Source: Mumia xiangluensis (lineage in GTDB: Bacteria; Actinomycetota; Actinomycetes; Propionibacteriales; Nocardioidaceae). From it: 64,000 nt of DNA. Shown here piece after piece: positions 1 through 64,000 of this stretch; position 1 is the first letter of the stretch; each line of letters begins with the position of its first letter. A program made the translations under genes and the position numbers. The notes under the pieces are model-generated. The model did no database searches, was not told the origin of the DNA, and saw nothing but the letters and a program-made list of their open reading frames with translations. The stretch is from NCBI RefSeq assembly GCF_010994095.1, contig NZ_WJYO01000007.1:186001-250000 (forward strand), in the 5' to 3' direction.

Positions 1-262
1 GCAGCAGGGTGAGCCACACCCACGGCAGCGTCCCGGCGACGATGCCGACCTCCGCCAGCGACGTACGCCAGGCGGCCGCCGTCGGGCTGCCGGCTCGACG
101 GCGCCTGCGGGCCAGCCCCCACACCACCAGCGCCGCCAGGGGCAGCACGGTGAGCATGACGAGGGCGACCGACTCGTACCTGCCGATCCAGTCGCCCGGA
201 CCGGGACCGTTGATGATGACGCCGCGGCTGGGTGCGATCGACGGCGGGGACGGCTCGCTCAC
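1..262 (-). CDS. VanZ-like membrane protein, partial (C-terminus off the window)
   Basis: The first 87 codons are visible. They give a short polar N-terminus, a hydrophobic helix around residues 33-50 (SVALVMLTVLPLAALVVWGL), a basic cytoplasmic loop (LARRRRAG) and the start of a second hydrophobic helix (VGIVAGTLPWVWLTLL). This layout and the position directly after a vanY-type gene fit the VanZ family, whose members are small membrane proteins linked to teicoplanin tolerance. The GTG start overlaps the vanY stop (GTGA), so the two genes are translationally coupled. The family call rests on the first helices and on context only. Confidence 0.6.
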   Translation of the reverse strand, partial: MSEPSPPSIAPSRGVIINGPGPGDWIGRYESVALVMLTVLPLAALVVWGLARRRRRAGSPTAAAWRTSLAEVGIVAGTLPWVWLTLL

Positions 263-855
263 CGGCGCATCCTCGGGTCGTCGGTGGGATCGGCGTACGG
301 CGCAGGACAGCCGTCGGAGACGGCGTCGGGGCGCCGCTCGAAGTGCCACGGCTCGTTGCCGTAGACCTGGCAGAGCCCGAAGGACGCGCCGTGCCGCGAC
401 AGCCACGACATGGCCGACGTCGGACCGATGTCGACCGCGTCACCGGCTTCGTGCACGGACGTGCCGGGGCGGGCGACCCAACGCTCGGCCTCGTCCTCCG
501 AGCCGTACTTCGCCGCTGCTTCCTCGAAGAGCTGCTCCTGGTAGCGCTCCGACCGCCACCCGCTGTTGACGTCGAGCTCGACTCCGTCGTCGGCAGCCTC
601 GTCGGCGGCGTCCCGGAGCGAAGCGAGGAGCCTTCGGTCGAGGTTGGCCACCGCGGGGACATCGGCGAAGACCGAGGTGCCGTCGGCGACCACGCCGTCA
701 GCGACACCGACCGGACCGCGCTGGCCCACCAGTGGCGCGGCGGCGATCGGGCTGCACGCGACGGCGCACACGGGCACCGCGACGGCGGTCACAGCAGCGA
801 GGACGGTCGATCGGACGCGGCGTACGGCGGGTCGTCGTGACTGGTTTCGAGACAT
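259..855 (-). CDS. D-alanyl-D-alanine carboxypeptidase, VanY type, probable lipoprotein
   Basis: 198 aa. The N-terminus is basic, then hydrophobic, and ends in AVAC (Cys34), a plausible lipobox that would anchor the protein outside the membrane. The catalytic domain has the VanY/peptidase M15B zinc signature SVHEAGDAVD (SxHxxGxAxD) and the second His in EPWHFE. An intact enzyme would trim the terminal D-Ala from peptidoglycan stem pentapeptides. The start was taken at ATG 855 because the frame upstream of it runs antisense through the response regulator. It is divergent from a VanR/VanS-like pair 87 bp away, so co-regulation is likely. No vanH, vanA or vanX ligase genes are nearby, so a complete glycopeptide resistance operon is not supported. 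Confidence 0.85.
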   Translation of the reverse strand: MSRNQSRRPAVRRVRSTVLAAVTAVAVPVCAVACSPIAAAPLVGQRGPVGVADGVVADGTSVFADVPAVANLDRRLLASLRDAADEAADDGVELDVNSGWRSERYQEQLFEEAAAKYGSEDEAERWVARPGTSVHEAGDAVDIGPTSAMSWLSRHGASFGLCQVYGNEPWHFERRPDAVSDGCPAPYADPTDDPRMRR

Positions 856-901
856 GCCACCAGTACAGAAAAGGGGGTGTTGCCAGCGCGTATGCGGTTT
901 T

Positions 902-919
902 CGATACGGCGACGATACG
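902..919 (+). promoter_or_regulatory. Direct repeat upstream of the VanR-like gene
   Basis: CGATACG occurs at 902-908 and 913-919, an 11-bp period typical of OmpR/PhoB-family binding sites. A weaker related copy, CGTATGCGG, lies just upstream near 890. The repeat sits between vanY and the response regulator and could autoregulate both directions. Binding is inferred. Confidence 0.4.
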
Positions 920-942
920 TGCCTGCTCCCTACCATCGGAGC

Positions 943-1635
943 ATGCGCGTACTGGTCGTCGAGGACGAGCCCCTGCTTGCTGAGGCGATCCGTGATGGTC
1001 TGCGCCTGGAGGCCATCGCCGCCGACATCGCCGGAGACGGAGACACCGCGCTGGAGCTGCTGAGCGTCAACGCGTACGACCTCGCCGTGCTCGACCGCGA
1101 CATCCCCGGGCCGTCCGGGGACGAGGTCGCCCAGCGCATCGTCGCCTCCGGCACAGGCATGCCGATCCTGATGCTCACCGCGGCCGACCGCCTCGACGAC
1201 CTTGCCTCCGGCTTCGAGCTCGGCGCCGACGACTACCTGACGAAGCCGTTCGCGCTGCGCGAGCTCGTGCTCAGGCTGCGAGCACTCGATCGCCGACGCG
1301 CGCATAACAGGCCACCCGTGCACGAGATCGCCGGGCTGCGACTCGACCCGTTCCGCCGCGAGGTCTACCGCGACGGCCGCTACGTCGCGCTGACGCGCAA
1401 GCAGTTCGCCGTGCTCGAGATCCTCGTCGCCGCCGAGGGCGGTGTCATCAGCGCCGAGCAGCTCCTCGAGCGAGCGTGGGACGAGAACGCGGACCCGTTC
1501 ACCAACGCCGTACGCATCACCGTCTCTGCCCTGCGCAAGCGACTCGGCGAGCCCTGGCTGATCGCGACCGTGCCCGGCGTCGGCTATCGCATCGACACGC
1601 CTTCGGACGGGGCGGGCGGAGGCGATCGTGGATAG
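943..1635 (+). CDS. Two-component response regulator, OmpR/VanR type
   Basis: 230 aa. The N-terminal receiver domain has acidic residues VEDE (7-8), the phospho-acceptor Asp51 in AVLDRDIPG and conserved Lys101 in DYLTKPF. The C-terminal winged helix (about 130-225) carries LTRKQFAVLEIL and ends with VPGVGYRI, as in OmpR-family regulators. ATG 943 was chosen over the upstream ATG 877 because the receiver domain begins directly with MRVLVVEDE. The stop overlaps the start of the sensor kinase, so the pair is an operon. The divergent vanY/vanZ genes are the likely targets. Confidence 0.92.
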   Translation: MRVLVVEDEPLLAEAIRDGLRLEAIAADIAGDGDTALELLSVNAYDLAVLDRDIPGPSGDEVAQRIVASGTGMPILMLTAADRLDDLASGFELGADDYLTKPFALRELVLRLRALDRRRAHNRPPVHEIAGLRLDPFRREVYRDGRYVALTRKQFAVLEILVAAEGGVISAEQLLERAWDENADPFTNAVRITVSALRKRLGEPWLIATVPGVGYRIDTPSDGAGGGDRG

Positions 1636-2710
1636 GCCGCGCGGATTGAGCGTCCGCCTCAAGCTCACACTCAGCTATGCAGGCTTCCTGATGGTCGCCG
1701 GCGCCCTGCTGCTCGCCACGGTGTGGGTGTTCCTCCTGCGGTACGTCCCCGACCGCGCGAGCTTCGGTCCCGGCCCGTTCACGCCCACCCGCTCCGACCT
1801 CCTGGACGCCTTCGCTCCGAGAGCGGCCCAGGCGTTGGTGTTCCTGCTCGTCCTCGGTCTCGTCGGGGGCTGGTTCCTCGCCGGGCGGATGCTCGCTCCC
1901 CTGACCCGCATCACCAACGCCACGCGTCGGGCCGCCACCGGGTCGCTCGCGCACCGGATCGACATGGAGGGCCGCCAGGACGAGTTCCGCGAGCTCGCCG
2001 ACGCGTTCGACGCGATGCTCGCGCGGCTCGAGGCCCACGTCGCCGAGCAGCAACGGTTCGCGGCAAACGCCTCCCACGAGCTCCGTACGCCGTTGGCGGT
2101 CACGCAGACGCTCCTCGACCTCGCCCGCAAGGATCCGACCCGCGACTCCGCCGAGCTCATCGACCGTCTCTACGCCGTCAACGCCCGGGCGATCGACCTC
2201 ACCCAAGCGTTGCTCCTGCTCAGCCGCGCCGATCAGGGCGCCTTCTCAACTGAGCCGGTCGACCTGTCCCTCCTCGCCGAGGAGGTCACCGAGACGCTCC
2301 TCCCGCTCGCGGAGCAGCGCGGCATCACCATCGAGACGTCAGGCGACATCACCACGACCGTCGGCTCGCCTTCGCTCCTGCTGCAGATGACGACGAACCT
2401 CGTGCACAACGCGATCGTCCACAACCTCCCCGACGAGGGCAGCGTGTGGGTCACCACCGCCGTACAGGACTCGGGCGTGGCGCTCACCGTCGAGAACACC
2501 GGTGAGCAGCTCGGGGCGCAGCTCGTCACCACGCTCGCCGAGCCGTTCCGACGCGGCACCGATCGCGTGCACGCCGACCACTCCGGGGTCGGCCTGGGAC
2601 TGGCGATCGTCGAGCGCATCGCCGCTGCGCACGACGGCAGCCTCACCCTCGCGGCCCGGCCGACCGGAGGACTCTCCGTCACGGTCCGGCTGCCTCTCGC
2701 GCCCGCGTGA
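1628..2710 (+). CDS. Sensor histidine kinase, VanS type
   Basis: 360 aa. There are two membrane helices (about 13-38 and 66-86) around a short extracytoplasmic loop, a HAMP region (about 87-140), and a HisKA motif with phospho-acceptor His150 in NASHELRTPL. The C-terminal ATPase domain has the N-box NLVHNAIVHN and the G-box GVGLGLAIVER. GTG 1628 follows a GGAGG site and overlaps the regulator stop. The sensed loop is only about 25 residues, so the signal is probably at or in the membrane. It pairs with the upstream VanR-like regulator. Confidence 0.9.
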   Translation: MDRPRGLSVRLKLTLSYAGFLMVAGALLLATVWVFLLRYVPDRASFGPGPFTPTRSDLLDAFAPRAAQALVFLLVLGLVGGWFLAGRMLAPLTRITNATRRAATGSLAHRIDMEGRQDEFRELADAFDAMLARLEAHVAEQQRFAANASHELRTPLAVTQTLLDLARKDPTRDSAELIDRLYAVNARAIDLTQALLLLSRADQGAFSTEPVDLSLLAEEVTETLLPLAEQRGITIETSGDITTTVGSPSLLLQMTTNLVHNAIVHNLPDEGSVWVTTAVQDSGVALTVENTGEQLGAQLVTTLAEPFRRGTDRVHADHSGVGLGLAIVERIAAAHDGSLTLAARPTGGLSVTVRLPLAPA

Positions 2711-2756
2711 CCGCGGCCGCGCGGCGTAGGCCGCCGGTGCCTCGGCAGGCGCTGCG

Positions 2757-3203
2757 TCAGTGAGCAGCGGCGGTGACGCGACCGACCGGCTCGTCACTAC
2801 CGACCCGGCGCTCGACCTCTGTCGTACTGCGCGTCGTCGGCAGGCCAGCTGCCTGCCAGGCGTGGAATCCGCCGACCAGGTCCGTGGCGTCCAGCCCGAG
2901 AGCCACGAGCCAGGCGGCGACGAGCGAGGAGGTGTAGCCCTCGCTGCAGACGACGATCCAAGGCTGCCCCGGGCGCGCGATCGTGAGGCGAGCATCGGAG
3001 TCCGGGTGGAGCCGCCAGGCGATGTGGTTGGTCTCGACCACCACCGAGCCCGGGATCTCTCCCTCGGTACGGCGTTGCCACGCAGGGCGAATGTCGACGA
3101 GCACCGCGCCGTCGCCGACAGCGGCCGCCGCCTGCTCCGGCGTCTGGCGCAGGAGACCGGATCGCGCGTCGTCGAGCCAGGCTTCGAGTCCGACGAACGT
3201 CAT
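2757..3203 (-). CDS. Rhodanese-domain protein
   Basis: 148 aa, a single rhodanese-like domain. The active-site loop is VVCSEGYTSSLVA, with the catalytic Cys at the loop start, and the N-terminal VLVDIRPAWQR matches the family's VDVR motif. It could transfer sulfane sulfur. Its start overlaps the end of cysteine dioxygenase by 4 nt, so it is probably co-translated and acts in cysteine sulfur metabolism. The physiological acceptor cannot be read from sequence. Confidence 0.88.
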   Translation of the reverse strand: MTFVGLEAWLDDARSGLLRQTPEQAAAAVGDGAVLVDIRPAWQRRTEGEIPGSVVVETNHIAWRLHPDSDARLTIARPGQPWIVVCSEGYTSSLVAAWLVALGLDATDLVGGFHAWQAAGLPTTRSTTEVERRVGSDEPVGRVTAAAH

Positions 3204-3730
3204 GCGCTGATCCGCTCGGGCGACGGTGCCTCTGGGTCGTCGGTCCAGCTCGAGGCCCGCCGCACCAACGTGCTGCCGGTCGTGTCGTAGTAGTTCATCA
3301 AGGAGATCGGTGGCGAGTAGGCGTGCACGCTGACGGCCGGGAGATCGTCGTGGTTGCGGACGTCGTGGACGTAGCGAGGTCCGAAGGAGACGGTGTCGCC
3401 GTCCCGGCGCACGCGGTCGACCAGCCGTCCGGTGGAACCGTGGCGCGAGCCGGCCCAGACGTACTCGGTGAGCGCCCCCTCGACCACGGTGAACACGCCC
3501 GACGAACCACCGTGGTCGTGGAGCTCGGTCCCCTGCTCCTTGGTCCAGCTGATCAACCAGACCTCGACGTCGTCGTCGGCATGGATGCGGACATGCCAGC
3601 GCTCGTCCCAGTCGAACGTCGGCGTGTAGACACCCGCCCGGGCCTCAGCGGCGAACCGGTCGACGACCGTACGCAGCTGGGCGGGCGTGAGTGCGCGACC
3701 GGAGCGCGGGTGGAGGGTTGAGACAGTCAC
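3200..3730 (-). CDS. Cysteine dioxygenase (type I, cupin)
   Basis: 176 aa. The iron ligands of the cupin core appear as HDHGGSSG (first motif, two His) and YVHDVRN (third His). ISLMNYYD near the end is typical of bacterial enzymes. The family oxidises cysteine to cysteine sulfinate with a mononuclear iron centre. The first bacterial motif has Gly where eukaryotic enzymes have the crosslinked Cys (HDHG). An AT-rich promoter-like stretch (about 3735-3775) precedes the ATG. The rhodanese gene follows in the same operon. Confidence 0.9.
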   Translation of the reverse strand: MTVSTLHPRSGRALTPAQLRTVVDRFAAEARAGVYTPTFDWDERWHVRIHADDDVEVWLISWTKEQGTELHDHGGSSGVFTVVEGALTEYVWAGSRHGSTGRLVDRVRRDGDTVSFGPRYVHDVRNHDDLPAVSVHAYSPPISLMNYYDTTGSTLVRRASSWTDDPEAPSPERISA

Positions 3731-3807
3731 CCGGTCATTATGTCTTTAAACTCTAGTGACTTACATGCTTTTGCTCAGTCAGGACGAATCGGTCGACCAG
3801 GGACCGG

Positions 3808-4431
3808 CTACGCGGCTCCGGGAGGCACGGGGTCCCTCTCCGCGTGGCCCAGTGACGACCTCTCGAGCGCAACCAGGTCCGACGTGTAGTTCGGTCGAGA
3901 GCGGACCACCTTGAGATCGGTCACCAGTGCAGCGATCAGCTCGTCGTGCGATCGACGAGGCTTGCGAATCATCTCGGTAGTCAGCGGCACGTCGCCGAAC
4001 TCGAACATGGCGTCCCAGGAGGAGTCCCACTCGCCGCGCCAGACTTCGCGACGCGGGAGAGCACTGCTTCGGACCTTGGGATCGGTGCCCCACTCGCCGA
4101 ACGTCCGGTAGCAGTCGTCGAGGAAGGCGTCGTACCTCTGTCGCACCCGGGGCGAAAACAGAGGAGCTGCCACGAAGAACTCTCGATCGAGCTGCCGTTT
4201 GAGGGCGATCACCTCGGGGGGCGAGATGTCGCGCCAGTCCCCCATGAACGTCACGTAGCAGACGAGCGTGTTGAGACGCGGAGCTAGCGCGCTGTAGTAC
4301 TCCAGCTGTACACGCTTGAGCTCGTCGTTACGCGACTGACGGATGCTGAGGACGTACGCCAGCCACGCCACCGCGAACGGCGACAGGAACAGGCCGATCG
4401 CCTGCAGAGCTTCCCACCACGAGTTCGACAT
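3808..4431 (-). CDS. Hypothetical protein with one N-terminal membrane helix
   Basis: 207 aa, not assigned to a family. An N-terminal hydrophobic segment (about 9-30, ALQAIGLFLSPFAVAWLAYV) is followed by a charged, mostly helical cytoplasmic domain rich in Arg and Trp. The architecture resembles small membrane-anchored proteins of accessory regions. Codon use looks like that of its neighbours. It is monocistronic, between the cysteine dioxygenase promoter and the LuxR-type regulator gene. No function is proposed. Confidence 0.65.
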   Translation of the reverse strand: MSNSWWEALQAIGLFLSPFAVAWLAYVLSIRQSRNDELKRVQLEYYSALAPRLNTLVCYVTFMGDWRDISPPEVIALKRQLDREFFVAAPLFSPRVRQRYDAFLDDCYRTFGEWGTDPKVRSSALPRREVWRGEWDSSWDAMFEFGDVPLTTEMIRKPRRSHDELIAALVTDLKVVRSRPNYTSDLVALERSSLGHAERDPVPPGAA

Positions 4432-4557
4432 CCCCTCAGAATGCCAGCGGCGAGCGCCCGTTCGCGGGATGAAACCATCGAACTTTGATCCGACCCGAGG
4501 TCGGAACCTGCGCGCGACTCCACCGCGTGCCGCAGGTCGGTCCGTCCGCTCCCGACC

Positions 4558-5178
4558 TCAGATCCATCCCAGCTCGCGCGCCTTCAACGCAGCCTCGTAC
4601 CGGTTCGCCACCGCGAGCTTCGTCATCGCCGAGGACAGGTAGTTGCGGGTCGTCCCGACGGCGAGATGCGCACGGCGGGCGATCTCCTCGATGGAGGCGC
4701 CATCGATCGCGAACTCGAGCACGTCGGCCTCTCGCGCGGTGAGCGGCGAGTCCCCCGTGCTGATCGCCTCCGCCGCGAGGGCCGGGTCGACGTACCGGCC
4801 GCCGTCGTGCACGGTACGGATCACTGACGCGAGCGTCGATGCCGAGCTCGTCTTCGGCAGGAACCCACGGACGCCAGCCGACAGAGCGCGCTTGAGGTAG
4901 CCGGGGCGGCCGTGGCTCGTCACGATGAGGACGCCCGCGTTCGGGGTCTGCTCGAGCAGACGCACCGCGGTGTCGATCCCGTCGAGGCCGGTCATCTGCA
5001 GGTCGAGCACCGCGACAGCGACGGGCTCGCCGGAGCGTACGCGCTGCTGCCAGAGCGCGAGCAGCTCCTCGCCAGAGTCGACATGCGCCACGACGTCGAG
5101 ATCGGGCTCGAGGTCGAGCATCGTCGCCAGCGCGGTCCGGATGAGGGTCTCGTCATCGGCGAGGAGCACCGGGATCAT
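4558..5178 (-). CDS. Response regulator, NarL/LuxR family (DesR-like)
   Basis: 206 aa. The receiver domain has acidic ADDE (8-10) and phospho-acceptor Asp59 in AVLDLQMTGLDG. A C-terminal LuxR-type helix-turn-helix begins at LTAREADVLEFA and runs through SIEEIARRAHLAVGTTRNYLSSAM. ATG 5178 overlaps the kinase stop (ATGA). It is the last gene of a four-gene operon: ABC ATPase, ABC permease, histidine kinase, regulator. It probably controls its own operon, perhaps through the palindrome at 8177-8190. Confidence 0.92.
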   Translation of the reverse strand: MIPVLLADDETLIRTALATMLDLEPDLDVVAHVDSGEELLALWQQRVRSGEPVAVAVLDLQMTGLDGIDTAVRLLEQTPNAGVLIVTSHGRPGYLKRALSAGVRGFLPKTSSASTLASVIRTVHDGGRYVDPALAAEAISTGDSPLTAREADVLEFAIDGASIEEIARRAHLAVGTTRNYLSSAMTKLAVANRYEAALKARELGWI

Positions 5179-6314
5179 GACGTCTCCCACCGAACCTCCA
5201 GGACGTACAGGTCGTCGTGCACGGAAGTCCTCATCCTCGCCCCCACCTCCGCCAGCCGCTCGGCCAGCCCGCGCTGGCCCGCCCGCGCGTCCGACACCTC
5301 GCCCGCGGCGTCGTTCGTCAGCGACATGCCCTCCGGACCGAGCGTGAGCGTCGCGGTGGTCGCGGCCGAGTGCTTCACGATGTTGGTGGTGCCCTCGCGG
5401 ACGACCCAGGCGGCGGCCTCGTGGTACGCCGTCGGCACCGTCGCCGGATCGCCTTCGACCACCAGCCGGCACCCGGCTGCCGACAGCAGCGACTGCGCGC
5501 CCGCGACCTCGGCGCTGAGGCTCACCTCGCGATACCCCTGCACGAGCGCGCGCATCTGCTCCATCGACTCCACCGCGATCGCCTTGACGTCGTCCATCTC
5601 CGCGGCGGCGCGGTCGTGCTCCCCTGCGCGCGTCAGCGTCGCCGCGAGCTCGCTCTTCACCGCGACCGCGGAGAATCCTCGACCGACGACGTCGTGGAGG
5701 TCGCGGGAGAACCGCAGGCGTTCCTCGGCGACCCGCAGCTCTGCCTCGACCGACTTGGCGTGCTCGAGATCCTCGACGACCCGCAGGCTCCACAGGGTGA
5801 GCAGCGTCGTCGTCGCCATGAACGCGCCCACGACCGCCACCACGGCGGCCACCTGCAGCGCCTCGGTCGGCGAGCTGCCGTACGCGAGCCCGGCGAGGAC
5901 GGCGACCACGGCGAGCGCGTACCACCGCCACCGCAGGAACGGGACGATCGCCACGGCGATCAGCAGCACGGCGAGCAAGCCGGTCACGCTGGCGTCGTCG
6001 ACGACCGCATCGTCCGAGGAGCTGTGCGCCACGACGGAGGACACCACGCCGACGACGACGAGCACAGCTGCGGCGACGACTGCCGCCCGCCGCTGCACCG
6101 CCCGCGGCCAGTCGGTGAGCTCGGGGCGAGCCTCGATCGCGGCGACGCCCGCCAGGCCGGCGACGACGATCAGGACCCGTGACCACGGCGTGGTCACCGC
6201 GAACGCCATCGCCACGACAACCGCGACGACCGCCCCCTCCAACGCGACCCGGCTGTAGAGCCGGAACCGCTGCCGATCGCTCAGCGGATGCCACCAGGCA
6301 GCGACACGGTTCAC
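5175..6314 (-). CDS. Sensor histidine kinase, DesK/NarX-like (HisKA_3)
   Basis: 379 aa from GTG 6314. Several hydrophobic segments between about 25 and 180 form a membrane sensor domain. The HisKA_3 motif FSRDLHDVVGRGFSAVAVK has phospho-acceptor His207, and a short HATPase domain has REGTTNIVKHS. GTG 6314 was chosen because it overlaps the permease stop (GTGA). An upstream ATG (6371) would run 57 nt into the permease. It partners with the LuxR-type regulator downstream. The sensor has no large extracytoplasmic domain, which suggests membrane-state sensing. Confidence 0.88.
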   Translation of the reverse strand: MNRVAAWWHPLSDRQRFRLYSRVALEGAVVAVVVAMAFAVTTPWSRVLIVVAGLAGVAAIEARPELTDWPRAVQRRAAVVAAAVLVVVGVVSSVVAHSSSDDAVVDDASVTGLLAVLLIAVAIVPFLRWRWYALAVVAVLAGLAYGSSPTEALQVAAVVAVVGAFMATTTLLTLWSLRVVEDLEHAKSVEAELRVAEERLRFSRDLHDVVGRGFSAVAVKSELAATLTRAGEHDRAAAEMDDVKAIAVESMEQMRALVQGYREVSLSAEVAGAQSLLSAAGCRLVVEGDPATVPTAYHEAAAWVVREGTTNIVKHSAATTATLTLGPEGMSLTNDAAGEVSDARAGQRGLAERLAEVGARMRTSVHDDLYVLEVRWETS

Positions 6315-7126
6315 CCGCGGTCGTCCCAGCGGAAGCTCCTCTGCACGACGACGAGGGTGAGGACTGTCCATACGACAAGTGTCGCAACCGGACGACCGAG
6401 CTCGCCGAACGACGCGGCGAAGCCGACCGCATCCGCGTCCGGTGCGCTCAGCGGCCGACCCAGCGCACCGATCGCGACGAGGTCGGAGACCGCGGCGAAC
6501 GGCGTCCAGTCGAGGACCTGGGCGATGTTGTCGGGGAACACGGCACGGAGGCTGCCGAGGCCGGCCGTCGCGAGAGCGATGACAGGCAGCGAGGTGATCT
6601 GCGCGGCTTCGGCGTTCTTCGTGTACGCGGCGGTGAGCAGCGCCAGCAGTGTGAAGACCACGACGCCGCCAGCCAGGCCGAGCACCATCGCGAGCACGTT
6701 CACCGGTGCCGGTGCGCCCGTGGAGTAGACGACGGCCGCGACCACCGCGGCGCCGGCGAACGTCAACAGCGCTCCCGGCACCGCGGGCGCGGTCTTGATC
6801 TGCCAGTCGGCTGCCTCCCCTGTACGCAGCCGCTTCAGCACACCCTCGCCGCGCCGCGTCGTGATCATCGACAGCACCGAGTAGTACTGGACGAAGACGA
6901 CGGTGATGTACGCGACCATCTCCAGCGCGGTCGCCGCCAGCTCCGGCGTGCTGCCGCCGGTCCTCCGCCCGATGACGTACGGCAGCAGCGGGATCGCGAT
7001 CGGGAACACGGTCCCCATGAACATCAGCGTCCGGTTGCGCCGGAACTGCAGGTACTCGGCGTTCGCGAGCGCGACCAGCGGTCGCATGCGGCTCGGCGTC
7101 GGCGTGGTGGTGGTCGTCGTGGTCAT
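6311..7126 (-). CDS. ABC-2 type transporter permease
   Basis: 271 aa. About six hydrophobic segments follow a Thr-rich N-terminus. The run MFMGTVFPIAIPLLPYVIG at the start and the cytoplasmic RRGEGVLKRLRTG loop are typical of ABC-2 exporters. ATG 7126 overlaps the ATPase stop (ATGA). It forms the membrane part of an exporter with the upstream ATPase; the adjoining kinase/regulator pair presumably senses the exported substrate or membrane stress. The substrate is unknown. Confidence 0.87.
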   Translation of the reverse strand: MTTTTTTTPTPSRMRPLVALANAEYLQFRRNRTLMFMGTVFPIAIPLLPYVIGRRTGGSTPELAATALEMVAYITVVFVQYYSVLSMITTRRGEGVLKRLRTGEAADWQIKTAPAVPGALLTFAGAAVVAAVVYSTGAPAPVNVLAMVLGLAGGVVVFTLLALLTAAYTKNAEAAQITSLPVIALATAGLGSLRAVFPDNIAQVLDWTPFAAVSDLVAIGALGRPLSAPDADAVGFAASFGELGRPVATLVVWTVLTLVVVQRSFRWDDRG

Positions 7127-8097
7127 GCCGTTGCTCCCATCGGTACGGCGGTGGTGGCCGAGGTGCGGTCGCCCTCGGCGATGCGGAGGAACACGGACTC
7201 GAGCGAGGCGGCACGCGCCTCGAGCCCGGAGAGCTGCAGCCGAAGGTCGTCGGCCCATCCGAGCAGCTCCGACAGGTGCCCCTGCAGGTCGTGGGTGCTG
7301 ATCGTGACGCGAGCGCCGGCGTCGACCTCCGCGCCGCGCAACGGCGGCAGGGCGAGACCGGGGTGGTCGAACGTGATCCTCGCGGGCTGCGAGTCGACGA
7401 TCTCGCGCAGCGTGCCGCAGACGACGATCTCGCCGCGGTGCATGATCGCGACGCGGTCGGCCAGCGCCTCGGCCTCGTCGAGGTAGTGCGTCGTCAGGAC
7501 CATCGTCACGCCGGCGGACTTCAGGTCGGCGAGCAGCTGCCACGTGCCGCGACGGCTCTCCGGGTCGAGACCCGTGGTCGGCTCGTCGAGGAACAGGAGC
7601 TTCGGCTGCCCGAGCAGCGCGCACGCCAGGTCGACGCGGCGCTGCTCGCCCCCCGACAGCGCCGCCACCCGCACGTCGGCCCGGTCGGTCAGCCTGACCC
7701 GCTCGAGGACGTCCTCGACCGTCGTCGGGTTGCTGCACGTGCCGCGCCACATCTCCAACGTCTCGGTGACGGTCAGCTCGGCGGGAAGGCCGCCGCTCTG
7801 CAGCATCGTGCCCACCCTCGGCCGGATCTGCCGACGGTCGCGCACCGGGTCGAGCCCGAACACCGCAACCTCGCCGGCAGTCGGCGACGCGAGCCCTTCC
7901 AGCAGGTCGAACGTCGACGTCTTGCCCGCACCGTTCGTCCCCAGGAGGGCGAACACCTCCCCCTCGGTGACGTCGAGGTCGATCCCGCGGACGGCCTCGT
8001 ACGCGGTGGCACCCTCGCCGTACACGCGTCGTAGGCCCCGCGCCTCGATCACGGGAGCCCGCTCGTCAGGCTTCGATCCACTCAGCTGTTCGCTCAT
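7123..8097 (-). CDS. ABC transporter ATP-binding protein (drug/lipid exporter type)
   Basis: 324 aa. Walker A is GTNGAGKT (53-60), the signature is LSGGEQRRVDLA, Walker B is LLFLDEPTTGLDP and the switch His is in VLTTHYLDEAEAL. A C-terminal extension of about 90 residues follows, as in DrrA-like exporters. It is the first gene of the four-gene operon ending at 4558. The likely promoter lies between 8098 and 8208, where a 14-bp palindrome is seen. Confidence 0.92.
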   Translation of the reverse strand: MSEQLSGSKPDERAPVIEARGLRRVYGEGATAYEAVRGIDLDVTEGEVFALLGTNGAGKTSTFDLLEGLASPTAGEVAVFGLDPVRDRRQIRPRVGTMLQSGGLPAELTVTETLEMWRGTCSNPTTVEDVLERVRLTDRADVRVAALSGGEQRRVDLACALLGQPKLLFLDEPTTGLDPESRRGTWQLLADLKSAGVTMVLTTHYLDEAEALADRVAIMHRGEIVVCGTLREIVDSQPARITFDHPGLALPPLRGAEVDAGARVTISTHDLQGHLSELLGWADDLRLQLSGLEARAASLESVFLRIAEGDRTSATTAVPMGATA

Positions 8098-8176
8098 GCC
8101 TCCAGCGTCGCCGGCGCCCCGCGTCGCCAGTAGTGCACGGCGTCACGAAGAGGCGTGGATCCGTCACGGCCTCGCG

Positions 8177-8190
8177 ATGACGAATGTCAT
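8177..8190. promoter_or_regulatory. Palindrome ATGAC-GAAT-GTCAT upstream of the ABC/two-component operon
   Basis: The 14-bp sequence ATGACGAATGTCAT has perfect 5-bp arms and lies about 80 bp upstream of the ABC ATPase start. It is a plausible dimer site for the operon's own NarL/LuxR-type regulator. Ownership is inferred from position only. Confidence 0.45.
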
Positions 8191-8208
8191 GCGCGGCAGC
8201 CGCCGGGC

Positions 8209-8784
8209 TCAGCCGTGCAGCGTGGGCCGATAGACGAGCTCCTGGATGTTCCCGTCGAGCGTCGTCGCCTCGATCAGCTCGAGGTCGAAGTCGGCCGCGC
8301 CACCGAAGATCGGCTCCGTACCCGTGTGACCGGTGATGACAGGGAAGACGGTCACCTGGACGCGGTCGACCAGACCGGCAGCCATCAGCGCGCGGTTCAT
8401 CGACAGGCTGCCGTGAGAGCGCAGCGGCACCGGCGACTCCTCCTTGAGGCGGGCGACGACGTCGACGGCGTCCCCGCTGACCACGGTCGCGTCCGGCCAG
8501 TCGAGAGGTGCTTGGAGCGTGGTCGACACGACCGTCGCCGGGAGGTGCGTCATGCGCTCGACCCAGGCGTCGTGCACTCCCGGCTCGGTGTCAGCGGCCA
8601 GCAGCTGCGCGAACGCTCGGTAGGTGTTGGCTCCGAGGATCATGCGCTGGTCCTCGTCGTACAGCGCGCGACGGTGCTCGAGCAGCTCGGGGCCCTGTTT
8701 GCCCCAGTAACCACCCCAGTCCCCCGTGGCGGTGCCGAAGCCGTCGAGGCTGGAGAACACGTCGAAGGTGTAGTTCGCGGTCAT
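8209..8784 (-). CDS. Dihydrofolate-reductase-family protein (RibD C-terminal fold)
   Basis: 191 aa. The N-terminus NYTFDVFSSLDGFGT and the segments GANTYRAFAQ and LRSHGSLSMNRALMAAGLVDRVQV match the YwjB/YyaP-type DHFR-like proteins that share the RibD reductase fold. True folate activity is uncertain. ATG 8784 follows GGAGGG and overlaps the stop of the upstream acetyltransferase by 4 nt. The two genes form a small operon. Confidence 0.85.
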   Translation of the reverse strand: MTANYTFDVFSSLDGFGTATGDWGGYWGKQGPELLEHRRALYDEDQRMILGANTYRAFAQLLAADTEPGVHDAWVERMTHLPATVVSTTLQAPLDWPDATVVSGDAVDVVARLKEESPVPLRSHGSLSMNRALMAAGLVDRVQVTVFPVITGHTGTEPIFGGAADFDLELIEATTLDGNIQELVYRPTLHG

Positions 8785-9266
8785 GGGGCCCTCCGGATCT
8801 GATCGGTGTCTCGTCGGCACACCTTGCGGAAGTGGATCCGCCGGAACTCGTCCTCGTCCGCGATCCCGGTGATCTCGAAGCCGTGCCGGAGATAGAACGC
8901 CACGTTCTCGACCATCTTCTCGTGCGTGTACAGCCGGACCTCGTCGTGACCGAGCGCCCTCGTGCGCGTCTCGGCCCAGTCCAGGATCTGCGCACCGAAC
9001 CCGCCGCCCTGTCGCGACGGCGCGACCGCGATGTTCTCGAGCAGCAGATGGTCGCCACGGTCTCGGGTCACGACCACGGCGACGATCTCGCCGTCCTCCC
9101 GCACCACGTCGACAGCGCCGTCGAGAATGGCCTGCCGGTAGTCCGCGTTCATCGGTGCGGGCTCGAGCCCGATCCTCTCGACGTACGGCGCGTACGCCGC
9201 CCGCACCAACGAGCGGACGGCGTCCGCGTCCTCGGGTGCGGCGGGCAGGAGGTCGAGTACGGGCAC
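8781..9266 (-). CDS. GNAT family N-acetyltransferase
   Basis: 161 aa. The acetyl-CoA binding motif appears as ENIAVAPSRQGGGFGAQILD, with the QxxGxG/A-type loop, and LYTHEKMVENVAFYLRHGF is the usual C-terminal motif B. The GTG start follows a GGAGG about 11 nt upstream. The acceptor substrate cannot be inferred. It is co-translated with the DHFR-like gene. Confidence 0.88.
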   Translation of the reverse strand: MPVLDLLPAAPEDADAVRSLVRAAYAPYVERIGLEPAPMNADYRQAILDGAVDVVREDGEIVAVVVTRDRGDHLLLENIAVAPSRQGGGFGAQILDWAETRTRALGHDEVRLYTHEKMVENVAFYLRHGFEITGIADEDEFRRIHFRKVCRRDTDQIRRAP

Positions 9267-9312
9267 CTCGTCACCATCCTCCGCAAGGGCGGGCGTCGCA
9301 ATGCGGGCCGAC

Positions 9313-9450
9313 TCAGCCGACGGTGAACGCGAGCGCCGCCACGGAGCTGTCGAACTCGCTCGTCCGTAGCGTCACGTGCAGCCTCCACGTCCCGGCGGTC
9401 GGCACCACCACCGCAGCGGTGTAGGTGCCCGGGCCGACGTTCTTGGCGGC
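9313..9450 (-). pseudogene. C-terminal remnant of a YtkA/CopC-like protein
   Basis: Only the last ~43 codons remain. The translation includes GPGTYTAAVVVPTAGTWRLH and ends SEFDSSVAALAFTVG. This pattern (beta strand, GTWRL, RTSEFD) is what closes YtkA/CopC-type beta-sandwich domains of copper-resistance proteins. The reading frame upstream dissolves into a poly-Gly run coming from the GCCACC repeat and then runs antisense through the IclR fragment, so the gene is 5'-truncated. It is probably not expressed. Confidence 0.55.
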
Positions 9451-9480
9451 GCCACCGCCACCGCCACCGCCACCGCCACC
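9451..9480. repeat. Hexanucleotide microsatellite (GCCACC)5
   Basis: There are five perfect tandem copies of GCCACC. The tract joins two gene remnants that both lose their 5' part here, so it marks a recombination breakpoint or an assembly join. Confidence 0.9.
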
Positions 9481-9948
9481 GAGGAGACCGTGAACCTGGG
9501 CCGGCTCGCCGGGGCGGACGTCATCTACACCGCCAAGCGCGAGTCCGTGCACCCGCTGCGCATGCACTCCCCTGTCGGCCGCCGGCTGCCCGCCTACTCC
9601 ACCGCGCTCGGCCGCGCGATCCTCGCCGAGCACCCCGCTGACGTCCGGGAGGCACTCGTCCCTGACGCCATCGATCCGATCACCACGCACACCGTGACCG
9701 AGCGCGACGCCGTGCTCGCGATCATCGACAAGGCCGCCGACCTGGGCTACGCGGCCGAGAGCGACGAGTCGTGCATCGGCGTCCGCTGCTTCGGCGTCGC
9801 CCTGCCCTTCGCCCGTCCCGCGATCGACGGCCTGAGCGTGGCCGTGCCCATGAGCCGCCTGGACGGCGCGCGAGAGGACTTCATCATCGAGACGCTCCTG
9901 AGCGTCAAGGCTCGCCTGTCGATGGAGTTCGCCCACAGCGTCCGCTAG
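9451..9948 (+). pseudogene. IclR-family regulator, truncated: effector domain only
   Basis: The frame ending at TAG 9948 encodes the IclR effector domain: ETVNLGRLAGADVIY, SPVGRRLPAYSTALGRAILA and the C-terminal GVALPFARPAIDGLSVAVPM. The N-terminal winged helix, about 90 residues in the family, is missing. The coding signal stops inside the GCCACC repeat, which reads as alternating Ala-Thr. A GTG at 9490 preceded by GAGGAG could still start a short protein, but it could not bind DNA. The 3' neighbour amidohydrolase is convergent. It is read as a broken gene. Confidence 0.75.
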
Positions 9949-9963
9949 GGCGTCCCCCGTCCG

Positions 9964-11565
9964 TCAGGCTGTGGAGACCGCGCGGCCCTCCACCCACGTC
10001 GTGACCACGCTCGCCGCGCCGATCGACGCCGGATCCTCGAACGGGTCCCGGTCGAGAACGACGAGGTCGGCGACGCTGCCGACAGCGATCGTGCCCGCGT
10101 CGTCGCGCCCGTTGATCCATGCCGACCCACTCGTGTACGCCGCGAACGCCGCCTCGGGCGAGAGCGCCTGCTCCGGCAGGAACGGGTCAGTGCCCGCGCG
10201 GCCGGCCTCCCCGTACGCCGTCCGGTTGACGGCGACGTGGATGGCCTGGAGCGGGTCGGGGGTGCTGACCGGCCAGTCGCTGCCGGCCACCAGGTGGGCA
10301 CCGTTCGCCTTGAGGTCGGCGAACGGGTACTGCCGGCTGGCCCGCTCATCCCCGAGGAACGGGAGCGTCAGGTCCACCATCTGCTCGTCGTAGCACGCCC
10401 ACAGCGCCTGGAGGTTCGCGGAGACGCCCAGCGCGGAGAACCGCGGGACGTCGTCGGGATGGACGAGCTGGAGGTGGGCGATGTGGTGTCGGCGCGCGGG
10501 GTCGGTGCCCTCGAACGCGTCGAGCGCCTCCCGCACCCCGCGGTCACCGAGGCCGTGCACGTGGACCTGGAATCCCAGTGCGTCGAGCTCGGCGATGCAC
10601 ACGCGCAGCGCCGCCGGGTCGACGAACGACAGCCCGCGGTTGTCCGTCGCGTGCCCGCACCGGTCGAGGTACGGCTCGACCAGCGCAGCGGTCCCGTTCT
10701 CGGCGACACCGTCCTGCATGATCTTGACGCTCGTCGCCGCGAACCGACCCGCCGACAGCGCCGTACGACGCTGCACCAGGTCGGCGACCTGCTCCACGCC
10801 GCGGTCGCGGTCCCACCACAGCGCCCCGACGACATGGGCGGTCAGGTCACCGGCCGCCGCCGCGCGGGCGTACGTCGGGCCGTTGTCGTCCATCCCCGAG
10901 TACGACCCGACGATCGCGTCCTGCCACGACGTGACGCCGAGCGAGTGCAGGTACGACTGGCCGGCGAGCAGACCGGCGTACAGCTCGTCGTCGGAGGTCC
11001 GGGGGACGTGCCGTGCGACGAGTGCCATCGCGCCCTCGTGCAGTGTGCCGGTCGGGTTGCCGTCCGGGTCGCGCTCGATGCGACCGTCGACCGGGTCGGG
11101 TGTGGAGCGGTCGACGCCCGCGATCTCGAGCGCCCGGGAGTTGACCCAGGCGCCGTGGTGGTCACGGTTCGGCAGGAACACCGGGCGGTTTGGCACGACG
11201 GCGTCGAGAGCCGCAGCCGTCGGCGTACCGCCCGGGAACGCCGCCATCGCCCAGCCGCCCCCGAGGATCCAGGCGACGTCCGGTCGGCGTGCGGCGTACT
11301 CGCCGATCACGTCCAGGTAGCGCCGCTCGACGTGGTCGGTCTCGCTGAGGTCGCAGCGGATCCTCTCCAGCCCGCCCTGGACCGCGTGGACGTGGGCGTC
11401 GACGAAGCCGGGCGCGAGCAGCCCACCGGCCACGTCGACGACGGCGTCGCCCTCCGCCGTACCCCCGACGGACACGACGCGGCCGTGATCGATCACGACG
11501 TCGCCGACATCGCCGAGGTAGGCGTGGCCATCGAACACGCGCGCATTGCGAAAGACGGTCACCAT
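9964..11565 (-). CDS. Amidohydrolase, YtcJ-like
   Basis: 533 aa, usual length for YtcJ-type (COG1574) metal-dependent hydrolases. Visible motifs are GFVDAHVHAVQGG (metal-binding HxH), VHVHGLGDRGVREALDAFE, HHIAHLQLV and the late Asp in VAGSDWPVSTPDP. A composite beta-sandwich is formed by the N- and C-terminal ends (MVTVFRNARVFDG; GSVADLVVLDRDPF). ATG 11565 begins the sandwich directly; the longer frame from 11667 adds a low-complexity leader. The substrate is unknown (an amide or a cyclic amide). Confidence 0.88.
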   Translation of the reverse strand: MVTVFRNARVFDGHAYLGDVGDVVIDHGRVVSVGGTAEGDAVVDVAGGLLAPGFVDAHVHAVQGGLERIRCDLSETDHVERRYLDVIGEYAARRPDVAWILGGGWAMAAFPGGTPTAAALDAVVPNRPVFLPNRDHHGAWVNSRALEIAGVDRSTPDPVDGRIERDPDGNPTGTLHEGAMALVARHVPRTSDDELYAGLLAGQSYLHSLGVTSWQDAIVGSYSGMDDNGPTYARAAAAGDLTAHVVGALWWDRDRGVEQVADLVQRRTALSAGRFAATSVKIMQDGVAENGTAALVEPYLDRCGHATDNRGLSFVDPAALRVCIAELDALGFQVHVHGLGDRGVREALDAFEGTDPARRHHIAHLQLVHPDDVPRFSALGVSANLQALWACYDEQMVDLTLPFLGDERASRQYPFADLKANGAHLVAGSDWPVSTPDPLQAIHVAVNRTAYGEAGRAGTDPFLPEQALSPEAAFAAYTSGSAWINGRDDAGTIAVGSVADLVVLDRDPFEDPASIGAASVVTTWVEGRAVSTA

Positions 11566-11682
11566 GCACCCAGCGTTCCCGCCGCCACCCCGCGAGGTCG
11601 AGTGACAGACCGTCCCGAACCTGGGAGGTCGAGAACACAGCGACAACGATGAGAGGATCCTCCACAAGAAATCTCTGCGCGC

Positions 11683-11710
11683 TGTCGATCCCTCCGCCGC
11701 CCGTTCGACC
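11683..11710 (+). promoter_or_regulatory. Predicted ECF42-type promoter
   Basis: TGTCGA (11683-11688) is followed after 17 bp by CGACC (11706-11710), about 55 bp upstream of the DGPF gene. ECF42 sigma factors, one of which is encoded two genes downstream, are described as recognising a TGTCGA -35 and a CGA-type -10. This predicts autoregulation of the operon. Confidence 0.6.
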
Positions 11711-11763
11711 TGTGGGTGAGGAGAGGTCGAACGGCGACCTCGAACCGAACGAGGAGCACGACG

Positions 11764-12183
11764 ATGTCCAAGTACATGCTGATCATGCGGACGACCGACG
11801 AGGGGCTTGCGGCGTTCGAGAACGTCGACTTCAACGACATGCTCGAGATCATGGGGAAGTTCAACGACGAGCTCATGCGCGCCGGCGTCCTGCTCGCGGC
11901 CGAAGGCCTCGACGACCCGTCGGACGGTGTCGTCGTCGACTTCAGCGACGAGACGCCTGTCGTCACCGACGGGCCGTACGGCGAGACGAAGGAGCTGTTC
12001 GGCGGCTACTACATCCTCGACGTGGCGTCGAAGCAGGAGGCCGTCGAGTGGGCCAAGCGACTCCCGTACGCCAAGGGCACGAAGGTGGAGATCCGCCGGG
12101 TGCCGACGATCGACGAGTTCCCGCAGGACAACGAGTGGATCCAGAGGGAGCGCGCCTGGCGCGAGCGGACCGGACAGCTCTGA
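11764..12183 (+). CDS. DGPF-domain (YCII-related) protein
   Basis: 139 aa. It begins with the family's strand MSKYMLIMRTTDEG and contains DGPYGETKELFGGYYIL, the DGPF/YCII motif region. DGPF proteins are small ferredoxin-like-fold proteins almost always encoded beside ECF42 sigma factors; their biochemical role is not settled. ATG 11764 is preceded by GAGGAG. The stop lies 23 nt upstream of the sigma factor start, so both are probably one operon under the promoter at 11683-11710. Confidence 0.92.
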   Translation: MSKYMLIMRTTDEGLAAFENVDFNDMLEIMGKFNDELMRAGVLLAAEGLDDPSDGVVVDFSDETPVVTDGPYGETKELFGGYYILDVASKQEAVEWAKRLPYAKGTKVEIRRVPTIDEFPQDNEWIQRERAWRERTGQL

Positions 12184-12206
12184 GCGCTCCGGACGCAGGC
12201 GTCCCG

Positions 12207-13484
12207 ATGGCCGGGTACGAGGCGAGGCGCGCCGTCGAGGCGGTGTGGCGGATGGAGTCCGCCCGCATCGTCGGCGCCCTCGCCCGCTACACCGGCGATC
12301 TCCCGCTCGCGGAGGACGTCGCTCAGGAGGCGCTCGCCGAGGCGCTGGTCGGATGGTCGACCAGCGGGGTGCCCGACAACCCGGCCGGCTGGCTGCTCGC
12401 GGTCGGGCGCCGCAGGGCGATCGACGCGTTCCGGCGGCGCGCCGGACGCGACGAGCGCTACGCGGACCTCGCGCGCGACCTCGACGAGAGCACCCCGGGC
12501 GTCGACGTGCTGTTCGACCCGGGGGCGATCGACGACGACGTCCTTGCGCTGATCTTCACGGCGTGCCATCCGGTGCTCGCCAAGGAGGCGCGCGTCGCAC
12601 TGACGCTGCGCGTCGTCGGTGGTCTCACGACGGACGAGATCGCGAAGGCGTTCTTCGTCCCCGTCCCGACCGTCCAGGCGCGCATCACCCGAGCGAAGAA
12701 GGCGCTCGCCGCCGCTCAGGTCCCGTTCGCCGTCCCCGAGCCGTCCGAGCGGGCGGAGCGTCTCGGCTCCGTGCTCAGCGTGATCTACCTGATCTTCACG
12801 GAAGGCTCGTCGGCCTCCGGCGGCGAGACGTGGATCCGGACGGACCTCGCCCAGGAGGCGGTGCGGCTCTCGCGCGTGCTCGCCGGCCTGACGCCCGAAC
12901 CCGAGGTCTTCGGGCTGCTCGCCCTGCTGGAGCTGACCGCCGCGCGGTTCCCCGCACGGCTCGACGCGCAGGGGCGACCCGTCCTGCTGGAGGACCAGGA
13001 CCGCAGGCGCTGGGACCGGTCGGCGATCCGTCGCGGTCGGGCAGCGCTGGTGCGAGCGGCGTCCGCGCGGCGGGGACTCGGGCCGTACGGTCTGCAGGCT
13101 TCCATCGCCGAGTGCCACGCGCTCGCTCCGACGGTCGACGCGACCGACTGGGACCGGATCGTCGTCCTGTACGAGGCGCTCGGTCAGGTCACGCCGTCGC
13201 CGGTGGTCGACCTCAACCGTGCGGTCGCGGTGGCCATGGCGTCCGGCCCTGCTGCCGGGCTGCAGGTCGTCGACGGGATCGCGCAGAGCGGTGCGCTCGC
13301 CGGATCGCACCTGCTGCCCGCCGTGCGTGCGGAGATGCTGGCACGGATGGAGCGCACGGCCGAGGCCCGCGAGGAGTACGCGCGCGCCGCCGCGCTCTGC
13401 GGCAACGCGGCGGAGCGCGCGGTGCTGGAGCGCAAGGCGGACGGACTCGGCCCGCCCGGGTCGTACTCCCCACCCCCGGGCTAG
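12207..13484 (+). CDS. ECF42-family RNA polymerase sigma factor with C-terminal TPR-like domain
   Basis: 425 aa. Region sigma2 reads ARYTGDLPLAEDVAQEALAE, followed by GRRRAIDAFRRRAG. Region sigma4 contains LTTDEIAKAFFVPVPTVQAR. The remaining ~230 residues form an extension of helical repeats (SVIYLIFTEGSSA; VRLSRVLAGLTPEPEVFGLL; VVDLNRAVAVAM), characteristic of group ECF42, which lacks a conventional anti-sigma factor. ATG 12207 has only a weak ribosome site, consistent with coupling to the DGPF gene. Its stop TAG shares CTAG with the convergent SDR stop. Confidence 0.92.
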   Translation: MAGYEARRAVEAVWRMESARIVGALARYTGDLPLAEDVAQEALAEALVGWSTSGVPDNPAGWLLAVGRRRAIDAFRRRAGRDERYADLARDLDESTPGVDVLFDPGAIDDDVLALIFTACHPVLAKEARVALTLRVVGGLTTDEIAKAFFVPVPTVQARITRAKKALAAAQVPFAVPEPSERAERLGSVLSVIYLIFTEGSSASGGETWIRTDLAQEAVRLSRVLAGLTPEPEVFGLLALLELTAARFPARLDAQGRPVLLEDQDRRRWDRSAIRRGRAALVRAASARRGLGPYGLQASIAECHALAPTVDATDWDRIVVLYEALGQVTPSPVVDLNRAVAVAMASGPAAGLQVVDGIAQSGALAGSHLLPAVRAEMLARMERTAEAREEYARAAALCGNAAERAVLERKADGLGPPGSYSPPPG

Positions 13485-14251
13485 CCGGCGTCCCCGCTCG
13501 TGTCGAGGGCCTGGGCGAGTCCCCGCATCCCGGCGAGGAGGCCTCCGTCGACCCGCAGATCGGTGCCGGTGATCCAGCTCGCGCGGTCGGAGAGCAGGAA
13601 GACGACGGCGTCGGCGACGTCCTCCGGCGCCCCGACGCGACCGAGCGGGTACCACTCGGTGGCACGGTCGAGCGCGTGCGGGTCCTCCGCCAGCTGACGT
13701 CGACGCGGGGCGTTCACGACCGTGCCGGGCGACACCGAGTTCACGCGCACGCCGTACGGGCCGTACTGGACGGCGAGGGTCCGAGTGAGATTGAGGACGC
13801 CCGCCTTCGCCGCGCTGTAGACATCGCTCCCGAAGTAGGCGTGCCCGTTCACCGACGCGATGTTGACGACCGAGCCCCGCCCGGCCTCGCGCATCGCGGG
13901 CAGCAGAGCTTGGGACAGCCGGATCGTGCCCCCCAGGACGACGTCGAGGTCCTGCGACCACGTCGCCTCGTCGACCGACTCGAACGGCCCGCCGTTGCAG
14001 ACCGCCGCCCCGTTCACCACCTGGTGCGGGGCGCCGTGTCGCTCGATGAAGTCGGACGCGACCTCGCGCACCGAGTCCGGGGACCGCAGGTCGAGATAGA
14101 CCGCCTCCGTGCCCGGGATCTCCCGCGCCACCTCCTCGACGGTCGCGAGGTCGTTGTCAGCGAGGACGACGTGACCTCCTTCGGAGACGATCGCCCGCGC
14201 GATTGCTTGTCCGATGTCGCTCGCTGCACCTGTCACTATCGCGTTGCTCAT
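13481..14251 (-). CDS. SDR family oxidoreductase (paralogue of the 43851-44636 gene)
   Basis: 256 aa, classical SDR. The cofactor loop is TGAASDIG, and the catalytic Tyr-Lys is in VYSAAKAGVLNL with Ser in NIASVNGHAYFG. The usual NNAG motif is altered to VNGAAVC. Asp in VLADNDL after the second strand favours NAD(H). It is roughly two-thirds identical by eye to the SDR at 43851-44636. The substrate is unknown, perhaps a sugar or polyol by analogy with that paralogue, which lies in an ABC sugar operon. ATG 14251. Confidence 0.88.
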   Translation of the reverse strand: MSNAIVTGAASDIGQAIARAIVSEGGHVVLADNDLATVEEVAREIPGTEAVYLDLRSPDSVREVASDFIERHGAPHQVVNGAAVCNGGPFESVDEATWSQDLDVVLGGTIRLSQALLPAMREAGRGSVVNIASVNGHAYFGSDVYSAAKAGVLNLTRTLAVQYGPYGVRVNSVSPGTVVNAPRRRQLAEDPHALDRATEWYPLGRVGAPEDVADAVVFLLSDRASWITGTDLRVDGGLLAGMRGLAQALDTSGDAG

Positions 14252-14310
14252 CGCGCCTACATTTCCGTGCGTCGGCGCTGTGGCGCAAGGGCTCGGGCCA
14301 CGGACCGCGC

Positions 14311-14757
14311 TCAGGAGGTGTGCGCATGCGTGTACTCGTCGGTCCGCAGCAGCATCGCGACCAGCATGAACAGCAGCATCAGCACGTGCCCGACCATCAT
14401 CACCGTCATCTCGTCGACCGAGCTCCACCAGAGCAGCGGGAACAGCACCCAGAACCCGGCGAACATCGCGACCGTCATCTCGACGATCGGCCGAGCCCCG
14501 TGACCGCGGTAGATCATCAGCGCGATCATCGGCAGCGCCATCGCGGTCGACATGACGGTCGCCTCGACGTCCGGCCGACGGACCCAGTCGGCTGCGACAC
14601 CGTCCGTCGCGAGGGTCCACAGCGGATAGAGCACGACCATGCCGAGGACCATCGCCGCGACCATCTCGAGGTAGTGGCGGACGAAGAGAGCGACCGGGCG
14701 CCTCCACCAGGGTCGGGGTGTCGCCTCCAGGGACGCCTCGTGGTGGGTGTGTTGCAT
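14311..14757 (-). CDS. Small membrane protein with four predicted helices
   Basis: 148 aa. The His-rich N-terminus (MQHTHHEA) and basic segment precede helices around 28-48, 62-82, 88-108 and 115-137. The helices are Met-rich (MVAAMVLGMVVL; MTVMMVGHVLMLLFMLVAM), and several have His or Glu inside the membrane. The family is not recognised. It is divergent from a TetR gene with two operator-like repeats between them, so it is probably the regulator's target. AGGGGG precedes ATG 14757. Confidence 0.75.
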   Translation of the reverse strand: MQHTHHEASLEATPRPWWRRPVALFVRHYLEMVAAMVLGMVVLYPLWTLATDGVAADWVRRPDVEATVMSTAMALPMIALMIYRGHGARPIVEMTVAMFAGFWVLFPLLWWSSVDEMTVMMVGHVLMLLFMLVAMLLRTDEYTHAHTS

Positions 14758-14767
14758 CGTTCCCCCT

Positions 14768-14827
14768 AATTCGTACGGTGGTGTACGAGTTGACGCTAGC
14801 ACGAACGTGGACTCATGTGTACGAGTT
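14768..14827. promoter_or_regulatory. Tandem TetR operator candidates
   Basis: Site 1 has arms AATTCGTAC (14768-14776) and GTACGAGTT (14783-14791) with a 6-bp spacer; one mismatch separates the arms. A second GTACGAGTT lies at 14819-14827, preceded by the weaker half ACTCAT (14811-14816). The sites lie between the divergent membrane-protein and TetR genes. Confidence 0.6.
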
Positions 14828-14885
14828 AGCAGTCGCGCGCGCTACGATGCGGAGGCGCCTCCCCGGCGCGACGAGAGGAGCGACC

Positions 14886-15491
14886 GTGGTCGAGCTGCCC
14901 GCAGGCACGCCCCCCAGGCGCGCCGACGCACGCCGCAACATCAGCGCGATCGTCGAGGCGGCGACCCGCTGCCTCGCCGAGGACCCGGGTGTGAGCATGT
15001 CGGCGATCGCGACGGCGGCGGGCGTCGGACGCATGACTCTGTACGGCCACTTCGAGTCACGCTCGGCGCTCGTCGCGGTCGTCGTCGAGCACGCCCTCGA
15101 CCGCGCCGAGGCCGAGCTGTCGGCGGTCGACGTCACGGGCGACCCGTACGACGCGATGACCCGCCTCCTGGACGCCTCGTGGACCGTGACGTTCCGCAAC
15201 GGCGGGCTGGTCCAGGCAGCAGACCAGGCCCTGTCGCCGGACCTGCTCGAGCGCGCCCACACCCAGCTCGTCGACCGCGCGAAGTCGGTGCTGCGACGCG
15301 GACGGAGCGAGGGGCGGTTCCGGAAGGACATGCCGCTCGACTGGCAGGTCACCGCGGTCCAGAGCCTCCTCCACGGCGCAGCGACCGCCGTCCACCAGGG
15401 CGCGCTGACCGCCGCACGCGCTCCCGGCCTCGTGACGACGTCCGCGCTCGCGCTCCTGGCGGTGCCTCCGGCGCCGTCGTCAGGACCCTGA
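14886..15491 (+). CDS. TetR/AcrR family transcriptional regulator
   Basis: 201 aa from GTG 14886, which has AGAGGAG five bases upstream. The longer frame from 14718 would run across the operators. The helix-turn-helix reads VSMSAIATAAGVGRMTLYGHF (about 40-60), and the rest is a helical ligand domain. It probably represses the divergent membrane protein and itself. The ligand is unknown. Confidence 0.88.
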   Translation: MVELPAGTPPRRADARRNISAIVEAATRCLAEDPGVSMSAIATAAGVGRMTLYGHFESRSALVAVVVEHALDRAEAELSAVDVTGDPYDAMTRLLDASWTVTFRNGGLVQAADQALSPDLLERAHTQLVDRAKSVLRRGRSEGRFRKDMPLDWQVTAVQSLLHGAATAVHQGALTAARAPGLVTTSALALLAVPPAPSSGP

Positions 15492-15941
15492 TCAGTCCGG
15501 AAGGTCGGCGACCCGCGCCGAGAGGCGTCCCAGCACCGCGAGCTCCTCGGATGTGAGGTGGTCGAGGAACCGTCGCCGTACGGACATGACGTGGCGGGGA
15601 GCAGCCTCCTCGAGCACCGCGAGGCCCCGCGGCGTCAGGCGCAGGAGGCATCCGCGCGCGTCCTGGGGATCCGGCTCCTTGTCGATCAGACCACGAGCCT
15701 GCATCCGGCTCGCGTGGTGGGAGAGCCTGCTGCGCGACCACTCCGCCTTGCTCGCGAGATCCTTGAGCGCCCATCGATGGTCCGGCTTCTCCGACAGCGT
15801 GCTGAGGACCTCGTAGTCAGCCGACGAGAGGCCTGACTCCTCCGCCAGGTCCCGGCCCAGCCGCGCCGGCAGCGCGGTGAACATCCGCCGGATCGCGCGC
15901 CACGCCTGCTCCTCGTCCGAGCTCAACCAGTCTGTGTCCAC
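15492..15941 (-). CDS. MarR family transcriptional regulator
   Basis: 149 aa. The winged helix contains WALKDLASKAEWSRSRLSHH and the wing LIDKEPDPQDARGCLLRLTPRG. It is divergent from the flavin reductase/acetyltransferase fusion gene, whose start codon is covered by a palindrome likely to be its operator. Members sense phenolics, oxidants or quinones; the ligand here is unknown. Confidence 0.9.
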   Translation of the reverse strand: MDTDWLSSDEEQAWRAIRRMFTALPARLGRDLAEESGLSSADYEVLSTLSEKPDHRWALKDLASKAEWSRSRLSHHASRMQARGLIDKEPDPQDARGCLLRLTPRGLAVLEEAAPRHVMSVRRRFLDHLTSEELAVLGRLSARVADLPD

Positions 15942-15961
15942 GGGGCCACCCTACCCGATCG

Positions 15962-16005
15962 TTGACACGTCATAGATTTTCGAACTATGTTGATGACATG
16001 TCATC
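15962..16005 (+). promoter_or_regulatory. Promoter and MarR operator overlapping a start codon
   Basis: TTGACA (15962-15967), an 18-bp spacer and TATGTT (15986-15991) form a good promoter. The expected transcription start falls at or next to ATG 15998, so the mRNA would be leaderless. A perfect 14-bp palindrome, GATGACATGTCATC (15992-16005), covers the start codon and would block transcription when bound. Confidence 0.6.
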
Positions 16006-17098
16006 GAATTCTCCGAGCAGCCCCCTCCGCGTCCTTGTCGTCATCGCCAGCAGCCGACCTGGCCGCCTCGCCCCCGCCGTCGCGGAGTGGTTCGTCGAGA
16101 CCACGCGACGAGAGACCGAGCGCGAGCGCATGGTCGTCGACGTCGTCGACCTCGGCGCTCTGGCGCTGCCGTTCCTCGACGAGCTCGAGCACCCCTCCAC
16201 CGGCGTCTACGCCCACGAGCACACCCGCGCGTGGAGCCGCCGGGTCGCCGACGCCGACGCCTTCGTCGTGGTCACCCCGGAGTACAACTACGGCATGCCC
16301 GCGGTCCTGAAGAACGCGCTGGACTACCTGTACGAGGAGTGGGCCTGGAAGCCCGTCGCCTTCGTCAGCTACGGGAACACCTCGGCCGGGACACGGTCGG
16401 TGCAGATGACCAAGCAGGTGGTCACCACGCTGCGGATGATGCCGATCGGCGCGACCGTCGCCCTGCGCATCGGGGACAGCATCGAGGACGGACGCGTCAG
16501 CGAGCGACCGATGCTCGGCCGGGCAGCGCGCCAGGTCGTCGTCGAGCTGGCGCGGGTGGCGCGTGCGCTGCGCCCGTTGCACCTCGCTCCGGCGACCGAC
16601 GGCACGACGCCGGGCCCGGTCGACGGACTCAGCCTCTCGCGAGTGGGCGAGGGTGACGACGTCTCGGAGCTGCTCGTGCTGCAGCGGAGCTGCTGGGTGG
16701 AGGAGGCGCACGCGAACGACACGCTCGACCTCGCACCTCTGCACGAGACGCTCGCCGACGTCCAGGCGTGGGCGAAGACGTGGACGGTCTGGGCCGTACG
16801 ACGCCACGGTCGGCTGGTCGGCGCGGTGCGCGCGCGAGCGGTCGGCTCGACATGGGAGATCGGTCGACTGATGGTGGCGCCGGACCAGGCCGGCAACGGC
16901 ATCGGCTCGTGGCTGCTCGCGGTCGCGGAGCAGCACGCGCCGGAGGAGGCCACGACCGTCGCGCTGTTCACCGGGAAGCGCAGCCGACGCAACATCGCCC
17001 TCTACGAGCGCGCGGGCTTCCACCTCACGGCCGCACCGACCACCCCTGACGATGCCGTCCTCCTCACCAAGTCGGTGGCGGCCACGACCCTCGCCTGA
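15998..17098 (+). CDS. Fusion: NADPH-dependent FMN reductase plus GNAT acetyltransferase
   Basis: 366 aa. Residues about 8-180 form a flavodoxin-like NADPH:FMN/quinone reductase: [19 protein letters not shown] (phosphate loop), [19 protein letters not shown] and [12 protein letters not shown]. Residues about 205-360 form a GNAT domain with [19 protein letters not shown] and [12 protein letters not shown]. The frame runs through the linker without interruption, so this is a true fusion. ATG 15998 has no Shine-Dalgarno and seems leaderless. The adjacent MarR regulator suggests induction by a quinone or other electrophile. Confidence 0.85.
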
Positions 17099-17162
17099 CG
17101 GCGGCCACCCCGTACGTGAGAGGTTCGAGGGGAACAGATCCCGAACCACGGAGGATGGGCAC

Positions 17163-18275
17163 ATGCAGCAGGTGAAGGCGGTCGTGGCACGCGCCAAGGG
17201 TCAGCCGGTCGAGGTGACGACGATCAACGTGCCGGATCCCGGGCCGGGCGAAGCCGTGGTCGCGATCCGGGCCTGCGGGGTCTGCCACACCGACCTGCAC
17301 TATCGCGAGGGCGGCATCAACGACGAGTTCCCGTTCCTGCTCGGGCACGAGGCCGCCGGCGTCGTCGAGTCGGTCGGACCGGACGTCACCGGTGTCGAGC
17401 CCGGCGACTTCGTGGTCCTCAACTGGCGCGCCGTCTGCGGCGAGTGCCGAGCATGCAAGCGCGGCGACCTCCAGTACTGCTTCAACACCTTCAACGCCAC
17501 GCAGAAGATGACCCTGGCCGAAGGTCCCGACGCGGGCACCGAGCTCTCCCCCGCGCTCGGCATCGGCGCGTTCGCCGAGAAGACGCTCGTCGCTGCCGGC
17601 CAGTGCACGAAGGTCGACCCGTCCGCCCGTGCCGCCGCCGTCGGCCTCCTGGGCTGCGGCGTCATGGCCGGCATCGGTGCCGCCATCAACACGGGCGCAG
17701 CCACCCGCGGCAAGTCCGTCGCCGTCATCGGCTGCGGCGGCGTCGGGGTGGCGGCCGTCGCGGGCGCCGCGCTCGCTGGCGCCTCCCCGATCATCGCCGT
17801 CGACATCGACGCCAAGAAGCTCGAGGCCGCCGTACGCCTCGGCGCGACCCACACGGTCGACTCGTCCACGACCGACCCGGTGGCCGCGATCCGCGAGATC
17901 GTCGGCGCCGTGTACGCCGGCGCGGAGGGCGCCGACGTCGTGATCGAGGCGGTCGGCCGTCCCGAGACGTGGAAGCAGGCCTTCTACGCTCGCGACCTCG
18001 CGGGCACCGTCGTCCTCGTCGGCGTCCCCACGCCCGACATGGAGCTGCCGGACATCCCGCTGATCGACATGTTCAGCCGCGGGGGTGCGCTCAAGTCCAG
18101 CTGGTACGGCGACTGCCTGCCGTCGCGCGACTTCCCGATGCTCGTCGATCTCTACCAGCAGGGACGGCTCGACCTCGACGCGTTCGTCAGCGAGGAGATC
18201 GGCATCGACGACGTCGAGGCCGCCTTCGGCCGCATGCACGGTGGCGACGTCCTCCGCTCGGTGGTGGTGCTCTGA
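17163..18275 (+). CDS. mscR: S-(hydroxymethyl)mycothiol dehydrogenase
   Basis: 370 aa zinc-dependent medium-chain dehydrogenase. Catalytic zinc ligands are in [11 protein letters not shown] and GHEAAG; the structural zinc site is [15 protein letters not shown]; the NAD-binding loop is [12 protein letters not shown]. The long insert [20 protein letters not shown] is typical of the mycothiol-dependent formaldehyde dehydrogenase group. It oxidises the formaldehyde-mycothiol adduct to S-formylmycothiol. GGAGG precedes ATG 17163. The downstream metallo-beta-lactamase gene overlaps its stop. Confidence 0.88.
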
Positions 18276-18880
18276 TGGCACGCGTCGACCACGCGGTCAC
18301 GTCGGGGACGTTCAGCCTCGACGGCGAGACGTTCGACGTCGACAACAACGTGTGGGTCGTGGGTGACGACACCGAGTGCGTGGTGATCGACGCCCCGCAC
18401 TCCGTCGACGACATCCTCGCCGTCGTCGGAGACCGGACAGTGAAGGCGATCATCTGCACCCACGCGCACGACGACCACGTGCGTGTCGCGCCGGCCCTGC
18501 GCGAGCGGGTGGTCGCGCCGATCATGCTGCACCCCGCCGACCGTCCGCTCTGGGAGCTCACGCACCCTGACACCCTGTGGGACGTCGACCTGCAGGACGG
18601 CGCCACCATCGAGGTCGGCGGGACGACGCTCCAGGTCATCCACACGCCGGGGCACGCTCCGGGAGCCGTCTGCCTCTACGCCGAGGACCTCGGGTGCGTC
18701 TTCACCGGAGACACGCTCTTCCAGGGCGGGCCCGGCGCGACGGGGCGGTCGTACTCGGACGCGGACCTGATCCGCTCGTCGATCCGGTCCGCACTGTTCG
18801 GTCTGCCCGACGACACCGTGGTGCACACCGGCCACGGCGACGACACGACGATCGGCGCCGAGAAGGCGGCCTTGGGCTAG
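18275..18880 (+). CDS. Metallo-beta-lactamase-fold hydrolase, probable S-formylmycothiol thioesterase
   Basis: 201 aa. The metal-binding motif is THAHDDH, followed by HTPGHAPGAVCLY, FTGDTLFQGGPGATGRSY and the late His in VHTGHGDDT, as in the glyoxalase II-like group. Its ATG overlaps the mscR stop (TGATG). The same gene order (mycothiol dehydrogenase, then MBL) occurs in mycobacteria, where the MBL is thought to hydrolyse S-formylmycothiol to formate. The thioesterase role is inferred from context. Confidence 0.85.
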   Translation: MARVDHAVTSGTFSLDGETFDVDNNVWVVGDDTECVVIDAPHSVDDILAVVGDRTVKAIICTHAHDDHVRVAPALRERVVAPIMLHPADRPLWELTHPDTLWDVDLQDGATIEVGGTTLQVIHTPGHAPGAVCLYAEDLGCVFTGDTLFQGGPGATGRSYSDADLIRSSIRSALFGLPDDTVVHTGHGDDTTIGAEKAALG

Positions 18881-18883
18881 CGG

Positions 18884-19402
18884 CTACTCCCGCTGCCAGC
18901 GCGTCGAACGCGGACCGAGGTCTCCGTCGGTCCCGAAGGCGTACGCCCGATCGAGGTCGATCCGGTACACCTCGTACGGCGGTGGCCCTGCGGTCGGTGC
19001 ACCGTCCGCGCCGACGAGCAGACCGTCGTGCACTGCCGGCGCCCAGCCGTACTTGGAGGCGTACGCCGCGGCGACACGTTCGACGTCACCCGACCCCGAC
19101 ACCCGCTCGGCAACGCCTTCGACGACCAGGTCCGCGTCGTCCGCCTGACAGGTGAGCGAGCACCGGCCGTCCGCGGCGAGGTGGGCCGTCTTCGCCGCTG
19201 CCGGGGCGGAGGCGACATGGGCCGCGCCGTCGACCCACACGGCGAGCACGGGTCGGACATGCGGACGGCCCGCCGCGGACGTGGTCGCGAACCAATAGCC
19301 AGACGCCTCGGAGAAGCGGCGGCGTATGTCCTCCCACGGGATCGGCGACGCGTCCGCGTCGGCGTCCAGGGCGAGCAGCGTCGCTCGGAGCGGTTCGGTC
19401 AC
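18884..19402 (-). CDS. Pyridoxamine 5'-phosphate oxidase family (split-barrel flavin/F420) protein
   Basis: 172 aa. YWFATTSAAGRPHVRPVLAVWVDGAAHV and LTCQADDADLVVEGVAERV follow the split-beta-barrel pattern of PPOX-like general-stress proteins. The cofactor (FMN or F420) cannot be decided. Its start overlaps the HxlR regulator stop by 4 nt, so both are co-expressed. Confidence 0.85.
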   Translation of the reverse strand: MTEPLRATLLALDADADASPIPWEDIRRRFSEASGYWFATTSAAGRPHVRPVLAVWVDGAAHVASAPAAAKTAHLAADGRCSLTCQADDADLVVEGVAERVSGSGDVERVAAAYASKYGWAPAVHDGLLVGADGAPTAGPPPYEVYRIDLDRAYAFGTDGDLGPRSTRWQRE

Positions 19403-19869
19403 GGTGTCTCCTCGGTGGGTTCTGCGCCTGGGCCGGGGAGCACGTCCACGTCTGTGGCGTGCATCGGCTCACGGCAGTGCGCGCAGCGCGTCTCCGCGGA
19501 GGTGATCTCGCCGCAGCCGTGGTGGCGGTAGAGCACGGGCGGCCCCGCCTCCCCCGCGAGCCAGCGGTCGCCCCACGCCGCCATCAGCATCAGAAGGTCG
19601 CAGAGCTCGGCGCCCCGTGGCGTGAGGGCGTACTCGTGGCGCGGAGGACGTGCCGAGTACGCCCTCCGCTCGAGAACCTCGTGCTCGACCAGCCAGGCGA
19701 GCCGCTCGGCGAGGACCTTGCGGGAGATGCCGAGGTCGGCCTGGATCTGGTCGAACCGGGTGATGCCGACGAAGACGTCGCGAAGGATCAGAGGTGACCA
19801 CGGCTCGCCGACCACGTCCCAGGTCCGGGCGATCGAGCACCTCATGTCACCGAACCGCGTGCGCTGCAT
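19399..19869 (-). CDS. HxlR family regulator with a Cys-rich tail
   Basis: 156 aa. The HxlR core includes MRCSIARTWDVVGEPWSPLILRD, FDQIQADLGISRKVLAERL and YALTPRGAEL, and the Cys in MRCS is conserved in the family. The C-terminus has a zinc-ribbon-like HHGCGEITSAETRCAHC, an extra element beyond the HTH core. It is followed by a PPOX-family gene, a frequent partner. A palindrome at 19890-19904 just upstream may be its operator. Confidence 0.88.
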   Translation of the reverse strand: MQRTRFGDMRCSIARTWDVVGEPWSPLILRDVFVGITRFDQIQADLGISRKVLAERLAWLVEHEVLERRAYSARPPRHEYALTPRGAELCDLLMLMAAWGDRWLAGEAGPPVLYRHHGCGEITSAETRCAHCREPMHATDVDVLPGPGAEPTEETP

Positions 19870-19889
19870 GCCTCACCGTAACGCAGTCA

Positions 19890-19904
19890 GTTCCCTGAGG
19901 GAAC
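19890..19904. promoter_or_regulatory. Perfect palindrome GTTCCCT-G-AGGGAAC
   Basis: This 15-bp inverted repeat has 7-bp arms and lies 21 bp upstream of the HxlR start, between it and the stop of the FBP gene. It is most likely the HxlR operator. The stem is short for a terminator and has no T-run. Confidence 0.5.
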
Positions 19905-19911
19905 CCGTGCA

Positions 19912-20403
19912 TCAGGAGGTGGCTAGCACGCGCTCGGCGAAGCGTGCCGTGCGCTCGCGCAGCCCCGCGACCCGGCGCTCGACGAAGGCGACGGGATCGA
20001 CCGCCCCCTCGGCCCGCGTGGGACGCCGACGTGCGTGAGCGGAGCAGGAGAGGTCGGCGTGGACGAGCGCGCCGACGGTGTTGCCGTTGCGGCCGGCTGC
20101 ACCTGCGCGCTTGGCGACGTACAGGACGACGCCGTCGGTGGCCTCGACGTCCTCGCACCACGTGCAGACGGCCGGACGCTGCGAGGTCGGCTGGGTCGTC
20201 CGGAGCAGCACCCCGACGGCGCCTTCCGGAGTCGGGACGACCGCGTACGCGCGTCGTGGCGCCTTCGGGTCGACCCACCCCAGGAGGTCGAGGTCGTCCC
20301 ACGCGAGGTCGGGTAGGCCAGGCGGAAGCGGTGCTTGGGACGCCTCACGCCGGGAGGCGTTGACGAAGGACGCGCGGATCTGGGACTCGGTCAGGGCATG
20401 CAT
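19912..20403 (-). CDS. FBP domain (treble-clef zinc finger) protein
   Basis: 163 aa. The N-terminus MHALTESQIRASFVNASRRE and the C-terminal zinc finger (VCTWCEDV with the second ligand pair in LSCSAHARRR) match the actinobacterial FBP family, related to the elongation-factor-G-binding FusB C-terminal domain. FusB-type proteins rescue ribosome-bound EF-G from fusidic acid; for this subfamily that role is only inferred. ATG 20403 was chosen over the upstream ATG at 20592, whose extra residues are low complexity. Confidence 0.82.
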   Translation of the reverse strand: MHALTESQIRASFVNASRREASQAPLPPGLPDLAWDDLDLLGWVDPKAPRRAYAVVPTPEGAVGVLLRTTQPTSQRPAVCTWCEDVEATDGVVLYVAKRAGAAGRNGNTVGALVHADLSCSAHARRRPTRAEGAVDPVAFVERRVAGLRERTARFAERVLATS

Positions 20404-20685
20404 CGGAGACTCGCTCTCGGGAGCTGGAACTGGGGTCGGGTCGATGGCCTCGATCCCGCGCCCGAGGGAGTCAGACGGTGGTCGAGGCAGCGTGCCCGAA
20501 GCCTGAGCAGGCCAGGAGGGCCGCCTCGCTTCCCGGGTGCTGCATCCCGCGCTCCGTTCCTTACGAACCTGATGGCCAGTTGCGGCCAGCAACGATCCTC
20601 TCGCGGGCGGCGGCCTGGATCAAATCGTGACCGCTGGGCGCCGAGTGCAGGTTCGGACGACATACCGACTGCGCCACAAGAGTTC
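20404..20685. other. Non-coding stretch between the FBP and Fic genes
   Basis: No convincing coding region, RNA or terminator was seen in these 282 bp. A lone TGCAGGTTCGG near 20646 resembles one half of the operator units that follow and may be a degenerate fifth copy. Confidence 0.5.
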
Positions 20686-20790
20686 GAAACATGCAATTCG
20701 TCGCACATGCGCGAATAATTGTATGTTTCACGTCTTTCAAACCTGCAATTCATCGCGGCTGCGTCTAAACTGCGAGGAATTGCAGGTTCC
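20686..20790. promoter_or_regulatory. Four-copy inverted-repeat operator array upstream of the Fic gene
   Basis: A ~20-bp unit, approximately GAAACMTRCAATTMNTCGCR, occurs four times in alternating orientation: forward 20686-20705, reverse 20710-20729, forward 20738-20757, reverse 20771-20790. The arrangement makes two inverted-repeat pairs. The region is clearly AT-richer than its surroundings. The last copy ends 16 bp before the Fic start. A possible TGCAAT (20744) and TAAACT (20766) promoter is embedded in the array. AbiEi-type antitoxins are known to bind inverted repeats at their own promoters. Confidence 0.7.
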
Positions 20791-20806
20791 CGACAAAGGC
20801 GTTCGC

Positions 20807-22282
20807 ATGGCTGACGACTTCCCTCCCCTGGTCTACTCCCGAGAGCACGGGAAGGACCGGGTCGCGCGTGCGCACGCGGCAGGTCGACTGGTGAAGCTCG
20901 GGACCGGCGTCTACACCAGCGATCTCAGCAAGCCCGCCGAGGACGTCGTTCGCGAGCGCCTGTGGGAGCTCGTCGCGCACGAGCTCCCTGGTGCGGTGAT
21001 CGTCGACCGCTCCGCACGCCTCGGGGGCACGGCGCCTGGCGGGACCCTGTTCGTCACTCACCGCAGGCCGCGTCCCTTGAAGCTGGCCGGGACAGTGGTC
21101 GTTCCACGGCACGGCGCAGGCCCCATGCACGGTGACATCGAGCTCCCGGACGGCATCTGGCTGGCTGGGACGGCCCGGAGCCTCCTCGAGAACCTGGCCC
21201 CGACCCGTACGGCGGCAGGCCGGCCACCGAGGACCCTGACCCGGGCCGAGGTCGAGGTGTGGCTGGACGACATCTGCCGAGACCGCGGCGAGGACGGGCT
21301 GAACCAGGTCAGGGACGAAGCCCGCACCCTCGCTCCCTTCCTCGGCCGACGACGCGAGCTCGCCACCTTGAACCAGCTGGTCGGCGCCGCGATGAACACG
21401 CACCCCACCGCGATCCTGCAGACGCCGCAGCTGCGGGGCCGCGCGCAAGGTCAGGCGTACGATCGTCGCCGCGTCGACGCCTTCGGCCGCCTCGCGGACT
21501 ACCTCGCCGACGTCGCTCCGGACGTGGTCACCGCGATGCCGATCGATCGGGACCGGCGCGCCCTCCTGCCGTTCTACGAGGCCTACTTCTCCAACTACAT
21601 CGAGGGCACCGAGTTCACACTCGACGAAGCAGCCGCGATCGTGTTCGACGACATGGTCCCGGCGCAGCGCCCCCAGGACGCGCACGACGTCCTCGGCACG
21701 TACCAGCTGACATCGTCGGACGCAGAGATGCGCCGTCGCCCGACGACCGACGACGAGCTGCTCGAGATCCTCAAGGAACGGCACGCGACGCTGCTGGGGG
21801 GCCGTCCCGAGACGGCGCCCGGCCGGTTCAAGCGCCACGCGAACCGCGCCGGGGCGACGCTGTTCGTCGCTCCCGAGCTCGTCGAGGGGACGTTGCGTCG
21901 CGGGTTCGACCTCGGTGCCGACCTCGTGTCACCGTCGGCGCGGGCGTTGTTCATGATGTTCCTGATCAGCGAGGTCCATCCGTTCGCCGACGGCAACGGG
22001 CGCATCGCACGACTCATGATGAATGCCGAGCTGCATGCTGCCGGGGAGGTCCGGATCGTCGTCCCGACCGTGTACAGGCTGAACTACCTGTCGGCCTTGC
22101 GCGGCGCCACGCACAACGACAACTTCGCCGGTCTGCACGCTGCGCTCGCCTTCGCCCGCAGGTGGACCGCACGTGTCGACTTCACGTCTCGGCTCACCGC
22201 AGAGGCAGACCTGGAGCGCACCCATGCTCTCCGCGACGCGCACAGCGCCGAGGAAGCAGGCGTACGGCTCACGCTGCCCTGA
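20807..22282 (+). CDS. Fic family protein with N-terminal AbiEi-like domain
   Basis: 491 aa. Residues 1-130 resemble the AbiEi antitoxin fold: a winged-helix start (DRVARAHAAGRLVKLGTGVY) followed by VIVDRSARLGGTAPGGTLFVTH. Residues about 200-490 are a Fic AMP-transferase domain with the catalytic motif HPFADGNGR (391-399) and an upstream inhibitory motif SNYIEG (262-267), matching the (S/T)xxxE(G/N) autoinhibition signature. The protein is therefore expected to be self-inhibited. ATG 20807 follows AAAGG. The inverted-repeat array upstream suggests autorepression by the N-terminal domain. The modified target is unknown. Confidence 0.87.
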   Translation: MADDFPPLVYSREHGKDRVARAHAAGRLVKLGTGVYTSDLSKPAEDVVRERLWELVAHELPGAVIVDRSARLGGTAPGGTLFVTHRRPRPLKLAGTVVVPRHGAGPMHGDIELPDGIWLAGTARSLLENLAPTRTAAGRPPRTLTRAEVEVWLDDICRDRGEDGLNQVRDEARTLAPFLGRRRELATLNQLVGAAMNTHPTAILQTPQLRGRAQGQAYDRRRVDAFGRLADYLADVAPDVVTAMPIDRDRRALLPFYEAYFSNYIEGTEFTLDEAAAIVFDDMVPAQRPQDAHDVLGTYQLTSSDAEMRRRPTTDDELLEILKERHATLLGGRPETAPGRFKRHANRAGATLFVAPELVEGTLRRGFDLGADLVSPSARALFMMFLISEVHPFADGNGRIARLMMNAELHAAGEVRIVVPTVYRLNYLSALRGATHNDNFAGLHAALAFARRWTARVDFTSRLTAEADLERTHALRDAHSAEEAGVRLTLP

Positions 22283-22324
22283 GTCGACAACCGATCGAAC
22301 GAAACCGACCGAAGAGGAGACAGG

Positions 22325-22618
22325 ATGTCCGGCGGAGACTGGAAGGACATGTTCAACGCGGCCTGCAAGGGCGACGTCGAGCTGGTCCGGTTCCATCTCG
22401 ATCAGGGGGTCGACGTCGACTACGCGCACCCCGAGTTCCAGTCGACGGCGCTCGTCGCCTGCATCCTCGACGGCCAGGAGGACGTCGCGAACCTCCTCCT
22501 CGACAGAGGGGCAGATCCGCGGCTCCTGTCTGTGTTCGACGAGTGCACGCCGATCGAGGCGGCACGCAAGGCGGGCTTCGGTGGCCTCGAGGTCAGGCTC
22601 CGGTCGCTCGGAGCCTGA
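22325..22618 (+). CDS. Small ankyrin-repeat protein
   Basis: 97 aa, about three ankyrin units: FNAACKGDVELVRFHLDQG, TALVACILDGQEDVANLLLD and CTPIEAARKAGFGGLEVRL. No signal peptide or membrane segment. GAGGAGA lies 5-6 bases before ATG 22325. It follows the Fic gene by 42 bp on the same strand and could share its transcript. Ankyrin proteins act as protein-binding modules; the partner is unknown. Confidence 0.85.
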   Translation: MSGGDWKDMFNAACKGDVELVRFHLDQGVDVDYAHPEFQSTALVACILDGQEDVANLLLDRGADPRLLSVFDECTPIEAARKAGFGGLEVRLRSLGA

Positions 22619-22627
22619 CCGCAGCGC

Positions 22628-23530
22628 TCAACCGTCGAGGTCGGCGAGCTCCCGGCGCAGGTCCGCGACCTCGTCGGCGATGGCCGTACGCTCACGGACG
22701 GACAGCCGTCGCAGCTGGAGGTCGGTGACCGCGCGAGCACCCATCTCGTCCACCCCGAGAAGCGAACGCAGTCCGTGGACGAATGCGGACGCGTTCGCGG
22801 AGGCCGCGCCCAGCGCCGTGACCTCGTCCCAACGCGTGAGCGCGGTGTCGAGCGCGGCGAGCACCTGAAGGCGCTCGAACACGTGCTGACGAAGCGACCC
22901 CGATCGACTCATGGGCTGGTAGTCCTCCCACGAGCTGTGGTCGTGCGGGTCGTCGTCGCCGGGGCGTGTCGACCCCTCCCATGCGAAGAGCGAGTCGTCC
23001 AGGGCTTCGCCCACCGTCAGCTCGACCCACTCCGCCACCGGGATGAAGGCCGCCAGCCCCGACTGGTGGAGCACCAACCCGGTCTCGTCGTCGATCAGCA
23101 TCCGACGCTTCGGCTGGTTCTCCCAGCGAACGTCCCACGCCGCCCTGCCCAGACAGGTCGTCGACCGAATCGGCTCGATCGGGCGCTCGTCCTCCTCGTC
23201 GTCCCAGATCTCCTGGTCCCTCCGGCTCAGCAGGCCACCGTCCTCGACGAACCCGCTGCGGGAGTGCGGGTCGCAGACCGGCGGCTGGTCCGGGACGTCC
23301 CACACCCACTGGTCCTCCTCGCCGTCGATCGACTCCAGCTGACCGTCAAGCGACTCGCGCCTCACCCGCTCGCCGTCCACCCACACCCGCGTGAGCGTCT
23401 CGACCGGTTCCTCATCGTCCTCCGGGTCGAACGACACCACGCGGACGACTCCACGCAACGTCGGCAAGGGGCCTCTCCCGACGGTCATCAGGCCGAACAA
23501 CGCATACCAGGGGATCGTCGACTCGGACAC
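22628..23530 (-). CDS. Hypothetical protein, 300 aa
   Basis: No family is recognised with confidence. The N-terminal half is rich in beta strands and acidic residues (VRVVSFDPEDDEE; VWVDGERVRRES), and the middle reads MLIDDETGLVLHQSG. This is reminiscent of LolA-like sensor folds, though no signal peptide is present. The C-terminal ~90 residues are helical (VFERLQVLAALDTALTRW; SVRERTAIADEVADLRRELADL). It is convergent with the ankyrin gene. No function is proposed. Confidence 0.65.
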   Translation of the reverse strand: MSESTIPWYALFGLMTVGRGPLPTLRGVVRVVSFDPEDDEEPVETLTRVWVDGERVRRESLDGQLESIDGEEDQWVWDVPDQPPVCDPHSRSGFVEDGGLLSRRDQEIWDDEEDERPIEPIRSTTCLGRAAWDVRWENQPKRRMLIDDETGLVLHQSGLAAFIPVAEWVELTVGEALDDSLFAWEGSTRPGDDDPHDHSSWEDYQPMSRSGSLRQHVFERLQVLAALDTALTRWDEVTALGAASANASAFVHGLRSLLGVDEMGARAVTDLQLRRLSVRERTAIADEVADLRRELADLDG

Positions 23531-23606
23531 GCCACTCCTCTCGGACGACGCACAACCGAGGCGCGCCCGACTCTTCCTACCATCCTGCGCGGAGCCACCA
23601 CCACGA

Positions 23607-25031
23607 TCACGCGAGCAGCACGCCGGGGTTCATCGTGCCGGCCGGGTCCAGCGCGGCCTTCACCGTGCGCATGAGCGCCAGCTCGACCGGATCCTTGTAC
23701 GCCGCAGCGGCGGCGGTCTTCGTCCGCCCGAGCCCGTGCTCGGCGCTGAGGCTCCCGTCGTAAGCCGCGACGACGTCGTACACGGCCTTCGTCAGGGCGT
23801 CCGAGGCATCGAGCAGCCCCGCGTCGTCCGCACCGTCGGGCTTGCTGAGGTTGTAGTGCAGGTTGCCGTCGCCGACGTGCCCGTAGGTGACGCGGCGGAC
23901 TCCAGGCAGCACGGCCTCGACGGCGGCGTCGACGTCCGCCGTGAACGCTGCGAGGCTGCTGATGGGCACCGAGACGTCCTGCTTGAGGCTCGCCCCCACG
24001 GCGTTCTGCGCCTCCGAGATGCCCTCCCGCAGACCCCACAGCGCGGCGCGCTGGGCGGGGCTGCCGGCGACAACGGCGTCCGTGACGAGCTCCTGCTCGA
24101 ACGCCGCTCCGACACCCGCCTCCACGACCTCCTCCAGCCGTGCGGCGTCGTCGGCGTCCTCGAGCTCGATCAACCCGTACCAGGGGTGGCTCTGCCCGAA
24201 CGGGTCGTGCGCCCCGACGGTGTGCTCGAGCACGAGGTCGAGGGCGGTGCGGGACACCAGCTCGTACGCGCCCAGCCGGGGGCCGGCGTGCTTCTTCAGG
24301 AGCTCGAGCAGCGCGACACCGGCGCCGAGGTCGGGGAGCGCGACCCACACCGTCGCCCGCGCAGGCGTCTCCGGGAACAGACGCAGCACCGCAGCCGTGA
24401 CGATGCCGAGCGTCCCCTCCGCTCCGACGAACAGCTGCTTGAGGTCGTACCCGGTGTTGTCCTTGCGGAGCCCGCGCAGCCCGTCCCACACCTGACCGTC
24501 GGGCAGGACGACCTCGAGGCCGAGCACCAGGTCTCGCATCATCCCGTAGCGCAGGACGCCCGCGCCGCCGGCGTTCGTCGCGACGTTGCCGCCGATCGTG
24601 CAGCTGCCCTGCGAACCGAGGGTGAGCGGGAACATCCGTCCGTGAGCGCGGGCGGCCTCGTGCACCGCGTCGAGGGTGACGCCGGCGTCGACGGTGATGG
24701 CGTCGTTCGCCGGGTCGACCTCGCGGACCCGGCGCATCCGCGTGGTCGAGAGGACCACCTGGGTCGCCGAGGCGTCCGGCACCCCGCCGCCGCACATCCC
24801 GGTGTTGCCACCCTGCGGGACGATGCTGACGCCGGCCTTGCGGCAGAGCCGTACGACGGTCGCGACCTCGTCGGTAGACCCCGGCCGGACCACCGCCAGC
24901 GCCGCGCCACGATAGGCGCCGCGCCAGTCCGCGGTGTAGCCGTCGGTGTCCTCCGGGCCGGTCAGGACCGCGGTGGGTCCGAGCGCTCCACGCAGGTGCT
25001 CGACCAGCGTGTCGGGCGTCGTCGGGTTCAT
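23607..25031 (-). CDS. FAD-linked oxidase, GlcD/D-2-hydroxyacid dehydrogenase type
   Basis: 474 aa. The PCMH FAD domain shows VVRPGSTDEVATVVRLC, IVPQGGNTGMCGG and GSCTIGGNVATNAGG. The C-terminal domain has YGHVGDGNLHYNL (metal/substrate His) and SLSAEHGLGRTK, then closes with LDPAGTMNPGVLL. The family oxidises D-2-hydroxyacids such as glycolate, D-lactate or D-2-hydroxyglutarate. ATG 25031 follows GAGGAGAGGAG. It is divergent from kdgD with a shared regulatory region, so a role in aldarate use is likely. The precise substrate is not evident. Confidence 0.88.
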   Translation of the reverse strand: MNPTTPDTLVEHLRGALGPTAVLTGPEDTDGYTADWRGAYRGAALAVVRPGSTDEVATVVRLCRKAGVSIVPQGGNTGMCGGGVPDASATQVVLSTTRMRRVREVDPANDAITVDAGVTLDAVHEAARAHGRMFPLTLGSQGSCTIGGNVATNAGGAGVLRYGMMRDLVLGLEVVLPDGQVWDGLRGLRKDNTGYDLKQLFVGAEGTLGIVTAAVLRLFPETPARATVWVALPDLGAGVALLELLKKHAGPRLGAYELVSRTALDLVLEHTVGAHDPFGQSHPWYGLIELEDADDAARLEEVVEAGVGAAFEQELVTDAVVAGSPAQRAALWGLREGISEAQNAVGASLKQDVSVPISSLAAFTADVDAAVEAVLPGVRRVTYGHVGDGNLHYNLSKPDGADDAGLLDASDALTKAVYDVVAAYDGSLSAEHGLGRTKTAAAAAYKDPVELALMRTVKAALDPAGTMNPGVLLA

Positions 25032-25111
25032 CGGGCTCCTCTCCTCGGGGAGCGTACGAGGCTCCGCGGCCGGGCGGCCAAGATCGTCCGGGCATCGCGC
25101 GAGTGGCACGT

Positions 25112-25159
25112 GGTATCGCCCGAGGTCGGACCGCAAGTAATGCTCGCGGGGTATCGGAC
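25112..25159. promoter_or_regulatory. Divergent FAD-oxidase/kdgD control region with GGTATCG motifs
   Basis: GGTATCGCCC (25112-25121) and GGTATCGGAC (25150-25159) lie in the 208-bp divergent region. The ten bases of the first recur exactly, inverted, upstream of the glucarate dehydratase gene (32158-32167), and GGTATCAC occurs at 33083 beside the LysR gene. Candidate LysR binding sites. Confidence 0.45.
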
Positions 25160-25239
25160 AATCCCTAGATAGTGTTAGACCAGAATCGCTCCCGCTTCCT
25201 AGGGTCGAGACACGTCCTGTCCCCGGCCGAGGAGCCACC

Positions 25240-26154
25240 GTGTCGCAGCTCTCACCCACCGATGTCGCCGCCCGCCTCGGGTCGGGCCTCCTGTCGTTCC
25301 CCGTCACGCACCTGACCGAGGAGCTGACGATCGACGAGAAGGCCTACCGCGAGCACATCGGATGGCTGTCGGAGTACCCCGCCGCGGGCCTGTTCGCCGC
25401 CGGCGGCACGGGCGAGTTCTTCTCGCTGACCCCGGCCGAGGTCGAGCAGGCCGTCCGCTCCGCCGTCGACGAGGCACCGGAGGAGATCCCAGTCATCGCC
25501 CCCGCCGGGTACGGCACCGCGACCGCCGTCGAGCTCGCGCAGTCGGCCGAGCGGGCCGGCGCTGCAGGCATCCTGCTGCTCCCGCCGTACCTCACCGAGG
25601 CGAGCCAAGACGGCCTGTACGCCCACGTCAAGGCCGTCTGCGACGCCACCGACCTCGGCGTGATCATCTACAACCGTGCGAACGCCGTCTACGACGAGCA
25701 CACCGTTGCTCGACTCGCCGACGCGTGTCCGAACCTCGTCGGCTTCAAGGACGGCGTCGGCAACGTCGAGCAGATGGTCCGCATCTACTCGGCGCTCGGC
25801 GACCGCCTCCTCTACGTCGGCGGGCTGCCGACGGCCGAGCTGTTCGCGCTCCCCTACCTGAGCCTAGGCCTCACCACGTACTCGTCGGCGATCTTCAACT
25901 TCCTCCCCGGGTTCGCGATCGACTTCTACGACGCCGTACGCCGAGGCGACCAGGCTCACGTCGTGGCCGCACTGAACGACTTCGTCATCCCCTACTGCGA
26001 CCTGCGCAACCGCAAGGCCGGCTACGCGGTGAGCATCATCAAGGCGGGTCTCAAGGTCGTCGGACGCCCCGCGGGCCCGGTCCGCTCCCCGCTGACGGAC
26101 CTCACCGCAGGGGAGCTCGACGAGCTCGCCGCACTCGTGAAGAAGGTGAGCTGA
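25240..26154 (+). CDS. kdgD: 5-dehydro-4-deoxyglucarate dehydratase
   Basis: 304 aa, DapA-superfamily TIM barrel. The Schiff-base Lys170 is in [10 protein letters not shown], Tyr144 is in [10 protein letters not shown], and [13 protein letters not shown] replaces the DapA GTTGE motif as usual in KdgD. It converts 5-keto-4-deoxyglucarate to 2,5-dioxopentanoate with loss of CO2 and water. GTG 25240 follows GAGGAG. It leads a five-gene coupled run (to 30689). Confidence 0.93.
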
Positions 26155-27746
26155 TGACAGACCTCGCAGACGTGACCGGCAGCTCGCTCGTCGGAGCCGA
26201 GGACGTCACCGGCACCGCGGGCGGCACCTTCCAGGCGTACGACCCTGCGACCGGTGCCGCGCTCGAACCGGCCTTCGGTGAGTGCGGACCGGACGAGGTC
26301 GTCAGCGCGACGACGCTCGCGTGGGCGGCGTTCGGCGACTACCGCCGTACGACGCCGGAGCAGCGTGCCGCGTTCCTGGAGTCGATCGCCGACGAGATCG
26401 AGGCGCGCGCCAGCCTGCTCGCCGAGCGGGTGATCGCAGAGACGGGGCTCCCCGCGGGCCGCGTCGCGGGTGAGACCGCGCGCACCACGGGCCAGCTGCG
26501 GATGTTCGCGGCGACGCTGCGCGAGGGCAGCTGGCTGCAGGCACGGATCGATCCCGGCGACCCGTCCCGCAGCCCGCTGCCCAAGCCGGACGTCCGGCAG
26601 CGGTCGGTGCCCCTCGGTCCGGTGGCCGTCTTCGGCGCCAGCAACTTCCCGCTCGCCTTCTCCGTCGCGGGCGGCGACACCGCGTCCGCGCTGGCCGCCG
26701 GGGCCCCGGTCGTCGTGAAGGCGCACCCGTCGCACCCCGGCACCTCCGAGATCGTCGGGCGCGCCATCCGCGCAGCGGTCCAGAAGCACGACCTCCCCGA
26801 GGGCACGTTCTCGCTGCTCCAAGGCACGAGCAACGAGCTCGGCGGAGCGCTCGTCGCCGACCCGCGCATCCGGGCCGTAGGCTTCACCGGCTCCCGCGCC
26901 GGCGGCCTCGCCCTCGTCGAGATCGCCCGGCGACGCGCCGTCCCGATCCCCGTGTACGCCGAGATGTCCGCCGTCAACCCGGTGTTCGTCCTGCCGGGTG
27001 CGCTGGCCGACCGGGCCGCGGCGATCGGATCCGCGTTCGTCACCTCGGTGACGGGCAGCGCGGGCCAGCTCTGCACGAAGCCCGGGCTGCTGTTCGTCAT
27101 CGACGGCGATGGCGCCGACGCGCTGGTCGACGCCGCGAAGGCAGCCGTCGCCGACGTCGCGTCCGTGCCGATGCTCAGTGCGGGCATCGCCGGCGCCTTC
27201 GAAGCCGCGACCGCACGCACCGCCGGCAGCGACGGCGTACGCCCGATCGGGTCCGGCACCGCAGACGCGTCGATCGCCTGCACGGGCACACCCACCCTGT
27301 ACGACGTGAGCGGCGCCGACTTCCTCGCCCAGCCGCAACTCCAGCAGGAGATGTTCGGCCCGGCGTCCCTGGTCGTCCGTGTCGCCGACGCCGGCGAGCT
27401 CGTCGCGATCACCGACACCCTCGAGGGTCAGCTGACCGCGACCGTCCACGCCGACGAGAGCGACCACGGCACCGCCCGCGAGCTGTTCGAGCACCTCGAG
27501 CTGATCGCCGGACGCCTCATCCTCAACGGCTGGCCGACCGGGGTCGAGGTGGGGCACGCGATGGTCCACGGCGGCCCGTACCCCGCGACCTCGGCACCCA
27601 GCACCACCTCGGTCGGGATGCGCGCGATCGAGCGGTTCCTGCGCCCGGTCGCCTACCAGGACCTCCCCGACGACCTCCTGCCGACCGAGCTCCGCGACGA
27701 CAACGTCCAGCACATCTTCCGCCGCATCGACGGGCGCCCCGAATGA
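26154..27746 (+). CDS. Aldehyde dehydrogenase, 2,5-dioxopentanoate (2-oxoglutarate semialdehyde) type
   Basis: 530 aa, the longer length typical of the NADP-dependent KGSADH class. Visible are VAVFGASNFPLAFSVAGGDT, VGFTGSRAGG (cofactor loop), the Glu base in YAEMSAVNPV and the catalytic Cys in GSAGQLCTKPG. It would oxidise the KdgD product to 2-oxoglutarate, completing the aldarate route. ATG overlaps the kdgD stop. Its C-terminal residues overlap the next gene's alternative ATG. Confidence 0.92.
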   Translation: MTDLADVTGSSLVGAEDVTGTAGGTFQAYDPATGAALEPAFGECGPDEVVSATTLAWAAFGDYRRTTPEQRAAFLESIADEIEARASLLAERVIAETGLPAGRVAGETARTTGQLRMFAATLREGSWLQARIDPGDPSRSPLPKPDVRQRSVPLGPVAVFGASNFPLAFSVAGGDTASALAAGAPVVVKAHPSHPGTSEIVGRAIRAAVQKHDLPEGTFSLLQGTSNELGGALVADPRIRAVGFTGSRAGGLALVEIARRRAVPIPVYAEMSAVNPVFVLPGALADRAAAIGSAFVTSVTGSAGQLCTKPGLLFVIDGDGADALVDAAKAAVADVASVPMLSAGIAGAFEAATARTAGSDGVRPIGSGTADASIACTGTPTLYDVSGADFLAQPQLQQEMFGPASLVVRVADAGELVAITDTLEGQLTATVHADESDHGTARELFEHLELIAGRLILNGWPTGVEVGHAMVHGGPYPATSAPSTTSVGMRAIERFLRPVAYQDLPDDLLPTELRDDNVQHIFRRIDGRPE

Positions 27747-27784
27747 CTCGCGCCGACGTCCGACCCGCACCACGAGGAGCAGCC

Positions 27785-28993
27785 GTGCCGACCTCCGACA
27801 TCCATCCCGTCAGCGCGCTGAGCTCCCCCGACGCCGCCCTGATCGCCGCCGCGCAGGCGGACGCCACCATCGACCGCATCGCCCACGTGAAGCTCTCGTC
27901 GGTCGTCCTCCCGCTCGCGGTCCCGATCAGCGACGCCAAGGTGCTGACCGGCCGCCAGAAGCCGATGACCGAGGTCGTCTTCCTGATCGCCGAGATCACG
28001 ACCGAGCAGGGCTACGAAGGGGTGGGCTTCTCCTACTCCAAGCGCGCCGGCGGCCCGGGGCAGTTCGCGCACGCGCAGGAGATCGCGCCGGTGCTCATCG
28101 GCGAGGACCCGAGCGACATCGGCAAGATCTGGACGAAGCTCACCTGGGCAGGCGCCTCCGTCGGGCGCAGCGGGCTCGCGACGCAGGCGATCGCCGCCAT
28201 CGATGTCAGCCTGTGGGACCTCAAGGCCAAGCGGGCGGGACTGCCGCTGGCCAAGCTCCTCGGCTCGCACCGCGACTCCGTCCGGACCTACAACACCTCC
28301 GGCGGCTTCCTCCACACGCCGATCGACGAGGTCATCGAGAACGCCGGCCGCTCACTCGAGGCGGGCATCGGTGCGATCAAGCTCAAGGTCGGGCAGCCCG
28401 ACTGGCGCCAGGACGTCGCTCGCGTGACCGCCGTACGCGAAGCCCTCGATCCCGACGTGCCCCTCATGGTCGACGCCAACCAGCAGTGGGACCGCGCGAC
28501 CGCGATGCGCATGGGCCGCATCTTCGAGGAGTTCGGGCTCGTGTGGATCGAGGAGCCGCTCGACGCGTACGACGCCGAGGGCCATGCGAACCTCGCTCGG
28601 GCGCTCGACACACCCATCGCGACCGGCGAGATGCTCGCGAGCGTCGCCGAGCACGTGCGCCTCATCGACGCCGGTGCCTCCGACGTCGTGCAGCCCGACG
28701 CCCCGCGCATCGGCGGCATCACGCAGTTCCAGAAGCTCGCCGCGTACGCGGAGGCCAAGCAGCTGGAGCTCGCCCCGCACTTCGCGATGGAGATCCACCT
28801 GCACCTCGCCGCGGCGTACCCGATCGAGCCCTGGGTCGAGCACTTCGACTGGCTGGACCCGCTGTTCGACGAGCAGCTCGAGACGCGCGACGGCCGCATG
28901 TACGTGTCCGACCGGCCGGGTCTCGGCTTCACCCTGAGCGAGCAGGCTCGTGCGTGGACGGTGGGCACGGCCGAGTTCGGAAAGCGCCCCTGA
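27785..28993 (+). CDS. Galactarate/L-talarate-type dehydratase (enolase superfamily, MR subgroup)
   Basis: 402 aa from GTG 27785. The acid-base Lys pair is in AIKLKVGQPDW, metal ligands are in VDANQQWD, VWIEEPL and ATGEML, and the His of the His-Asp dyad is in APHFAMEIHLHL, matching the TalrD/GalrD group of the mandelate racemase subgroup. It dehydrates a hexarate to 5-keto-4-deoxyglucarate, the KdgD substrate. GTG 27785 has a strong GAGGAG; the alternative ATG 27743 overlaps the upstream stop (ATGA) but lacks a ribosome site. Galactarate is the likely substrate, inferred from family and context. Confidence 0.87.
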   Translation: MPTSDIHPVSALSSPDAALIAAAQADATIDRIAHVKLSSVVLPLAVPISDAKVLTGRQKPMTEVVFLIAEITTEQGYEGVGFSYSKRAGGPGQFAHAQEIAPVLIGEDPSDIGKIWTKLTWAGASVGRSGLATQAIAAIDVSLWDLKAKRAGLPLAKLLGSHRDSVRTYNTSGGFLHTPIDEVIENAGRSLEAGIGAIKLKVGQPDWRQDVARVTAVREALDPDVPLMVDANQQWDRATAMRMGRIFEEFGLVWIEEPLDAYDAEGHANLARALDTPIATGEMLASVAEHVRLIDAGASDVVQPDAPRIGGITQFQKLAAYAEAKQLELAPHFAMEIHLHLAAAYPIEPWVEHFDWLDPLFDEQLETRDGRMYVSDRPGLGFTLSEQARAWTVGTAEFGKRP

Positions 28994-29931
28994 GCACGCG
29001 TACGCTCCACGAGCCGGTCGAGGTCGCCCTCCTCGGCCGGCTCCGGCGTGGTGTCGTGGAGCGGATCCGCGCGGACGACGGCGCCGTGGTCGGTGAGCCG
29101 GGACCGGGCACGCGCATCGCTGTCGTCACCAACAAGATCACCGTCGACGACGCGATGCTCGACGCGCTCCCGTCGCTCGAGCTCGTCGCCAGCTACGGTG
29201 TCGGTCTGGACCACGTCGATCTCGATGCTGCCGCTGCGCGTGGCGTCACCGTCTCGCATACGCCGGGCGTCCTCGACGACTGCGTGGCCGACCTCGCCGT
29301 CGGCGCCCTGCTCGACGTACGACGTCGCATCAGCGCCGGCGACCGGCACGTCCGCTCGGGTGCGTGGACGGCCGGCGACCCGTACCCGCTAGGGCGCAGG
29401 CTCTCCGGAACCCGCGTCGGCATCCTCGGGCTCGGGCGGATCGGCGCTGCCGTCGCCCGGCGGCTGGACGCGTTCTGGTGCGAGGTCGGCTATCACAGCC
29501 GTCGTCGGGTCGAAGGCTCGCTCTACCGCTATGCCTCGTCGCCGCTGGAGCTCGCGACCTGGGCCGACTCGTTGGTGGTGACCGTGCCCGGCGGCCCGGG
29601 GACGACGGCGATGGTCGACGCCGAGGTGCTCGACGCGCTCGGCCCGAACGGCTACCTCGTCAACGTCGCCCGCGGAACGGTCGTCGACGAGTCCGCGCTG
29701 GTCCATGCGCTGAAGGACGGACGCATCGCCGGCGCCGCCCTCGACACCTACCTCGACGAGCCGTACGTCCCCGCGGCCCTGCTCGAACGCGAGGACGTCG
29801 TGCTCCTCCCCCACATGGGATCGGCGACCGAGGAGACACGAGCCGCGATGGACGACCTCCTCGTCGCCAACGTCGAGGACTGGCTGCGCCACGGACGCGC
29901 CCGTACGCCCTGGGTGGCCGCCGCACCATGA
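28954..29931 (+). CDS. D-isomer-specific 2-hydroxyacid dehydrogenase
   Basis: 325 aa from GTG 28954. The Rossmann motif is VGILGLGRIGAAVARRL, the substrate Arg region is LVNVARGTVVDE, and the catalytic His is in LLPHMGSATEETR. It belongs to the glyoxylate/hydroxypyruvate reductase-like group. The start is uncertain. GTG 28954 overlaps the dehydratase by 40 nt. A CTG at 28990 would give the usual 4-nt overlap (CTGA), has GGAAAG upstream and yields a more typical N-terminus. In this cluster it may reduce a 2-keto acid by-product such as tartronate semialdehyde-related compounds; this is inference. Confidence 0.85.
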   Translation: MDGGHGRVRKAPLSTRTLHEPVEVALLGRLRRGVVERIRADDGAVVGEPGPGTRIAVVTNKITVDDAMLDALPSLELVASYGVGLDHVDLDAAAARGVTVSHTPGVLDDCVADLAVGALLDVRRRISAGDRHVRSGAWTAGDPYPLGRRLSGTRVGILGLGRIGAAVARRLDAFWCEVGYHSRRRVEGSLYRYASSPLELATWADSLVVTVPGGPGTTAMVDAEVLDALGPNGYLVNVARGTVVDESALVHALKDGRIAGAALDTYLDEPYVPAALLEREDVVLLPHMGSATEETRAAMDDLLVANVEDWLRHGRARTPWVAAAP

Positions 29932-30689
29932 CCGCGGACCTCGCGCTCCTGGTCGTCGCCGGAGTGGCGGCGGGCCTGTTCGGATCGATGGCCGGGCTGG
30001 CGTCGATCGCCAGCTATCCCGCCCTCCTCGCCGTCGGGCTCGACCCGCTCGAGGCCAACGTCACCAACACCGTCGCCCTGTTCGGTCTCACGGTCGGCAG
30101 CATCGTCGGCTCGCGGCCGGAGCTGCGCGGTCAGGGGCGTCGCGTCGCGGGCCTGGCCGCGCTCTCCGCCGTCGGCGGGCTCCTCGGCGCGGCGCTGCTG
30201 CTCTCCGCTCCCGCGTCGACCTTCGAACGGGTCGTCCCCGGGCTCGTCGCCCTCGGCGCCGTGTTGATCCTCGCCCGTGACCAGATCGTCGCGTGGACGG
30301 ACCGCCGTCGCGCCCGGTCCACGCGACGCGCCCGGTCGTGGTCACCGGGATGGGTCGTCGTGCTGCTCCTCGTCGGCGTGTACGGCGGCTACTTCGGTGC
30401 AGGCGTCGGTGTCATCGCGCTCGCCGTCCTCGCCGTGCGCTACCGCGACCGCCTTGCCGTCGTGAACGCGACCAAGAACGTCTACACCGGAGCCGCGAAC
30501 GGCGTCGCCGCGCTGGCGTACGTCATCCTCGCCCCGGTCGACTGGCCGGCGGTCCTCGCGCTGGGCCTCGGTGCCACCGTCGGCGGGGTGATCGGGCCGG
30601 CGCTGGTCAGGATCACGCCGGAGCGCCCGCTGCGGTACGCGATCGGCGTCGCCGGTCTCGCGCTCGCCGTGCACCTCGCCCTCGGCTGA
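29928..30689 (+). CDS. TauE/SafE (TSUP) family membrane permease
   Basis: 253 aa with about eight hydrophobic segments in two halves. Each half begins with the family pattern: GLFGSMAGLASIASYPALL and VGVYGGYFGAGVGVIALAVL. The family exports or imports small organic anions and sulfur compounds. ATG 29928 overlaps the previous stop (ATGA). As the last gene of the kdgD operon it may move an aldarate-pathway intermediate. It converges on the glucarate dehydratase gene with only 13 bp between the stops. Confidence 0.87.
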   Translation: MTADLALLVVAGVAAGLFGSMAGLASIASYPALLAVGLDPLEANVTNTVALFGLTVGSIVGSRPELRGQGRRVAGLAALSAVGGLLGAALLLSAPASTFERVVPGLVALGAVLILARDQIVAWTDRRRARSTRRARSWSPGWVVVLLLVGVYGGYFGAGVGVIALAVLAVRYRDRLAVVNATKNVYTGAANGVAALAYVILAPVDWPAVLALGLGATVGGVIGPALVRITPERPLRYAIGVAGLALAVHLALG

Positions 30690-30702
30690 GCCGGCGACCG
30701 CG

Positions 30703-32076
30703 TCAGCGGACGAGGGCCGGACGCTTCGGGTCGAACTCCCAGCCGGGGATCAGGAACTGCATCGCGACCGCGTCGTCACGGGCACCGAGTCCGTGCTCCT
30801 CGTACAGCGCGTGCGCCGCGTCGAGGGCGTCCCGGTCGAGCTCGAGGCCGAGGCCGGGGCGATCCGGCACCTCGATCTCGCCGTCGCGGATCTGGTGCGG
30901 GTTCTGTGTCAGCGCCTGCCCGTCCTGCCAGATCCAGTGCGTGTCCAGCGCCGTGATCTCGCCCGGCGCGGCCGCCCCGACGTGGGTGAACATCGCGAGC
31001 GAGATGTCGAAGTGGTTGTTGGAGTGCGACCCCCACGTGAGGCCGAAGTCGTCGCACAGCTGCGCCACGCGCACCGACCCGCGCATGGTCCAGAAGTGCG
31101 GGTCGGCGAGAGGGATGTCGACCGAGTGGGAGCGCACGGCGTGGGCCATCTGCCGCCAGTCGGTCGCGATCATGTTGGTGGCCGTCCTCAGGCCCGTACG
31201 GCGACGGAACTCCGCCATCGTCTCGCGGCCCGAGAAGCCCCCCTCCGCGCCGCACGGGTCCTCGGCGTACGCGAGCACGTCACCGGCGTCTCGGCACAGC
31301 GCGACCGCGTCCTCCAGCAGCCAGCCGCCGTTGGGGTCGAGCGTGATCCGGGCATCGGGGAAGCGGTCGGCGAGCGCACGGACGGCGTCCATCTCCTGCT
31401 CCCCCGGCAGCACACCGCCCTTCAGCTTGAAGTCGTGGAAGCCGTAGCGCGCGGCTGCGGCCTCGGCGAGGCGTACGACGCCGGCGGGGTCGAGCGCCGG
31501 CTGACGGCGTACACGCTCCCAGTCGTCGGCCGGGTCGTCCTCGACGACGTACGGCAGGTCCGTCGCGGACGCGTCGCCCACGTAGAAGAGGTAGCCGAGC
31601 ATCGGGACGCTGCCGCGCTGCTGCCCCTCTCCGAGGAGCTCCGCGACCGGCACTCCGAGGTGCTGCCCGAGCAGGTCGAGCAGCGCCGACTCGAGCGCGG
31701 TGACGGCGTGGATGGTCACGCGCTGGTCGAACGTCTGCAGGCCGCGTCCGCCCGCGTCGCGATCGGCGAACGTCTCCTGGACGCCGCGCAGCAGGCTGGC
31801 GTACCGGCTGACCGGCGCTCCGAGGAGCAGACGGCCCGCGTCCTCGATCGTCCGCCGGATGTCCTCGCCACCCGGCACCTCACCCAGCCCCGTACGCCCG
31901 AGGCTGTCCGTCATCACGACGACGTTGCGCGTGAAGTACGGCGCGTGGGCACCGCTCAGGTTGAGCAGCATCGAGTCGTGGCCGGCGACCGGCACGACCT
32001 CGACGCGGGCGACCGTCGGCACAGCGCCGTAGCCGGGCTCGACGGAATCTCCAGCGGGACGGGCGGTCGTGGTCAC
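30703..32076 (-). CDS. gudD: Glucarate dehydratase
   Basis: 457 aa, normal for GudD. Lys residues of the KxK motif are in [14 protein letters not shown], metal ligands in TLDPNGGW and [16 protein letters not shown], and the catalytic His in [39 protein letters not shown] is the conserved N-terminal cap. It dehydrates D-glucarate to 5-keto-4-deoxyglucarate, feeding KdgD. It is transcribed toward the kdgD operon from a promoter region holding a GGTATCGCCC site. The LysR gene lies upstream on the same strand. Confidence 0.93.
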
Positions 32077-32157
32077 AGTGGCGTTCCTTCGTCGGGGTGA
32101 GGGACCTCCTCACCCTAGGAAGGCGCCGCGCTGCGTGTCCAAGACGAACCGAACATG

Positions 32158-32182
32158 GGGCGATACCCGAGCGATATCGCTC
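32158..32182. promoter_or_regulatory. Operator candidate upstream of gudD
   Basis: GGGCGATACC (32158-32167), the inverse of GGTATCGCCC at 25112, sits beside the perfect palindrome GAGCGATATCGCTC (32169-32182), which overlaps the LysR stop codon. GCGATA and TATCGC form an additional inverted repeat. Probably bound by the neighbouring LysR protein. Confidence 0.5.
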
Positions 32183-33071
32183 AGTCCTCCACCGGCAGCG
32201 TCTGGAGCGCACGCAGCGCCGCGTGCAGGGCGGGGTTCTGCGAGTCGCGCGGCCAGAGGAGGTGCAGCTCGACGGGACGACGGGGCTCGGTGACCAGCGG
32301 CAGGTACTCGACGCCGTCGATCCCGAGCAGCGTCGTCGAACGCGGGACGAACGCCACCCCACGTCGCGCGCTGACCAGCCACACGATCGTCAGCACCTGG
32401 CTGACGGAGTGGACGACATTCTCGTGGAAGACCGGAACGATCCCGACGACGAGGTCGTAGAAGTAGCGGGCGCGGGTAGTGGAGTACATGATCAACGGCT
32501 CGGCCTGGAGGTCCTCCGGGCGCAGCGGGCGCTCCAGATCCGCCAACGGGTGGCCGGTCGGGACGGCGACCACCATCTCCTCGCGGCGCAGCAGCCGGCT
32601 GCCGAACTCGTCGGGGTCGAACGGCGGGCGTGCGAGACCCAGGTCGATGCCATGGGTGAGCAGGCCCTCGATCTGCTCCCGCGTCACCATCTCGTACAGG
32701 TCGACGTCGATGTCGGGCACCGTCCGCGAGAGGTGGTCGAGCAGCCCGGGGAGCACCCCGTACGCTGAAGCGGCCGTGAATCCGATCCGTACCGTGCCGA
32801 CCGAGCCGCGCGAGATGCGCCGGGCGAGGTCGGGGGCGCTCTCCGCGAGGGCGAGGAGCCGTTTGGCCTCGACGAGGAAGGCCGCGCCGGCCGTCGTGAT
32901 CGCGACGCCGCGGTTGTCCCGGTCGAACAACCGGACACCGATCTCGCGCTCGAGCTTCTGGATCATCCGGCTCAGCGGAGGCTGGGTCATGTTGAGGCGC
33001 TCGGCGGCCCGCCCGAAATGGAGCTCCTCGGCGACGGCCACGAATCCACGCAGCTGCTCGAACGAATACAT
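32181..33071 (-). CDS. LysR family transcriptional regulator
   Basis: 296 aa. The N-terminal helix-turn-helix covers QLRGFVAVAEELHFGRAAERLNMTQPPLSRMIQKLE, split by the usual recognition helix. A periplasmic-binding-like effector domain follows (VRIGFTAASAYGVLPGLL; MVVAVPTGHPLADLER). It is divergent from tctC and upstream of gudD, so it probably senses an aldarate or pathway intermediate and controls uptake and catabolism. Confidence 0.9.
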   Translation of the reverse strand: MYSFEQLRGFVAVAEELHFGRAAERLNMTQPPLSRMIQKLEREIGVRLFDRDNRGVAITTAGAAFLVEAKRLLALAESAPDLARRISRGSVGTVRIGFTAASAYGVLPGLLDHLSRTVPDIDVDLYEMVTREQIEGLLTHGIDLGLARPPFDPDEFGSRLLRREEMVVAVPTGHPLADLERPLRPEDLQAEPLIMYSTTRARYFYDLVVGIVPVFHENVVHSVSQVLTIVWLVSARRGVAFVPRSTTLLGIDGVEYLPLVTEPRRPVELHLLWPRDSQNPALHAALRALQTLPVED

Positions 33072-33082
33072 GGTGCCCGGAG

Positions 33083-33092
33083 GGTATCACTC
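33083..33092. promoter_or_regulatory. GGTATCACTC motif in the lysR-tctC divergent region
   Basis: Located 12 bp upstream of the LysR start. It shares GGTATC plus the second following C with the sites at 25112, 25150 and 32158 (inverted). Candidate autoregulatory site. Confidence 0.35.
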
Positions 33093-33205
33093 GATGCAGG
33101 ATCGGGCTTGGACATGCATGACTGACGGCTCCTACGCTCCACAAAGACCCCCGTAGTGATCGCGGTCACAGGCCCCCGATCAACTCCCCGCACGAAGGAG
33201 ATCCC

Positions 33206-34213
33206 ATGCAGCGTCGAACACTCACCCGGACCGGAGCGGTAGCAGGTGCGTTCCTCCTGACCGCCTCCCTCGCTGCGTGCGGCGGCAACCTCGGTGGCGA
33301 CGAGGAGTCCTCCGGCGAGGACTTCCCCGACGGCGCTGTCACCCTGACGATCGGCCAGGACCCCGGCGGCAGCACCGACCTGATCGGCCGCGCGCTCGCC
33401 GACCCTGCTGCCAAGGACCTCGACGAGTCCATGCCCGTGGTGAACAAGCCCGGCGCCAATGGTGCGGTCGCCGCGAAGGAGCTCGAGGGCAAGGCGGCCG
33501 ACGGCCAGAACCTGATGGTCATCAACGCCTCCCTGATCGCGATCACCCCGCTCGCCGTCTCCGAGGACGAGGTCGTCGACATCGAGGACTACGAGGTCGT
33601 CACCGGCATCTCCCAGGACGACTACGTGCTCGTCGCCAACCCCGCGTCGGGGTGGAAGACGGTCGACGACCTGATCAAGTCGGGCAAGAAGGTCAACTTC
33701 GGCACCACCGGCGTCGGCACCGGCAGCCAGCTGTCGTCGCAGCTGCTCTTCAACCAGGCCGGGGTCGCCGGCGAGGACGTGCCGTTCGACGGTGGCGCGC
33801 CCGCGATGACCGCCGTCCTCGGCGAGCAGGTCGACGTCGCGAGCATCCAGCTCGGCGAGGCGTACCCCCAGATCGAGGCCGGCAAGCTCACCCCGCTCGT
33901 CGTCTTCTCGAAGGAGCGCAACCAGTACCTCGAGGACGTGCCGACCGCGATCGAGTCCGGATACGACGTGCCGGTCTCCCAGTACCGCGCGATCGTCGCC
34001 CCGAAGGGCACCCCCGAGGCCACGATCGACCGCCTCGAAGAGGCCTTCCAGGCCGCCTTCGACGACCCGGCGTACCAGGAGTTCAACGAGGGCCAGCTCC
34101 TCACCCCGCACGAGATCAGCGGTGACGAGGTCGTCAAGGAGTGGACCGAGGCGCGTGACTCGTACGCCGCACTCGTCGAGGAGTACAACATCGACATGGG
34201 TGACGCCTCGTGA
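33206..34213 (+). CDS. tctC: Tripartite tricarboxylate transporter substrate-binding protein
   Basis: 335 aa lipoprotein. The signal peptide ends in the lipobox LAAC (Cys25), followed by an acidic linker. The mature part shows DGAVTLTIGQDPGGSTDLIGR, the Bug/TctC-type binding loop, and NKPGANGAVAAKELEGKAADG. It should capture an organic di-acid outside the membrane and deliver it to TctA/TctB. Given the neighbours, glucarate or galactarate is the likely ligand (inference). TctB follows with a GTGA overlap. Confidence 0.92.
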   Translation: MQRRTLTRTGAVAGAFLLTASLAACGGNLGGDEESSGEDFPDGAVTLTIGQDPGGSTDLIGRALADPAAKDLDESMPVVNKPGANGAVAAKELEGKAADGQNLMVINASLIAITPLAVSEDEVVDIEDYEVVTGISQDDYVLVANPASGWKTVDDLIKSGKKVNFGTTGVGTGSQLSSQLLFNQAGVAGEDVPFDGGAPAMTAVLGEQVDVASIQLGEAYPQIEAGKLTPLVVFSKERNQYLEDVPTAIESGYDVPVSQYRAIVAPKGTPEATIDRLEEAFQAAFDDPAYQEFNEGQLLTPHEISGDEVVKEWTEARDSYAALVEEYNIDMGDAS

Positions 34214-34719
34214 CCGAGCCCGCACGCGAGGCGCTGACGCCTGAGGAGCTGGCAGCGGAGTGGGAGGAGTCCAAGCCTCCCGCTGCCGGACCGGTCGCCA
34301 ACCTGATCGCCGCCGGCGCTGTGATCGCGTTCGGTGTCGCCGGGATCCTCATGTCGCTCAGTCTCGGCGCAGGCTCGCTCGGCGAGCCTGATGCCGGGTC
34401 CTGGCCCCTGGTCGTGAGCGCCACGCTGACGATCCTGGGCATCGCCCTCGCTGTGCGGGCCGGTTCCACCCACGATGCCGAGCAGTTCGGTCGCTCGAGC
34501 CTCACCGTGCTCGCCGCGCTGGCGACGATGGTGCCCTTCGCCCTCGTCGTCGGCGTGATCGGGTTCGAGATCCCCGCCGCACTCCTCGCGTTCGTGTGGC
34601 TCCGTTTCCTCGGCCGCGAGAGCTGGCGGGTGTCGATCGTGGGCAGCGTGCTGATGGTGGTGGTGTTCTACCTCATCTTCGTGCTCGCCCTCGGTGTCTC
34701 GATCCCGCACCTCTTCTGA
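34210..34719 (+). CDS. tctB: Tripartite tricarboxylate transporter, small membrane subunit
   Basis: 169 aa, with four hydrophobic helices after a charged N-terminus (NLIAAGAVIAFGVAGILMSL; PLVVSATLTILGIALAV; and a C-terminal pair). Length and topology match TctB. GTG 34210 overlaps the tctC stop. Confidence 0.9.
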   Translation: MTEPAREALTPEELAAEWEESKPPAAGPVANLIAAGAVIAFGVAGILMSLSLGAGSLGEPDAGSWPLVVSATLTILGIALAVRAGSTHDAEQFGRSSLTVLAALATMVPFALVVGVIGFEIPAALLAFVWLRFLGRESWRVSIVGSVLMVVVFYLIFVLALGVSIPHLF

Positions 34720-34753
34720 CCCGGCCCGCACCTGACGGCCACGGAGAACTCCC

Positions 34754-36388
34754 ATGGACTCAATCAGCCCGGTGATCGACGGCTTCGGCGTCGTGATGCA
34801 GCCGGAGAACCTGCTGTACTGCCTGATCGGTGTGCTCGTCGGCATGCTCGTCGGCGTCCTGCCGGGGCTGGGCCCCGCCGCCACGATCGCGATCCTGCTG
34901 CCGCTGACGTTCGCGGTCGAGCCGGTGACCGCGATCATCATGCTCGCCGGCATCTTCTACGGCGCCCAGTACGGCGGCACGATCACGTCCGTCCTGCTAC
35001 GGCTGCCAGGCGAGGCGTCGTCCGTGGTGACGGTCTTCGACGGGTACGCGCTGGCGCGCCAGGGCAAGGCGGGCACGGCGCTGGGCATCGCCGCGATCGG
35101 GTCGTTCGTCGGCGGCACCGTCTCGATCATCGCGCTGACGTTCCTCGCTCCCCTGATCGCCGGGTTCGCACTCGACTTCGGCCCGCCGGAGTACACGGCG
35201 CTCGCACTGCTCGGCATCCTCCTGGTCGCGACGGTGAGCAACGGCGGCCGCCTCAAGGCCGTCGTCGCCGCCTGCATCGGTCTGCTTCTGGCCACGGTCG
35301 GCCGCGACGGCTTCACCGGCGCCGAGCGTTTCACCTTCGACTCGCTGTCCATGGCCGACGGCATCGACTTCGTCCCGATCGCGATGGGTGTCTTCGGCCT
35401 CGGCGAGATCCTCTACAACCTCGAGCAGCGTGACGCGGCGAGCCGGCCGCCGGCCAAGGTCGCCAACGTGTGGCCGTCGCGCAAGGAGCTCAAGCAGTCG
35501 TCCGGCGCGATCGGACGCGGCTCGGTCATCGGCTTCGTCCTCGGCATCCTGCCCGGCGGCGGGGCGGTCCTCTCCTCGCTCGCCGCGTACGGCGTCGAGA
35601 AGAAGGTCGCCAAGGACCCGTCGCGATTCGGCAAGGGCGCCGTCGAGGGTGTCGCCGCCCCCGAGACCGCGAACAACGCGGCAGCGACGTCGTCCTTCAT
35701 CCCTCTGCTGACCTTGGGCATCCCTGCGAACGCGACGATCGCCGTCATCTTCGGCGCACTGCTCATCCAGGGAGTCACCCCTGGACCTCAGCTCGTCGAG
35801 GACAACCCTGAGCTCTTCTGGGGCGTCGTCAACTCGATGTACATCGGCAACATCCTGCTGCTGATCATGAGCATCCCGCTGGTGGGCCTGTTCGTGAAGA
35901 TCCTCCAGATCCGTGGGTCGATCCTGGCCCCGATCACGGTGCTCATCACGCTGATCGGCGTCTACACCGTCGCGAACAGCACGTTCGACATCTTCCTCGT
36001 CGTCGTCTTCGGCCTGCTCGGCTACCTGATGAAGAAGTTCGGGTTCGAGCCCGGCCCGCTCGTCCTCGCCTTCGTGCTCGGGTCGCTGCTCGAGGCCAAC
36101 GCACGGCGGTCCCTCATCCTCTTCGAGGGCGACGTGTCGGGCTTCGTCACCCGGCCGATCTCCGGCGTCCTGTTCGCTGCCTTCTTCATCGTCGTGCTCC
36201 TCCCCCTGGCGGCGTTCGCCTGGCGGTGGCGCAAGGCCGCAGACGCCGAGCTCGCGCACCCGTCGGGGACCGACGGCACCGACGGCGCGGACGACGACAG
36301 TGCGACCGGCGCGGACGACACCACCGACCGCGGCCCCGCAGACACCGACACCCCCGTCGCACACACCACCCGCAAGGAGCAGCCATGA
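34754..36388 (+). CDS. tctA: Tripartite tricarboxylate transporter, large permease subunit
   Basis: 544 aa, about 12 membrane helices. Signature segments are MLVGVLPGLGPAATIAILLP and the second GFVLGILPGGGAVLSSLAAYG, plus YGAQYGGTITSVLLRLPGEA. The C-terminal ~45 residues form an acidic Asp/Thr-rich cytoplasmic tail, longer than usual. The gene overlaps the following UspA gene by 4 nt. Confidence 0.94.
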   Translation: MDSISPVIDGFGVVMQPENLLYCLIGVLVGMLVGVLPGLGPAATIAILLPLTFAVEPVTAIIMLAGIFYGAQYGGTITSVLLRLPGEASSVVTVFDGYALARQGKAGTALGIAAIGSFVGGTVSIIALTFLAPLIAGFALDFGPPEYTALALLGILLVATVSNGGRLKAVVAACIGLLLATVGRDGFTGAERFTFDSLSMADGIDFVPIAMGVFGLGEILYNLEQRDAASRPPAKVANVWPSRKELKQSSGAIGRGSVIGFVLGILPGGGAVLSSLAAYGVEKKVAKDPSRFGKGAVEGVAAPETANNAAATSSFIPLLTLGIPANATIAVIFGALLIQGVTPGPQLVEDNPELFWGVVNSMYIGNILLLIMSIPLVGLFVKILQIRGSILAPITVLITLIGVYTVANSTFDIFLVVVFGLLGYLMKKFGFEPGPLVLAFVLGSLLEANARRSLILFEGDVSGFVTRPISGVLFAAFFIVVLLPLAAFAWRWRKAADAELAHPSGTDGTDGADDDSATGADDTTDRGPADTDTPVAHTTRKEQP

Positions 36389-36789
36389 CCGTCCTCGTCG
36401 CCTACGTCGACACAGCAGAGGGCAACGCCGCGTTCGAGGCGGCGGTCGAGGAGGCCGCGCACCGTGGCGAGCCGCTGGTCGTGCTCAACTCGCCACGGCC
36501 CGGCGCCCCGGTGGACGCCCACCTGGTGACCGACGACCGCGCCGCGGCGCTCCGCCGACGCACCGACGAGGCGGGCGTGGAGCTCGACCTGCGTCAGACC
36601 CCGCACCACGAGGACCTCGTCCCGGTCCTCGAGGAGGTCGCAGCCGAGGTCGGCGCCAGCGTGCTGGTGATCGGCATCAAGCGACGCTCGCCGGTCGGCA
36701 AGCTGCTGCTCGGGAGCACCGCGCAGCGCATCCTGCTGCACATCACGATCCCCGTGCTCGCGGTGAAGCCGGCCGACCGCCGAGCCTGA
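36385..36789 (+). CDS. Universal stress protein (UspA family)
   Basis: 134 aa, single USP domain. The N-terminal strand is MTVLVAYVDTAEG, and the ATP-binding type motif is VIGIKRRSPVGKLLLGSTAQRILLH, a G-2x-G-9x-G(S/T) pattern. ATG overlaps the tctA stop (ATGA), so it is made with the transporter and may modulate it, as suggested for other USP-transporter operons. Confidence 0.9.
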   Translation: MTVLVAYVDTAEGNAAFEAAVEEAAHRGEPLVVLNSPRPGAPVDAHLVTDDRAAALRRRTDEAGVELDLRQTPHHEDLVPVLEEVAAEVGASVLVIGIKRRSPVGKLLLGSTAQRILLHITIPVLAVKPADRRA

Positions 36790-36800
36790 GGGCGTACGCG

Positions 36801-36830
36801 CCTCAGGTCGGAGAGCCTCAGGTCGGAAAG
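36801..36830. repeat. 15-bp tandem duplication spanning the tetR stop codon
   Basis: CCTCAGGTCGGAGAG (36801-36815) and CCTCAGGTCGGAAAG (36816-36830) differ at one base. Read on the minus strand, they duplicate the last four codons and TGA of the TetR gene, leaving a second in-frame stop five codons beyond the first. Confidence 0.7.
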
Positions 36831-37453
36831 CCGCGCGAGGCGGCGCTGAGCGCGGCGTCGAGGTGCGCGAAGATGCACGCGGTCGGATCCTCGCGCGGAT
36901 CGGCGTCTCGCTCGTACTCCTCGACGGCCGCGCGTAGGGCGCCGTTGAGCGTCGCCGCGTGCACGCGGACCTCGAGGCTGCGGGCAGACGCTCCCCAGCG
37001 CGCGGCGAGGAGCTCCGCGAACACCGGCAGCGCATCCTCGTGCACCTCGAGCCAGACCGTACGAAGTGCTGGTTCGCGGTGCATCAGCGCGAGCACGGTC
37101 AGGAGCTCGTCGCCCGGAGGCGTGATCACGCCGGCGGCGTAGCACTGCCGCAGGAAGTCGACGAGCGACGTGTCGGCCGGCCAGTGACGCAGGAGCTCGG
37201 CCGCACCGGTCAGAGCCTCGTCCAGGAACGGCCGGACACAGCTCTCCTTGCTCGGGAAGTGCCGCCAGAGCGTGCGCACCGAGATGCCGGCAGCGCTGGC
37301 GATGGCCTCGCCGGTCGTGGCGGTCACGCCCCGCTGGGCGAACAGGCGGACCGCCTCGTGCGCCACGCGCGTACGCAGCTCGCCCTTCTGCTGCTCCGAC
37401 CGCGGCGGACGCCCGGTGCGTGTCCGGGCGGGTGGCGAGACCTCGTCGGTCAC
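36818..37453 (-). CDS. TetR family transcriptional regulator
   Basis: 211 aa from GTG 37453, preceded by GGAGGA; the ATG at 37519 gives 22 extra low-complexity residues. The helix-turn-helix reads TTGEAIASAAGISVRTLWRHF. The C-terminal domain is helical. It is divergent from the secreted lipase gene, with an operator-like palindrome between them (37544-37561). Confidence 0.9.
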   Translation of the reverse strand: MTDEVSPPARTRTGRPPRSEQQKGELRTRVAHEAVRLFAQRGVTATTGEAIASAAGISVRTLWRHFPSKESCVRPFLDEALTGAAELLRHWPADTSLVDFLRQCYAAGVITPPGDELLTVLALMHREPALRTVWLEVHEDALPVFAELLAARWGASARSLEVRVHAATLNGALRAAVEEYERDADPREDPTACIFAHLDAALSAASRGFPT

Positions 37454-37543
37454 AGGGTGGTCCTCCGTCCCGTCAGCACGGACAAAGCCTAGCGAGCGCG
37501 GCGCCACACCTCTTGTCACTGAGCGTCACAAAGTCCTACACTC

Positions 37544-37561
37544 CGTTACCAGTCAGTAACG
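37544..37561. promoter_or_regulatory. Palindrome CGTTAC-N6-GTAACG, TetR operator candidate
   Basis: Perfect 6-bp arms with a 6-bp spacer in the 275-bp region between the tetR and lipase genes, of a size and spacing usual for TetR dimers. The rest of this region shows nothing definite. Confidence 0.5.
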
Positions 37562-37728
37562 TCCGGGCAACATCGAAGCCCCGACGTGACCGCCCGCAGG
37601 AGGGACCCCAGGGTTGCGGGCCGGTCCGGACAGCTGCGCCGACCCCGCCACCGCGGGTGAACGCACTCCGTCGCACGTCCAGGCGACCCGATCAGCGGGC
37701 GCCCACCACCCACAGGAGTGAGTCACTC

Positions 37729-39072
37729 GTGAAGCAGCTGCGCATCGCAGGCATGGTCGCGGCCCTGTCCGCACTCGCCTTCGTCGGCGTCCAGGCGGCC
37801 CCCGCCTCGGCTGACGACGGCGACCAGGTCGTCTCCCGAGGCGTCAAGATCCCGACGTTCTACAACCCACCGTCCACGCTCCCCGCCGCGAACGGCGCGC
37901 TCGTCCGCACGGAGCCGCTGAAGCTCGGGCTCAGCCTCCCCGGCCTCGACGGCCGCCAGCTGCCCGGCACCGCGACCCGGCTGATGTACAAGTCGACCGA
38001 CACCCACGGACAGCCGGTCGCGGTGACCGCCGCGTACATCGAGCCCGCGGCCCGCTGGACCGGCGGCGGTGCGCGCCCGCTCGTCGTCCTCGCCCCCGGC
38101 ACCATGGGCCAGGGCGACCAGTGCGCCGCGTCGCTCGCCCTCGAGAACCCGCTCACGCTCGGGCTCAGCGACGGCATCACCGTGTCGGTCGGCTACGAGA
38201 ACCTCGCCGCGTACCGGCTGCTGTCGCGCGGCATCGCCGTCACGGTCACCGACTACGCCGGTCTCGGCGCGACCGACCGCGTCCACACCTACGTCAACCG
38301 CCTCGACGAGGCGCACGCCGTCCTCGACGCGGTCCGCGCGACGAGGGCGCTTCCGAACACCTCGGTCACGACGGCGTCCCCGGTCGGCCTGTACGGCTAC
38401 AGCCAGGGCGGCGGCGCGACCGGTGCGGCCGCCGAGCTCCAGCCCACGTACGCACCCGAGATCAAGCTCGCCGGCGCGTACGTGGGTGCGCCGCCGGCGG
38501 ACCTCGCTCGTACGCTCCCCGGCATCGACGGCAGCGCTCTCGCCGCCGCCGCAGGCTGGACGGTCAACGGGCTCGCGCACACGTACCCGGAGCTGCGTCC
38601 CCTGATCGACACCTACACCAACGACAAGGGACGGGCGGCGCTCGCCGACATCTCGACGACGTGCGTCGGAGACGGCATCTTCGGCTACCCCTTCGCGAAG
38701 ACCAAGGACTGGACGAAGCAGGGCATCTCCCTCAGCGAGGTCGTCGCGCGGGAGCCCGTCATCAAGGCGGCCGTCGACGCACAGCGCATCGGCCGCCTCA
38801 AGCCTGCGACGCCCGTCCGCGTCGCGACCGGCGTCGCCGACGACACCGTGCCCCACGGGCAGGCACGGCAGCTCGCCGTCGACTGGTGCAAGAAGGGCGC
38901 CGACGTCACCTACCACCCGATCTACCTGCCGAACCTCGGCGACAAGGTCGTGCTCACGAACCACTTCCTCCCCTTGATCGAGGACCAGGTTTCGGCGCTC
39001 GACTGGATCGAGGACCGGCTCCAGGGCAGGTGGACGGTCTCCAACTGCTGGAGGGTCCCGGTCATGCCGTGA
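37729..39072 (+). CDS. Secreted lipase (secretory lipase/LIP family, alpha/beta hydrolase)
   Basis: 447 aa. A Sec signal peptide ends at ASA near residue 28. The nucleophile elbow is GYSQG (Ser225), and a late ADDTVPHGQARQLA segment supplies the Asp of the triad with His in TNHFLPLI. VLAPGTMGQGDQCA and TDYAGLGATDR are typical of the LIP family. It would hydrolyse lipid esters outside the cell. GTG 37729 follows AGGAG. Probably repressed by the divergent TetR protein. Confidence 0.88.
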   Translation: MKQLRIAGMVAALSALAFVGVQAAPASADDGDQVVSRGVKIPTFYNPPSTLPAANGALVRTEPLKLGLSLPGLDGRQLPGTATRLMYKSTDTHGQPVAVTAAYIEPAARWTGGGARPLVVLAPGTMGQGDQCAASLALENPLTLGLSDGITVSVGYENLAAYRLLSRGIAVTVTDYAGLGATDRVHTYVNRLDEAHAVLDAVRATRALPNTSVTTASPVGLYGYSQGGGATGAAAELQPTYAPEIKLAGAYVGAPPADLARTLPGIDGSALAAAAGWTVNGLAHTYPELRPLIDTYTNDKGRAALADISTTCVGDGIFGYPFAKTKDWTKQGISLSEVVAREPVIKAAVDAQRIGRLKPATPVRVATGVADDTVPHGQARQLAVDWCKKGADVTYHPIYLPNLGDKVVLTNHFLPLIEDQVSALDWIEDRLQGRWTVSNCWRVPVMP

Positions 39073-39087
39073 CCTGACCGACGACCA

Positions 39088-39128
39088 GCGACGCCCCTGC
39101 ACTGACCCCCTCGGCGCAGGGGCGTCGC
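39088..39128. terminator. Stem-loop after the lipase gene
   Basis: GCGACGCCCCTGC (39088-39100) pairs perfectly with GCAGGGGCGTCGC (39116-39128) around a 15-nt loop, 16 bp after the lipase stop. No T-run, as usual in GC-rich actinobacteria. Confidence 0.7.
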
Positions 39129-39151
39129 CATGCCCTGCCCGTCCACATTTG

Positions 39152-39181
39152 GTTGTGCACAACTTGATTGCGCGCTATACA
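39152..39181 (+). promoter_or_regulatory. ohrR promoter with OhrR operator
   Basis: The perfect palindrome GTTGTGCACAAC (39152-39163) overlaps a possible -35 (TTGTGC), with TATACA (39176-39181) 17 bp further on. The transcription start would fall at about 39188, the start codon itself. OhrR-type proteins bind AT-rich palindromes of this kind. Confidence 0.55.
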
Positions 39182-39187
39182 GGAGAC

Positions 39188-39664
39188 ATGGCCATGCCGA
39201 CCGTCGACCAGCAGCTGTGCTTCGCGCTGTACTCGGCGTCGCGCGCGATGACCGCGTCGTACCGTCCGTTGCTCGACGGCCTCGGCCTCACCTACCCGCA
39301 GTACCTCGTGATGCTCGTGGTCTGGGAGGAGGAGCGCATCAGCGTCGGCCACCTCGGCGAACGCCTCCGTCTCGACAGCGGCACGCTCTCCCCTCTCCTC
39401 AAGCGGCTCGAGGCGCACGGCGTGGTGCGTCGCGTCCGGTCGACCGCCGACGAGCGGGTCGTCGACGTCGTCCTCACGCGCGAGGGCCGCGCCCTCCAAG
39501 AGCGTGCCAGCGACGTCCCCCGACAGGCCTGGGCCGCGACCGGGCTGAGCGCGAGCGAGTCGTACGACCTCGTCCACGCGGTCCAACAGCTCACCCGTTC
39601 CCTCGAAGCGTCCCGACACGATCCGACCCCGCACGACCCGTCCCCCCAAAAGGACCCTGCATGA
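39188..39664 (+). CDS. ohrR: Organic hydroperoxide sensor, MarR family
   Basis: 158 aa. The N-terminal DQQLCFALYSASRA carries the redox-sensing Cys11 of OhrR. The winged helix includes SVGHLGERLRLDSGTLSPLLKRLEAHGVV. Oxidation of the Cys by organic peroxides releases DNA and derepresses ohr. GGAG lies only two bases from ATG 39188, so translation may be leaderless. The stop overlaps ohr. Confidence 0.9.
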   Translation: MAMPTVDQQLCFALYSASRAMTASYRPLLDGLGLTYPQYLVMLVVWEEERISVGHLGERLRLDSGTLSPLLKRLEAHGVVRRVRSTADERVVDVVLTREGRALQERASDVPRQAWAATGLSASESYDLVHAVQQLTRSLEASRHDPTPHDPSPQKDPA

Positions 39665-40083
39665 ATCCCCTCTACACCGCCGAAGCCCTCGCGACCGGAG
39701 ACGGACGGAACGGCTTCGGCCGCTCCTCTGACGGACGCGTCGAGGTGGATCTCGCGATCCCCAAGGAGATGGGCGGCAGCGGCGACGGCACGAACCCCGA
39801 GCAGCTGTTCGCCATCGGCTACGCGGCGTGCTTCCACTCGGCGCTGCGTCTGGTCGCCGGCCAGGCGAAGGCCGACGTCTCCGACTCGACGGTGGGCGCC
39901 CGCGTGTCCCTCGGCGCGAACGACGACGGCGGGTACGGCCTCGCGGTCGAGCTCGAGATCACGCTCCCCCACGTCGACCACGCGACCGCCGAGGCGCTCG
40001 CCGAGAAGGCGCACGCGGTCTGCCCGTACTCCAACGCCACCCGCGGCAACATCGACGTGACGCTCGTCGTCACCGACGACTGA
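39661..40083 (+). CDS. ohr: Organic hydroperoxide resistance protein
   Basis: 140 aa. The two catalytic cysteines are Cys57 (GYAACFHSAL) and Cys121 (HAVCPYSNATRGN). MNPLYTAEALATGDGRNG is the family N-terminus. It reduces organic hydroperoxides with dithiols such as lipoylated proteins. ATG overlaps the ohrR stop (ATGA). Confidence 0.95.
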   Translation: MNPLYTAEALATGDGRNGFGRSSDGRVEVDLAIPKEMGGSGDGTNPEQLFAIGYAACFHSALRLVAGQAKADVSDSTVGARVSLGANDDGGYGLAVELEITLPHVDHATAEALAEKAHAVCPYSNATRGNIDVTLVVTDD

Positions 40084-40090
40084 GCACCCC

Positions 40091-40126
40091 GGGGTCGGGG
40101 CGACGCGTGGGCGTCGCCCCGACCCC
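40091..40126. terminator. Strong stem-loop after ohr
   Basis: GGGGTCGGGGCGACGC (40091-40106) and GCGTCGCCCCGACCCC (40111-40126) form a perfect 16-bp stem with a GTGG loop, 7 bp after the ohr stop. Confidence 0.85.
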
Positions 40127-40187
40127 GTACACCCATCGGCGCTCGCATCGTGATGCGGCCGTCTCCGCACGCCGCTAGCGTGTGCCC

Positions 40188-41672
40188 GTGACGACTGACG
40201 CAGCGACCACCAAGGCCGGAGGGGTGCTCGCGGCGACCTGCCTGTCGACCCTCGTCGTGAACGCCAACACCTCGGCCGTGAGCATCCTGCTCCCCGCCAT
40301 CAGCGAGGACACCGGGACGTCGGTTGACACCCTGCAGTGGGCGGTGACCGGCTACTCGCTGGTCGGCGCCGCGGTGATCGTGACGTCAGGCGCCCTCGGC
40401 GACGTCTTCGGGCGCAAGCGGATCTTCCAGCTCGGCCTCGCGCTCTTCGTGGTCTCGTGCATCCTGATCGCGCTGGCCAACACCGGCGAGATGGTCATCA
40501 TCGGCCGCCTGATCCAAGGTGCTGCCGGCGCCACCATCCTCGCGTGCGGGCTCAGCCTCCTGTCGGTCGCCAACTCGGGCGAGGCGCAGCTCCGCGCCGT
40601 GTCCCTGTGGGGCGCAGCAGCTGCCGTGGGAGCCGCTGCCGGGCCGCTGCTCGGTGGCGTCCTCGTCGACCTGACCGGCTGGCAGGGCCTGTTCTGGATC
40701 GACGCCGGGGTCGCGATCGCGTGCATGGTGCTCACCTACGCGACGGTCACGGAGTCGCGCGACGAGACCCGGTCCAAGTCGATCGACTACGGCGGCGCCG
40801 TGCTCGTCGCGCTCACGCTCAGCCCGATCCTGCTCGCGACGAGCAAGGGCAGCGACTGGGGATGGTTCAGCGCGGCGACCATCGGGTGCGTCGTCGTCGC
40901 GGTTGCCGCCGGCTTCGCCTTCGTCGCCGTCGAGAAGCGCGTCCGCGTGCCACTGCTCGACCTCGCACTGCTGCGCAACCGGACGCTGGTCGGCGCCACC
41001 ATCGCGATCCTCATCGGCGCCGGGACGATCAACGCGCTGATGTACCTGCTCAGCCTCTACTTCCAGAACCCCGCCGCTCTCGGCTTCACGCCGTTGCAGG
41101 CCGGGCTCGCGACGCTCCCCGCGACGGTCGGACTCGTCGTCGTCGCGCCACTCGTCCCGAAGATGGCGAGCAAGATCGGCGGTCGTCAGGTCGTCTCGCT
41201 CGGCTTCCTCATCACCGGCGTGGGCTTCGCCGTGGTCGGGTTGACCCAGGCGGACTGGCGCTACATGGCGTTCCTGCTCCCGCTCATCGCGATCGCCGTC
41301 GGCATGGGCATGTCGAACGGACCCGCCTCGTCGGCAGCGACGGCGGCGGTCGAGCCCGAGGACGTCGGCGCGGCGTCCGGTGTCTCCAACATGGCCCGCT
41401 ACGTCGGAGCCGCCGTCTTCACCGCGGTCGCCGCGACGGTGAACGCCGCCGTGATCACCAACCGCACCGACGCCGGTCACACGAACGGCGAGGCGCTTGC
41501 CGGCGGACTCGCCGCCGCTTCCTGGGTCATGGCCGGGCTCAGCTTCGCCGGCGTTCTGCTCGGCGTCCTCATGAAGCGGCACCGCGAGGCACGCGGCACG
41601 CTCAACGACGCCGCGTCTGCCGCGGCCTCCCCGGTGCACACCCTGCCGACCTCGGCGACGGCCTCGCACTAG
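40188..41672 (+). CDS. MFS transporter, DHA2 (EmrB/QacA) drug exporter family
   Basis: 494 aa, about 14 membrane helices. Motif A is GALGDVFGRKRIFQLGLAL. Motif C-like GAAAAVGAAAGPLLGGVLVD supports an antiporter exporter. The start is GTG 40188; a second in-frame GTG lies two codons upstream and neither has a clear ribosome site. It probably exports a hydrophobic toxin or metabolite with proton exchange. Its TAG stop shares CTAG with the convergent methyltransferase stop. Confidence 0.9.
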   Translation: MTTDAATTKAGGVLAATCLSTLVVNANTSAVSILLPAISEDTGTSVDTLQWAVTGYSLVGAAVIVTSGALGDVFGRKRIFQLGLALFVVSCILIALANTGEMVIIGRLIQGAAGATILACGLSLLSVANSGEAQLRAVSLWGAAAAVGAAAGPLLGGVLVDLTGWQGLFWIDAGVAIACMVLTYATVTESRDETRSKSIDYGGAVLVALTLSPILLATSKGSDWGWFSAATIGCVVVAVAAGFAFVAVEKRVRVPLLDLALLRNRTLVGATIAILIGAGTINALMYLLSLYFQNPAALGFTPLQAGLATLPATVGLVVVAPLVPKMASKIGGRQVVSLGFLITGVGFAVVGLTQADWRYMAFLLPLIAIAVGMGMSNGPASSAATAAVEPEDVGAASGVSNMARYVGAAVFTAVAATVNAAVITNRTDAGHTNGEALAGGLAAASWVMAGLSFAGVLLGVLMKRHREARGTLNDAASAAASPVHTLPTSATASH

Positions 41673-42313
41673 CCCCGCTCGACCGACGGACTCCGCCGGA
41701 TCACGACCAGGGAGCCGCGCTCGTACCGCTCGGTCGCCACCGCGTCGAGTCCCCCGCCGGCGACCACCTCGTCGACCAGCGTGTCGGCCTGCTCATCCGG
41801 GCCGACCTGCACGACCGCGTGCCCTCCGGCGGCAAGGTGGCGACGGATGACGTCGAGGCCGTGCCGGACGAGGTCGAGCCCGTCGGCCCCGCCGTCGATG
41901 GCGAGCGCCGGATCCTTCGGGAAGCGGGCGATCTCGGCGCTCGGGACCCACGGCGGGTCGGCGATGATCAGCGGGAACCGCTCCGTCTCGTCGAGAACAC
42001 TCTCCGGAGCGCCGCAGCGGACGTCCACGGCCACGTCGAGTCGAGCGGCCTGCGCGTTCGCGCTCGCAAACGCGCAGGCGTCCGGGTTCACGTCGACCTG
42101 GACCAGGTCGCGCTGCATCTGCGACGCGGCGAGCAGTCCGATCTGTCCGGCGCCGGCGAACAGCTCCAGCACGGGTCCGACCGGTGACCGCGCACCGACC
42201 TCGACCGCGAGCTCGGACTGGCGCACGGTCCATGGACGCGGACTCAGCACGGAGCCGTCGTAGGCGATCGTCAGATGGCCGAAGGGCATCGTCTCAACGA
42301 GTCGGGTGCTCAC
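41669..42313 (-). CDS. SAM-dependent methyltransferase, HemK/PrmC-like
   Basis: 214 aa. Motif I is VLELFAGAGQIGLLA, and the active-site tetrapeptide reads DPPW (LIIADPPWVP), a variant of the N/DPPY motif of N-methyltransferases. The N-terminus HLTIAYDGSVLSPRPWT resembles actinobacterial N5-glutamine methyltransferase-like proteins. GTG 42313 was chosen because it keeps this N-terminus; an ATG at 42289 is possible. It overlaps the upstream metallo-beta-lactamase gene by 20 nt. The substrate is unknown. Confidence 0.8.
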   Translation of the reverse strand: MSTRLVETMPFGHLTIAYDGSVLSPRPWTVRQSELAVEVGARSPVGPVLELFAGAGQIGLLAASQMQRDLVQVDVNPDACAFASANAQAARLDVAVDVRCGAPESVLDETERFPLIIADPPWVPSAEIARFPKDPALAIDGGADGLDLVRHGLDVIRRHLAAGGHAVVQVGPDEQADTLVDEVVAGGGLDAVATERYERGSLVVIRRSPSVERG

Positions 42314-43286
42314 GCCTCGATTCTGCAGGGACGACTGGCGCGCCACCGATCGCCGGTTCCGACGTCGTCAGCCGCCGGGCCGCGTCCGGGTCGTGCGTCG
42401 GGACGATCGCCAGGCGCTCCCGGACGGCGTGGAGGCGGTGCAGCGTACGGAAGGTCTCGTCGCGGTCCTCGTCAGCGAGCCCGCCGGGAAACGCGGACTT
42501 CTGGCGGAGATCCTCGACCTGGTAGCCGTGCCATGCCGCGTCACCGGCGAGCAGCACCGGTCCGGCCTCGGTGTGCAGCAGGACGCCGACGCTTCCGGGC
42601 GTGTGACCGGCGAGGTCGACGAGCACGACCGACCCGTCGCCGAAGAGGTCGTGGCTCGCGCCGAACGTGAGCACGGGCGGCCCGTCGAGGTCGTACGAGA
42701 CGGTCGTACGACCGCGCAGCGCGTCGCGAACGCCTCCGACCGGTGCGATCCGTCCGCCCATGACCCAGTCGCGCTCGCGCGTGTGGAGGTGCACCGGCAG
42801 GTCGGGGAGGTCGAGCAGGCCGCACACGTGGTCCCAGTGCGCATGGGTGGGCAGGGCGAAGTCGAGCGCGGGCGCGGGCTCGAGCTCACGGAGCGCAGTG
42901 ATCGTTGCGACGGTGCGTCCAGGCGGGCTCATCACGGCTCGCAGGACCGCGGGCAGCTGCGCGACGGCACGCCGGTCGGCGTCGAGGCACAGGCTCGGGT
43001 CGACGAGGAACGTGGCCTCGGGGTGGGTCACCACGAACGACTGCAGGGCGTTCGGGATCCGGCGGGGACTCCGACGCCCCTCCACGATCATCCGCGTCGG
43101 GACCGGACGAGCGATCTGGCGCAACGGCGTGATGGCGACGGTGCGGGTCGCACGCGGGAGGCCCGCGTCGGTCAGGCTGCGGAGGAACCTCTCGTCACGC
43201 CGGCGCGGACGCACCATGCCCTTCACGAGACCTGCACCGGCTGCACAGCATGCGGCGAGACTGGGTGTTCGAACGTCATCGGGCAC
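42294..43286 (-). CDS. Metallo-beta-lactamase-fold hydrolase
   Basis: 330 aa. The zinc motif is THAHWDHVCGL, followed by DLAGHTPGSVGVL, LLAGDAAWHG and the late His in PTHDPDAAR, as in quorum-quenching lactonase-like and alkyl-sulfatase-like MBLs. The ~65 residues before the MBL core are unusual (basic, with TRTVAITPLRQIARP). It is divergent from the MerR gene, whose palindromic operator lies between them. Confidence 0.85.
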   Translation of the reverse strand: MPDDVRTPSLAACCAAGAGLVKGMVRPRRRDERFLRSLTDAGLPRATRTVAITPLRQIARPVPTRMIVEGRRSPRRIPNALQSFVVTHPEATFLVDPSLCLDADRRAVAQLPAVLRAVMSPPGRTVATITALRELEPAPALDFALPTHAHWDHVCGLLDLPDLPVHLHTRERDWVMGGRIAPVGGVRDALRGRTTVSYDLDGPPVLTFGASHDLFGDGSVVLVDLAGHTPGSVGVLLHTEAGPVLLAGDAAWHGYQVEDLRQKSAFPGGLADEDRDETFRTLHRLHAVRERLAIVPTHDPDAARRLTTSEPAIGGAPVVPAESRREHPTR

Positions 43287-43339
43287 CGGAGTGACCGCCT
43301 TCCGTCGTCGGGGTTGACCATCGATGACGTGACGCTATA

Positions 43340-43359
43340 ACTTCAGGTCGACCTGAAGT
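43340..43359. promoter_or_regulatory. Perfect 20-bp palindrome, MerR operator
   Basis: ACTTCAGGTCGACCTGAAGT is fully self-complementary. It lies 16 bp upstream of the MerR start and 54 bp from the divergent MBL start, immediately after CTATAA (a possible -10). Position suggests autorepression of merR. Confidence 0.75.
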
Positions 43360-43374
43360 AAAGGGGCGATCTCG

Positions 43375-43791
43375 ATGTCCGACACGGAGATGCGGGTCGG
43401 CGACGCGGCCGACGTGCTCGGCATCGCAGCGCACGTCCTGCGCCACTGGGAGGACGTCGGCCTGCTGCGACCGCCGCGCCTCCCGTCGGGTCATCGCGTC
43501 TACGACGATCAGACGATCGCCGAGGCGAGGATGATCCAGATCTGCCAGCGCGCCGGGCTGTCGCTCGCCGAGATCCGCGACCTCGCCGCCGCGGACCGCA
43601 CCGAACGCCTCGGCATGATCGCCGCCAAACGCGCCAGCATCGCCGCCCAGGTCGCCGATCTCGAGCTGGCTGACCTGTTCCTCTCCCACGTCGTCACCTG
43701 CACCCACCCGGTCGTGTCCGAGTGCGACGAGTGCTCCGGCCTGCTGGCACGAGCGCGTCCGAGCAGCCTCAGCGCACCGCGATCGGGTTGA
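43375..43791 (+). CDS. MerR family transcriptional regulator with Cys-rich tail
   Basis: 138 aa. The DNA-binding domain is MRVGDAADVLGIAAHVLRHW plus the wing LPSGHRVYDDQTI. A coiled-coil helix follows, ending in a C-terminal segment with three cysteines (TCTHPVVSECDEC). The cysteines could bind a metal or sense redox state; the ligand is unknown. AAGGGG precedes ATG 43375. Confidence 0.9.
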   Translation: MSDTEMRVGDAADVLGIAAHVLRHWEDVGLLRPPRLPSGHRVYDDQTIAEARMIQICQRAGLSLAEIRDLAAADRTERLGMIAAKRASIAAQVADLELADLFLSHVVTCTHPVVSECDECSGLLARARPSSLSAPRSG

Positions 43792-43850
43792 CGGGCGGAG
43801 CCGACGGCGCCTGTGACCGGCGGGCGGCGCGCGGTGAGCCAGAAGTGCGC

Positions 43851-44636
43851 TCAGCCTGCCTGGCCCGGCGGGACGACCGACGCGGCGCCGATGTCGTCGG
43901 CGAGCCCGCGCGTGCCGGCGAGTAGCCCACCGTCGACCGGGAGGTCGGCGCCGGTGATCCAGCCCGCGCGTTCCGACAGCAGGAAGTGGACGGCGTCGGC
44001 GACGTCTCTCGGCGTGCCGACCCTGCCGCTCGGGTACCAGCGCGTCGCCCGGTCGAGCGCGTCGGGACTCTCGGCGAGGCGACGCTGCCAGGCGGCGTTC
44101 GCGATCGTTCCCGGGGACACGGAGTTCACCCGGACACCGTGCGGTGCGTACTGGACCGCGAGCGACCGGGTCAGGTTCAGCAGGGCAGCCTTGGCCGCGC
44201 TGTACATGTCGTTCCCGAAGTACGCGTGGCCGTTGACGGAGGCGACGTTGACCACGGCACCGCGACCTGCGGACCGCATCGCGGGGAGCAACGCCTGCGA
44301 CATGCGGAAGGCGCCTCCCAGGACGACGTCGAGGTCCTCCGACCACGACGCCTCGTCGATCGACTCGAAGCCGACGTTGGTGCAGACCGCTGCGTTGTTG
44401 ACGAGGAAGTCCGGCGCGCCGAAGCGCGTCAGGAAGTCGTCGGCAACCGTGCGGACGGAGTCGGCCGACCTCAGGTCGAGAGCAACCGCCTCGGTGCCCG
44501 GCACGTCTCGCGCGACCGCGCGCGCGGCGTCCAGGTCCCGGTCGGCGAGCACGACCCGGTGGCCGTCGGCGACGATCGCACGGGCGATCTCGGCTCCGAT
44601 GTCACCGGCCGCACCGGTCACGATGGCGTGTCCCAT
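43851..44636 (-). CDS. SDR family oxidoreductase, last gene of the ABC importer operon
   Basis: 261 aa. TGAAGDIG cofactor loop, LVNNAAVC, NVASVNGHAYFG (Ser) and MYSAAKAALLNL (Tyr-Lys) are all canonical. ADRDL after strand two favours NAD(H). ATG 44636 lies 3 nt after the permease stop, so it is co-expressed with the sugar-type importer and probably oxidises the imported sugar or polyol. It is closely similar to the SDR at 13481-14251, which has an altered NNAG motif. Confidence 0.9.
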   Translation of the reverse strand: MGHAIVTGAAGDIGAEIARAIVADGHRVVLADRDLDAARAVARDVPGTEAVALDLRSADSVRTVADDFLTRFGAPDFLVNNAAVCTNVGFESIDEASWSEDLDVVLGGAFRMSQALLPAMRSAGRGAVVNVASVNGHAYFGNDMYSAAKAALLNLTRSLAVQYAPHGVRVNSVSPGTIANAAWQRRLAESPDALDRATRWYPSGRVGTPRDVADAVHFLLSERAGWITGADLPVDGGLLAGTRGLADDIGAASVVPPGQAG

Positions 44637-44639
44637 GAG

Positions 44640-45584
44640 TCATCCCTTCAGGGCGCCCACAGTGAGGCCCTTGGTGATCTGCTTCTGGAGGAGCGCGAAC
44701 GCGATGAGGACCGGCGCGACCGTCATCATCATCCCGGCGAACAGCGTGACCCAGTTGGTCCCGTAGTTCGCTGCCTGGCCCAGCTGGAACAGACCCAGCG
44801 GGAGCGTCATCTTCTCGGGGGTGTGGATCAGGAGCAACGCGTAGAAGAACTCGTTCCAGTTCTGGAGGAAGCTGATGATCGCCACCGACGCCACCCCCGG
44901 TCCCATCAGCGGCAAGATCACGGACACGAAGGTCCGGGTCGGCGACGCGCCGTCGATCGCGGCGGCCTCCTCCAGCTCGTACGGCAACGTCCGCATGAAC
45001 CCGGTCAGGACGAAGACGTTGAACGGCAGGTTGTACGTGGCGTAGACGAGGATCAGCCCGATCCGGCTGTCGAGCAGCCCGAAGCCCTGCATCAAGTTGT
45101 AGAGCGGCGCGAACGTCACCATCCACGGGATCATCAGACCCATCAGGAACACCGCGAGCACCACGCCGTTGAACCGGAACTGGACCCGGGCGAGCGGGTA
45201 GGCGGCGACGACCGAGACCACCACCCCGAGCACCGTCGCCGTGATGCTGACGAACAGGCTGTTGCCGAAGTACGCGCCGATGTTCGCGCCGTTCCAGGCG
45301 TTGGCGTAGTTCTCCCAGCGCCACCCCTCGGCGAGCTCCCACGGCGAGGTGCCGAGGAACTCGCGGTTCGTCTTCATCGAGACGTTGAAGACCCACGCGA
45401 AGGCGCTCGCCGTCGAGACGACGATGCTGCCGAGCAGGAGGTAGAAGAACAGGTGGTACGTCCGGAACGGCGCTGGACGCTCCTTCGTCCGCCTCCGCCG
45501 GGGACGTCGGATGGGCGGCGGCTCGGCGGCGAGCGGACGCGGATCCGCTGCGGGCTGGAGGACGTCAGTACTGGAGTTCGTCAC
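44640..45584 (-). CDS. Carbohydrate ABC transporter permease (MalG type)
   Basis: 314 aa, six membrane helices after a proline/arginine-rich cytoplasmic N-terminus of about 40 residues. The EAA loop, which contacts the ATPase, reads ELEEAAAIDGASPTRTFVSVILPL. The gene overlaps its MalF-type partner by 20 nt. No ATPase gene is in the cluster, so a shared MsiK/UgpC-type ATPase elsewhere is presumed. Confidence 0.92.
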   Translation of the reverse strand: MTNSSTDVLQPAADPRPLAAEPPPIRRPRRRRTKERPAPFRTYHLFFYLLLGSIVVSTASAFAWVFNVSMKTNREFLGTSPWELAEGWRWENYANAWNGANIGAYFGNSLFVSITATVLGVVVSVVAAYPLARVQFRFNGVVLAVFLMGLMIPWMVTFAPLYNLMQGFGLLDSRIGLILVYATYNLPFNVFVLTGFMRTLPYELEEAAAIDGASPTRTFVSVILPLMGPGVASVAIISFLQNWNEFFYALLLIHTPEKMTLPLGLFQLGQAANYGTNWVTLFAGMMMTVAPVLIAFALLQKQITKGLTVGALKG

Positions 45585-46443
45585 GCTTCATCACCTTGTT
45601 GAGGATCTTCGCGATGACCAGCATGAGCACGACGAGCACCGCACCCATCGCGGCCGCGTACCCGAAGTCGGCCTGGTCGAACGCGACTCTGTACATGAGG
45701 GTCCCGACGGTGTCCGTGGATCCGAACGGACCGCCCCCGGTCATGATGTAGATGAAGGCGAAGGCCTGGAAGCTCTGGACCACCCAGAGCACGAGCAGCA
45801 TGCGCAGCAGGTCGGCCAGCATCGGCAGCATGATGCTGAACAGGATGCGGACCTCGCCTGCACCGTCGATCCGCGCGGCCTCGAGGACGTCGCTCGGAAG
45901 CCGCTCGAAGCCCGCGCACAGGAGGACGACCCAGATCCCGATCCCGTGCCACACCGACACGAACGTGACTGCGGCAAGTGCCGTCGCCGGGTCACCGAGC
46001 CAGGTCTTCGCCAACGCACCGAGCCCCACCTCCTTCAACGCCGGGTTGATGAGCCCGAGCGTCGGGTGGTAGAGGAACTTCCACATGATCGACACGACGG
46101 CGACGGACAGCACGACGGGCGCGAAGACGAAGAACCTGAAGAACCGCTCGCCGCGCAGACGGTGGGACAGCGCCCACGCGATCGTCACGGCCGGCGGGAA
46201 GAGCATCAGCGCGCCGATGATCGTCAGGAGGAACGTGTTCTTCAACGCGTTCATGAAATCCGGGTCGCCGACGAGTCGCTCGTACTGATCGGTCCCCACG
46301 AACGTCATGGACCCCGTACGACTGAACTCGTTGAGCGAGAGGTCGACGGTCCGGGCGAGCGGGTAGAGGAAGAAGAGCGCCAACAGCACGAACGCCGGGA
46401 GCAGGAACGGGACGATGATCCGTCGCTGGGCTTTCCTGAGCAT
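45565..46443 (-). CDS. Carbohydrate ABC transporter permease (MalF type)
   Basis: 292 aa, six helices. The EAA loop is DVLEAARIDGAGEVRILFSIMLP, and the N-terminus IIVPFLLPAFVLLALFFLYP is typical. It forms the channel with the downstream permease. A perfect stem-loop (46465-46502) separates it from the binding-protein gene. Confidence 0.92.
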   Translation of the reverse strand: MLRKAQRRIIVPFLLPAFVLLALFFLYPLARTVDLSLNEFSRTGSMTFVGTDQYERLVGDPDFMNALKNTFLLTIIGALMLFPPAVTIAWALSHRLRGERFFRFFVFAPVVLSVAVVSIMWKFLYHPTLGLINPALKEVGLGALAKTWLGDPATALAAVTFVSVWHGIGIWVVLLCAGFERLPSDVLEAARIDGAGEVRILFSIMLPMLADLLRMLLVLWVVQSFQAFAFIYIMTGGGPFGSTDTVGTLMYRVAFDQADFGYAAAMGAVLVVLMLVIAKILNKVMKRDELQY

Positions 46444-46464
46444 GGAGCCTCCGTTGAGTGGGGT

Positions 46465-46502
46465 GCTGTCGCGGGTCCTCGATCCCGGGGACCCGCGACA
46501 GC
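46465..46502 (-). terminator. Intercistronic stem-loop between binding protein and permease genes
   Basis: GCTGTCGCGGGTCC (46465-46478) pairs perfectly with GGACCCGCGACAGC (46489-46502), loop 10 nt. Located inside an operon, it more likely stabilises the binding-protein mRNA or partly terminates, giving excess binding protein over permease. Confidence 0.75.
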
Positions 46503-46519
46503 GGACGGAAACGCAGGGG

Positions 46520-47866
46520 TCAGTTCCCGTAGACCCGTTTCAGACCCTCGTCCAGTGCGGCCAGGGTCTCCTCGGCGTCCTGCTTGCCGAAGACGAGCTT
46601 GGCGATCTCGGGGTAGACGACCTCGCTCGCCTTGGACTGCAGGATCCCGTAGTAGGCGGGATAGAGCTGGTCTGCGCTGCCGACGACCTCGGCGATCCCG
46701 GGGAGTCCCGGAGGGCTGGGGACGTCCTTGACGGCCGACACCTCGCCGATCTCCTCGGCGCGAGCGGTCTGCGTCTCGACGCTCGTGACGCGTCGCACCC
46801 ACTCGAGCGCGAGCGGGATGTTCTCGCTCTCGGCGTTCACCGACATCAGCTGGGCGGCCGCCATCATCCCGGCCTGGTCGCCGGCGCCGCCGTCGACGGT
46901 CGGGAACGCGATGACACCGAGGTCGAAGTCGGCCGGGATGACGTCCTTCATCTCGCTGACGAGCCAGCTGCCCATCAGGATCATCCCCGCCTTGCCCTGG
47001 AAGAACTGGGCCTGCGCGGCGGTGAAGTCGGTGCCCTCGAAGCCCTCGAGGAACGCTCCTTGGTCACGGAGCTCCTGCATCTTGGTCAGGCCGTCGAGGA
47101 AGCCAGGATCGTCGGTGATGCTGCCCTTGCCCTCGATGAGCACCTCGTGCACCTTGTCGTAGCCGACGGTGCGCATCCACAGGTTGTCGGTCCACATCCC
47201 CATGTACGGCTCGAACAGCCCGGTCACGGCGATCGGGTCGACGCCCGCGGACTTCAGCTTCGTCGCCGCGGCCGTCAGGTCGTCCCAGGTCGCCGGCGGG
47301 GTGATGCCGTTGTCCTTGAAGATCTTGGCGTTGTAGAAGAGCACCTGGAGCGAGAGCTCCGAGGGCACGCCGTAGATCCCCTTGCTCTCCGGGTGCTCCA
47401 TGAACTGCCGCACGGCCGGCGAGAACGAGTCGATCCACGGCGCGCCGGTCGTCTCGTCCTCCTGCTCGAGGTACGGCAGGAGGTCGAGGAGCTTGCCGTC
47501 GTCCGCCCATGCGAGCAGGGCGTCGTTCGTGCCGTCGAACATCGTGTAGTCGACGTCGAGGCCGTCACCGGACCGCCACCGCTGCTCGAGCGCCGGACGC
47601 GCCTCGGTGTTGGCGAACGTGAGCTTGACGTCGGTGCCGGAGATGTCGGTCGCCATGGAGTCGGCGATCTTCTCCAGGAACGCCAAGGACGGAGTGCCCG
47701 TCGCCGGCAGGACGCCGACCTCGATCGGCCCGCCCTCGATCTCGCTCTGCCAGCTCGACGCTGCGGGAGCGTCGGGCTGGTCGTCGCCCCCGGAACCACA
47801 TGCCGCCAGCGTCATCATCGGAACGACGACCGCCCCGACGACCAACAGCTTTCGTAGTGCAAACAC
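46520..47866 (-). CDS. ABC transporter extracellular solute-binding protein (family 1)
   Basis: 448 aa lipoprotein. The signal peptide ends in LAAC (Cys23), then a short Asp/Ser linker. The mature protein has the family 1 pattern: GIYGVPSELSLQVLFYNAKIF, WDDLTAAATKLK and QGKAGMILMGSWLVSEM. It should bind an oligosaccharide, sugar or sugar derivative. GTG 47866 follows GGGGAGGA. The ligand is probably the substrate of the 49033-55817 enzymes. Confidence 0.92.
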   Translation of the reverse strand: MFALRKLLVVGAVVVPMMTLAACGSGGDDQPDAPAASSWQSEIEGGPIEVGVLPATGTPSLAFLEKIADSMATDISGTDVKLTFANTEARPALEQRWRSGDGLDVDYTMFDGTNDALLAWADDGKLLDLLPYLEQEDETTGAPWIDSFSPAVRQFMEHPESKGIYGVPSELSLQVLFYNAKIFKDNGITPPATWDDLTAAATKLKSAGVDPIAVTGLFEPYMGMWTDNLWMRTVGYDKVHEVLIEGKGSITDDPGFLDGLTKMQELRDQGAFLEGFEGTDFTAAQAQFFQGKAGMILMGSWLVSEMKDVIPADFDLGVIAFPTVDGGAGDQAGMMAAAQLMSVNAESENIPLALEWVRRVTSVETQTARAEEIGEVSAVKDVPSPPGLPGIAEVVGSADQLYPAYYGILQSKASEVVYPEIAKLVFGKQDAEETLAALDEGLKRVYGN

Positions 47867-47913
47867 TGCAGGTCCTCCCCTTCTTCGTTGGTGTGCCAGT
47901 AGTTGGGCTGTCG

Positions 47914-48900
47914 TCAATGCCGCGGGGACAGATCTGGCAGCAGGTCCGAGAACTCCTCGAGGAAGACCTCGATCCGACGCAGCTCTTCTGCGTCGAGCTT
48001 GTGTGCCGGTCCGCGACAGAAGTCGCTGGCGAAGAGCCCGCGACGGAATGAGATGCGCTTCTCGGCGGCGATGATGAGCTCGGTGTCGAGCATCCAGTAC
48101 GAGATGAACGGCAGGAGCCGTCGGTGAAGGTCCTCCCCGGCGGCGATCTCGCCCGAGCTGAGCAGGCTCCAGATCTGGACGTAGATCTCGGTGAAGGAAC
48201 AGCCGGGCTGTGTCCCGACCGCTCCGCGACGCCACGCGTCCGGCAGCTGCACGCCGGCGTACCCCTCGATCGCGGCCAGCGGCGGCTGCAGCTCGGCGAG
48301 CTCGCCGATCAGGCGACCGGGCGGGCTCGACTCGACCTTCACGAGCCGAAGGTTGGCGTGCTTCGCGGCGAGGCCAGCGAGGATCCCGGCGTCGAGACTC
48401 GTCCCCGTCTCCGACGGCGCGTACTGCAGGACGACCGGGGTCGGCGCGACCGCCTCCAGGACCGCGACGACGTGCTCGACGATCGCGGCACGTGACGGCG
48501 AGAGGAGGTACGGGGGAAGCAGGTTGATGAGGTCGGCCCCCGCGTCGACCGCCTCACGGGCACGCGTCGCAGCGAGGACGGTCGCGTGGTCCTGGACCGC
48601 GACGATCGCGGCGACGTCGTGCCTCGGACCGGTGATGCCGAGCAGGATCGCCAGGAGCCTCGCGCGCTCCCCCTCGGTCAGCTTGTAGAACTCCGAGGCG
48701 AACCCGGGGAACATCATGCTGCTCACCCCGGTGCCGACCACGTAGTCGACGACGCGGGCGAAACCCTCCTCGTCGATCTCGCCCCGATCCGTGAACGGGA
48801 CCTCCAACACCGGCGAGACGCCCTTGACGAGGGCAGCCGCGTCGGCGGTGACGCTCTCCTGCTCTGCGGTCGATGTCTGCGGACCTGCGTCGATCGTCAT
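47914..48900 (-). CDS. DapA-superfamily aldolase/lyase
   Basis: 328 aa. Schiff-base Lys188 is in LRLVKVESSPPG and Tyr160 in LQYAPSETG; the usual GTTGE is MFPGFASEFYKL. The protein therefore keeps the class I aldolase machinery with an altered substrate loop, and belongs to neither KdgD nor true DapA by eye. A likely role is cleavage or dehydration of a 2-keto-acid intermediate. It is the first gene of the importer operon, behind an IclR-type motif at 48933-48956. Confidence 0.87.
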   Translation of the reverse strand: MTIDAGPQTSTAEQESVTADAAALVKGVSPVLEVPFTDRGEIDEEGFARVVDYVVGTGVSSMMFPGFASEFYKLTEGERARLLAILLGITGPRHDVAAIVAVQDHATVLAATRAREAVDAGADLINLLPPYLLSPSRAAIVEHVVAVLEAVAPTPVVLQYAPSETGTSLDAGILAGLAAKHANLRLVKVESSPPGRLIGELAELQPPLAAIEGYAGVQLPDAWRRGAVGTQPGCSFTEIYVQIWSLLSSGEIAAGEDLHRRLLPFISYWMLDTELIIAAEKRISFRRGLFASDFCRGPAHKLDAEELRRIEVFLEEFSDLLPDLSPRH

Positions 48901-48932
48901 CTGCTCTCGGTGCCCAATCTGCGTTGAAGTTT

Positions 48933-48956
48933 CGTTATTTCGAAAATGTTTTCGCG
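48933..48956. promoter_or_regulatory. IclR-type operator candidate 1 (importer operon)
   Basis: The core ATTTCGAAAATGTTT (48937-48951) lies 33-56 bp upstream of the DapA-like gene. It matches 13 of 15 bases of the core at 53258-53272, upstream of the second operon. The region is markedly AT-rich. Confidence 0.6.
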
Positions 48957-49032
48957 TAATGAGATACTAAGACTCCCGGGTCGTGGTCCACAAGAGGGTG
49001 GAAAGGATTCCCCGGAACGGTCCCGTGCGGAG

Positions 49033-49764
49033 TCAGCCGAGCAGGCGCCCGACCACCCCGCCGAGGACCTCGGCGCGCTCGGTGTCGGTAATAGGCCAGT
49101 CCGTCACACGGCTGAGCTCTGCCTCCGGCACCGTGTAGGGCGAGTCGGTCGAGAAGACCAGACGCGACGCCCCGATCTCTGGATCAGCGGCGAGCGCGGC
49201 AAGCACCGTGTCCCACGGGGCGTAGCACGTGTCTCCGAAGAGGTTCCCGGCGTAGCGCAACGCAGGCGCGGCATCGATCCAGAAGTCCGTCGCGCCGCTC
49301 CGCCCCATCACGAAGGCCACGTCAGGGAAGCGGCGGGCGAGACTGGCCAGCGGGAGAGGGAGCGCGCTCGGCGGCGTACCGGTCCGAACGTAGACGAACC
49401 ACCCTGCGTCCCGGGCGAACTCCAGCAACGGATCGAGCAGGCCGTCCAGCAGGTCGAAGCCCTGGAGGACACTGTCGACGCACAACGCTCGCGCTCCTGC
49501 ATCCCGGGCGCGCCGCAGCTCGTCGACCGCCCGGGCGCCACGCCACGGGTTGGCGACGGCGTAGGGGATCAGCCGGCCGCCGGACGCCGCGGCAGCAGCC
49601 GCAACCCGGTCGTTGCCCTCACGGTCGTCCACGGCGATGCACCGCTCGTCCGGTGCGACGAGCGCCTTGTCGATCCCGAGCCGGTCCATCGACGTGATCA
49701 GCGCCTCGGGCTCGAGGACGACCTCGCGTCCGCGCCCGAGGCGGACGTGTGCATCGATGATCAT
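49033..49764 (-). CDS. Amidohydrolase (COG2159 type), 243 aa
   Basis: Short TIM-barrel amidohydrolase. The N-terminal metal site reads MIIDAHVRLG, so the second His of HxH is replaced by Arg. There is no clear HxGH motif (AFVMGRSGATDFW), while the late Asp is kept in LVFSTDSPYTV. This suggests a divergent member with a reduced metal site. Last gene of the five-gene coupled operon; ATG 49764 overlaps the preceding stop. Confidence 0.8.
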   Translation of the reverse strand: MIIDAHVRLGRGREVVLEPEALITSMDRLGIDKALVAPDERCIAVDDREGNDRVAAAAAASGGRLIPYAVANPWRGARAVDELRRARDAGARALCVDSVLQGFDLLDGLLDPLLEFARDAGWFVYVRTGTPPSALPLPLASLARRFPDVAFVMGRSGATDFWIDAAPALRYAGNLFGDTCYAPWDTVLAALAADPEIGASRLVFSTDSPYTVPEAELSRVTDWPITDTERAEVLGGVVGRLLG

Positions 49765-50642
49765 GCTGGCGCTCCGACCGAGAGGCCGAGCGCCGAGAGC
49801 GCGTCGGCGTGGATGATGCCCTCGACGAGCTCGCTCGGGACCCGCGGGAGTCTCGTCCCCTCCAGGATCGTGTTCACCGCGCGAAGGCCGGCGATCGCCT
49901 CTCCCGTGTTGGCGATCGGGAAGTCGGAGCCCAGCAGGAGCTTGTGCGTGCAGCCCCACTCGACGGCCGCCAGCAGCGACTCGTAGCAGACCCATGGCCG
50001 CAGGTAGATCGACGACACGTCGGCGTACACGTGCGGATGCTTGCGGATCGTGACGACCGTCTCCTTGCCCCAGGGATGGCCCATGTGCGCCATCACGATG
50101 CGCAGCTCGGGAAACCGGAGGGCGACCTCGTCGGTCACGAGCGGGTACGTGTAGCGCAGCGGGGCGGCGCGGATCGGCGACGCTCCCTGGTGGAAGACGA
50201 TCGGGAGCGCGTTCTTCTCGCAGTAGGCGTAGAAGGCGAGCGCCTCGTCCCCGAGCGGGTCGAAGTTCTGGTAGTTCGGCCCGAGCTTCACGCCGACCAG
50301 CCCGAGCTCACGACACCGCTCGGCCTCGTCGAACGCATCCGGTTCGGTGGGGTCGACGGACATGAAGCCGATGCGCCGCGCCGGGTCGTGCGCGACGAAC
50401 TCCGCGGTCGCGTCGTTCGTCCGCTCCGGTGGATGAGGTATCCCCGTCGCGGCCTCCGGGTCGGGGACCGCGATGTTGAAGACGATCGTGACGTCGGCCG
50501 CCTCCATCGCCGTGTCGAACTCCGCCCACGAGTTGGTGGTCACCACGGGACGGTCGGTGCGCCAGGTCGTGAACACCTTGCGTTCCGACTCGGGCACCGA
50601 CTCGCGGTGCGTCGGGGTGTGGGCATGGACGTCGACGATCAT
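49761..50642 (-). CDS. Amidohydrolase (COG2159 type), 293 aa
   Basis: The metal site is intact: MIVDVHAHTP (HxH), IVFHQGASP, VMAHMGHPWG and the late Asp in LLLGSDFPIAN. Relatives are zinc-dependent decarboxylases (ACMSD-like) or lactonases. In this operon a lactone hydrolase or decarboxylase role is plausible but not determined. ATGA overlaps on both sides. Confidence 0.87.
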   Translation of the reverse strand: MIVDVHAHTPTHRESVPESERKVFTTWRTDRPVVTTNSWAEFDTAMEAADVTIVFNIAVPDPEAATGIPHPPERTNDATAEFVAHDPARRIGFMSVDPTEPDAFDEAERCRELGLVGVKLGPNYQNFDPLGDEALAFYAYCEKNALPIVFHQGASPIRAAPLRYTYPLVTDEVALRFPELRIVMAHMGHPWGKETVVTIRKHPHVYADVSSIYLRPWVCYESLLAAVEWGCTHKLLLGSDFPIANTGEAIAGLRAVNTILEGTRLPRVPSELVEGIIHADALSALGLSVGAPA

Positions 50643-51745
50643 CGAAGCTCCTCGATCAGGTCGGGTCGGGGGCGGACACCGAGGCCTGCGCCGGCACCCA
50701 GCCGGACGGTACGGCCGTCGCTGTCGAGAGGGTCCGCGAGCACGTCCTCGCGGTAGTAGAAGGCGCCGATGATGTCCGAGGGGATGTCGGCGGACAGACG
50801 AGGCAGCGCGCACGCGACGTGCAGCTGGGCGGCAGCACCCAGCCCGAACTCGCCGTTGGAACCGATGACCACGTCCAGCCCGAACGCCGCGGCGACGCTG
50901 CCCATGGCCAGAGCGCGTCCCGGGCCGCCGCTCTTCCCGATGTACAGGCTCACGCAGTCCGCCGCCTCCGAACGGACGAGACGAGTGAGGTCCGACATCC
51001 CGAACACCGACTCGTCCGCGACGACGGGCAGACCGTGTCGGCGCGTGGCCGCAAGACCGTCGAGGTCGCCGGGTGCGACGGGCTGCTCGATGAACGCGGC
51101 TCCGGCGGCCGCGATCTGCGGGATCGCTCGGAAGGCATCGGACCGGCTCCACCCGCCGTTCGCGTCGGCTCCTACGAACACGTCGGGACCGACGAGCTCA
51201 CGCACCGTGCGGACGCGCGCGACGTCAGCAGCGACCTCGAGCCCGACCTTCACCTTGAAGGCGTCGAAACCCAGCTTCCTCGCGGCCGCGACCATCGGCT
51301 CGAGGGCGTCGCCGTCTCCGGACAACGAGAGCTTGATATCGACCGTCTCGCGCCGGGGACCGCCGAGCGCCACCGCGAGCGGCACGTCGAGCGTGCGGGC
51401 GTACGCGTCCCAGAGCGCGGTGGCCACACCGGCCTTGGTGAAGGGGTTGCCCGCGAGCACACGGTCCATCCGGTCTTCCAGGTCGGCGACGGACGCGAGC
51501 GGGCGCCCGATGATCGCCGGCGCGAGCCTCGTACGGACGAAGTGGTCGGCGCTCGTCCCGTCCTCGCCGCTCCACAGCGGCGTGGCACTCACTTCCCCGA
51601 ATCCTTCGACGCCGTCGCTGGTGACGACGCGCACCAGCAGGAACTCGGAGCGGTCGTGCACTCCGCGGGCTCCCCGTACGACCAGGTCGGGATTCACGTC
51701 GAGCGTCATCGGCGCGGTGTGCACCGCGGCCACGGTCGCTCTCAT
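50639..51745 (-). CDS. Enolase-superfamily enzyme, MLE-like, with atypical beta-6 residue
   Basis: 368 aa. KxK is Lys164/Lys166 (DAFKVKVGLE). Metal ligands are Asp194 (GADANGGW), Glu220 (AFIEQPV) and Asp244 (VADESVF). In muconate-lactonising/dipeptide-epimerase relatives the end of strand six carries a second catalytic Lys (pattern IKLxKxGG); here the sequence is SLYIGKSGG, with Tyr268 at that position and Lys271 at the following conserved one. No His-Asp dyad of the mandelate racemase type is obvious. The reaction (dehydration, epimerisation or cycloisomerisation) is open. Confidence 0.87.
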   Translation of the reverse strand: MRATVAAVHTAPMTLDVNPDLVVRGARGVHDRSEFLLVRVVTSDGVEGFGEVSATPLWSGEDGTSADHFVRTRLAPAIIGRPLASVADLEDRMDRVLAGNPFTKAGVATALWDAYARTLDVPLAVALGGPRRETVDIKLSLSGDGDALEPMVAAARKLGFDAFKVKVGLEVAADVARVRTVRELVGPDVFVGADANGGWSRSDAFRAIPQIAAAGAAFIEQPVAPGDLDGLAATRRHGLPVVADESVFGMSDLTRLVRSEAADCVSLYIGKSGGPGRALAMGSVAAAFGLDVVIGSNGEFGLGAAAQLHVACALPRLSADIPSDIIGAFYYREDVLADPLDSDGRTVRLGAGAGLGVRPRPDLIEELR

Positions 51746-52503
51746 CGGGCACCGTCGAGGAGCGCCCGCGGGTTGTCGACGAGCATCGCCTGCTTCTGCT
51801 CGGGCGTGATGCCCCACCCTTCGATCTCCCGGACCCGAGCCACCGCGTAGTCCTGGCTGACGCGGTCGGAGAGTCCGGCATCCGTCCCGAAGAGGACCTT
51901 GTGCGGTGGGGCCTTCGCCAGGATCTCGCGCGCGGCGTACGGCGGGGTGCCGCAGATGCAGAGGTAGAGGTTCTCCGTCTCGCTGACCAGAGTGAGCGCC
52001 TCGCGCCACGTGTCGTGCAGGCCGCCGTGGCCGAGCACGACGGGGAGGGTCGGGTGCCGTCGCGCGAGCGCCGCGATCTGGCCGGCCGTCGAGTACGGAG
52101 GCGTGCCGTCGTGGCTGAGGAGCATCCCTCCCTCCGCCGCGAGCACCTCGCAGATCGGGTCGAGGCTGGCCTCGTGCATGCTGAACCCCTGCAGCCACGG
52201 GTGGAGCTTGAGCCCGCGCAGCCCGAGCGGGCCCATCATGCGTGCGACCTCCTCCGGAGCGCCCTCGAGTCGAGGGTGGACGGTGCCGAACCCGAGCAGT
52301 CGGTCCGGGAACTCCGCGACGAAGGCGGCGAGGTCGTCGTTCGTCGAGGGCGACGGGTCGAACAGTCCGTCGTGGCTGAGGACCACGGCCCGCTCGATCC
52401 CTGCGACGTCCATGAACCCGACGAACTCGTCAGCACCGAAGCTCACTCCCCCCAACCAGCTGCTCGTGCGCCACGAGGGGGTGTGGGTGTGGAAGTCGAT
52501 CAC
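51742..52503 (-). CDS. Amidohydrolase (COG2159 type), 253 aa
   Basis: The metal site is VIDFHTHTPSW (HxH), LLSHDGTPPYS, VVLGHGGLHDTW and FGTDAGLSD (late Asp). GLRGLKLHPWLQGFSMHE is the typical family strand. GTG 52503 follows GGAGG and overlaps the creatininase stop. It is a paralogue, at low identity, of the other two amidohydrolases in this operon. Confidence 0.87.
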   Translation of the reverse strand: MIDFHTHTPSWRTSSWLGGVSFGADEFVGFMDVAGIERAVVLSHDGLFDPSPSTNDDLAAFVAEFPDRLLGFGTVHPRLEGAPEEVARMMGPLGLRGLKLHPWLQGFSMHEASLDPICEVLAAEGGMLLSHDGTPPYSTAGQIAALARRHPTLPVVLGHGGLHDTWREALTLVSETENLYLCICGTPPYAAREILAKAPPHKVLFGTDAGLSDRVSQDYAVARVREIEGWGITPEQKQAMLVDNPRALLDGAR

Positions 52504-53237
52504 AGTGCCTCCGCCAGGTCGAGGAATCGCTTCGCCATCTGCTCGACGACGTGGTCGAGGCGGCGCTGCCCTGCCGCCTCGTCCGCCTTCTCGGGAAGGT
52601 CGGTGTAGCCGTCGATCGACGCCCACAGCGCGGTCGTGTGCACGTCGACGTCGTCGACCGCGACGAGCGCCGGCGCTGCAGACCGCGGCGGTGGCGTACC
52701 GACCCCGGCGGGGAGGAGCACCTGCATCAGCGAGGTCTCGAACTCGCCGGCGTGCCCGGGGACGAACACCCCGTCCTCACGACCGGCGAGACGCCAGTAG
52801 TCCAGGTGACCGACCGCGATCCCGAGCGAGACCGCGGCGTCGGCCGCCGCGGCATGGCAGACGCCGACGTTGCCGCCGTGACCGTTGACGAGGACAGCAC
52901 GTCGCCCTCCCTGGGTGGCGATCGAACCGAGCACGTCCGCGAGGACCGCGAGGAGGGTGGCCGGCTTCAGGGAGAGGGTGCCCCCGAACGCGAGGTGGTG
53001 GTCCGACGCACCCAGCTCCAGCGTGGGAGTGACGAGCAACGGGCGGGTCGAGCGGCCGGCCGCCTGCTGGGCGGCACGCCACGTGACCTCGCCGGCGATG
53101 AGGGCGTCGGTGCCGGTCGGAAGGTGCGGCCCGTGCTGCTCGGTCGCGCCGATCGGCACGAGGACGAGCGCATCTGGCAACCAGCGCGCGAGTCTCTCGC
53201 GGTCGGAGTGCGCCCAGAGCGCGGCAATCGAGGCCAC
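52500..53237 (-). CDS. Creatininase-family amidohydrolase
   Basis: 245 aa. Signature segments are LVPIGATEQHGPHLPTGTDA (metal Glu/His/Asp), LELGASDHHLAFGGTLSL, LVNGHGGN and the late Glu in GHAGEFETSLM. The family cleaves cyclic amides, N-formyl amides and some lactones with two zinc ions. First gene of the five-gene operon; an IclR-type motif lies 17 bp upstream. Confidence 0.92.
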   Translation of the reverse strand: MASIAALWAHSDRERLARWLPDALVLVPIGATEQHGPHLPTGTDALIAGEVTWRAAQQAAGRSTRPLLVTPTLELGASDHHLAFGGTLSLKPATLLAVLADVLGSIATQGGRRAVLVNGHGGNVGVCHAAAADAAVSLGIAVGHLDYWRLAGREDGVFVPGHAGEFETSLMQVLLPAGVGTPPPRSAAPALVAVDDVDVHTTALWASIDGYTDLPEKADEAAGQRRLDHVVEQMAKRFLDLAEAL

Positions 53238-53253
53238 ACCATGCTCCTATGCT

Positions 53254-53277
53254 CGAAATATCGGAAATGTTTCTCGA
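53254..53277. promoter_or_regulatory. IclR-type operator candidate 2 (creatininase operon)
   Basis: The core ATATCGGAAATGTTT (53258-53272) lies 17-40 bp upstream of the creatininase start and matches 13 of 15 bases of the core at 48937-48951. Confidence 0.6.
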
Positions 53278-53287
53278 TACACGAACA

Positions 53288-54109
53288 TTACGAGACAGGG
53301 ACCACGCTTGGCAACGACTCGGGCGGACATCCGAGACGACGCGAGACCTCCGTGGTCAGGTCCACCAGGCCGGCGGCGGCGACACGCATCTGATCCGGTG
53401 TGAGGTCACGGGCGAATCCCGTCACACCGAGCGCACCCGCCACGCTCCCGTCGATGCCGAAGAACGGGGCAGCGACGCACGAGATCTCGGCCTGCTCCTC
53501 CTCCTGCTCAACGGCGTACCCCTGCTCGCGCACCGTCTCCAACAGGGCCCGGAACGCCTTCTTGCCCCCCTTCGGCGCGTTGGGGCCTCGGCCCGGTGTC
53601 AGCTTCGAGAGGAGCGGGTCGAGCTCGTCGGGGTCGAGGTACGCCGCGATGGCGCGCCCGAGGGCCGTGAGGTTGAAGGGAGCGATCTTGCCGGAGTAGG
53701 TGTCGAACTGGACGAAGCCCGGCGTCGCTGCCTTGGCGACGTACACGACCGAGTGGCCGTCGAGCACGCCCATGTGGACAGGCATCCCGAGCCTGTCGGC
53801 GAGTGCTCGCATCTCACCCGTCGCGACACGCGAGAGGTCGGTGTCGCGCACGAGCTGGCTCGCGAGTCCGTACAGGCGCAACGTCGGGCGCCAGAAGTGG
53901 CTGCGTCCCACCACACGTCGCGAGGCGTACCCGCGCTGTTCGAGCGTGTAGACGATGCTCGCGCAGGTGGCGAGCGGAATGTTCGTGACCTTGGCGAGTG
54001 CCGTCAGCGTGAGCTCCTCGTCGGCCTCGACGAGGCACTCGAGAACCGTGAGCGCCCGGTCGACACCCGGCGACGCGGGCCGCTCCGCTGACTTGCTGCG
54101 ATCATCCAT
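53288..54109 (-). CDS. IclR family transcriptional regulator
   Basis: 273 aa. The winged helix contains TLTALAKVTNIPLATCASIV and a Tyr/Arg-rich wing (GYASRRVVG). The effector domain has FNLTALGRAIAAYL and ISCVAAPFFGIDGSVAGALGV. It is complete, unlike the remnant at 9451-9948. ATG 54109 follows GAAGG; an ATG at 54136 is less likely. It sits between the creatininase operon and the divergent KDPG aldolase gene and probably regulates both plus the importer operon. Confidence 0.92.
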   Translation of the reverse strand: MDDRSKSAERPASPGVDRALTVLECLVEADEELTLTALAKVTNIPLATCASIVYTLEQRGYASRRVVGRSHFWRPTLRLYGLASQLVRDTDLSRVATGEMRALADRLGMPVHMGVLDGHSVVYVAKAATPGFVQFDTYSGKIAPFNLTALGRAIAAYLDPDELDPLLSKLTPGRGPNAPKGGKKAFRALLETVREQGYAVEQEEEQAEISCVAAPFFGIDGSVAGALGVTGFARDLTPDQMRVAAAGLVDLTTEVSRRLGCPPESLPSVVPVS

Positions 54110-54202
54110 GGACCAACCTTCGCCTCTCGTCGCCATTGCCTGTGCATCGTTGCAGCGGGCAGACTGGTCGACACCACGGCCCGCCGGTAGATTATTCTAT
54201 AT

Positions 54203-54226
54203 CTCGATTGCTTTTTCGCAATATCG
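54203..54226. promoter_or_regulatory. IclR-type operator candidate 3 (KDPG aldolase/kinase operon)
   Basis: Read on the minus strand the site begins CGATATTGCGAAAAAG, which aligns with the other two sites, and it contains the inverted repeat CGATTGC / GCAATATCG. It lies 15 bp upstream of GTG 54241. Confidence 0.55.
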
Positions 54227-54240
54227 AAGGAAGGTGTGCC

Positions 54241-54879
54241 GTGGCGACTCCCCCGGCAGCGACTTCACGAATCACCGGCGTCGTGGCCATCATCCGGCTC
54301 CGCGACAGACCGGCCCCCGACAGGCTCGTCGACGCGCTCATCGCCGGCGGCGTCGAGCACCTCGAGGTGACGGCAACGACGCCGGACGCGCACGCGACGG
54401 TCGAGCGCTGGAGGCGGCGCCACCCGGAGGCGCTCGTGGGAGTCGGGACGGTCCGCACCCCTGCACAGGCCGAAGCCGCGATCTCCGCCGGAGCGACGTT
54501 CCTCGTGACACCCACGACTGTTCCCGGCGTGCTCGAGGTCGCGCGCACGCACGACATCCCGGTCGCGTGCGGCGCCCTCACCCCGACCGAGATCGACAAC
54601 GCCTGGCTCCTCGGCGCAGACACGGTGAAGGTGTTCCCGATCACCGCGGTCGGCGGCCCTGACTATCTCCGCGCCCTCCGCGACCCCCTGCCGGACGTCC
54701 CACTCCTGCCCACCGGAGGGGTGGACGCCGGAAACCTTCGCGCGTACGCGGGAGCCGGGGCGGCCGGTGTCGGCATCGGCAGCGCGCTCGTCTCCGAGGC
54801 ACGCGTCGCCGCGGAGCAGTGGGACGTCGTACGCGACCACGCGCGGTCCCTCACCGACGCCTGGAAGGGCCACGCATGA
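54241..54879 (+). CDS. 2-keto-3-deoxy-6-phosphogluconate aldolase family protein
   Basis: 212 aa, KDPG/KHG aldolase fold. Schiff-base Lys130 is in GADTVKVFPI, the base Glu42 in VEHLEVTATTP, and VGVGTVRTPAQAEAAI and LLPTGGVDAGNL are canonical. It splits a 2-keto-3-deoxy-6-phospho sugar acid into pyruvate and a triose phosphate. GTG 54241 follows GAAGGAAGG. It overlaps the PfkB kinase gene, which should make its substrate. Confidence 0.92.
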   Translation: MATPPAATSRITGVVAIIRLRDRPAPDRLVDALIAGGVEHLEVTATTPDAHATVERWRRRHPEALVGVGTVRTPAQAEAAISAGATFLVTPTTVPGVLEVARTHDIPVACGALTPTEIDNAWLLGADTVKVFPITAVGGPDYLRALRDPLPDVPLLPTGGVDAGNLRAYAGAGAAGVGIGSALVSEARVAAEQWDVVRDHARSLTDAWKGHA

Positions 54880-55817
54880 CTGACGTGCTCACCCTCGGCG
54901 AAGCCATGGGATGCCTGCGGGGCGAGGGCCGGGTGCAGCTCGGCGGCACGATGGCGCTCGGAGTCGCCGGCGCCGAGAGCAATGTCGCGATCGGCCTCTC
55001 CCGACTCGGCCACTCCTCCAGCTGGGTCGGTGTCGTCGGGCCTGATCAGATCGGCGAGCTGGTCGTCCGGACGCTCAGGGCCGAGGGCGTCGACGTCTCG
55101 AGCATCCGTCGGGGTGACGAGCCGACGGGGATCGTCGTCTTCGAGAACCGCGTCGCAGGAGTCGCGCGCGTGGACTACCACCGGCGCGGCTCCGCTGGCA
55201 GCACGGTGTCGGGAGACGATGTCGCCGTCGCGTTCGCTCAAGGCTCGCCACGCATCGTCCACCTCACAGGCGTGACGCTGGCGCTCAGCGAGACAGCAGC
55301 CGACGCGGTACGCACAGCAGCGCGACTCGCACGCGAGTGCGGAGCAGTGGTGTCGCTCGACGTCAACCACCGGAGCCGGCTGTGGTCCGCCGACACGGCT
55401 CGCACCGCCCTGTCGAGCGTGATCGACCTGGTCGACGTCGTCATCGCGTCGGAGGACGAGCTCGGCCTCGTCGCCCCGAGCGGGACGATCGCCGAGCAGG
55501 CAGGACAGCTCCTCGCCGCCGGAGCACGAGCGGTCGTCGTGAAGCAGGGATCGGACGGCGCGACGTCCTACACGGCCGACGGCGTCGTCCGCTCCCCCGC
55601 GCGCCGGGTGCGTGCTGTCGACGTCATCGGGGCCGGCGACGCGTTCGTGGCCGGCTACCTGTCGGGCCTGCTCGACGGCCTGCCCGAACCCGACCGGCTC
55701 CAGCGCGCGAACACCGTCGGTGCGTTCGCCGTCGCCTCCCGAGGCGACTGGGAGGGACTTCCGACACGGGAGGAGCTCGCGCTTCTCGACGTGACGCCAG
55801 GTGAGGTCGTGCGGTGA
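54876..55817 (+). CDS. PfkB family sugar kinase, 2-keto-3-deoxygluconate kinase-like
   Basis: 313 aa. The start LTLGEAMGCLRGEG and AGAESNVAIGLSRLG match KDG-kinase-like PfkB proteins. The anion-hole/catalytic motif is DVIGAGDAFVAGYLSG with the catalytic Asp, and LDVNHRSRLW is typical of KDG kinases. Coupled to the aldolase (ATGA). Together they form the lower half of a semi-phosphorylative Entner-Doudoroff-like route. Confidence 0.9.
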   Translation: MTDVLTLGEAMGCLRGEGRVQLGGTMALGVAGAESNVAIGLSRLGHSSSWVGVVGPDQIGELVVRTLRAEGVDVSSIRRGDEPTGIVVFENRVAGVARVDYHRRGSAGSTVSGDDVAVAFAQGSPRIVHLTGVTLALSETAADAVRTAARLARECGAVVSLDVNHRSRLWSADTARTALSSVIDLVDVVIASEDELGLVAPSGTIAEQAGQLLAAGARAVVVKQGSDGATSYTADGVVRSPARRVRAVDVIGAGDAFVAGYLSGLLDGLPEPDRLQRANTVGAFAVASRGDWEGLPTREELALLDVTPGEVVR

Positions 55818-55873
55818 GCAGCACCGCCGCGTACGGCGCAGGGCTGCGAGTCGCAGGGGTCTAGACGCGGGTC

Positions 55874-55916
55874 GACCCAGGTGGCGCATCCCGCGTGGGG
55901 CGGCGCCACCTGGGTC
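55874..55916. terminator. Bidirectional stem-loop between the kinase and RidA genes
   Basis: GACCCAGGTGGCGC (55874-55887) and GCGCCACCTGGGTC (55903-55916) form a perfect 14-bp stem around a 15-nt loop between two convergent genes. Confidence 0.85.
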
Positions 55917-55921
55917 AGAGG

Positions 55922-56329
55922 TCAGACAGCGGCTGCGCCGCTGCCCTTCACGGCCATCACATCGATCTCGACCAGGATCCCGCCCAGCTCCGACCCCGCG
56001 GTCGTCCGTACGGGCAAGGGCTCGGTGAAGAACTCCCGGTACGCGGCGTCGAACCCGTCCCAGTCCCGCTCGATGTCCGCGAGGTGGGCAGTGACCTTCA
56101 CCGTGTCCTGCAGATCCGCCCCCGCAGCAGCGAGCGCCGCCGCGACGTTGCGCAGCGTCTGCCGGGTCTGCTCCGCGACGTCGTCGCCGCCGACCAGCTC
56201 ACGGGTCTCCGGGTCGACCGGACCGAAACCGGCCGTGACGACGAGGTCGCCGACGACGACGGCCTGGGAGTACCACCCGCGCGGTGCAGGTGCCTGCGGC
56301 GTGGCGACGCTCTCCTTGCGCTGGCTCAC
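55922..56329 (-). CDS. RidA family protein (enamine/imine deaminase)
   Basis: 135 aa. YSQAVVVGDLVVTAGFGPVD, NVAAALAAAGADLQDTVKVTAHL and LPVRTTAGSELGGILVEIDVMA follow the RidA fold, with the conserved Arg in PVRTT. The family hydrolyses reactive enamines/imines. GTG 56329 is close behind GAGGGG at the end of the FG-GAP gene, so the two may be co-transcribed. The pairing with a secreted-protein operon may be incidental. Confidence 0.87.
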   Translation of the reverse strand: MSQRKESVATPQAPAPRGWYSQAVVVGDLVVTAGFGPVDPETRELVGGDDVAEQTRQTLRNVAAALAAAGADLQDTVKVTAHLADIERDWDGFDAAYREFFTEPLPVRTTAGSELGGILVEIDVMAVKGSGAAAV

Positions 56330-56334
56330 GCCCC

Positions 56335-58197
56335 TCACATCCCGAACGAGACGGCCGACTCGAACCCGTTGCCACCGAAGCGGCGTGCAGTCGTCCACGG
56401 GTTGGCCGCGGTCGCGCCGTTCCCCGGATGGATCCACACGGAGCCCGACGAGTCACGGACGACGAGGTCGGGGTTCGGCGTCCCGTCGACGAAGGCGACG
56501 TCGAGCGAGGTGACGCCCGACCAGTCCCCGTCGACGGCGATCGGATCCCCGGTCGCGGTCGGGAAGACCCACAGCGAACCGTCGTTCTCGAGGTCGACGA
56601 GATCGGCGTAGCCGTCGGTGTCGATGTCGTGCAGGGCGAGGTGCGACGCGTACTGCCAGTTGCTCCCGACCCACACCCGCGAGTCCCACGGGAACCCGGT
56701 GGTCACTCCGTTGCCCGGGTAGGCATACAGGTCGCCACCCGGCTGCCGTCCGACGATGTCGGTCTTCCCGTCGCCGGTGACGTCACCTGCCACGAGCATG
56801 TTGAAGATGTTCCAGCCCGTGCCGGCGAAGTACCGGGTCGGCCAGGGGTTCCCGGTCGTCGCACCGTTGTTGAGGTAGATCCACAGCGTGCCGTTGGCCG
56901 CTGCCCGGTCGAGAACCAGAAGATCCTGCCGGGAGTCTCCGTTCACGTCGTCGACCAGGATGCGCGAGGCGAACCCCCACTCCTCGCCCGCGGCGCGCAG
57001 CGACGTCCACGGGTTGCCGGTGGTGGAACCGTTGTTCGGCAGCACGAACAGGCTCTGTCCCTTGCCGAGCCGCCCCGCGAGCTCCGGCGAGCCGTCGCCG
57101 TCGACGTCGCCGAGCAGCAGGCCGGTCGCGTAGGTGAAGCCCGTGCCCGCCGGGAAGCTCGTCGAGGCCGACCACATGCTCCCGGGCGTGGTCCCCAGGC
57201 CTGGGTGCACCTTCAGCGACCCCGTCTCCGACCGCGCGAGGATGTCGGGCCTGTCGTCGCCGGTCACGTCGCCCAGCTCGAGCCGATCACCGAGCCCGAA
57301 CCCGCTGACCCCGGTGATGATCGAGGTCCAGAAGTTCGAGGTGGTCGCGCCGTTGTGGGGGTACACGAGGATGTTCCCGCTGCCGTCGCGCGCGACGATG
57401 TCGGGATTGCCGTCGCCGGTCGCGTCTCCGAGCATCAACGCGTTCGCGAGGTTCCAGCCGGTGCCCGACCAGATCGGTGAGGTCGTCCACGGGTTGGAGG
57501 TGGTCGACCCGTTGCCGCGGTAGACCCAGAGCGTGCCACCGGAGTTGGACGGGTCGCGGACGAGCAGGTCGGCGTTGCCGTCCCGCGTGACGTCTCCGAC
57601 CCGGATGGTGTCAGCGAGGTTCCAGCCCGTGCCCGCGTGCACCCGCGTCGTCCACGGGTCGGCCGGGTCCCCGTTGTTCGGGTAGACCCAGAGCGTTCCA
57701 CCGTCCGCCCCCGGGTCTCGCACGATGAGGTCGTCCAGGGCGTCGCCGGTGAGGTCGGCGAGAACGGCCAGGTCGGCGAAGTCCCATCGCGTGGTGGTCG
57801 TCCGGAACGCCCCCGTCCACGGGTTGGAGGTGGTCGAGCCGTTGTGGTCGTAGATGCGGAGAGCACCCGCGTCCGGCGCGGACATCTGTGCCACGAGGTC
57901 GGCTCGGCCGTCGCCGGTGACGTCGGGTGGCAGGGAAGCCGCGGCGAGCGCCTTCGCCAGGTCCTGCTGGGGAGCAGCGTCCTGCGCGGACTTGCCCTTC
58001 GCCTTCTTGCGGTCGGCGGGCGACCGCAGCTTCGCGGCGTTCCAGGTCGGCTTCGCCTTCGGGTGCGGACGGACCTTCGCCCGAGAGTCGCGTCCGTCGC
58101 GCGGCGCGGCCGACGCCTCGACCGCCTGCGTGCCGGTGAGTCCGATGAGCAGCGCCGTGGTCAGCGCCCCCAGACGGGTGATTGACTTCCTGGACAT
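56335..58197 (-). CDS. Secreted FG-GAP/VCBS repeat protein
   Basis: 620 aa. A signal peptide (1-31, AxA near 29) and a basic Lys/Arg/Pro linker are followed by about nine calcium-loop repeats (DVTGDGRADLVA; DLTGDALDDLIV; DVDGDGSPELAG; DVNGDSRQDLLV; DVTGDGKTDIVG), alternating with NPWT-containing strands (NGSTTSNPWT, NGATTGNPWP). This builds a beta-propeller of the integrin-like type. No catalytic domain is seen, so binding to polysaccharide or protein is likely. ATG overlaps the stop of the upstream Tat-exported protein gene (TGATG). Confidence 0.87.
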   Translation of the reverse strand: MSRKSITRLGALTTALLIGLTGTQAVEASAAPRDGRDSRAKVRPHPKAKPTWNAAKLRSPADRKKAKGKSAQDAAPQQDLAKALAAASLPPDVTGDGRADLVAQMSAPDAGALRIYDHNGSTTSNPWTGAFRTTTTRWDFADLAVLADLTGDALDDLIVRDPGADGGTLWVYPNNGDPADPWTTRVHAGTGWNLADTIRVGDVTRDGNADLLVRDPSNSGGTLWVYRGNGSTTSNPWTTSPIWSGTGWNLANALMLGDATGDGNPDIVARDGSGNILVYPHNGATTSNFWTSIITGVSGFGLGDRLELGDVTGDDRPDILARSETGSLKVHPGLGTTPGSMWSASTSFPAGTGFTYATGLLLGDVDGDGSPELAGRLGKGQSLFVLPNNGSTTGNPWTSLRAAGEEWGFASRILVDDVNGDSRQDLLVLDRAAANGTLWIYLNNGATTGNPWPTRYFAGTGWNIFNMLVAGDVTGDGKTDIVGRQPGGDLYAYPGNGVTTGFPWDSRVWVGSNWQYASHLALHDIDTDGYADLVDLENDGSLWVFPTATGDPIAVDGDWSGVTSLDVAFVDGTPNPDLVVRDSSGSVWIHPGNGATAANPWTTARRFGGNGFESAVSFGM

Positions 58198-60656
58198 CAG
58201 AGGACGATCCTCTCCTGCGCGCGGTACTTGCGACCGTTGACCTTGACCCACTTGACGCCCGAACCCGGGACGCCGTGAAGGATGACCTTGCGGGGCTGGT
58301 GGTGCCAGCGGCCCTTCCAGCTGACGTCGAGCGTGCGTCCGTCGCCGGACAGCTTGAACGAGAGATCGACCTGCCCGAACTTGGTCGGCACCTTCAGGAA
58401 CTCGGTCTTCTCCTCGGACGAGAGCCACTCGTTGGGGCACATCCGCATCAGGTGGAGGTCCTGTGGCGAGAGCGAGTCGTCGATCACCGCGTGCAGGACC
58501 GACCACACCACGATCGGGTGGCTGAACAGGTTGCCGTAGATGGCGTGGCGGTGCTCGCTCGAGATGTAGGTGTCCTGAGACAGGCCGCCGACGAGCAGGC
58601 CGTACATCCCCTCCAGGTAGCGGTCACGGTCACCGAGCTCCCAGTTGTGGAACATGTTCCAGCTGTAGCAGGGCTCGCTCGACGACTGCTCGTGGTCGAG
58701 GACCGCTCGGTAGAGAGCGGAGTGGTGCACCGGATCGAACAGCTTCGTGTTGGGTCCGACCCGGAAGAACTCGACGAACGACCTCATCAGCGGGTCCGAA
58801 GCCGGCATCAGGCCAGCCCAGACCGACATCAGCGCGCCGGTGTCGAGCATTGTGAAGTCGTCCCACACACCCGTGCCGGAGAACTGCGGCGGGAAGACCG
58901 GCCACTCCTTGCCGTCCTCGTCGGTCCACTTCTTCGAGCGGTCCGCGAGAGCGTGGACGGCGTCGACGAACGTGCGCTTGAAGCCGTCGGCGAACGCGGC
59001 GAACTCCGCCGCCCTCGGGTGGTTCTCGCGGGTCAGCAGGTCGATGGCCGTACGCAGGCCCTTGTAGGTGAAGCACTGCGCGATGAAGCCCTGCGTCTCG
59101 ACGCCCTCGTCGGTCGAGTGGCCGGGCGGCATGATCCCCTTCACGCCGTCGTGGTTGGTCCGACCGCACGCGTCGACGATGTAGTCGCACGCCTTCACGA
59201 TCGGTTCGATCCACCGGTCGATGAAGTCCCGGCGGTCTGTGACGATCGCGTGCGTGCTGAGGATCTCGAGGATCGCGCCGTGGTCGCTCATCCAGTCGAT
59301 GGACTGGAGCGTCTTGGGAGTCGAGAGGTAGCCGGGGTACGACCCCTCAGGGAACACCGAGCTCGGCGGCTTGCGGGTGCCCTGCGTCACCATGTAGATC
59401 TCGGCGTGCTTCTCGACGACGTCGTGGTAGCCGAGCCGGTCGAGGAACATGTGGCTGACCATCGACGTCGGCGTGCTCCAGAGGACGTCGTACGCGTAGG
59501 AGCCGGAGAGGAACGAGAACAGCCCGGTGTCGGGGCTCTTCTCCGCGACGACCTCGGCCAGCTGCGGCCCTCGCCTGATGACCTGGTTGACGTAGTTCTC
59601 TGGGGTCTTGACCGTCGCGACGGTGCTCTCCCGCTGCCGCCAGTAGGCCTCGCACTCGGCGAGCACCGCCTCGCGCCCGGGAGCGATCTCGGCCTTCACG
59701 TCGGCGAGCGGCTGCGGGAGCATCGGGATCTGCAGGTCGACGTGCGCACCGACCTCGACGGGCAGGCCGAGGCGCAGGTCGTACACGCCGTCCCGGCCGG
59801 AGTTCTTCTCCATGGCGATGGTGCCCTTCTCGGCGGTCGTCACCATGAGCCGGACTTTGCCGTCCTTGTCGGTGATCGGCACCGTGATCGCCTTGCCGGA
59901 CGGGTTCCAGACGCGCTGCATCGTCAACCCGCCCTCGATCGGGGCCTCGTCGGGGACGACGGTCAGGGGTACGCCGTTCTCCTGCTCGTACGGTCCGCGT
60001 GGCTTCATGTAGGCCTTGCTCAGCCACAGCTGGAACGTGAAGTCCTTCGGCGCCTTCACGGGATCGACGTACACGACCTCGAAACGGACCCACGCGTAGA
60101 TGGGCTCGACCGCGGTCTCGACGTCGCCGCCACCGGGGATGTGCCCGAAGACGCTCTGCCGGATGATCAGCCCCTCCTGCCGGCGGTACTCGGTCCAGAG
60201 AAGAGGCGCGTCGCGGTCCTCGTCCCAGCCCTGCTTCCGGAACCCGAGATCGTCGTCCCACACCTCGTGCACGGACGTCGGGAACGCCGGGAACCCGCCC
60301 TCACGCTTGGGCATGACGACCGTGAGCTGGAAGTTCTTGCCGAAGTACGGCTGCGTGTTCGGCTTCGCGGCGATCACCCAGCTCGGGTCGCAGATGAGCG
60401 CACCGTTGTAGATCGAGTTGAAGCGGAAGAGATGCCCCTTCCAGCCGATCGGCGTCCACACGTTGCGTTGCGGCAGCCACCAGTGCTTGGCGCGGTCGAC
60501 GTTGGGCTCCGGGCTGCCCGGACCCAGCGCGGTCGACACGAACGTGTCGGCCTCGGCTTCGGGGACGAGCGCCCGTGGTGCGGCCACGACGAGAGCACCC
60601 CCCGCCGCCACACCACCGGTGAGTTGGAGAATGCGTCGTCTGGATACGTCGGTCAT
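58197..60656 (-). CDS. Tat-exported protein resembling (alpha/alpha)6 glycoside hydrolases
   Basis: 819 aa. A twin-arginine signal (SRRRILQLTGG, residues 5-15) leads to a cleavage region near AEA. A beta-rich N-terminal half is followed by a helical region with Trp/Tyr/Asp-rich motifs (DYIVDACGRTNHDGVKGIMP; WDDFTMLDTGALMSVWAG; CYSWNMFHNWELGD), as in six-hairpin glycosidases. The exact family was not recognised. Co-transcribed with the FG-GAP and GH43-like genes, it probably attacks a plant or microbial polysaccharide. The catalytic acids cannot be assigned by eye. Confidence 0.75.
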   Translation of the reverse strand: MTDVSRRRILQLTGGVAAGGALVVAAPRALVPEAEADTFVSTALGPGSPEPNVDRAKHWWLPQRNVWTPIGWKGHLFRFNSIYNGALICDPSWVIAAKPNTQPYFGKNFQLTVVMPKREGGFPAFPTSVHEVWDDDLGFRKQGWDEDRDAPLLWTEYRRQEGLIIRQSVFGHIPGGGDVETAVEPIYAWVRFEVVYVDPVKAPKDFTFQLWLSKAYMKPRGPYEQENGVPLTVVPDEAPIEGGLTMQRVWNPSGKAITVPITDKDGKVRLMVTTAEKGTIAMEKNSGRDGVYDLRLGLPVEVGAHVDLQIPMLPQPLADVKAEIAPGREAVLAECEAYWRQRESTVATVKTPENYVNQVIRRGPQLAEVVAEKSPDTGLFSFLSGSYAYDVLWSTPTSMVSHMFLDRLGYHDVVEKHAEIYMVTQGTRKPPSSVFPEGSYPGYLSTPKTLQSIDWMSDHGAILEILSTHAIVTDRRDFIDRWIEPIVKACDYIVDACGRTNHDGVKGIMPPGHSTDEGVETQGFIAQCFTYKGLRTAIDLLTRENHPRAAEFAAFADGFKRTFVDAVHALADRSKKWTDEDGKEWPVFPPQFSGTGVWDDFTMLDTGALMSVWAGLMPASDPLMRSFVEFFRVGPNTKLFDPVHHSALYRAVLDHEQSSSEPCYSWNMFHNWELGDRDRYLEGMYGLLVGGLSQDTYISSEHRHAIYGNLFSHPIVVWSVLHAVIDDSLSPQDLHLMRMCPNEWLSSEEKTEFLKVPTKFGQVDLSFKLSGDGRTLDVSWKGRWHHQPRKVILHGVPGSGVKWVKVNGRKYRAQERIVL

Positions 60657-60699
60657 GCCAGCCTCCCTGCGTCGAACTTCTGGTTGGGTTGTCGCTCGC

Positions 60700-62436
60700 T
60701 CAGATGAAGAAGGTGCGCGAAGGGTCCGTGAACCCGCCCGCGATCACGACGGAGCTGCCGTACGGCCGTACCGCGAACCCGCCGTCGTTGTGCCAGGCGC
60801 GGACGTCGCCGCCTGCGAGGATGATCGCCACCTCGGCGCGTCCGTCGTCGTCGAGATCGGCGAAGCGCAGACGGGACGGGTCGGTGAAGCCGTCTGCGAC
60901 GACGACCGACATCCCGTACGGGGAGGACGAGAATCCACCGTCGTTGTGCCAGGCCCAGACGTCACCGTTCGGCTGGACGAGAGTGATCTCCGCGCGGCCG
61001 TCGGCGTCCAGGTCGGCGAAGTTCGTACGCTCGGGCGTGAACCCCGTCGCGATGACGACCGAGTTGCCGTACGGCGACGCGGAGAACGCGCCGTCGTTGT
61101 GCCACGCCCAGACGTCACCGTTGCTCTGGAACTGGATCAGCTCGGCCCGGCCGTCGTCGTCCAGGTCGGCGAAGCGGACGCGCGAGGGGTCGGCGAATCC
61201 GGCCGCGATGACGTGCGACTGTCCGAACGGGGACGCCGCGAACCCGCCGTCGTTGTGGAAGGCGCGGATCTGACCGTCCACCTGGATGTGGATCATCTCC
61301 GCCTTGCCGTCGTCGTCGAGATCGGCGAACCGCAGCCTCGCAGGGTCGTACCCGCTGGCGATGACCCTCGAGTCGCCGTACGGACCCGCGAGGAACCCAC
61401 CGTCGTTGTGCCACGCCCGCACGTCGCCCGACGCCTCGACGTAGGCGATCTCGGAGCGCATGTCGCCGTCGAGCGACGACGCGCGCTTCCCACCCTGCAC
61501 GGGTGTCGTCCCGGACCACGACAGGTCGATCGAGTACATGTGGCGCGCGCCGTTCACCCATCCGTGGAAGACGAACTTGTCGCCGCCGGTGAGGCCGTCG
61601 GCGGCGGTGACGACGTCGCCACCGCCCGGCCCGCAGATCCCGGAGTTCCCCTGCGTCATCAGCACCTGGCCGGTCGCCCACGGTCCGTTGAGGCTGGGTG
61701 CCGAGGAGTAGTACGTGGAGTAGCCGCAACCGCCGTAGCCGCCGGCCGAGTAGACCAACGCGAACGAGCTGCCACGTTGCACGAGGTCCGGCGCCTCGAT
61801 GACGGTGCCGGCAGGCGTGGTGATCAGGGCGGTCGCACCGCCGACCAGCGCCGTACCGTTGCTCGTCGTCTGGCTCAGCCACAGCGTCGACGTCTGCCCG
61901 ACCGCGTTGCCATCGTTCTTCCAGAGCAGGTAGCGCGTGCCGTTGGCTGCGACGAAGGTGTTGGCGTCGATCGCACCGCCCTGGGAGAGCGGGCAGATCA
62001 ACGGCCCTCCCCCGACGGGCGTGAACGGACCGAGGGCCGACGACGCGGTCGCGACTCCGATGCACTGTCTGCCCGACGCGGCGTGGCGCGCCGTGTAGGT
62101 CATCGTGAGGGACCCGTCGGGGTTGGCGTGGACGTCTGGCGCCCAGGTCGCCCCTGCCTGCGCCCAGCTGGGGGACGGACCGCCAGGCATCGCGTCGCCC
62201 CGGACCGTCCAGGGTCCGTCGATGGTGGGCGCGCTCGCGACGGGCACGTGCCGGTAGTTGTTGGTCGCGTAGGCGTACCAGGTGTTGCCGACCTTCACGA
62301 TGTCGGGATCGGGGAAGTCCTCGGCGATGAGCGACTTGGGCACCTCCAGCGCGTGCGCCGGCGCGATCGCCAGGATGACGGCGGCCATCCCTGCGAGCAC
62401 GGTGACCACCCTTCGTACGAGCGTCCTCTTCGCCAT
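60700..62436 (-). CDS. Secreted GH43-like glycosidase with C-terminal FG-GAP-type repeats
   Basis: 578 aa. Signal peptide 1-29 (AHA). Residues 36-320 form a five-bladed propeller of GH43 type: the catalytic base is in EDFPDPDIVKVG (Asp43), a middle Asp in TWAPDVHANPD, and the acid Glu in GTVIEAPDLVQRG. The C-terminal 220 residues are five near-identical ~48-residue repeats (RFADLDDDGRAE, WHNDGGF, SPYG). The family acts on arabinan/xylan-type side chains. First gene of the exported-enzyme group. Confidence 0.87.
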   Translation of the reverse strand: MAKRTLVRRVVTVLAGMAAVILAIAPAHALEVPKSLIAEDFPDPDIVKVGNTWYAYATNNYRHVPVASAPTIDGPWTVRGDAMPGGPSPSWAQAGATWAPDVHANPDGSLTMTYTARHAASGRQCIGVATASSALGPFTPVGGGPLICPLSQGGAIDANTFVAANGTRYLLWKNDGNAVGQTSTLWLSQTTSNGTALVGGATALITTPAGTVIEAPDLVQRGSSFALVYSAGGYGGCGYSTYYSSAPSLNGPWATGQVLMTQGNSGICGPGGGDVVTAADGLTGGDKFVFHGWVNGARHMYSIDLSWSGTTPVQGGKRASSLDGDMRSEIAYVEASGDVRAWHNDGGFLAGPYGDSRVIASGYDPARLRFADLDDDGKAEMIHIQVDGQIRAFHNDGGFAASPFGQSHVIAAGFADPSRVRFADLDDDGRAELIQFQSNGDVWAWHNDGAFSASPYGNSVVIATGFTPERTNFADLDADGRAEITLVQPNGDVWAWHNDGGFSSSPYGMSVVVADGFTDPSRLRFADLDDDGRAEVAIILAGGDVRAWHNDGGFAVRPYGSSVVIAGGFTDPSRTFFI

Positions 62437-62489
62437 GGCAACTCCTTCGATCAGCCGACGCGACGGTGTCGCGGAGCGGGGTTCGACAG

Positions 62490-62516
62490 GATATCTTTCG
62501 GTATTCTGGAAATATC
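62490..62516. promoter_or_regulatory. Operator-like inverted repeat upstream of the GH43-like gene
   Basis: GATATCTTTC (62490-62499) and GGAAATATC (62508-62516) form an imperfect inverted repeat 54-80 bp upstream of the start. GAAATATC is identical to eight bases of the IclR-type site at 53254. Lies in a local AT-rich patch. Confidence 0.45.
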
Positions 62517-62605
62517 TTCCACTTACCGTGCGATAACAATGGCACCCCGCGTTGCACCCTGGCAAGGGTCTGGGGTCGCCGGATCAGCGCCGAAGCGCGG
62601 GGAGG

Positions 62606-62784
62606 GGTCTCGATCGCTTCGCGCCTCGACCAGCGGGAAGGAAGCGTCGACCAGCGGGGTCTCGATCGCTTCGCGCCTCGACCAGCGGGAAGGGAGCGCC
62701 GACCAGCGGGAAGGGAGCGCCGACCAGCGGGAAGGGAGCGCCGACCAGCGGGAGGGAAGCGTCGACCAGCGGGAAGGACGCGAG
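62606..62784. repeat. REP-like intergenic repeat block
   Basis: A ~32-bp element starting GGTCTCGATCGCTTCGCGCC occurs at 62606 and 62658. It is interleaved with a 21-bp tandem unit (GACCAGCGGGAAGGGAGCGC plus C) at 62680, 62701 and 62722 (identical) and 62743 and 62764 (variant), with another variant at 62628. The 359-bp gap 62437-62795 holds this block, the operator at 62490 and no gene. Confidence 0.85.
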
Positions 62785-62795
62785 GCGGGCGGGGC

Positions 62796-63446
62796 TCAGC
62801 GCCCGGGCGCCGCCAACCACGCGACGACGACGTCGCCGATCATCGCGCGCAGCCTCGGCCGCGTGCCGTCGGCGAGCAGGTCGACGTCGAACAGGTAGCC
62901 GAACGTGTACTGGTTGGCGACCTGGAACACGCAGTACGAGCTGATCAGCAGGTGCACGTCGAGGGCGTCGACGTCCGCGCGGAACACCCCGTCGGCGATC
63001 CCCCGGTCGAGGATCGACTCGAGGACCTCCATCGCCGGCTTGCCGAGGTCGCGGAGCACCTCCAGCTTGCGTACGCCCTCGCCACGGTGGATGTTCTCGA
63101 TGGCGACCAGACGCATGAAGGCCTGGTGCTCGACGTGATGGTCGTAGGTCAGCTCGGCCAACCGCCGGACGGCGTCCACGGGACCGAGGTCGCCGACCTC
63201 GAGCCGCTCCTCGGCCTCGCGGATCCCTCGGTACGCGTGCTCGAGGACCGCGAGGTAGAGCTGCTCCTTGCCGCCGAAGTAGTAGTAGATCATCCGCTTC
63301 GTCGTCCGGGTGCGCTCCGCGATCTCGTCGACGCGGGCACCGGAGTAGCCGTCCTCGGCGAACGCCTGCGTGGCCACCTCGAGGATCTCGGCCTTCGTGC
63401 GCTCGGCGTCGCGCCGTTTGAGGACCTGGTCAGCCACGGGCACCAC
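62796..63446 (-). CDS. TetR family transcriptional regulator
   Basis: 216 aa. The helix-turn-helix reads ARVDEIAERTRTTKRMIYYYF. The C-terminal domain includes HQAFMRLVAIENIHRGEGV and YCVFQVANQYTFGYLF. Two or three in-frame GTG codons (63446, 63443, 63437) could start it. It is divergent from the dehydroshikimate dehydratase-like gene with a palindrome between them, so it probably controls hydroaromatic acid use. Confidence 0.9.
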   Translation of the reverse strand: MVPVADQVLKRRDAERTKAEILEVATQAFAEDGYSGARVDEIAERTRTTKRMIYYYFGGKEQLYLAVLEHAYRGIREAEERLEVGDLGPVDAVRRLAELTYDHHVEHQAFMRLVAIENIHRGEGVRKLEVLRDLGKPAMEVLESILDRGIADGVFRADVDALDVHLLISSYCVFQVANQYTFGYLFDVDLLADGTRPRLRAMIGDVVVAWLAAPGR

Positions 63447-63494
63447 CCTATCGAGCAGAGGCCGTTCTCTCGGGCGTTCGACCCCTGGCGAGTC

Positions 63495-63514
63495 AATGTA
63501 CTAAATGGTACGTT
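63495..63514. promoter_or_regulatory. TetR operator candidate
   Basis: AATGTAC (63495-63501) and GTACGTT (63508-63514) form an inverted repeat with one mismatch and a 6-bp spacer, ending 6 bp before GTG 63521. Confidence 0.6.
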
Positions 63515-63520
63515 CACGGC

Positions 63521-64000
63521 GTGCGTACGTCGATCGCCACCGTCTGCATCAGCGGAAGCCTCGTCCCCAAGCTCCACGCCTGCGCCGAAGCCGGCTTCGA
63601 CGGCGTCGAGATCTTCGAGCCCGACCTCGTGACCGCGTACGAGTCGCCTGAGGAGATCCGCACGCTCGCGGCACGCCTCGGGCTCACGCTCGACCTCTAC
63701 CAGCCGTTCCGCGACTTCGAGGGCGTGGACGACGACCTCTTCGCCGACAACATGCGCCGCGCAGAGACCAAGTTCCAGCTGATGCAACGCCTCGGCATGG
63801 ACCTGGTGCTCGTGTGCAGCAACGTCGCGACCGCCACGATCGACTCCGACGACGTGTCCGCACGCCAGCTCCGCGCGCTCGGCGAGCTCGCCTCGTCGTA
63901 CGGGGTGCGCATCGCGTTCGAGGCGCTCGCCTGGGGGAAGTACGTCGACGACTACCGGCGGGCGTGGCGGATCGTCGAGCGAGCCGACCACCCGAACGTC
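63521..64000 (+). CDS. Sugar phosphate isomerase/epimerase family, 3-dehydroshikimate dehydratase-like, partial
   Basis: The first 160 codons are present and the gene runs off the window. It starts VRTSIATVCISGSL, then FDGVEIFEPDLV, LDLYQPFRDFEGV, LVLVCSNVATATI and IAFEALAWGKYVDDYRRAW. These segments match the TIM-barrel N-terminal half of actinobacterial dehydroshikimate dehydratases (QsuB-like), which make protocatechuate and often carry a C-terminal 4-hydroxyphenylpyruvate-dioxygenase-like half. The GTG has no ribosome site and may be leaderless. The C-terminal architecture is not visible. Confidence 0.85.
   Translation, partial: MRTSIATVCISGSLVPKLHACAEAGFDGVEIFEPDLVTAYESPEEIRTLAARLGLTLDLYQPFRDFEGVDDDLFADNMRRAETKFQLMQRLGMDLVLVCSNVATATIDSDDVSARQLRALGELASSYGVRIAFEALAWGKYVDDYRRAWRIVERADHPNV

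Follow-up and report, generated by a model that had tools for sequence, protein, structure and literature searches.

A candidate co-inherited catabolic regulon, probably for a carbohydrate, in Mumia xiangluensis and other Actinomycetota

The locus described here lies in a window of 64,000 nucleotides (the whole stretch of DNA that was analysed) from Mumia xiangluensis. An open reading frame list and domain searches located every gene named in a first-pass annotation where that annotation had placed it, and the claimed set of an SDR, an importer, a DapA-family lyase, three PF04909 proteins (AH1, AH2 and AH3), an enolase-superfamily enzyme (ENO), a creatininase-family hydrolase (CRE), a KDPG aldolase and a kinase is real. 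The inventory was incomplete, however, since an IclR-family regulator, exported glycosidase-type proteins and a RidA-family protein were missing from it. Three co-regulated-looking transcription units had also been proposed; a palindrome does precede the dapA and aldolase-kinase operons, but a fourth unit (55922-62436, minus strand) that encodes a GH43 protein, an exported protein, an FG-GAP protein and RidA, and that is tied in by synteny and by the operator, had been overlooked. Both RidA and the exported glycosidase-type proteins are part of the system, whose roughly 17 genes seem self-contained and have apparently spread horizontally (Table 1). No importer ATPase was found among the genes identified at the locus.

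Table 1. Genes and palindromes of the locus, with positions in the window
Feature	Position	Strand	Basis or remark
SDR dehydrogenase	43851..44636	-	PF13561, 193 bits
ABC permease, MalG-like position	44640..45584	-	PF00528, 63.5 bits; kept beside cassette in relatives
ABC permease, MalF-like position	45565..46443	-	PF00528, 60 bits; kept beside cassette in relatives
Solute-binding lipoprotein	46520..47866	-	PF01547, 94 bits
DapA-family lyase	47914..48900	-	domain search and alignment
Palindrome TTTCGTTATTTCGAAA	48930..48945	.	perfect; upstream of dapA operon
AH1, PF04909 fold without usual metal site	49033..49764	-	domain search and alignment
AH2, PF04909, metal ligands intact	49761..50642	-	domain search and alignment
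ENO, enolase superfamily, muconate-lactonizing-enzyme (MLE) type	50639..51745	-	domain search and alignment
AH3, PF04909, metal ligands intact	51742..52503	-	domain search and alignment
CRE, creatininase-family hydrolase	52500..53237	-	PF02633, 176.8 bits (cut-off 31.3)
IclR-family regulator	53288..54109	-	domain search; adjoins cassette in 30/39 loci
Palindrome TTTCGCAATATCGAAG	54214..54229	.	one mismatch; before aldolase-kinase operon, facing iclR
KDPG/KHG aldolase	54241..54879	+	TIGR01182, 174 bits (above cut-off 156.05)
PfkB-family kinase	54876..55817	+	PF00294, 162.7 bits
RidA family (enamine/imine deaminase type)	55922..56329	-	PF01042, 96 bits; PVRT arginine; start uncertain
FG-GAP repeat protein	56335..58197	-	PF13517; signal-like N-terminus (by eye)
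819-aa protein	58197..60656	-	no Pfam domain match; twin-arginine-type N-terminus (by eye)
GH43 + FG-GAP protein	60700..62436	-	PF04616, 123.1 bits (cut-off 32.2); signal-like N-terminus (by eye)
Palindrome	62496..62511	.	two mismatches; 60 bases upstream of GH43

The genes AH1-AH2-ENO-AH3-CRE form a single unit joined by four 4-base stop/start overlaps (GTGA, ATGA, ATGA and ATGA). CRE is the sole PF02633 match across the 4.62 Mb genome, and three of the genome's seven PF04909 matches lie at this locus. Alignments of five enzymes, namely ENO, CRE, DapA, AH2 and AH3, show that their active sites are intact. ENO residues K164, K166, D194, E220, D244, E245 and K271 are invariant (38/38), as are Lys188 and Tyr160 of the DapA-family lyase (30/30) and E33, H35, D44, H120, H162 and E167 of CRE (35/35), the first four of which we take to be metal ligands. 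The metal histidines are likewise intact in AH2 (40/40) and AH3 (34/34). The expectation of three COG2159 amidohydrolases holds as far as three PF04909 proteins are present, but AH1 is without the metal site: its three metal histidines are gone in all 33 copies, replaced mostly by Arg or Lys. Arg8, Arg127 and Arg155 of AH1 occupy positions that are His in the paralogue at locus L032, which retains the metal histidines, and AH1 keeps His6 and Asp207. In the aligned copies this replacement, mostly by arginines, goes together with purifying selection on AH1 (dN/dS 0.090). Judged by these residues AH1 cannot be an ordinary metal hydrolase, and it would be either a conserved metal-free partner or a new enzyme; a sequence search of the PDB returned weak matches only.

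The best NCBIfam model for ENO is muconate cycloisomerase (TIGR02534, 193.8 bits against a cut-off of 334.95), and ENO matched 18 NCBIfam models in all, each below its cut-off; among its relatives are cis-3-hydroxyproline dehydratase and N-acylamino-acid racemases. ACMSD and 5-carboxyvanillate decarboxylase are matched weakly by AH2 and AH3. Such matches would suit a pathway of aromatic ring fission in which ENO is a muconate-type cycloisomerase, AH2 and AH3 are ACMSD/LigW-type decarboxylases and RidA is a 2-aminomuconate deaminase. We consider this highly improbable and set it aside, as the proteins scanned include no ring-opening dioxygenase and the sugar-type importer, the glycosidase-type genes and the KDPG aldolase suit it poorly. 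CRE reaches the cut-offs neither of true creatininase (TIGR04448, 82.5 of 235 bits) nor of MftE (TIGR03964, 98.8 of 172) or IolN (NF041098, 44.5 of 245). The best solved relatives of the DapA-family lyase are L-2-keto-3-deoxyarabonate dehydratases, matched weakly (E 1.6e-16 and 5.7e-16), with YagE matched as well, and its score against the KdgD model (50.2 bits) does not reach the cut-off of 373.95. A true KdgD is encoded with aldarate dehydratases at 25-32 kb in the same genome, as part of a glucarate/galactarate set that scores well and is distinct from this locus. On the strength of the KdgD score and this distinct set, a plain aldarate or hexuronate pathway was rejected.

Genome neighbourhoods were compared at 39 selected loci, the window excluded, from about a dozen families of Actinomycetota. 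The genes are not scattered in these relatives, scattering being the outcome that the first-pass annotation had named as refuting its proposal: AH2, the query of the locus scan and the most widely retained member of the system, is present in 39 loci, ENO in 37, CRE in 34, AH3 in 33, and AH1 and DapA in 32 each, counts that are inflated by kinship among loci. Recurrence of the same genes together in 39 loci indicates more than chance, and supports the view that they constitute one co-inherited system; that it is a dedicated co-inherited regulon is close to certain. The complete arrangement of 13 genes, with SDR, aldolase, kinase and importer, was found in four genomes, three of them from other families. 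AH3 occurs wherever AH1 occurs, and AH1, AH3 and a dehydrogenase are jointly present in 32 loci, counting L072, whose Gfo/Idh enzyme is slightly under threshold, and jointly absent in six, with L053 being cut. Smaller variants consist of CRE-AH2-DapA-ENO (L048, L049, L051 and L054). Among a collection of plasmids, 12 records carry distant AH2 homologues, all under 60%.

The operons of the system appear to share an operator, a palindrome of the form TTTCG-N6-CGAAA that is likely read by the IclR-family regulator. With at most one mismatch it occurs at three places in the 4.62 Mb genome, two of them at this locus (48930 and 54214), and in a sister genome both of two such sites are at this locus. 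Among 34 relatives, 21 of 24 sites fall in upstream zones that make up 13.6% of bases, against seven or fewer sites in those zones for 19 letter-shuffled control palindromes; in 21 of the 34 no palindrome with up to one mismatch precedes any system gene, and 19 have none at all. The sister genome carries a one-mismatch copy 22 bases before GH43, and with this better copy the system extends as far as about 62.5 kb and would begin extracellularly.

The exported-enzyme unit, in which RidA is the last gene, contains the FG-GAP repeat protein and 819-aa protein genes, which are conserved together in relatives. The 819-aa protein scores below the Pfam TAT_signal cut-off (13.6 against 22.7 bits), reaches 21 of 820.7 bits with TIGR01577 and has no real match in a profile search of the PDB (best E 1.4). 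Its structural model is poor (mean pLDDT 48), with weak Foldseek matches to GH78, GH94 and GH116 that hint weakly at an (alpha/alpha)-barrel glycosidase-like fold. This protein and U470 of relatives are two glycosidase-like families that lack Pfam matches; U470 has a usable model (pLDDT 78) with a TIM barrel of glycosidase type, in which a putative GH84-like Asp-Asp pair is a guess. The GH43 protein has weak scores to arabinanases, a pointer to pentose glycans. A GH123 enzyme was considered as a general partner and discarded, because apparent matches in L047, L119 and L126 overlap or adjoin GH43/FG-GAP matches; the catalytic GH123 domain was called at L031 only, the one such protein scanned.

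The importer and the dehydrogenase are exchangeable parts of the system. MalE-type and Dpp-type binding proteins occur in 14 of the 39 loci each, and the nearest families of the lipoprotein in the window are (oligo)saccharide binders (NgcE, 106.7 bits against 399.65; chito- and xylo-oligosaccharide), all far under their cut-offs, with 3vxb, 7ehp and 7eho as PDB relatives. The dehydrogenase is of the Gfo/Idh family in 27 loci and an SDR in four (L036, L037, L038 and L119, the only ones with orthologues of the SDR at a 55% threshold, at 65-82%), and the SDR seems to replace the Gfo/Idh enzyme found in most relatives. Both Gfo/Idh enzymes scanned (L023 and L030) score best to inositol 2-dehydrogenase, CRE has its weak IolN match, and a kinase and aldolase of the 2-keto-3-deoxy acid type are at the locus, which together would fit cyclitol catabolism, where an inositol-type ring is oxidised and the diketone ring is opened by CRE as in the IolN route. 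We regard this as very unlikely, with scores far under the cut-offs (64.6 and 70.7 of 355 bits for IolG, besides the IolN value) and no place for three COG2159-type proteins or exported glycosidase-type proteins.

Aldolase and kinase had been read as the lower half of the pathway. Both are present, but they occur in 5 and 6 of the 39 loci, far less commonly than DapA, and are accessory, not the general lower half of the system. The best model for the kinase is 2-keto-3-deoxy-sugar-acid kinase (NF040938, 183.4 bits, cut-off 400), and KDG kinase models in general score under cut-off.

The substrate is very probably a carbohydrate, and a lactone, lactam or N-substituted sugar acid, as first suggested, is a good fit. 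The regulon seems to cleave a glycan extracellularly, bring in the fragments and oxidise them by an undescribed route. Our best explanation, held at slightly less than even odds, is a mobile, operator-controlled catabolic regulon in which an imported sugar, perhaps an N-substituted one, is oxidised to a lactone, with ring opening, dehydration and aldol cleavage to follow. Protein families and export signals suggest that GH43, the TAT-type exported protein and FG-GAP proteins would release a saccharide extracellularly, to be taken up by the MalEFG-type importer. The dehydrogenase (SDR here, Gfo/Idh in relatives) would convert the sugar to an aldonolactone, which AH3, aided by its metal-free partner AH1, may open, a role suggested by the joint presence and absence of AH1, AH3 and dehydrogenase. 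CRE and AH2 would take off an N-acyl or other amide/lactam group (their roles are guesses from family chemistry), ENO would abstract the proton alpha to the carboxylate and, by loss of water, give a 2-keto-3-deoxy acid, and RidA would hydrolyse the enamine/imine expected from an amino-sugar acid. DapA would then cleave or dehydrate the product, and in this genome the PfkB kinase and KDPG aldolase would provide a second exit to pyruvate and triose phosphate. The presence of DapA beside a KDPG aldolase and kinase is not accounted for by this explanation.

A RidA-family gene lies near the cassette in 12 of the 39 loci (six of the window's type, six of a divergent second type); the background density, 35 and 21 matches for two queries in 11 such genomes (about 95 Mb), predicts about 0.5, a comparison with the genome background. 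Kinship among the loci raises the count, and RidA genes may lie close to catabolic operons for unrelated causes. This excess and the parallel with GlcNAc1A catabolism, as far as the available part of its description goes (PMC9537276), favour an N-substituted sugar, an assignment that stays tentative, at somewhat less than even odds; the relatives of ENO named above also speak for our best explanation. Other amine or amide genes are found mostly in distant relatives: 49 more distant AH2 loci hold class-III aminotransferase (29), second-type RidA (10), DMFA2-type (5) and FmdA-type (3) genes, whereas the 39 cassette loci have DMFA2-type genes in four and neither class-III aminotransferase nor FmdA-type genes. 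A more specific version is unlikely, namely an N-acylated amino sugar degraded without prior phosphorylation and without a PLP deaminase, through AH3-AH1 opening (AH1 pocket Arg/Arg/Arg-or-Lys), an N-acyl-tolerant ENO, de-acylation by CRE and clearing by RidA. We rate as rather unlikely an oxidative pathway that degrades a pentose or hexuronate glycan and is nitrogen-free. In it, a dehydrogenase would act first, AH3/AH1 or AH2 would open the lactone, ENO would carry out the dehydration and DapA would serve as dehydratase or aldolase of a 2-keto-3-deoxy acid, with CRE as lactonase or C-C hydrolase and RidA as a helper. This pathway would draw on the solved relatives of DapA and on GH43 being part of the regulon; isomerisation of a galactaro-lactone by an enzyme of the amidohydrolase superfamily, and a cycloisomerase that turns a lactone directly into a keto acid, are known from galacturonate oxidation, in the part of that account available (PMC6353982). 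Such a route has no need for CRE and AH2 in the small variants and does not call for RidA, and the KdgD score and the true KdgD set elsewhere in the genome also count against it.

A literature search found no described pathway with this gene set, in line with the earlier claim of an undescribed combination. The system gives a coherent job to enzymes named only at superfamily level in the databases used, and its cassette occurs in about a dozen Actinomycetota families; it also brings in the 819-aa exported protein, U470 and the AH1 fold with its replaced metal site. Knowledge of the substrate would help with the assignment of many protein families together, and may uncover a new route for sugar acids or amino sugars. 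Weimberg-type oxidative pentose pathways share with this locus a dehydrogenase and a DapA-family 2-keto-3-deoxypentonate dehydratase; the locus adds CRE, AH1-3, RidA and an MLE-type enolase-superfamily enzyme. ENO itself shares its fold and its K-x-K, D, E, D, K catalytic residues with the muconate cycloisomerase, N-acylamino-acid racemase and cis-3-hydroxyproline dehydratase group, and is set apart from it by its sub-cut-off scores. For the oxidative galacturonate pathway (Udh-Gli-Gci-KdgD), some family memberships behind the likeness are presumed. The accessible portion of its description has a dehydrogenase to lactone, an amidohydrolase-superfamily lactone step, a cycloisomerase and a DapA-family dehydratase, and no counterpart of CRE, AH1, AH2 or RidA (PMC6353982); here, DapA is under the KdgD cut-off, and no uronate dehydrogenase is among the best 25 of the 232 SDR-type families that match the SDR. 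The GlcNAc1A (ong) cluster of the Pseudoalteromonas oxidative chitin pathway, as described in the available part of the source, encodes a beta-hexosaminidase, a deacetylase, an essential RidA and a KDG kinase (PMC9537276). It has an SSS transporter and a PLP-dependent D-amino-acid deaminase (OngC), and genes of the enolase-superfamily, DapA, creatininase and COG2159 kinds are absent from its eight-gene list in that source. The genes of 43851-62436 that were scanned for domains include no PLP deaminase of that kind, which weighs against our best explanation. What ong and this locus have in common is the clustering of RidA with a glycosidase, a deacylating hydrolase (a candidate role here), a sugar-acid-type kinase (a KDG kinase in ong, here a PfkB-family kinase under the cut-off of KDG kinase models) and a repressor.

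The catabolic gene set that the first-pass annotation had picked out in this 4.62-Mb, high-GC genome is present gene for gene, with positions and domains both matching. The genes for a creatininase-family hydrolase (CRE), three PF04909 (COG2159-type) proteins (AH1 to AH3) and an enolase-superfamily protein (ENO) form a unit, CRE-AH3-ENO-AH2-AH1, with four 4-base overlaps. A gap of 132 bases separates it from the next genes on that strand, which encode a DapA-family lyase, a solute-binding lipoprotein (SBP), two permeases and a short-chain dehydrogenase (DapA-SBP-permease-permease-SDR). The KDPG aldolase and PfkB kinase genes lie on the opposite strand, separated from CRE by an IclR regulator gene.

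Features of the gene set and its surroundings, with presence among 39 related loci (absences are upper bounds because contig ends cut some loci)
Feature	Position	Strand	Loci of 39	Remark
AH2	49761-50642	-	39	by selection
ENO	50639-51745	-	37
CRE	52500-53237	-	34
AH3	51742-52503	-	33
AH1	49033-49764	-	32
DapA	47914-48900	-	32
IclR			30
Gfo/Idh			27	28 counting L072, slightly below threshold
SBP	46520-47866	-
MalE-type binding protein			14
Dpp-type binding protein			14	one or other type: 26
U470	L059:12948-14399		15
RidA family		-	12	fourth unit
FG-GAP protein		-		fourth unit
Exported-type 819-aa protein	58197-60656	-	7	fourth unit
HisD-like			7
PfkB kinase			6
KDPG aldolase			5
SDR	43851-44636	-	4
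GH43	60700-62436	-	2	fourth unit
Palindrome	48930			perfect, before dapA
Palindrome	54214			one mismatch, before aldolase
Palindrome	62496			two mismatches, before GH43
U368	L072:12277-13383			also L052, L063, L077
Repeat array	62604-62777			GGTCTCGATCGCTTCGCGCCTCGACCA
AttM-type match	42294-43286	-		adjoins system
Aldarate set	25240-36388

Among 293 genomes of the order, the AH1 query found matches in 13 (E 1e-20), with 10 orthologues at at least 65% identity, the window's own included. AH2 matched 3 of 197 family genomes (1e-60), namely the window's own, the sister genome (congener, 95%) and another at 48%; 2 of the 6 genomes listed in this search as own or same genus carry it. An AH2 scan with one genome per species gave 175 relatives, the best 80 of which were retained. 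The 39-locus matrix, which excludes the window, comprises those 29 of the 80 whose AH2 reaches at least 66%, two Gaiella-type loci (AH2 55-56%) picked for holding the other cassette genes too, seven loci from the order of the window (after removal of two duplicates) and the congener. The cassette is mostly missing from the other 49 AH2 loci (about 47-61%), which were excluded. Four genomes, those of Sinosporangium, Dactylosporangium, Rhizohabitans and the congener, repeat the 13-gene arrangement, in which SDR, aldolase, kinase and importer are all included. When five proteins from each of 30 loci were joined for a tree, the window and congener clustered with the same three genera (100/100) and separately from the Kribbella and Propionibacteriaceae loci of the order to which they belong. 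This grouping and the patchy distribution suggest horizontal transfer of the gene set. U368, a family without a Pfam match, is a recurrent neighbour of the cassette.

Comparison of upstream regions revealed a palindrome, TTTCG-N6-CGAAA, with 3 matches in the pattern search against 0.44 expected, a count reached by 1 of 100 shuffles. At up to one mismatch it occurs at three places in the whole genome, two of them at this locus and the third (contig C2) adjoining no system gene; both places in the congener are at this locus, one 22 bases before GH43. Thirty-four relatives hold 24 such sites, 21 of which fall within the upstream zones of dapA, gfo, aldolase, exported protein, U470, eno or permease genes (13.6% of bases). 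As a control, the total number of sites, in or out of the zones, was 6 to 12 in five first-order simulations; one of 19 letter-shuffled palindromes also gave 24, and none of the 19 exceeded 7 in the zones. A site precedes a system gene in 13 of the 34 relatives and is lacking there in 21, 19 of the 34 having no site at up to one mismatch. The IclR regulator is the putative reader of the palindrome. The operator before GH43 links the fourth unit to the system, and parts of this unit also adjoin the cassette in L036, L037, L039, L040, L047, L050, L056 and L119. U470, also without a Pfam match, has a predicted glycosidase-like fold of TIM barrel plus beta-sandwich (pLDDT 78), and the palindrome precedes it in L023 and L025. 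The tandem array in the window consists of an interspersed repeat with 89 copies in the genome (up to 2 mismatches), often in clusters.

AH1, AH3 and a dehydrogenase are jointly present in 32 matrix loci and jointly absent from 6; L053 ends before AH1. Four of the six are Amycolatopsis loci (L048, L049, L051, L054) with CRE-AH2-DapA-ENO, each with a DMFA2-type gene, and a gene for a TAT-type FAD/BBE oxidase lies nearby, joined in L048 by one for an MFS transporter; the other two, from Kribbella, have AH2-DapA. This joint pattern, which reflects few independent events, suggests that the three proteins act in one step. In the simplest version they would convert a sugar via its lactone to the acid, and CRE, ENO, AH2 and DapA would carry out the steps thereafter.

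Active-site residues are unchanged in ENO (K-x-K, D, E, D, K; 38/38), CRE (E, H, D, H; 35/35) and DapA (Tyr and Lys; 30/30), and the residues that we take to be metal ligands are kept in AH2 (40/40) and AH3 (34/34). AH1, the most surprising protein of the system, has Arg (31/33) or Met (2/33) at position 8, Arg at 127 (33/33) and Arg (24/33) or Lys (9/33) at 155, and retains His6 (32/33, one gap) and Asp207 (33/33); its L032 paralogue (42%) keeps all histidines. These conserved substitutions, with a dN/dS of 0.090 against the congener (ENO 0.088, AH3 0.135; Nei-Gojobori), indicate at the sequence level that AH1 is maintained by selection despite missing the usual metal site. We read it either as a putative partner of AH3 or as an enzyme whose cationic site would be new.

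ENO exceeded the cut-off of no NCBIfam model (top, muconate cycloisomerase and cis-3-hydroxyproline dehydratase), and CRE fell below those of the creatininase, MftE and IolN models. The closest solved relatives of DapA, by a weak match, are L-2-keto-3-deoxyarabonate dehydratases. The adjoining AttM-type lactonase match is weak (50 of 390 bits) and is not counted in the system. The separate aldarate set, adjoined by a tripartite tricarboxylate-type transporter (TctC-TctB-TctA), includes KdgD (446 bits, cut-off 374), galactarate/talarate dehydratase (696, cut-off 500) and glucarate dehydratase (796, slightly below the cut-off of 829).

The RidA genes inside the examined loci comprise six of the window type, with a PVRT-type arginine wherever the C-terminal part is covered, and six of a divergent type; in L036 and L038 a copy at 81% lies slightly outside. 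Across 11 genomes of this kind (about 95 Mb), the same two RidA queries yielded 35 and 21 matches, so that about 0.5 loci would be expected against the 12 observed, a comparison that yields no probability because the loci are related. In the 49 distant AH2 loci and the 39 cassette loci, respectively, class-III aminotransferase genes occur in 29 and 0, second-type RidA in 10 and 6, DMFA2-type genes in 5 and 4 and FmdA-type genes in 3 and 0. The actinobacterial metagenome clusters L069, L070 and L071 combine AH2 and a second COG2159-type protein with two DMFA2-type proteins, a U32-like protein, an FmdA-type amidase and one protein each of the creatininase family and the enolase superfamily.

No description of the gene set was found in the literature covered, which leaves out most subscription papers. 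Roles have been proposed for enolase-superfamily expansions in SAR202 (PMC6946804), and the term COG2159 is absent from that paper. We read the system as an apparently undescribed form of oxidative sugar-acid catabolism. GH43 points to plant-type glycans; against this, the RidA counts, the amine and amide genes and a parallel in Pseudoalteromonas lead us to favour an N-substituted sugar acid as a candidate substrate. According to PMC9537276, RidA, which the GlcNAc1A cluster of Pseudoalteromonas has in common with the present system, is essential there in an undefined role, and the cluster acts by deacetylation, deamination and phosphorylation to KDG-6-P.
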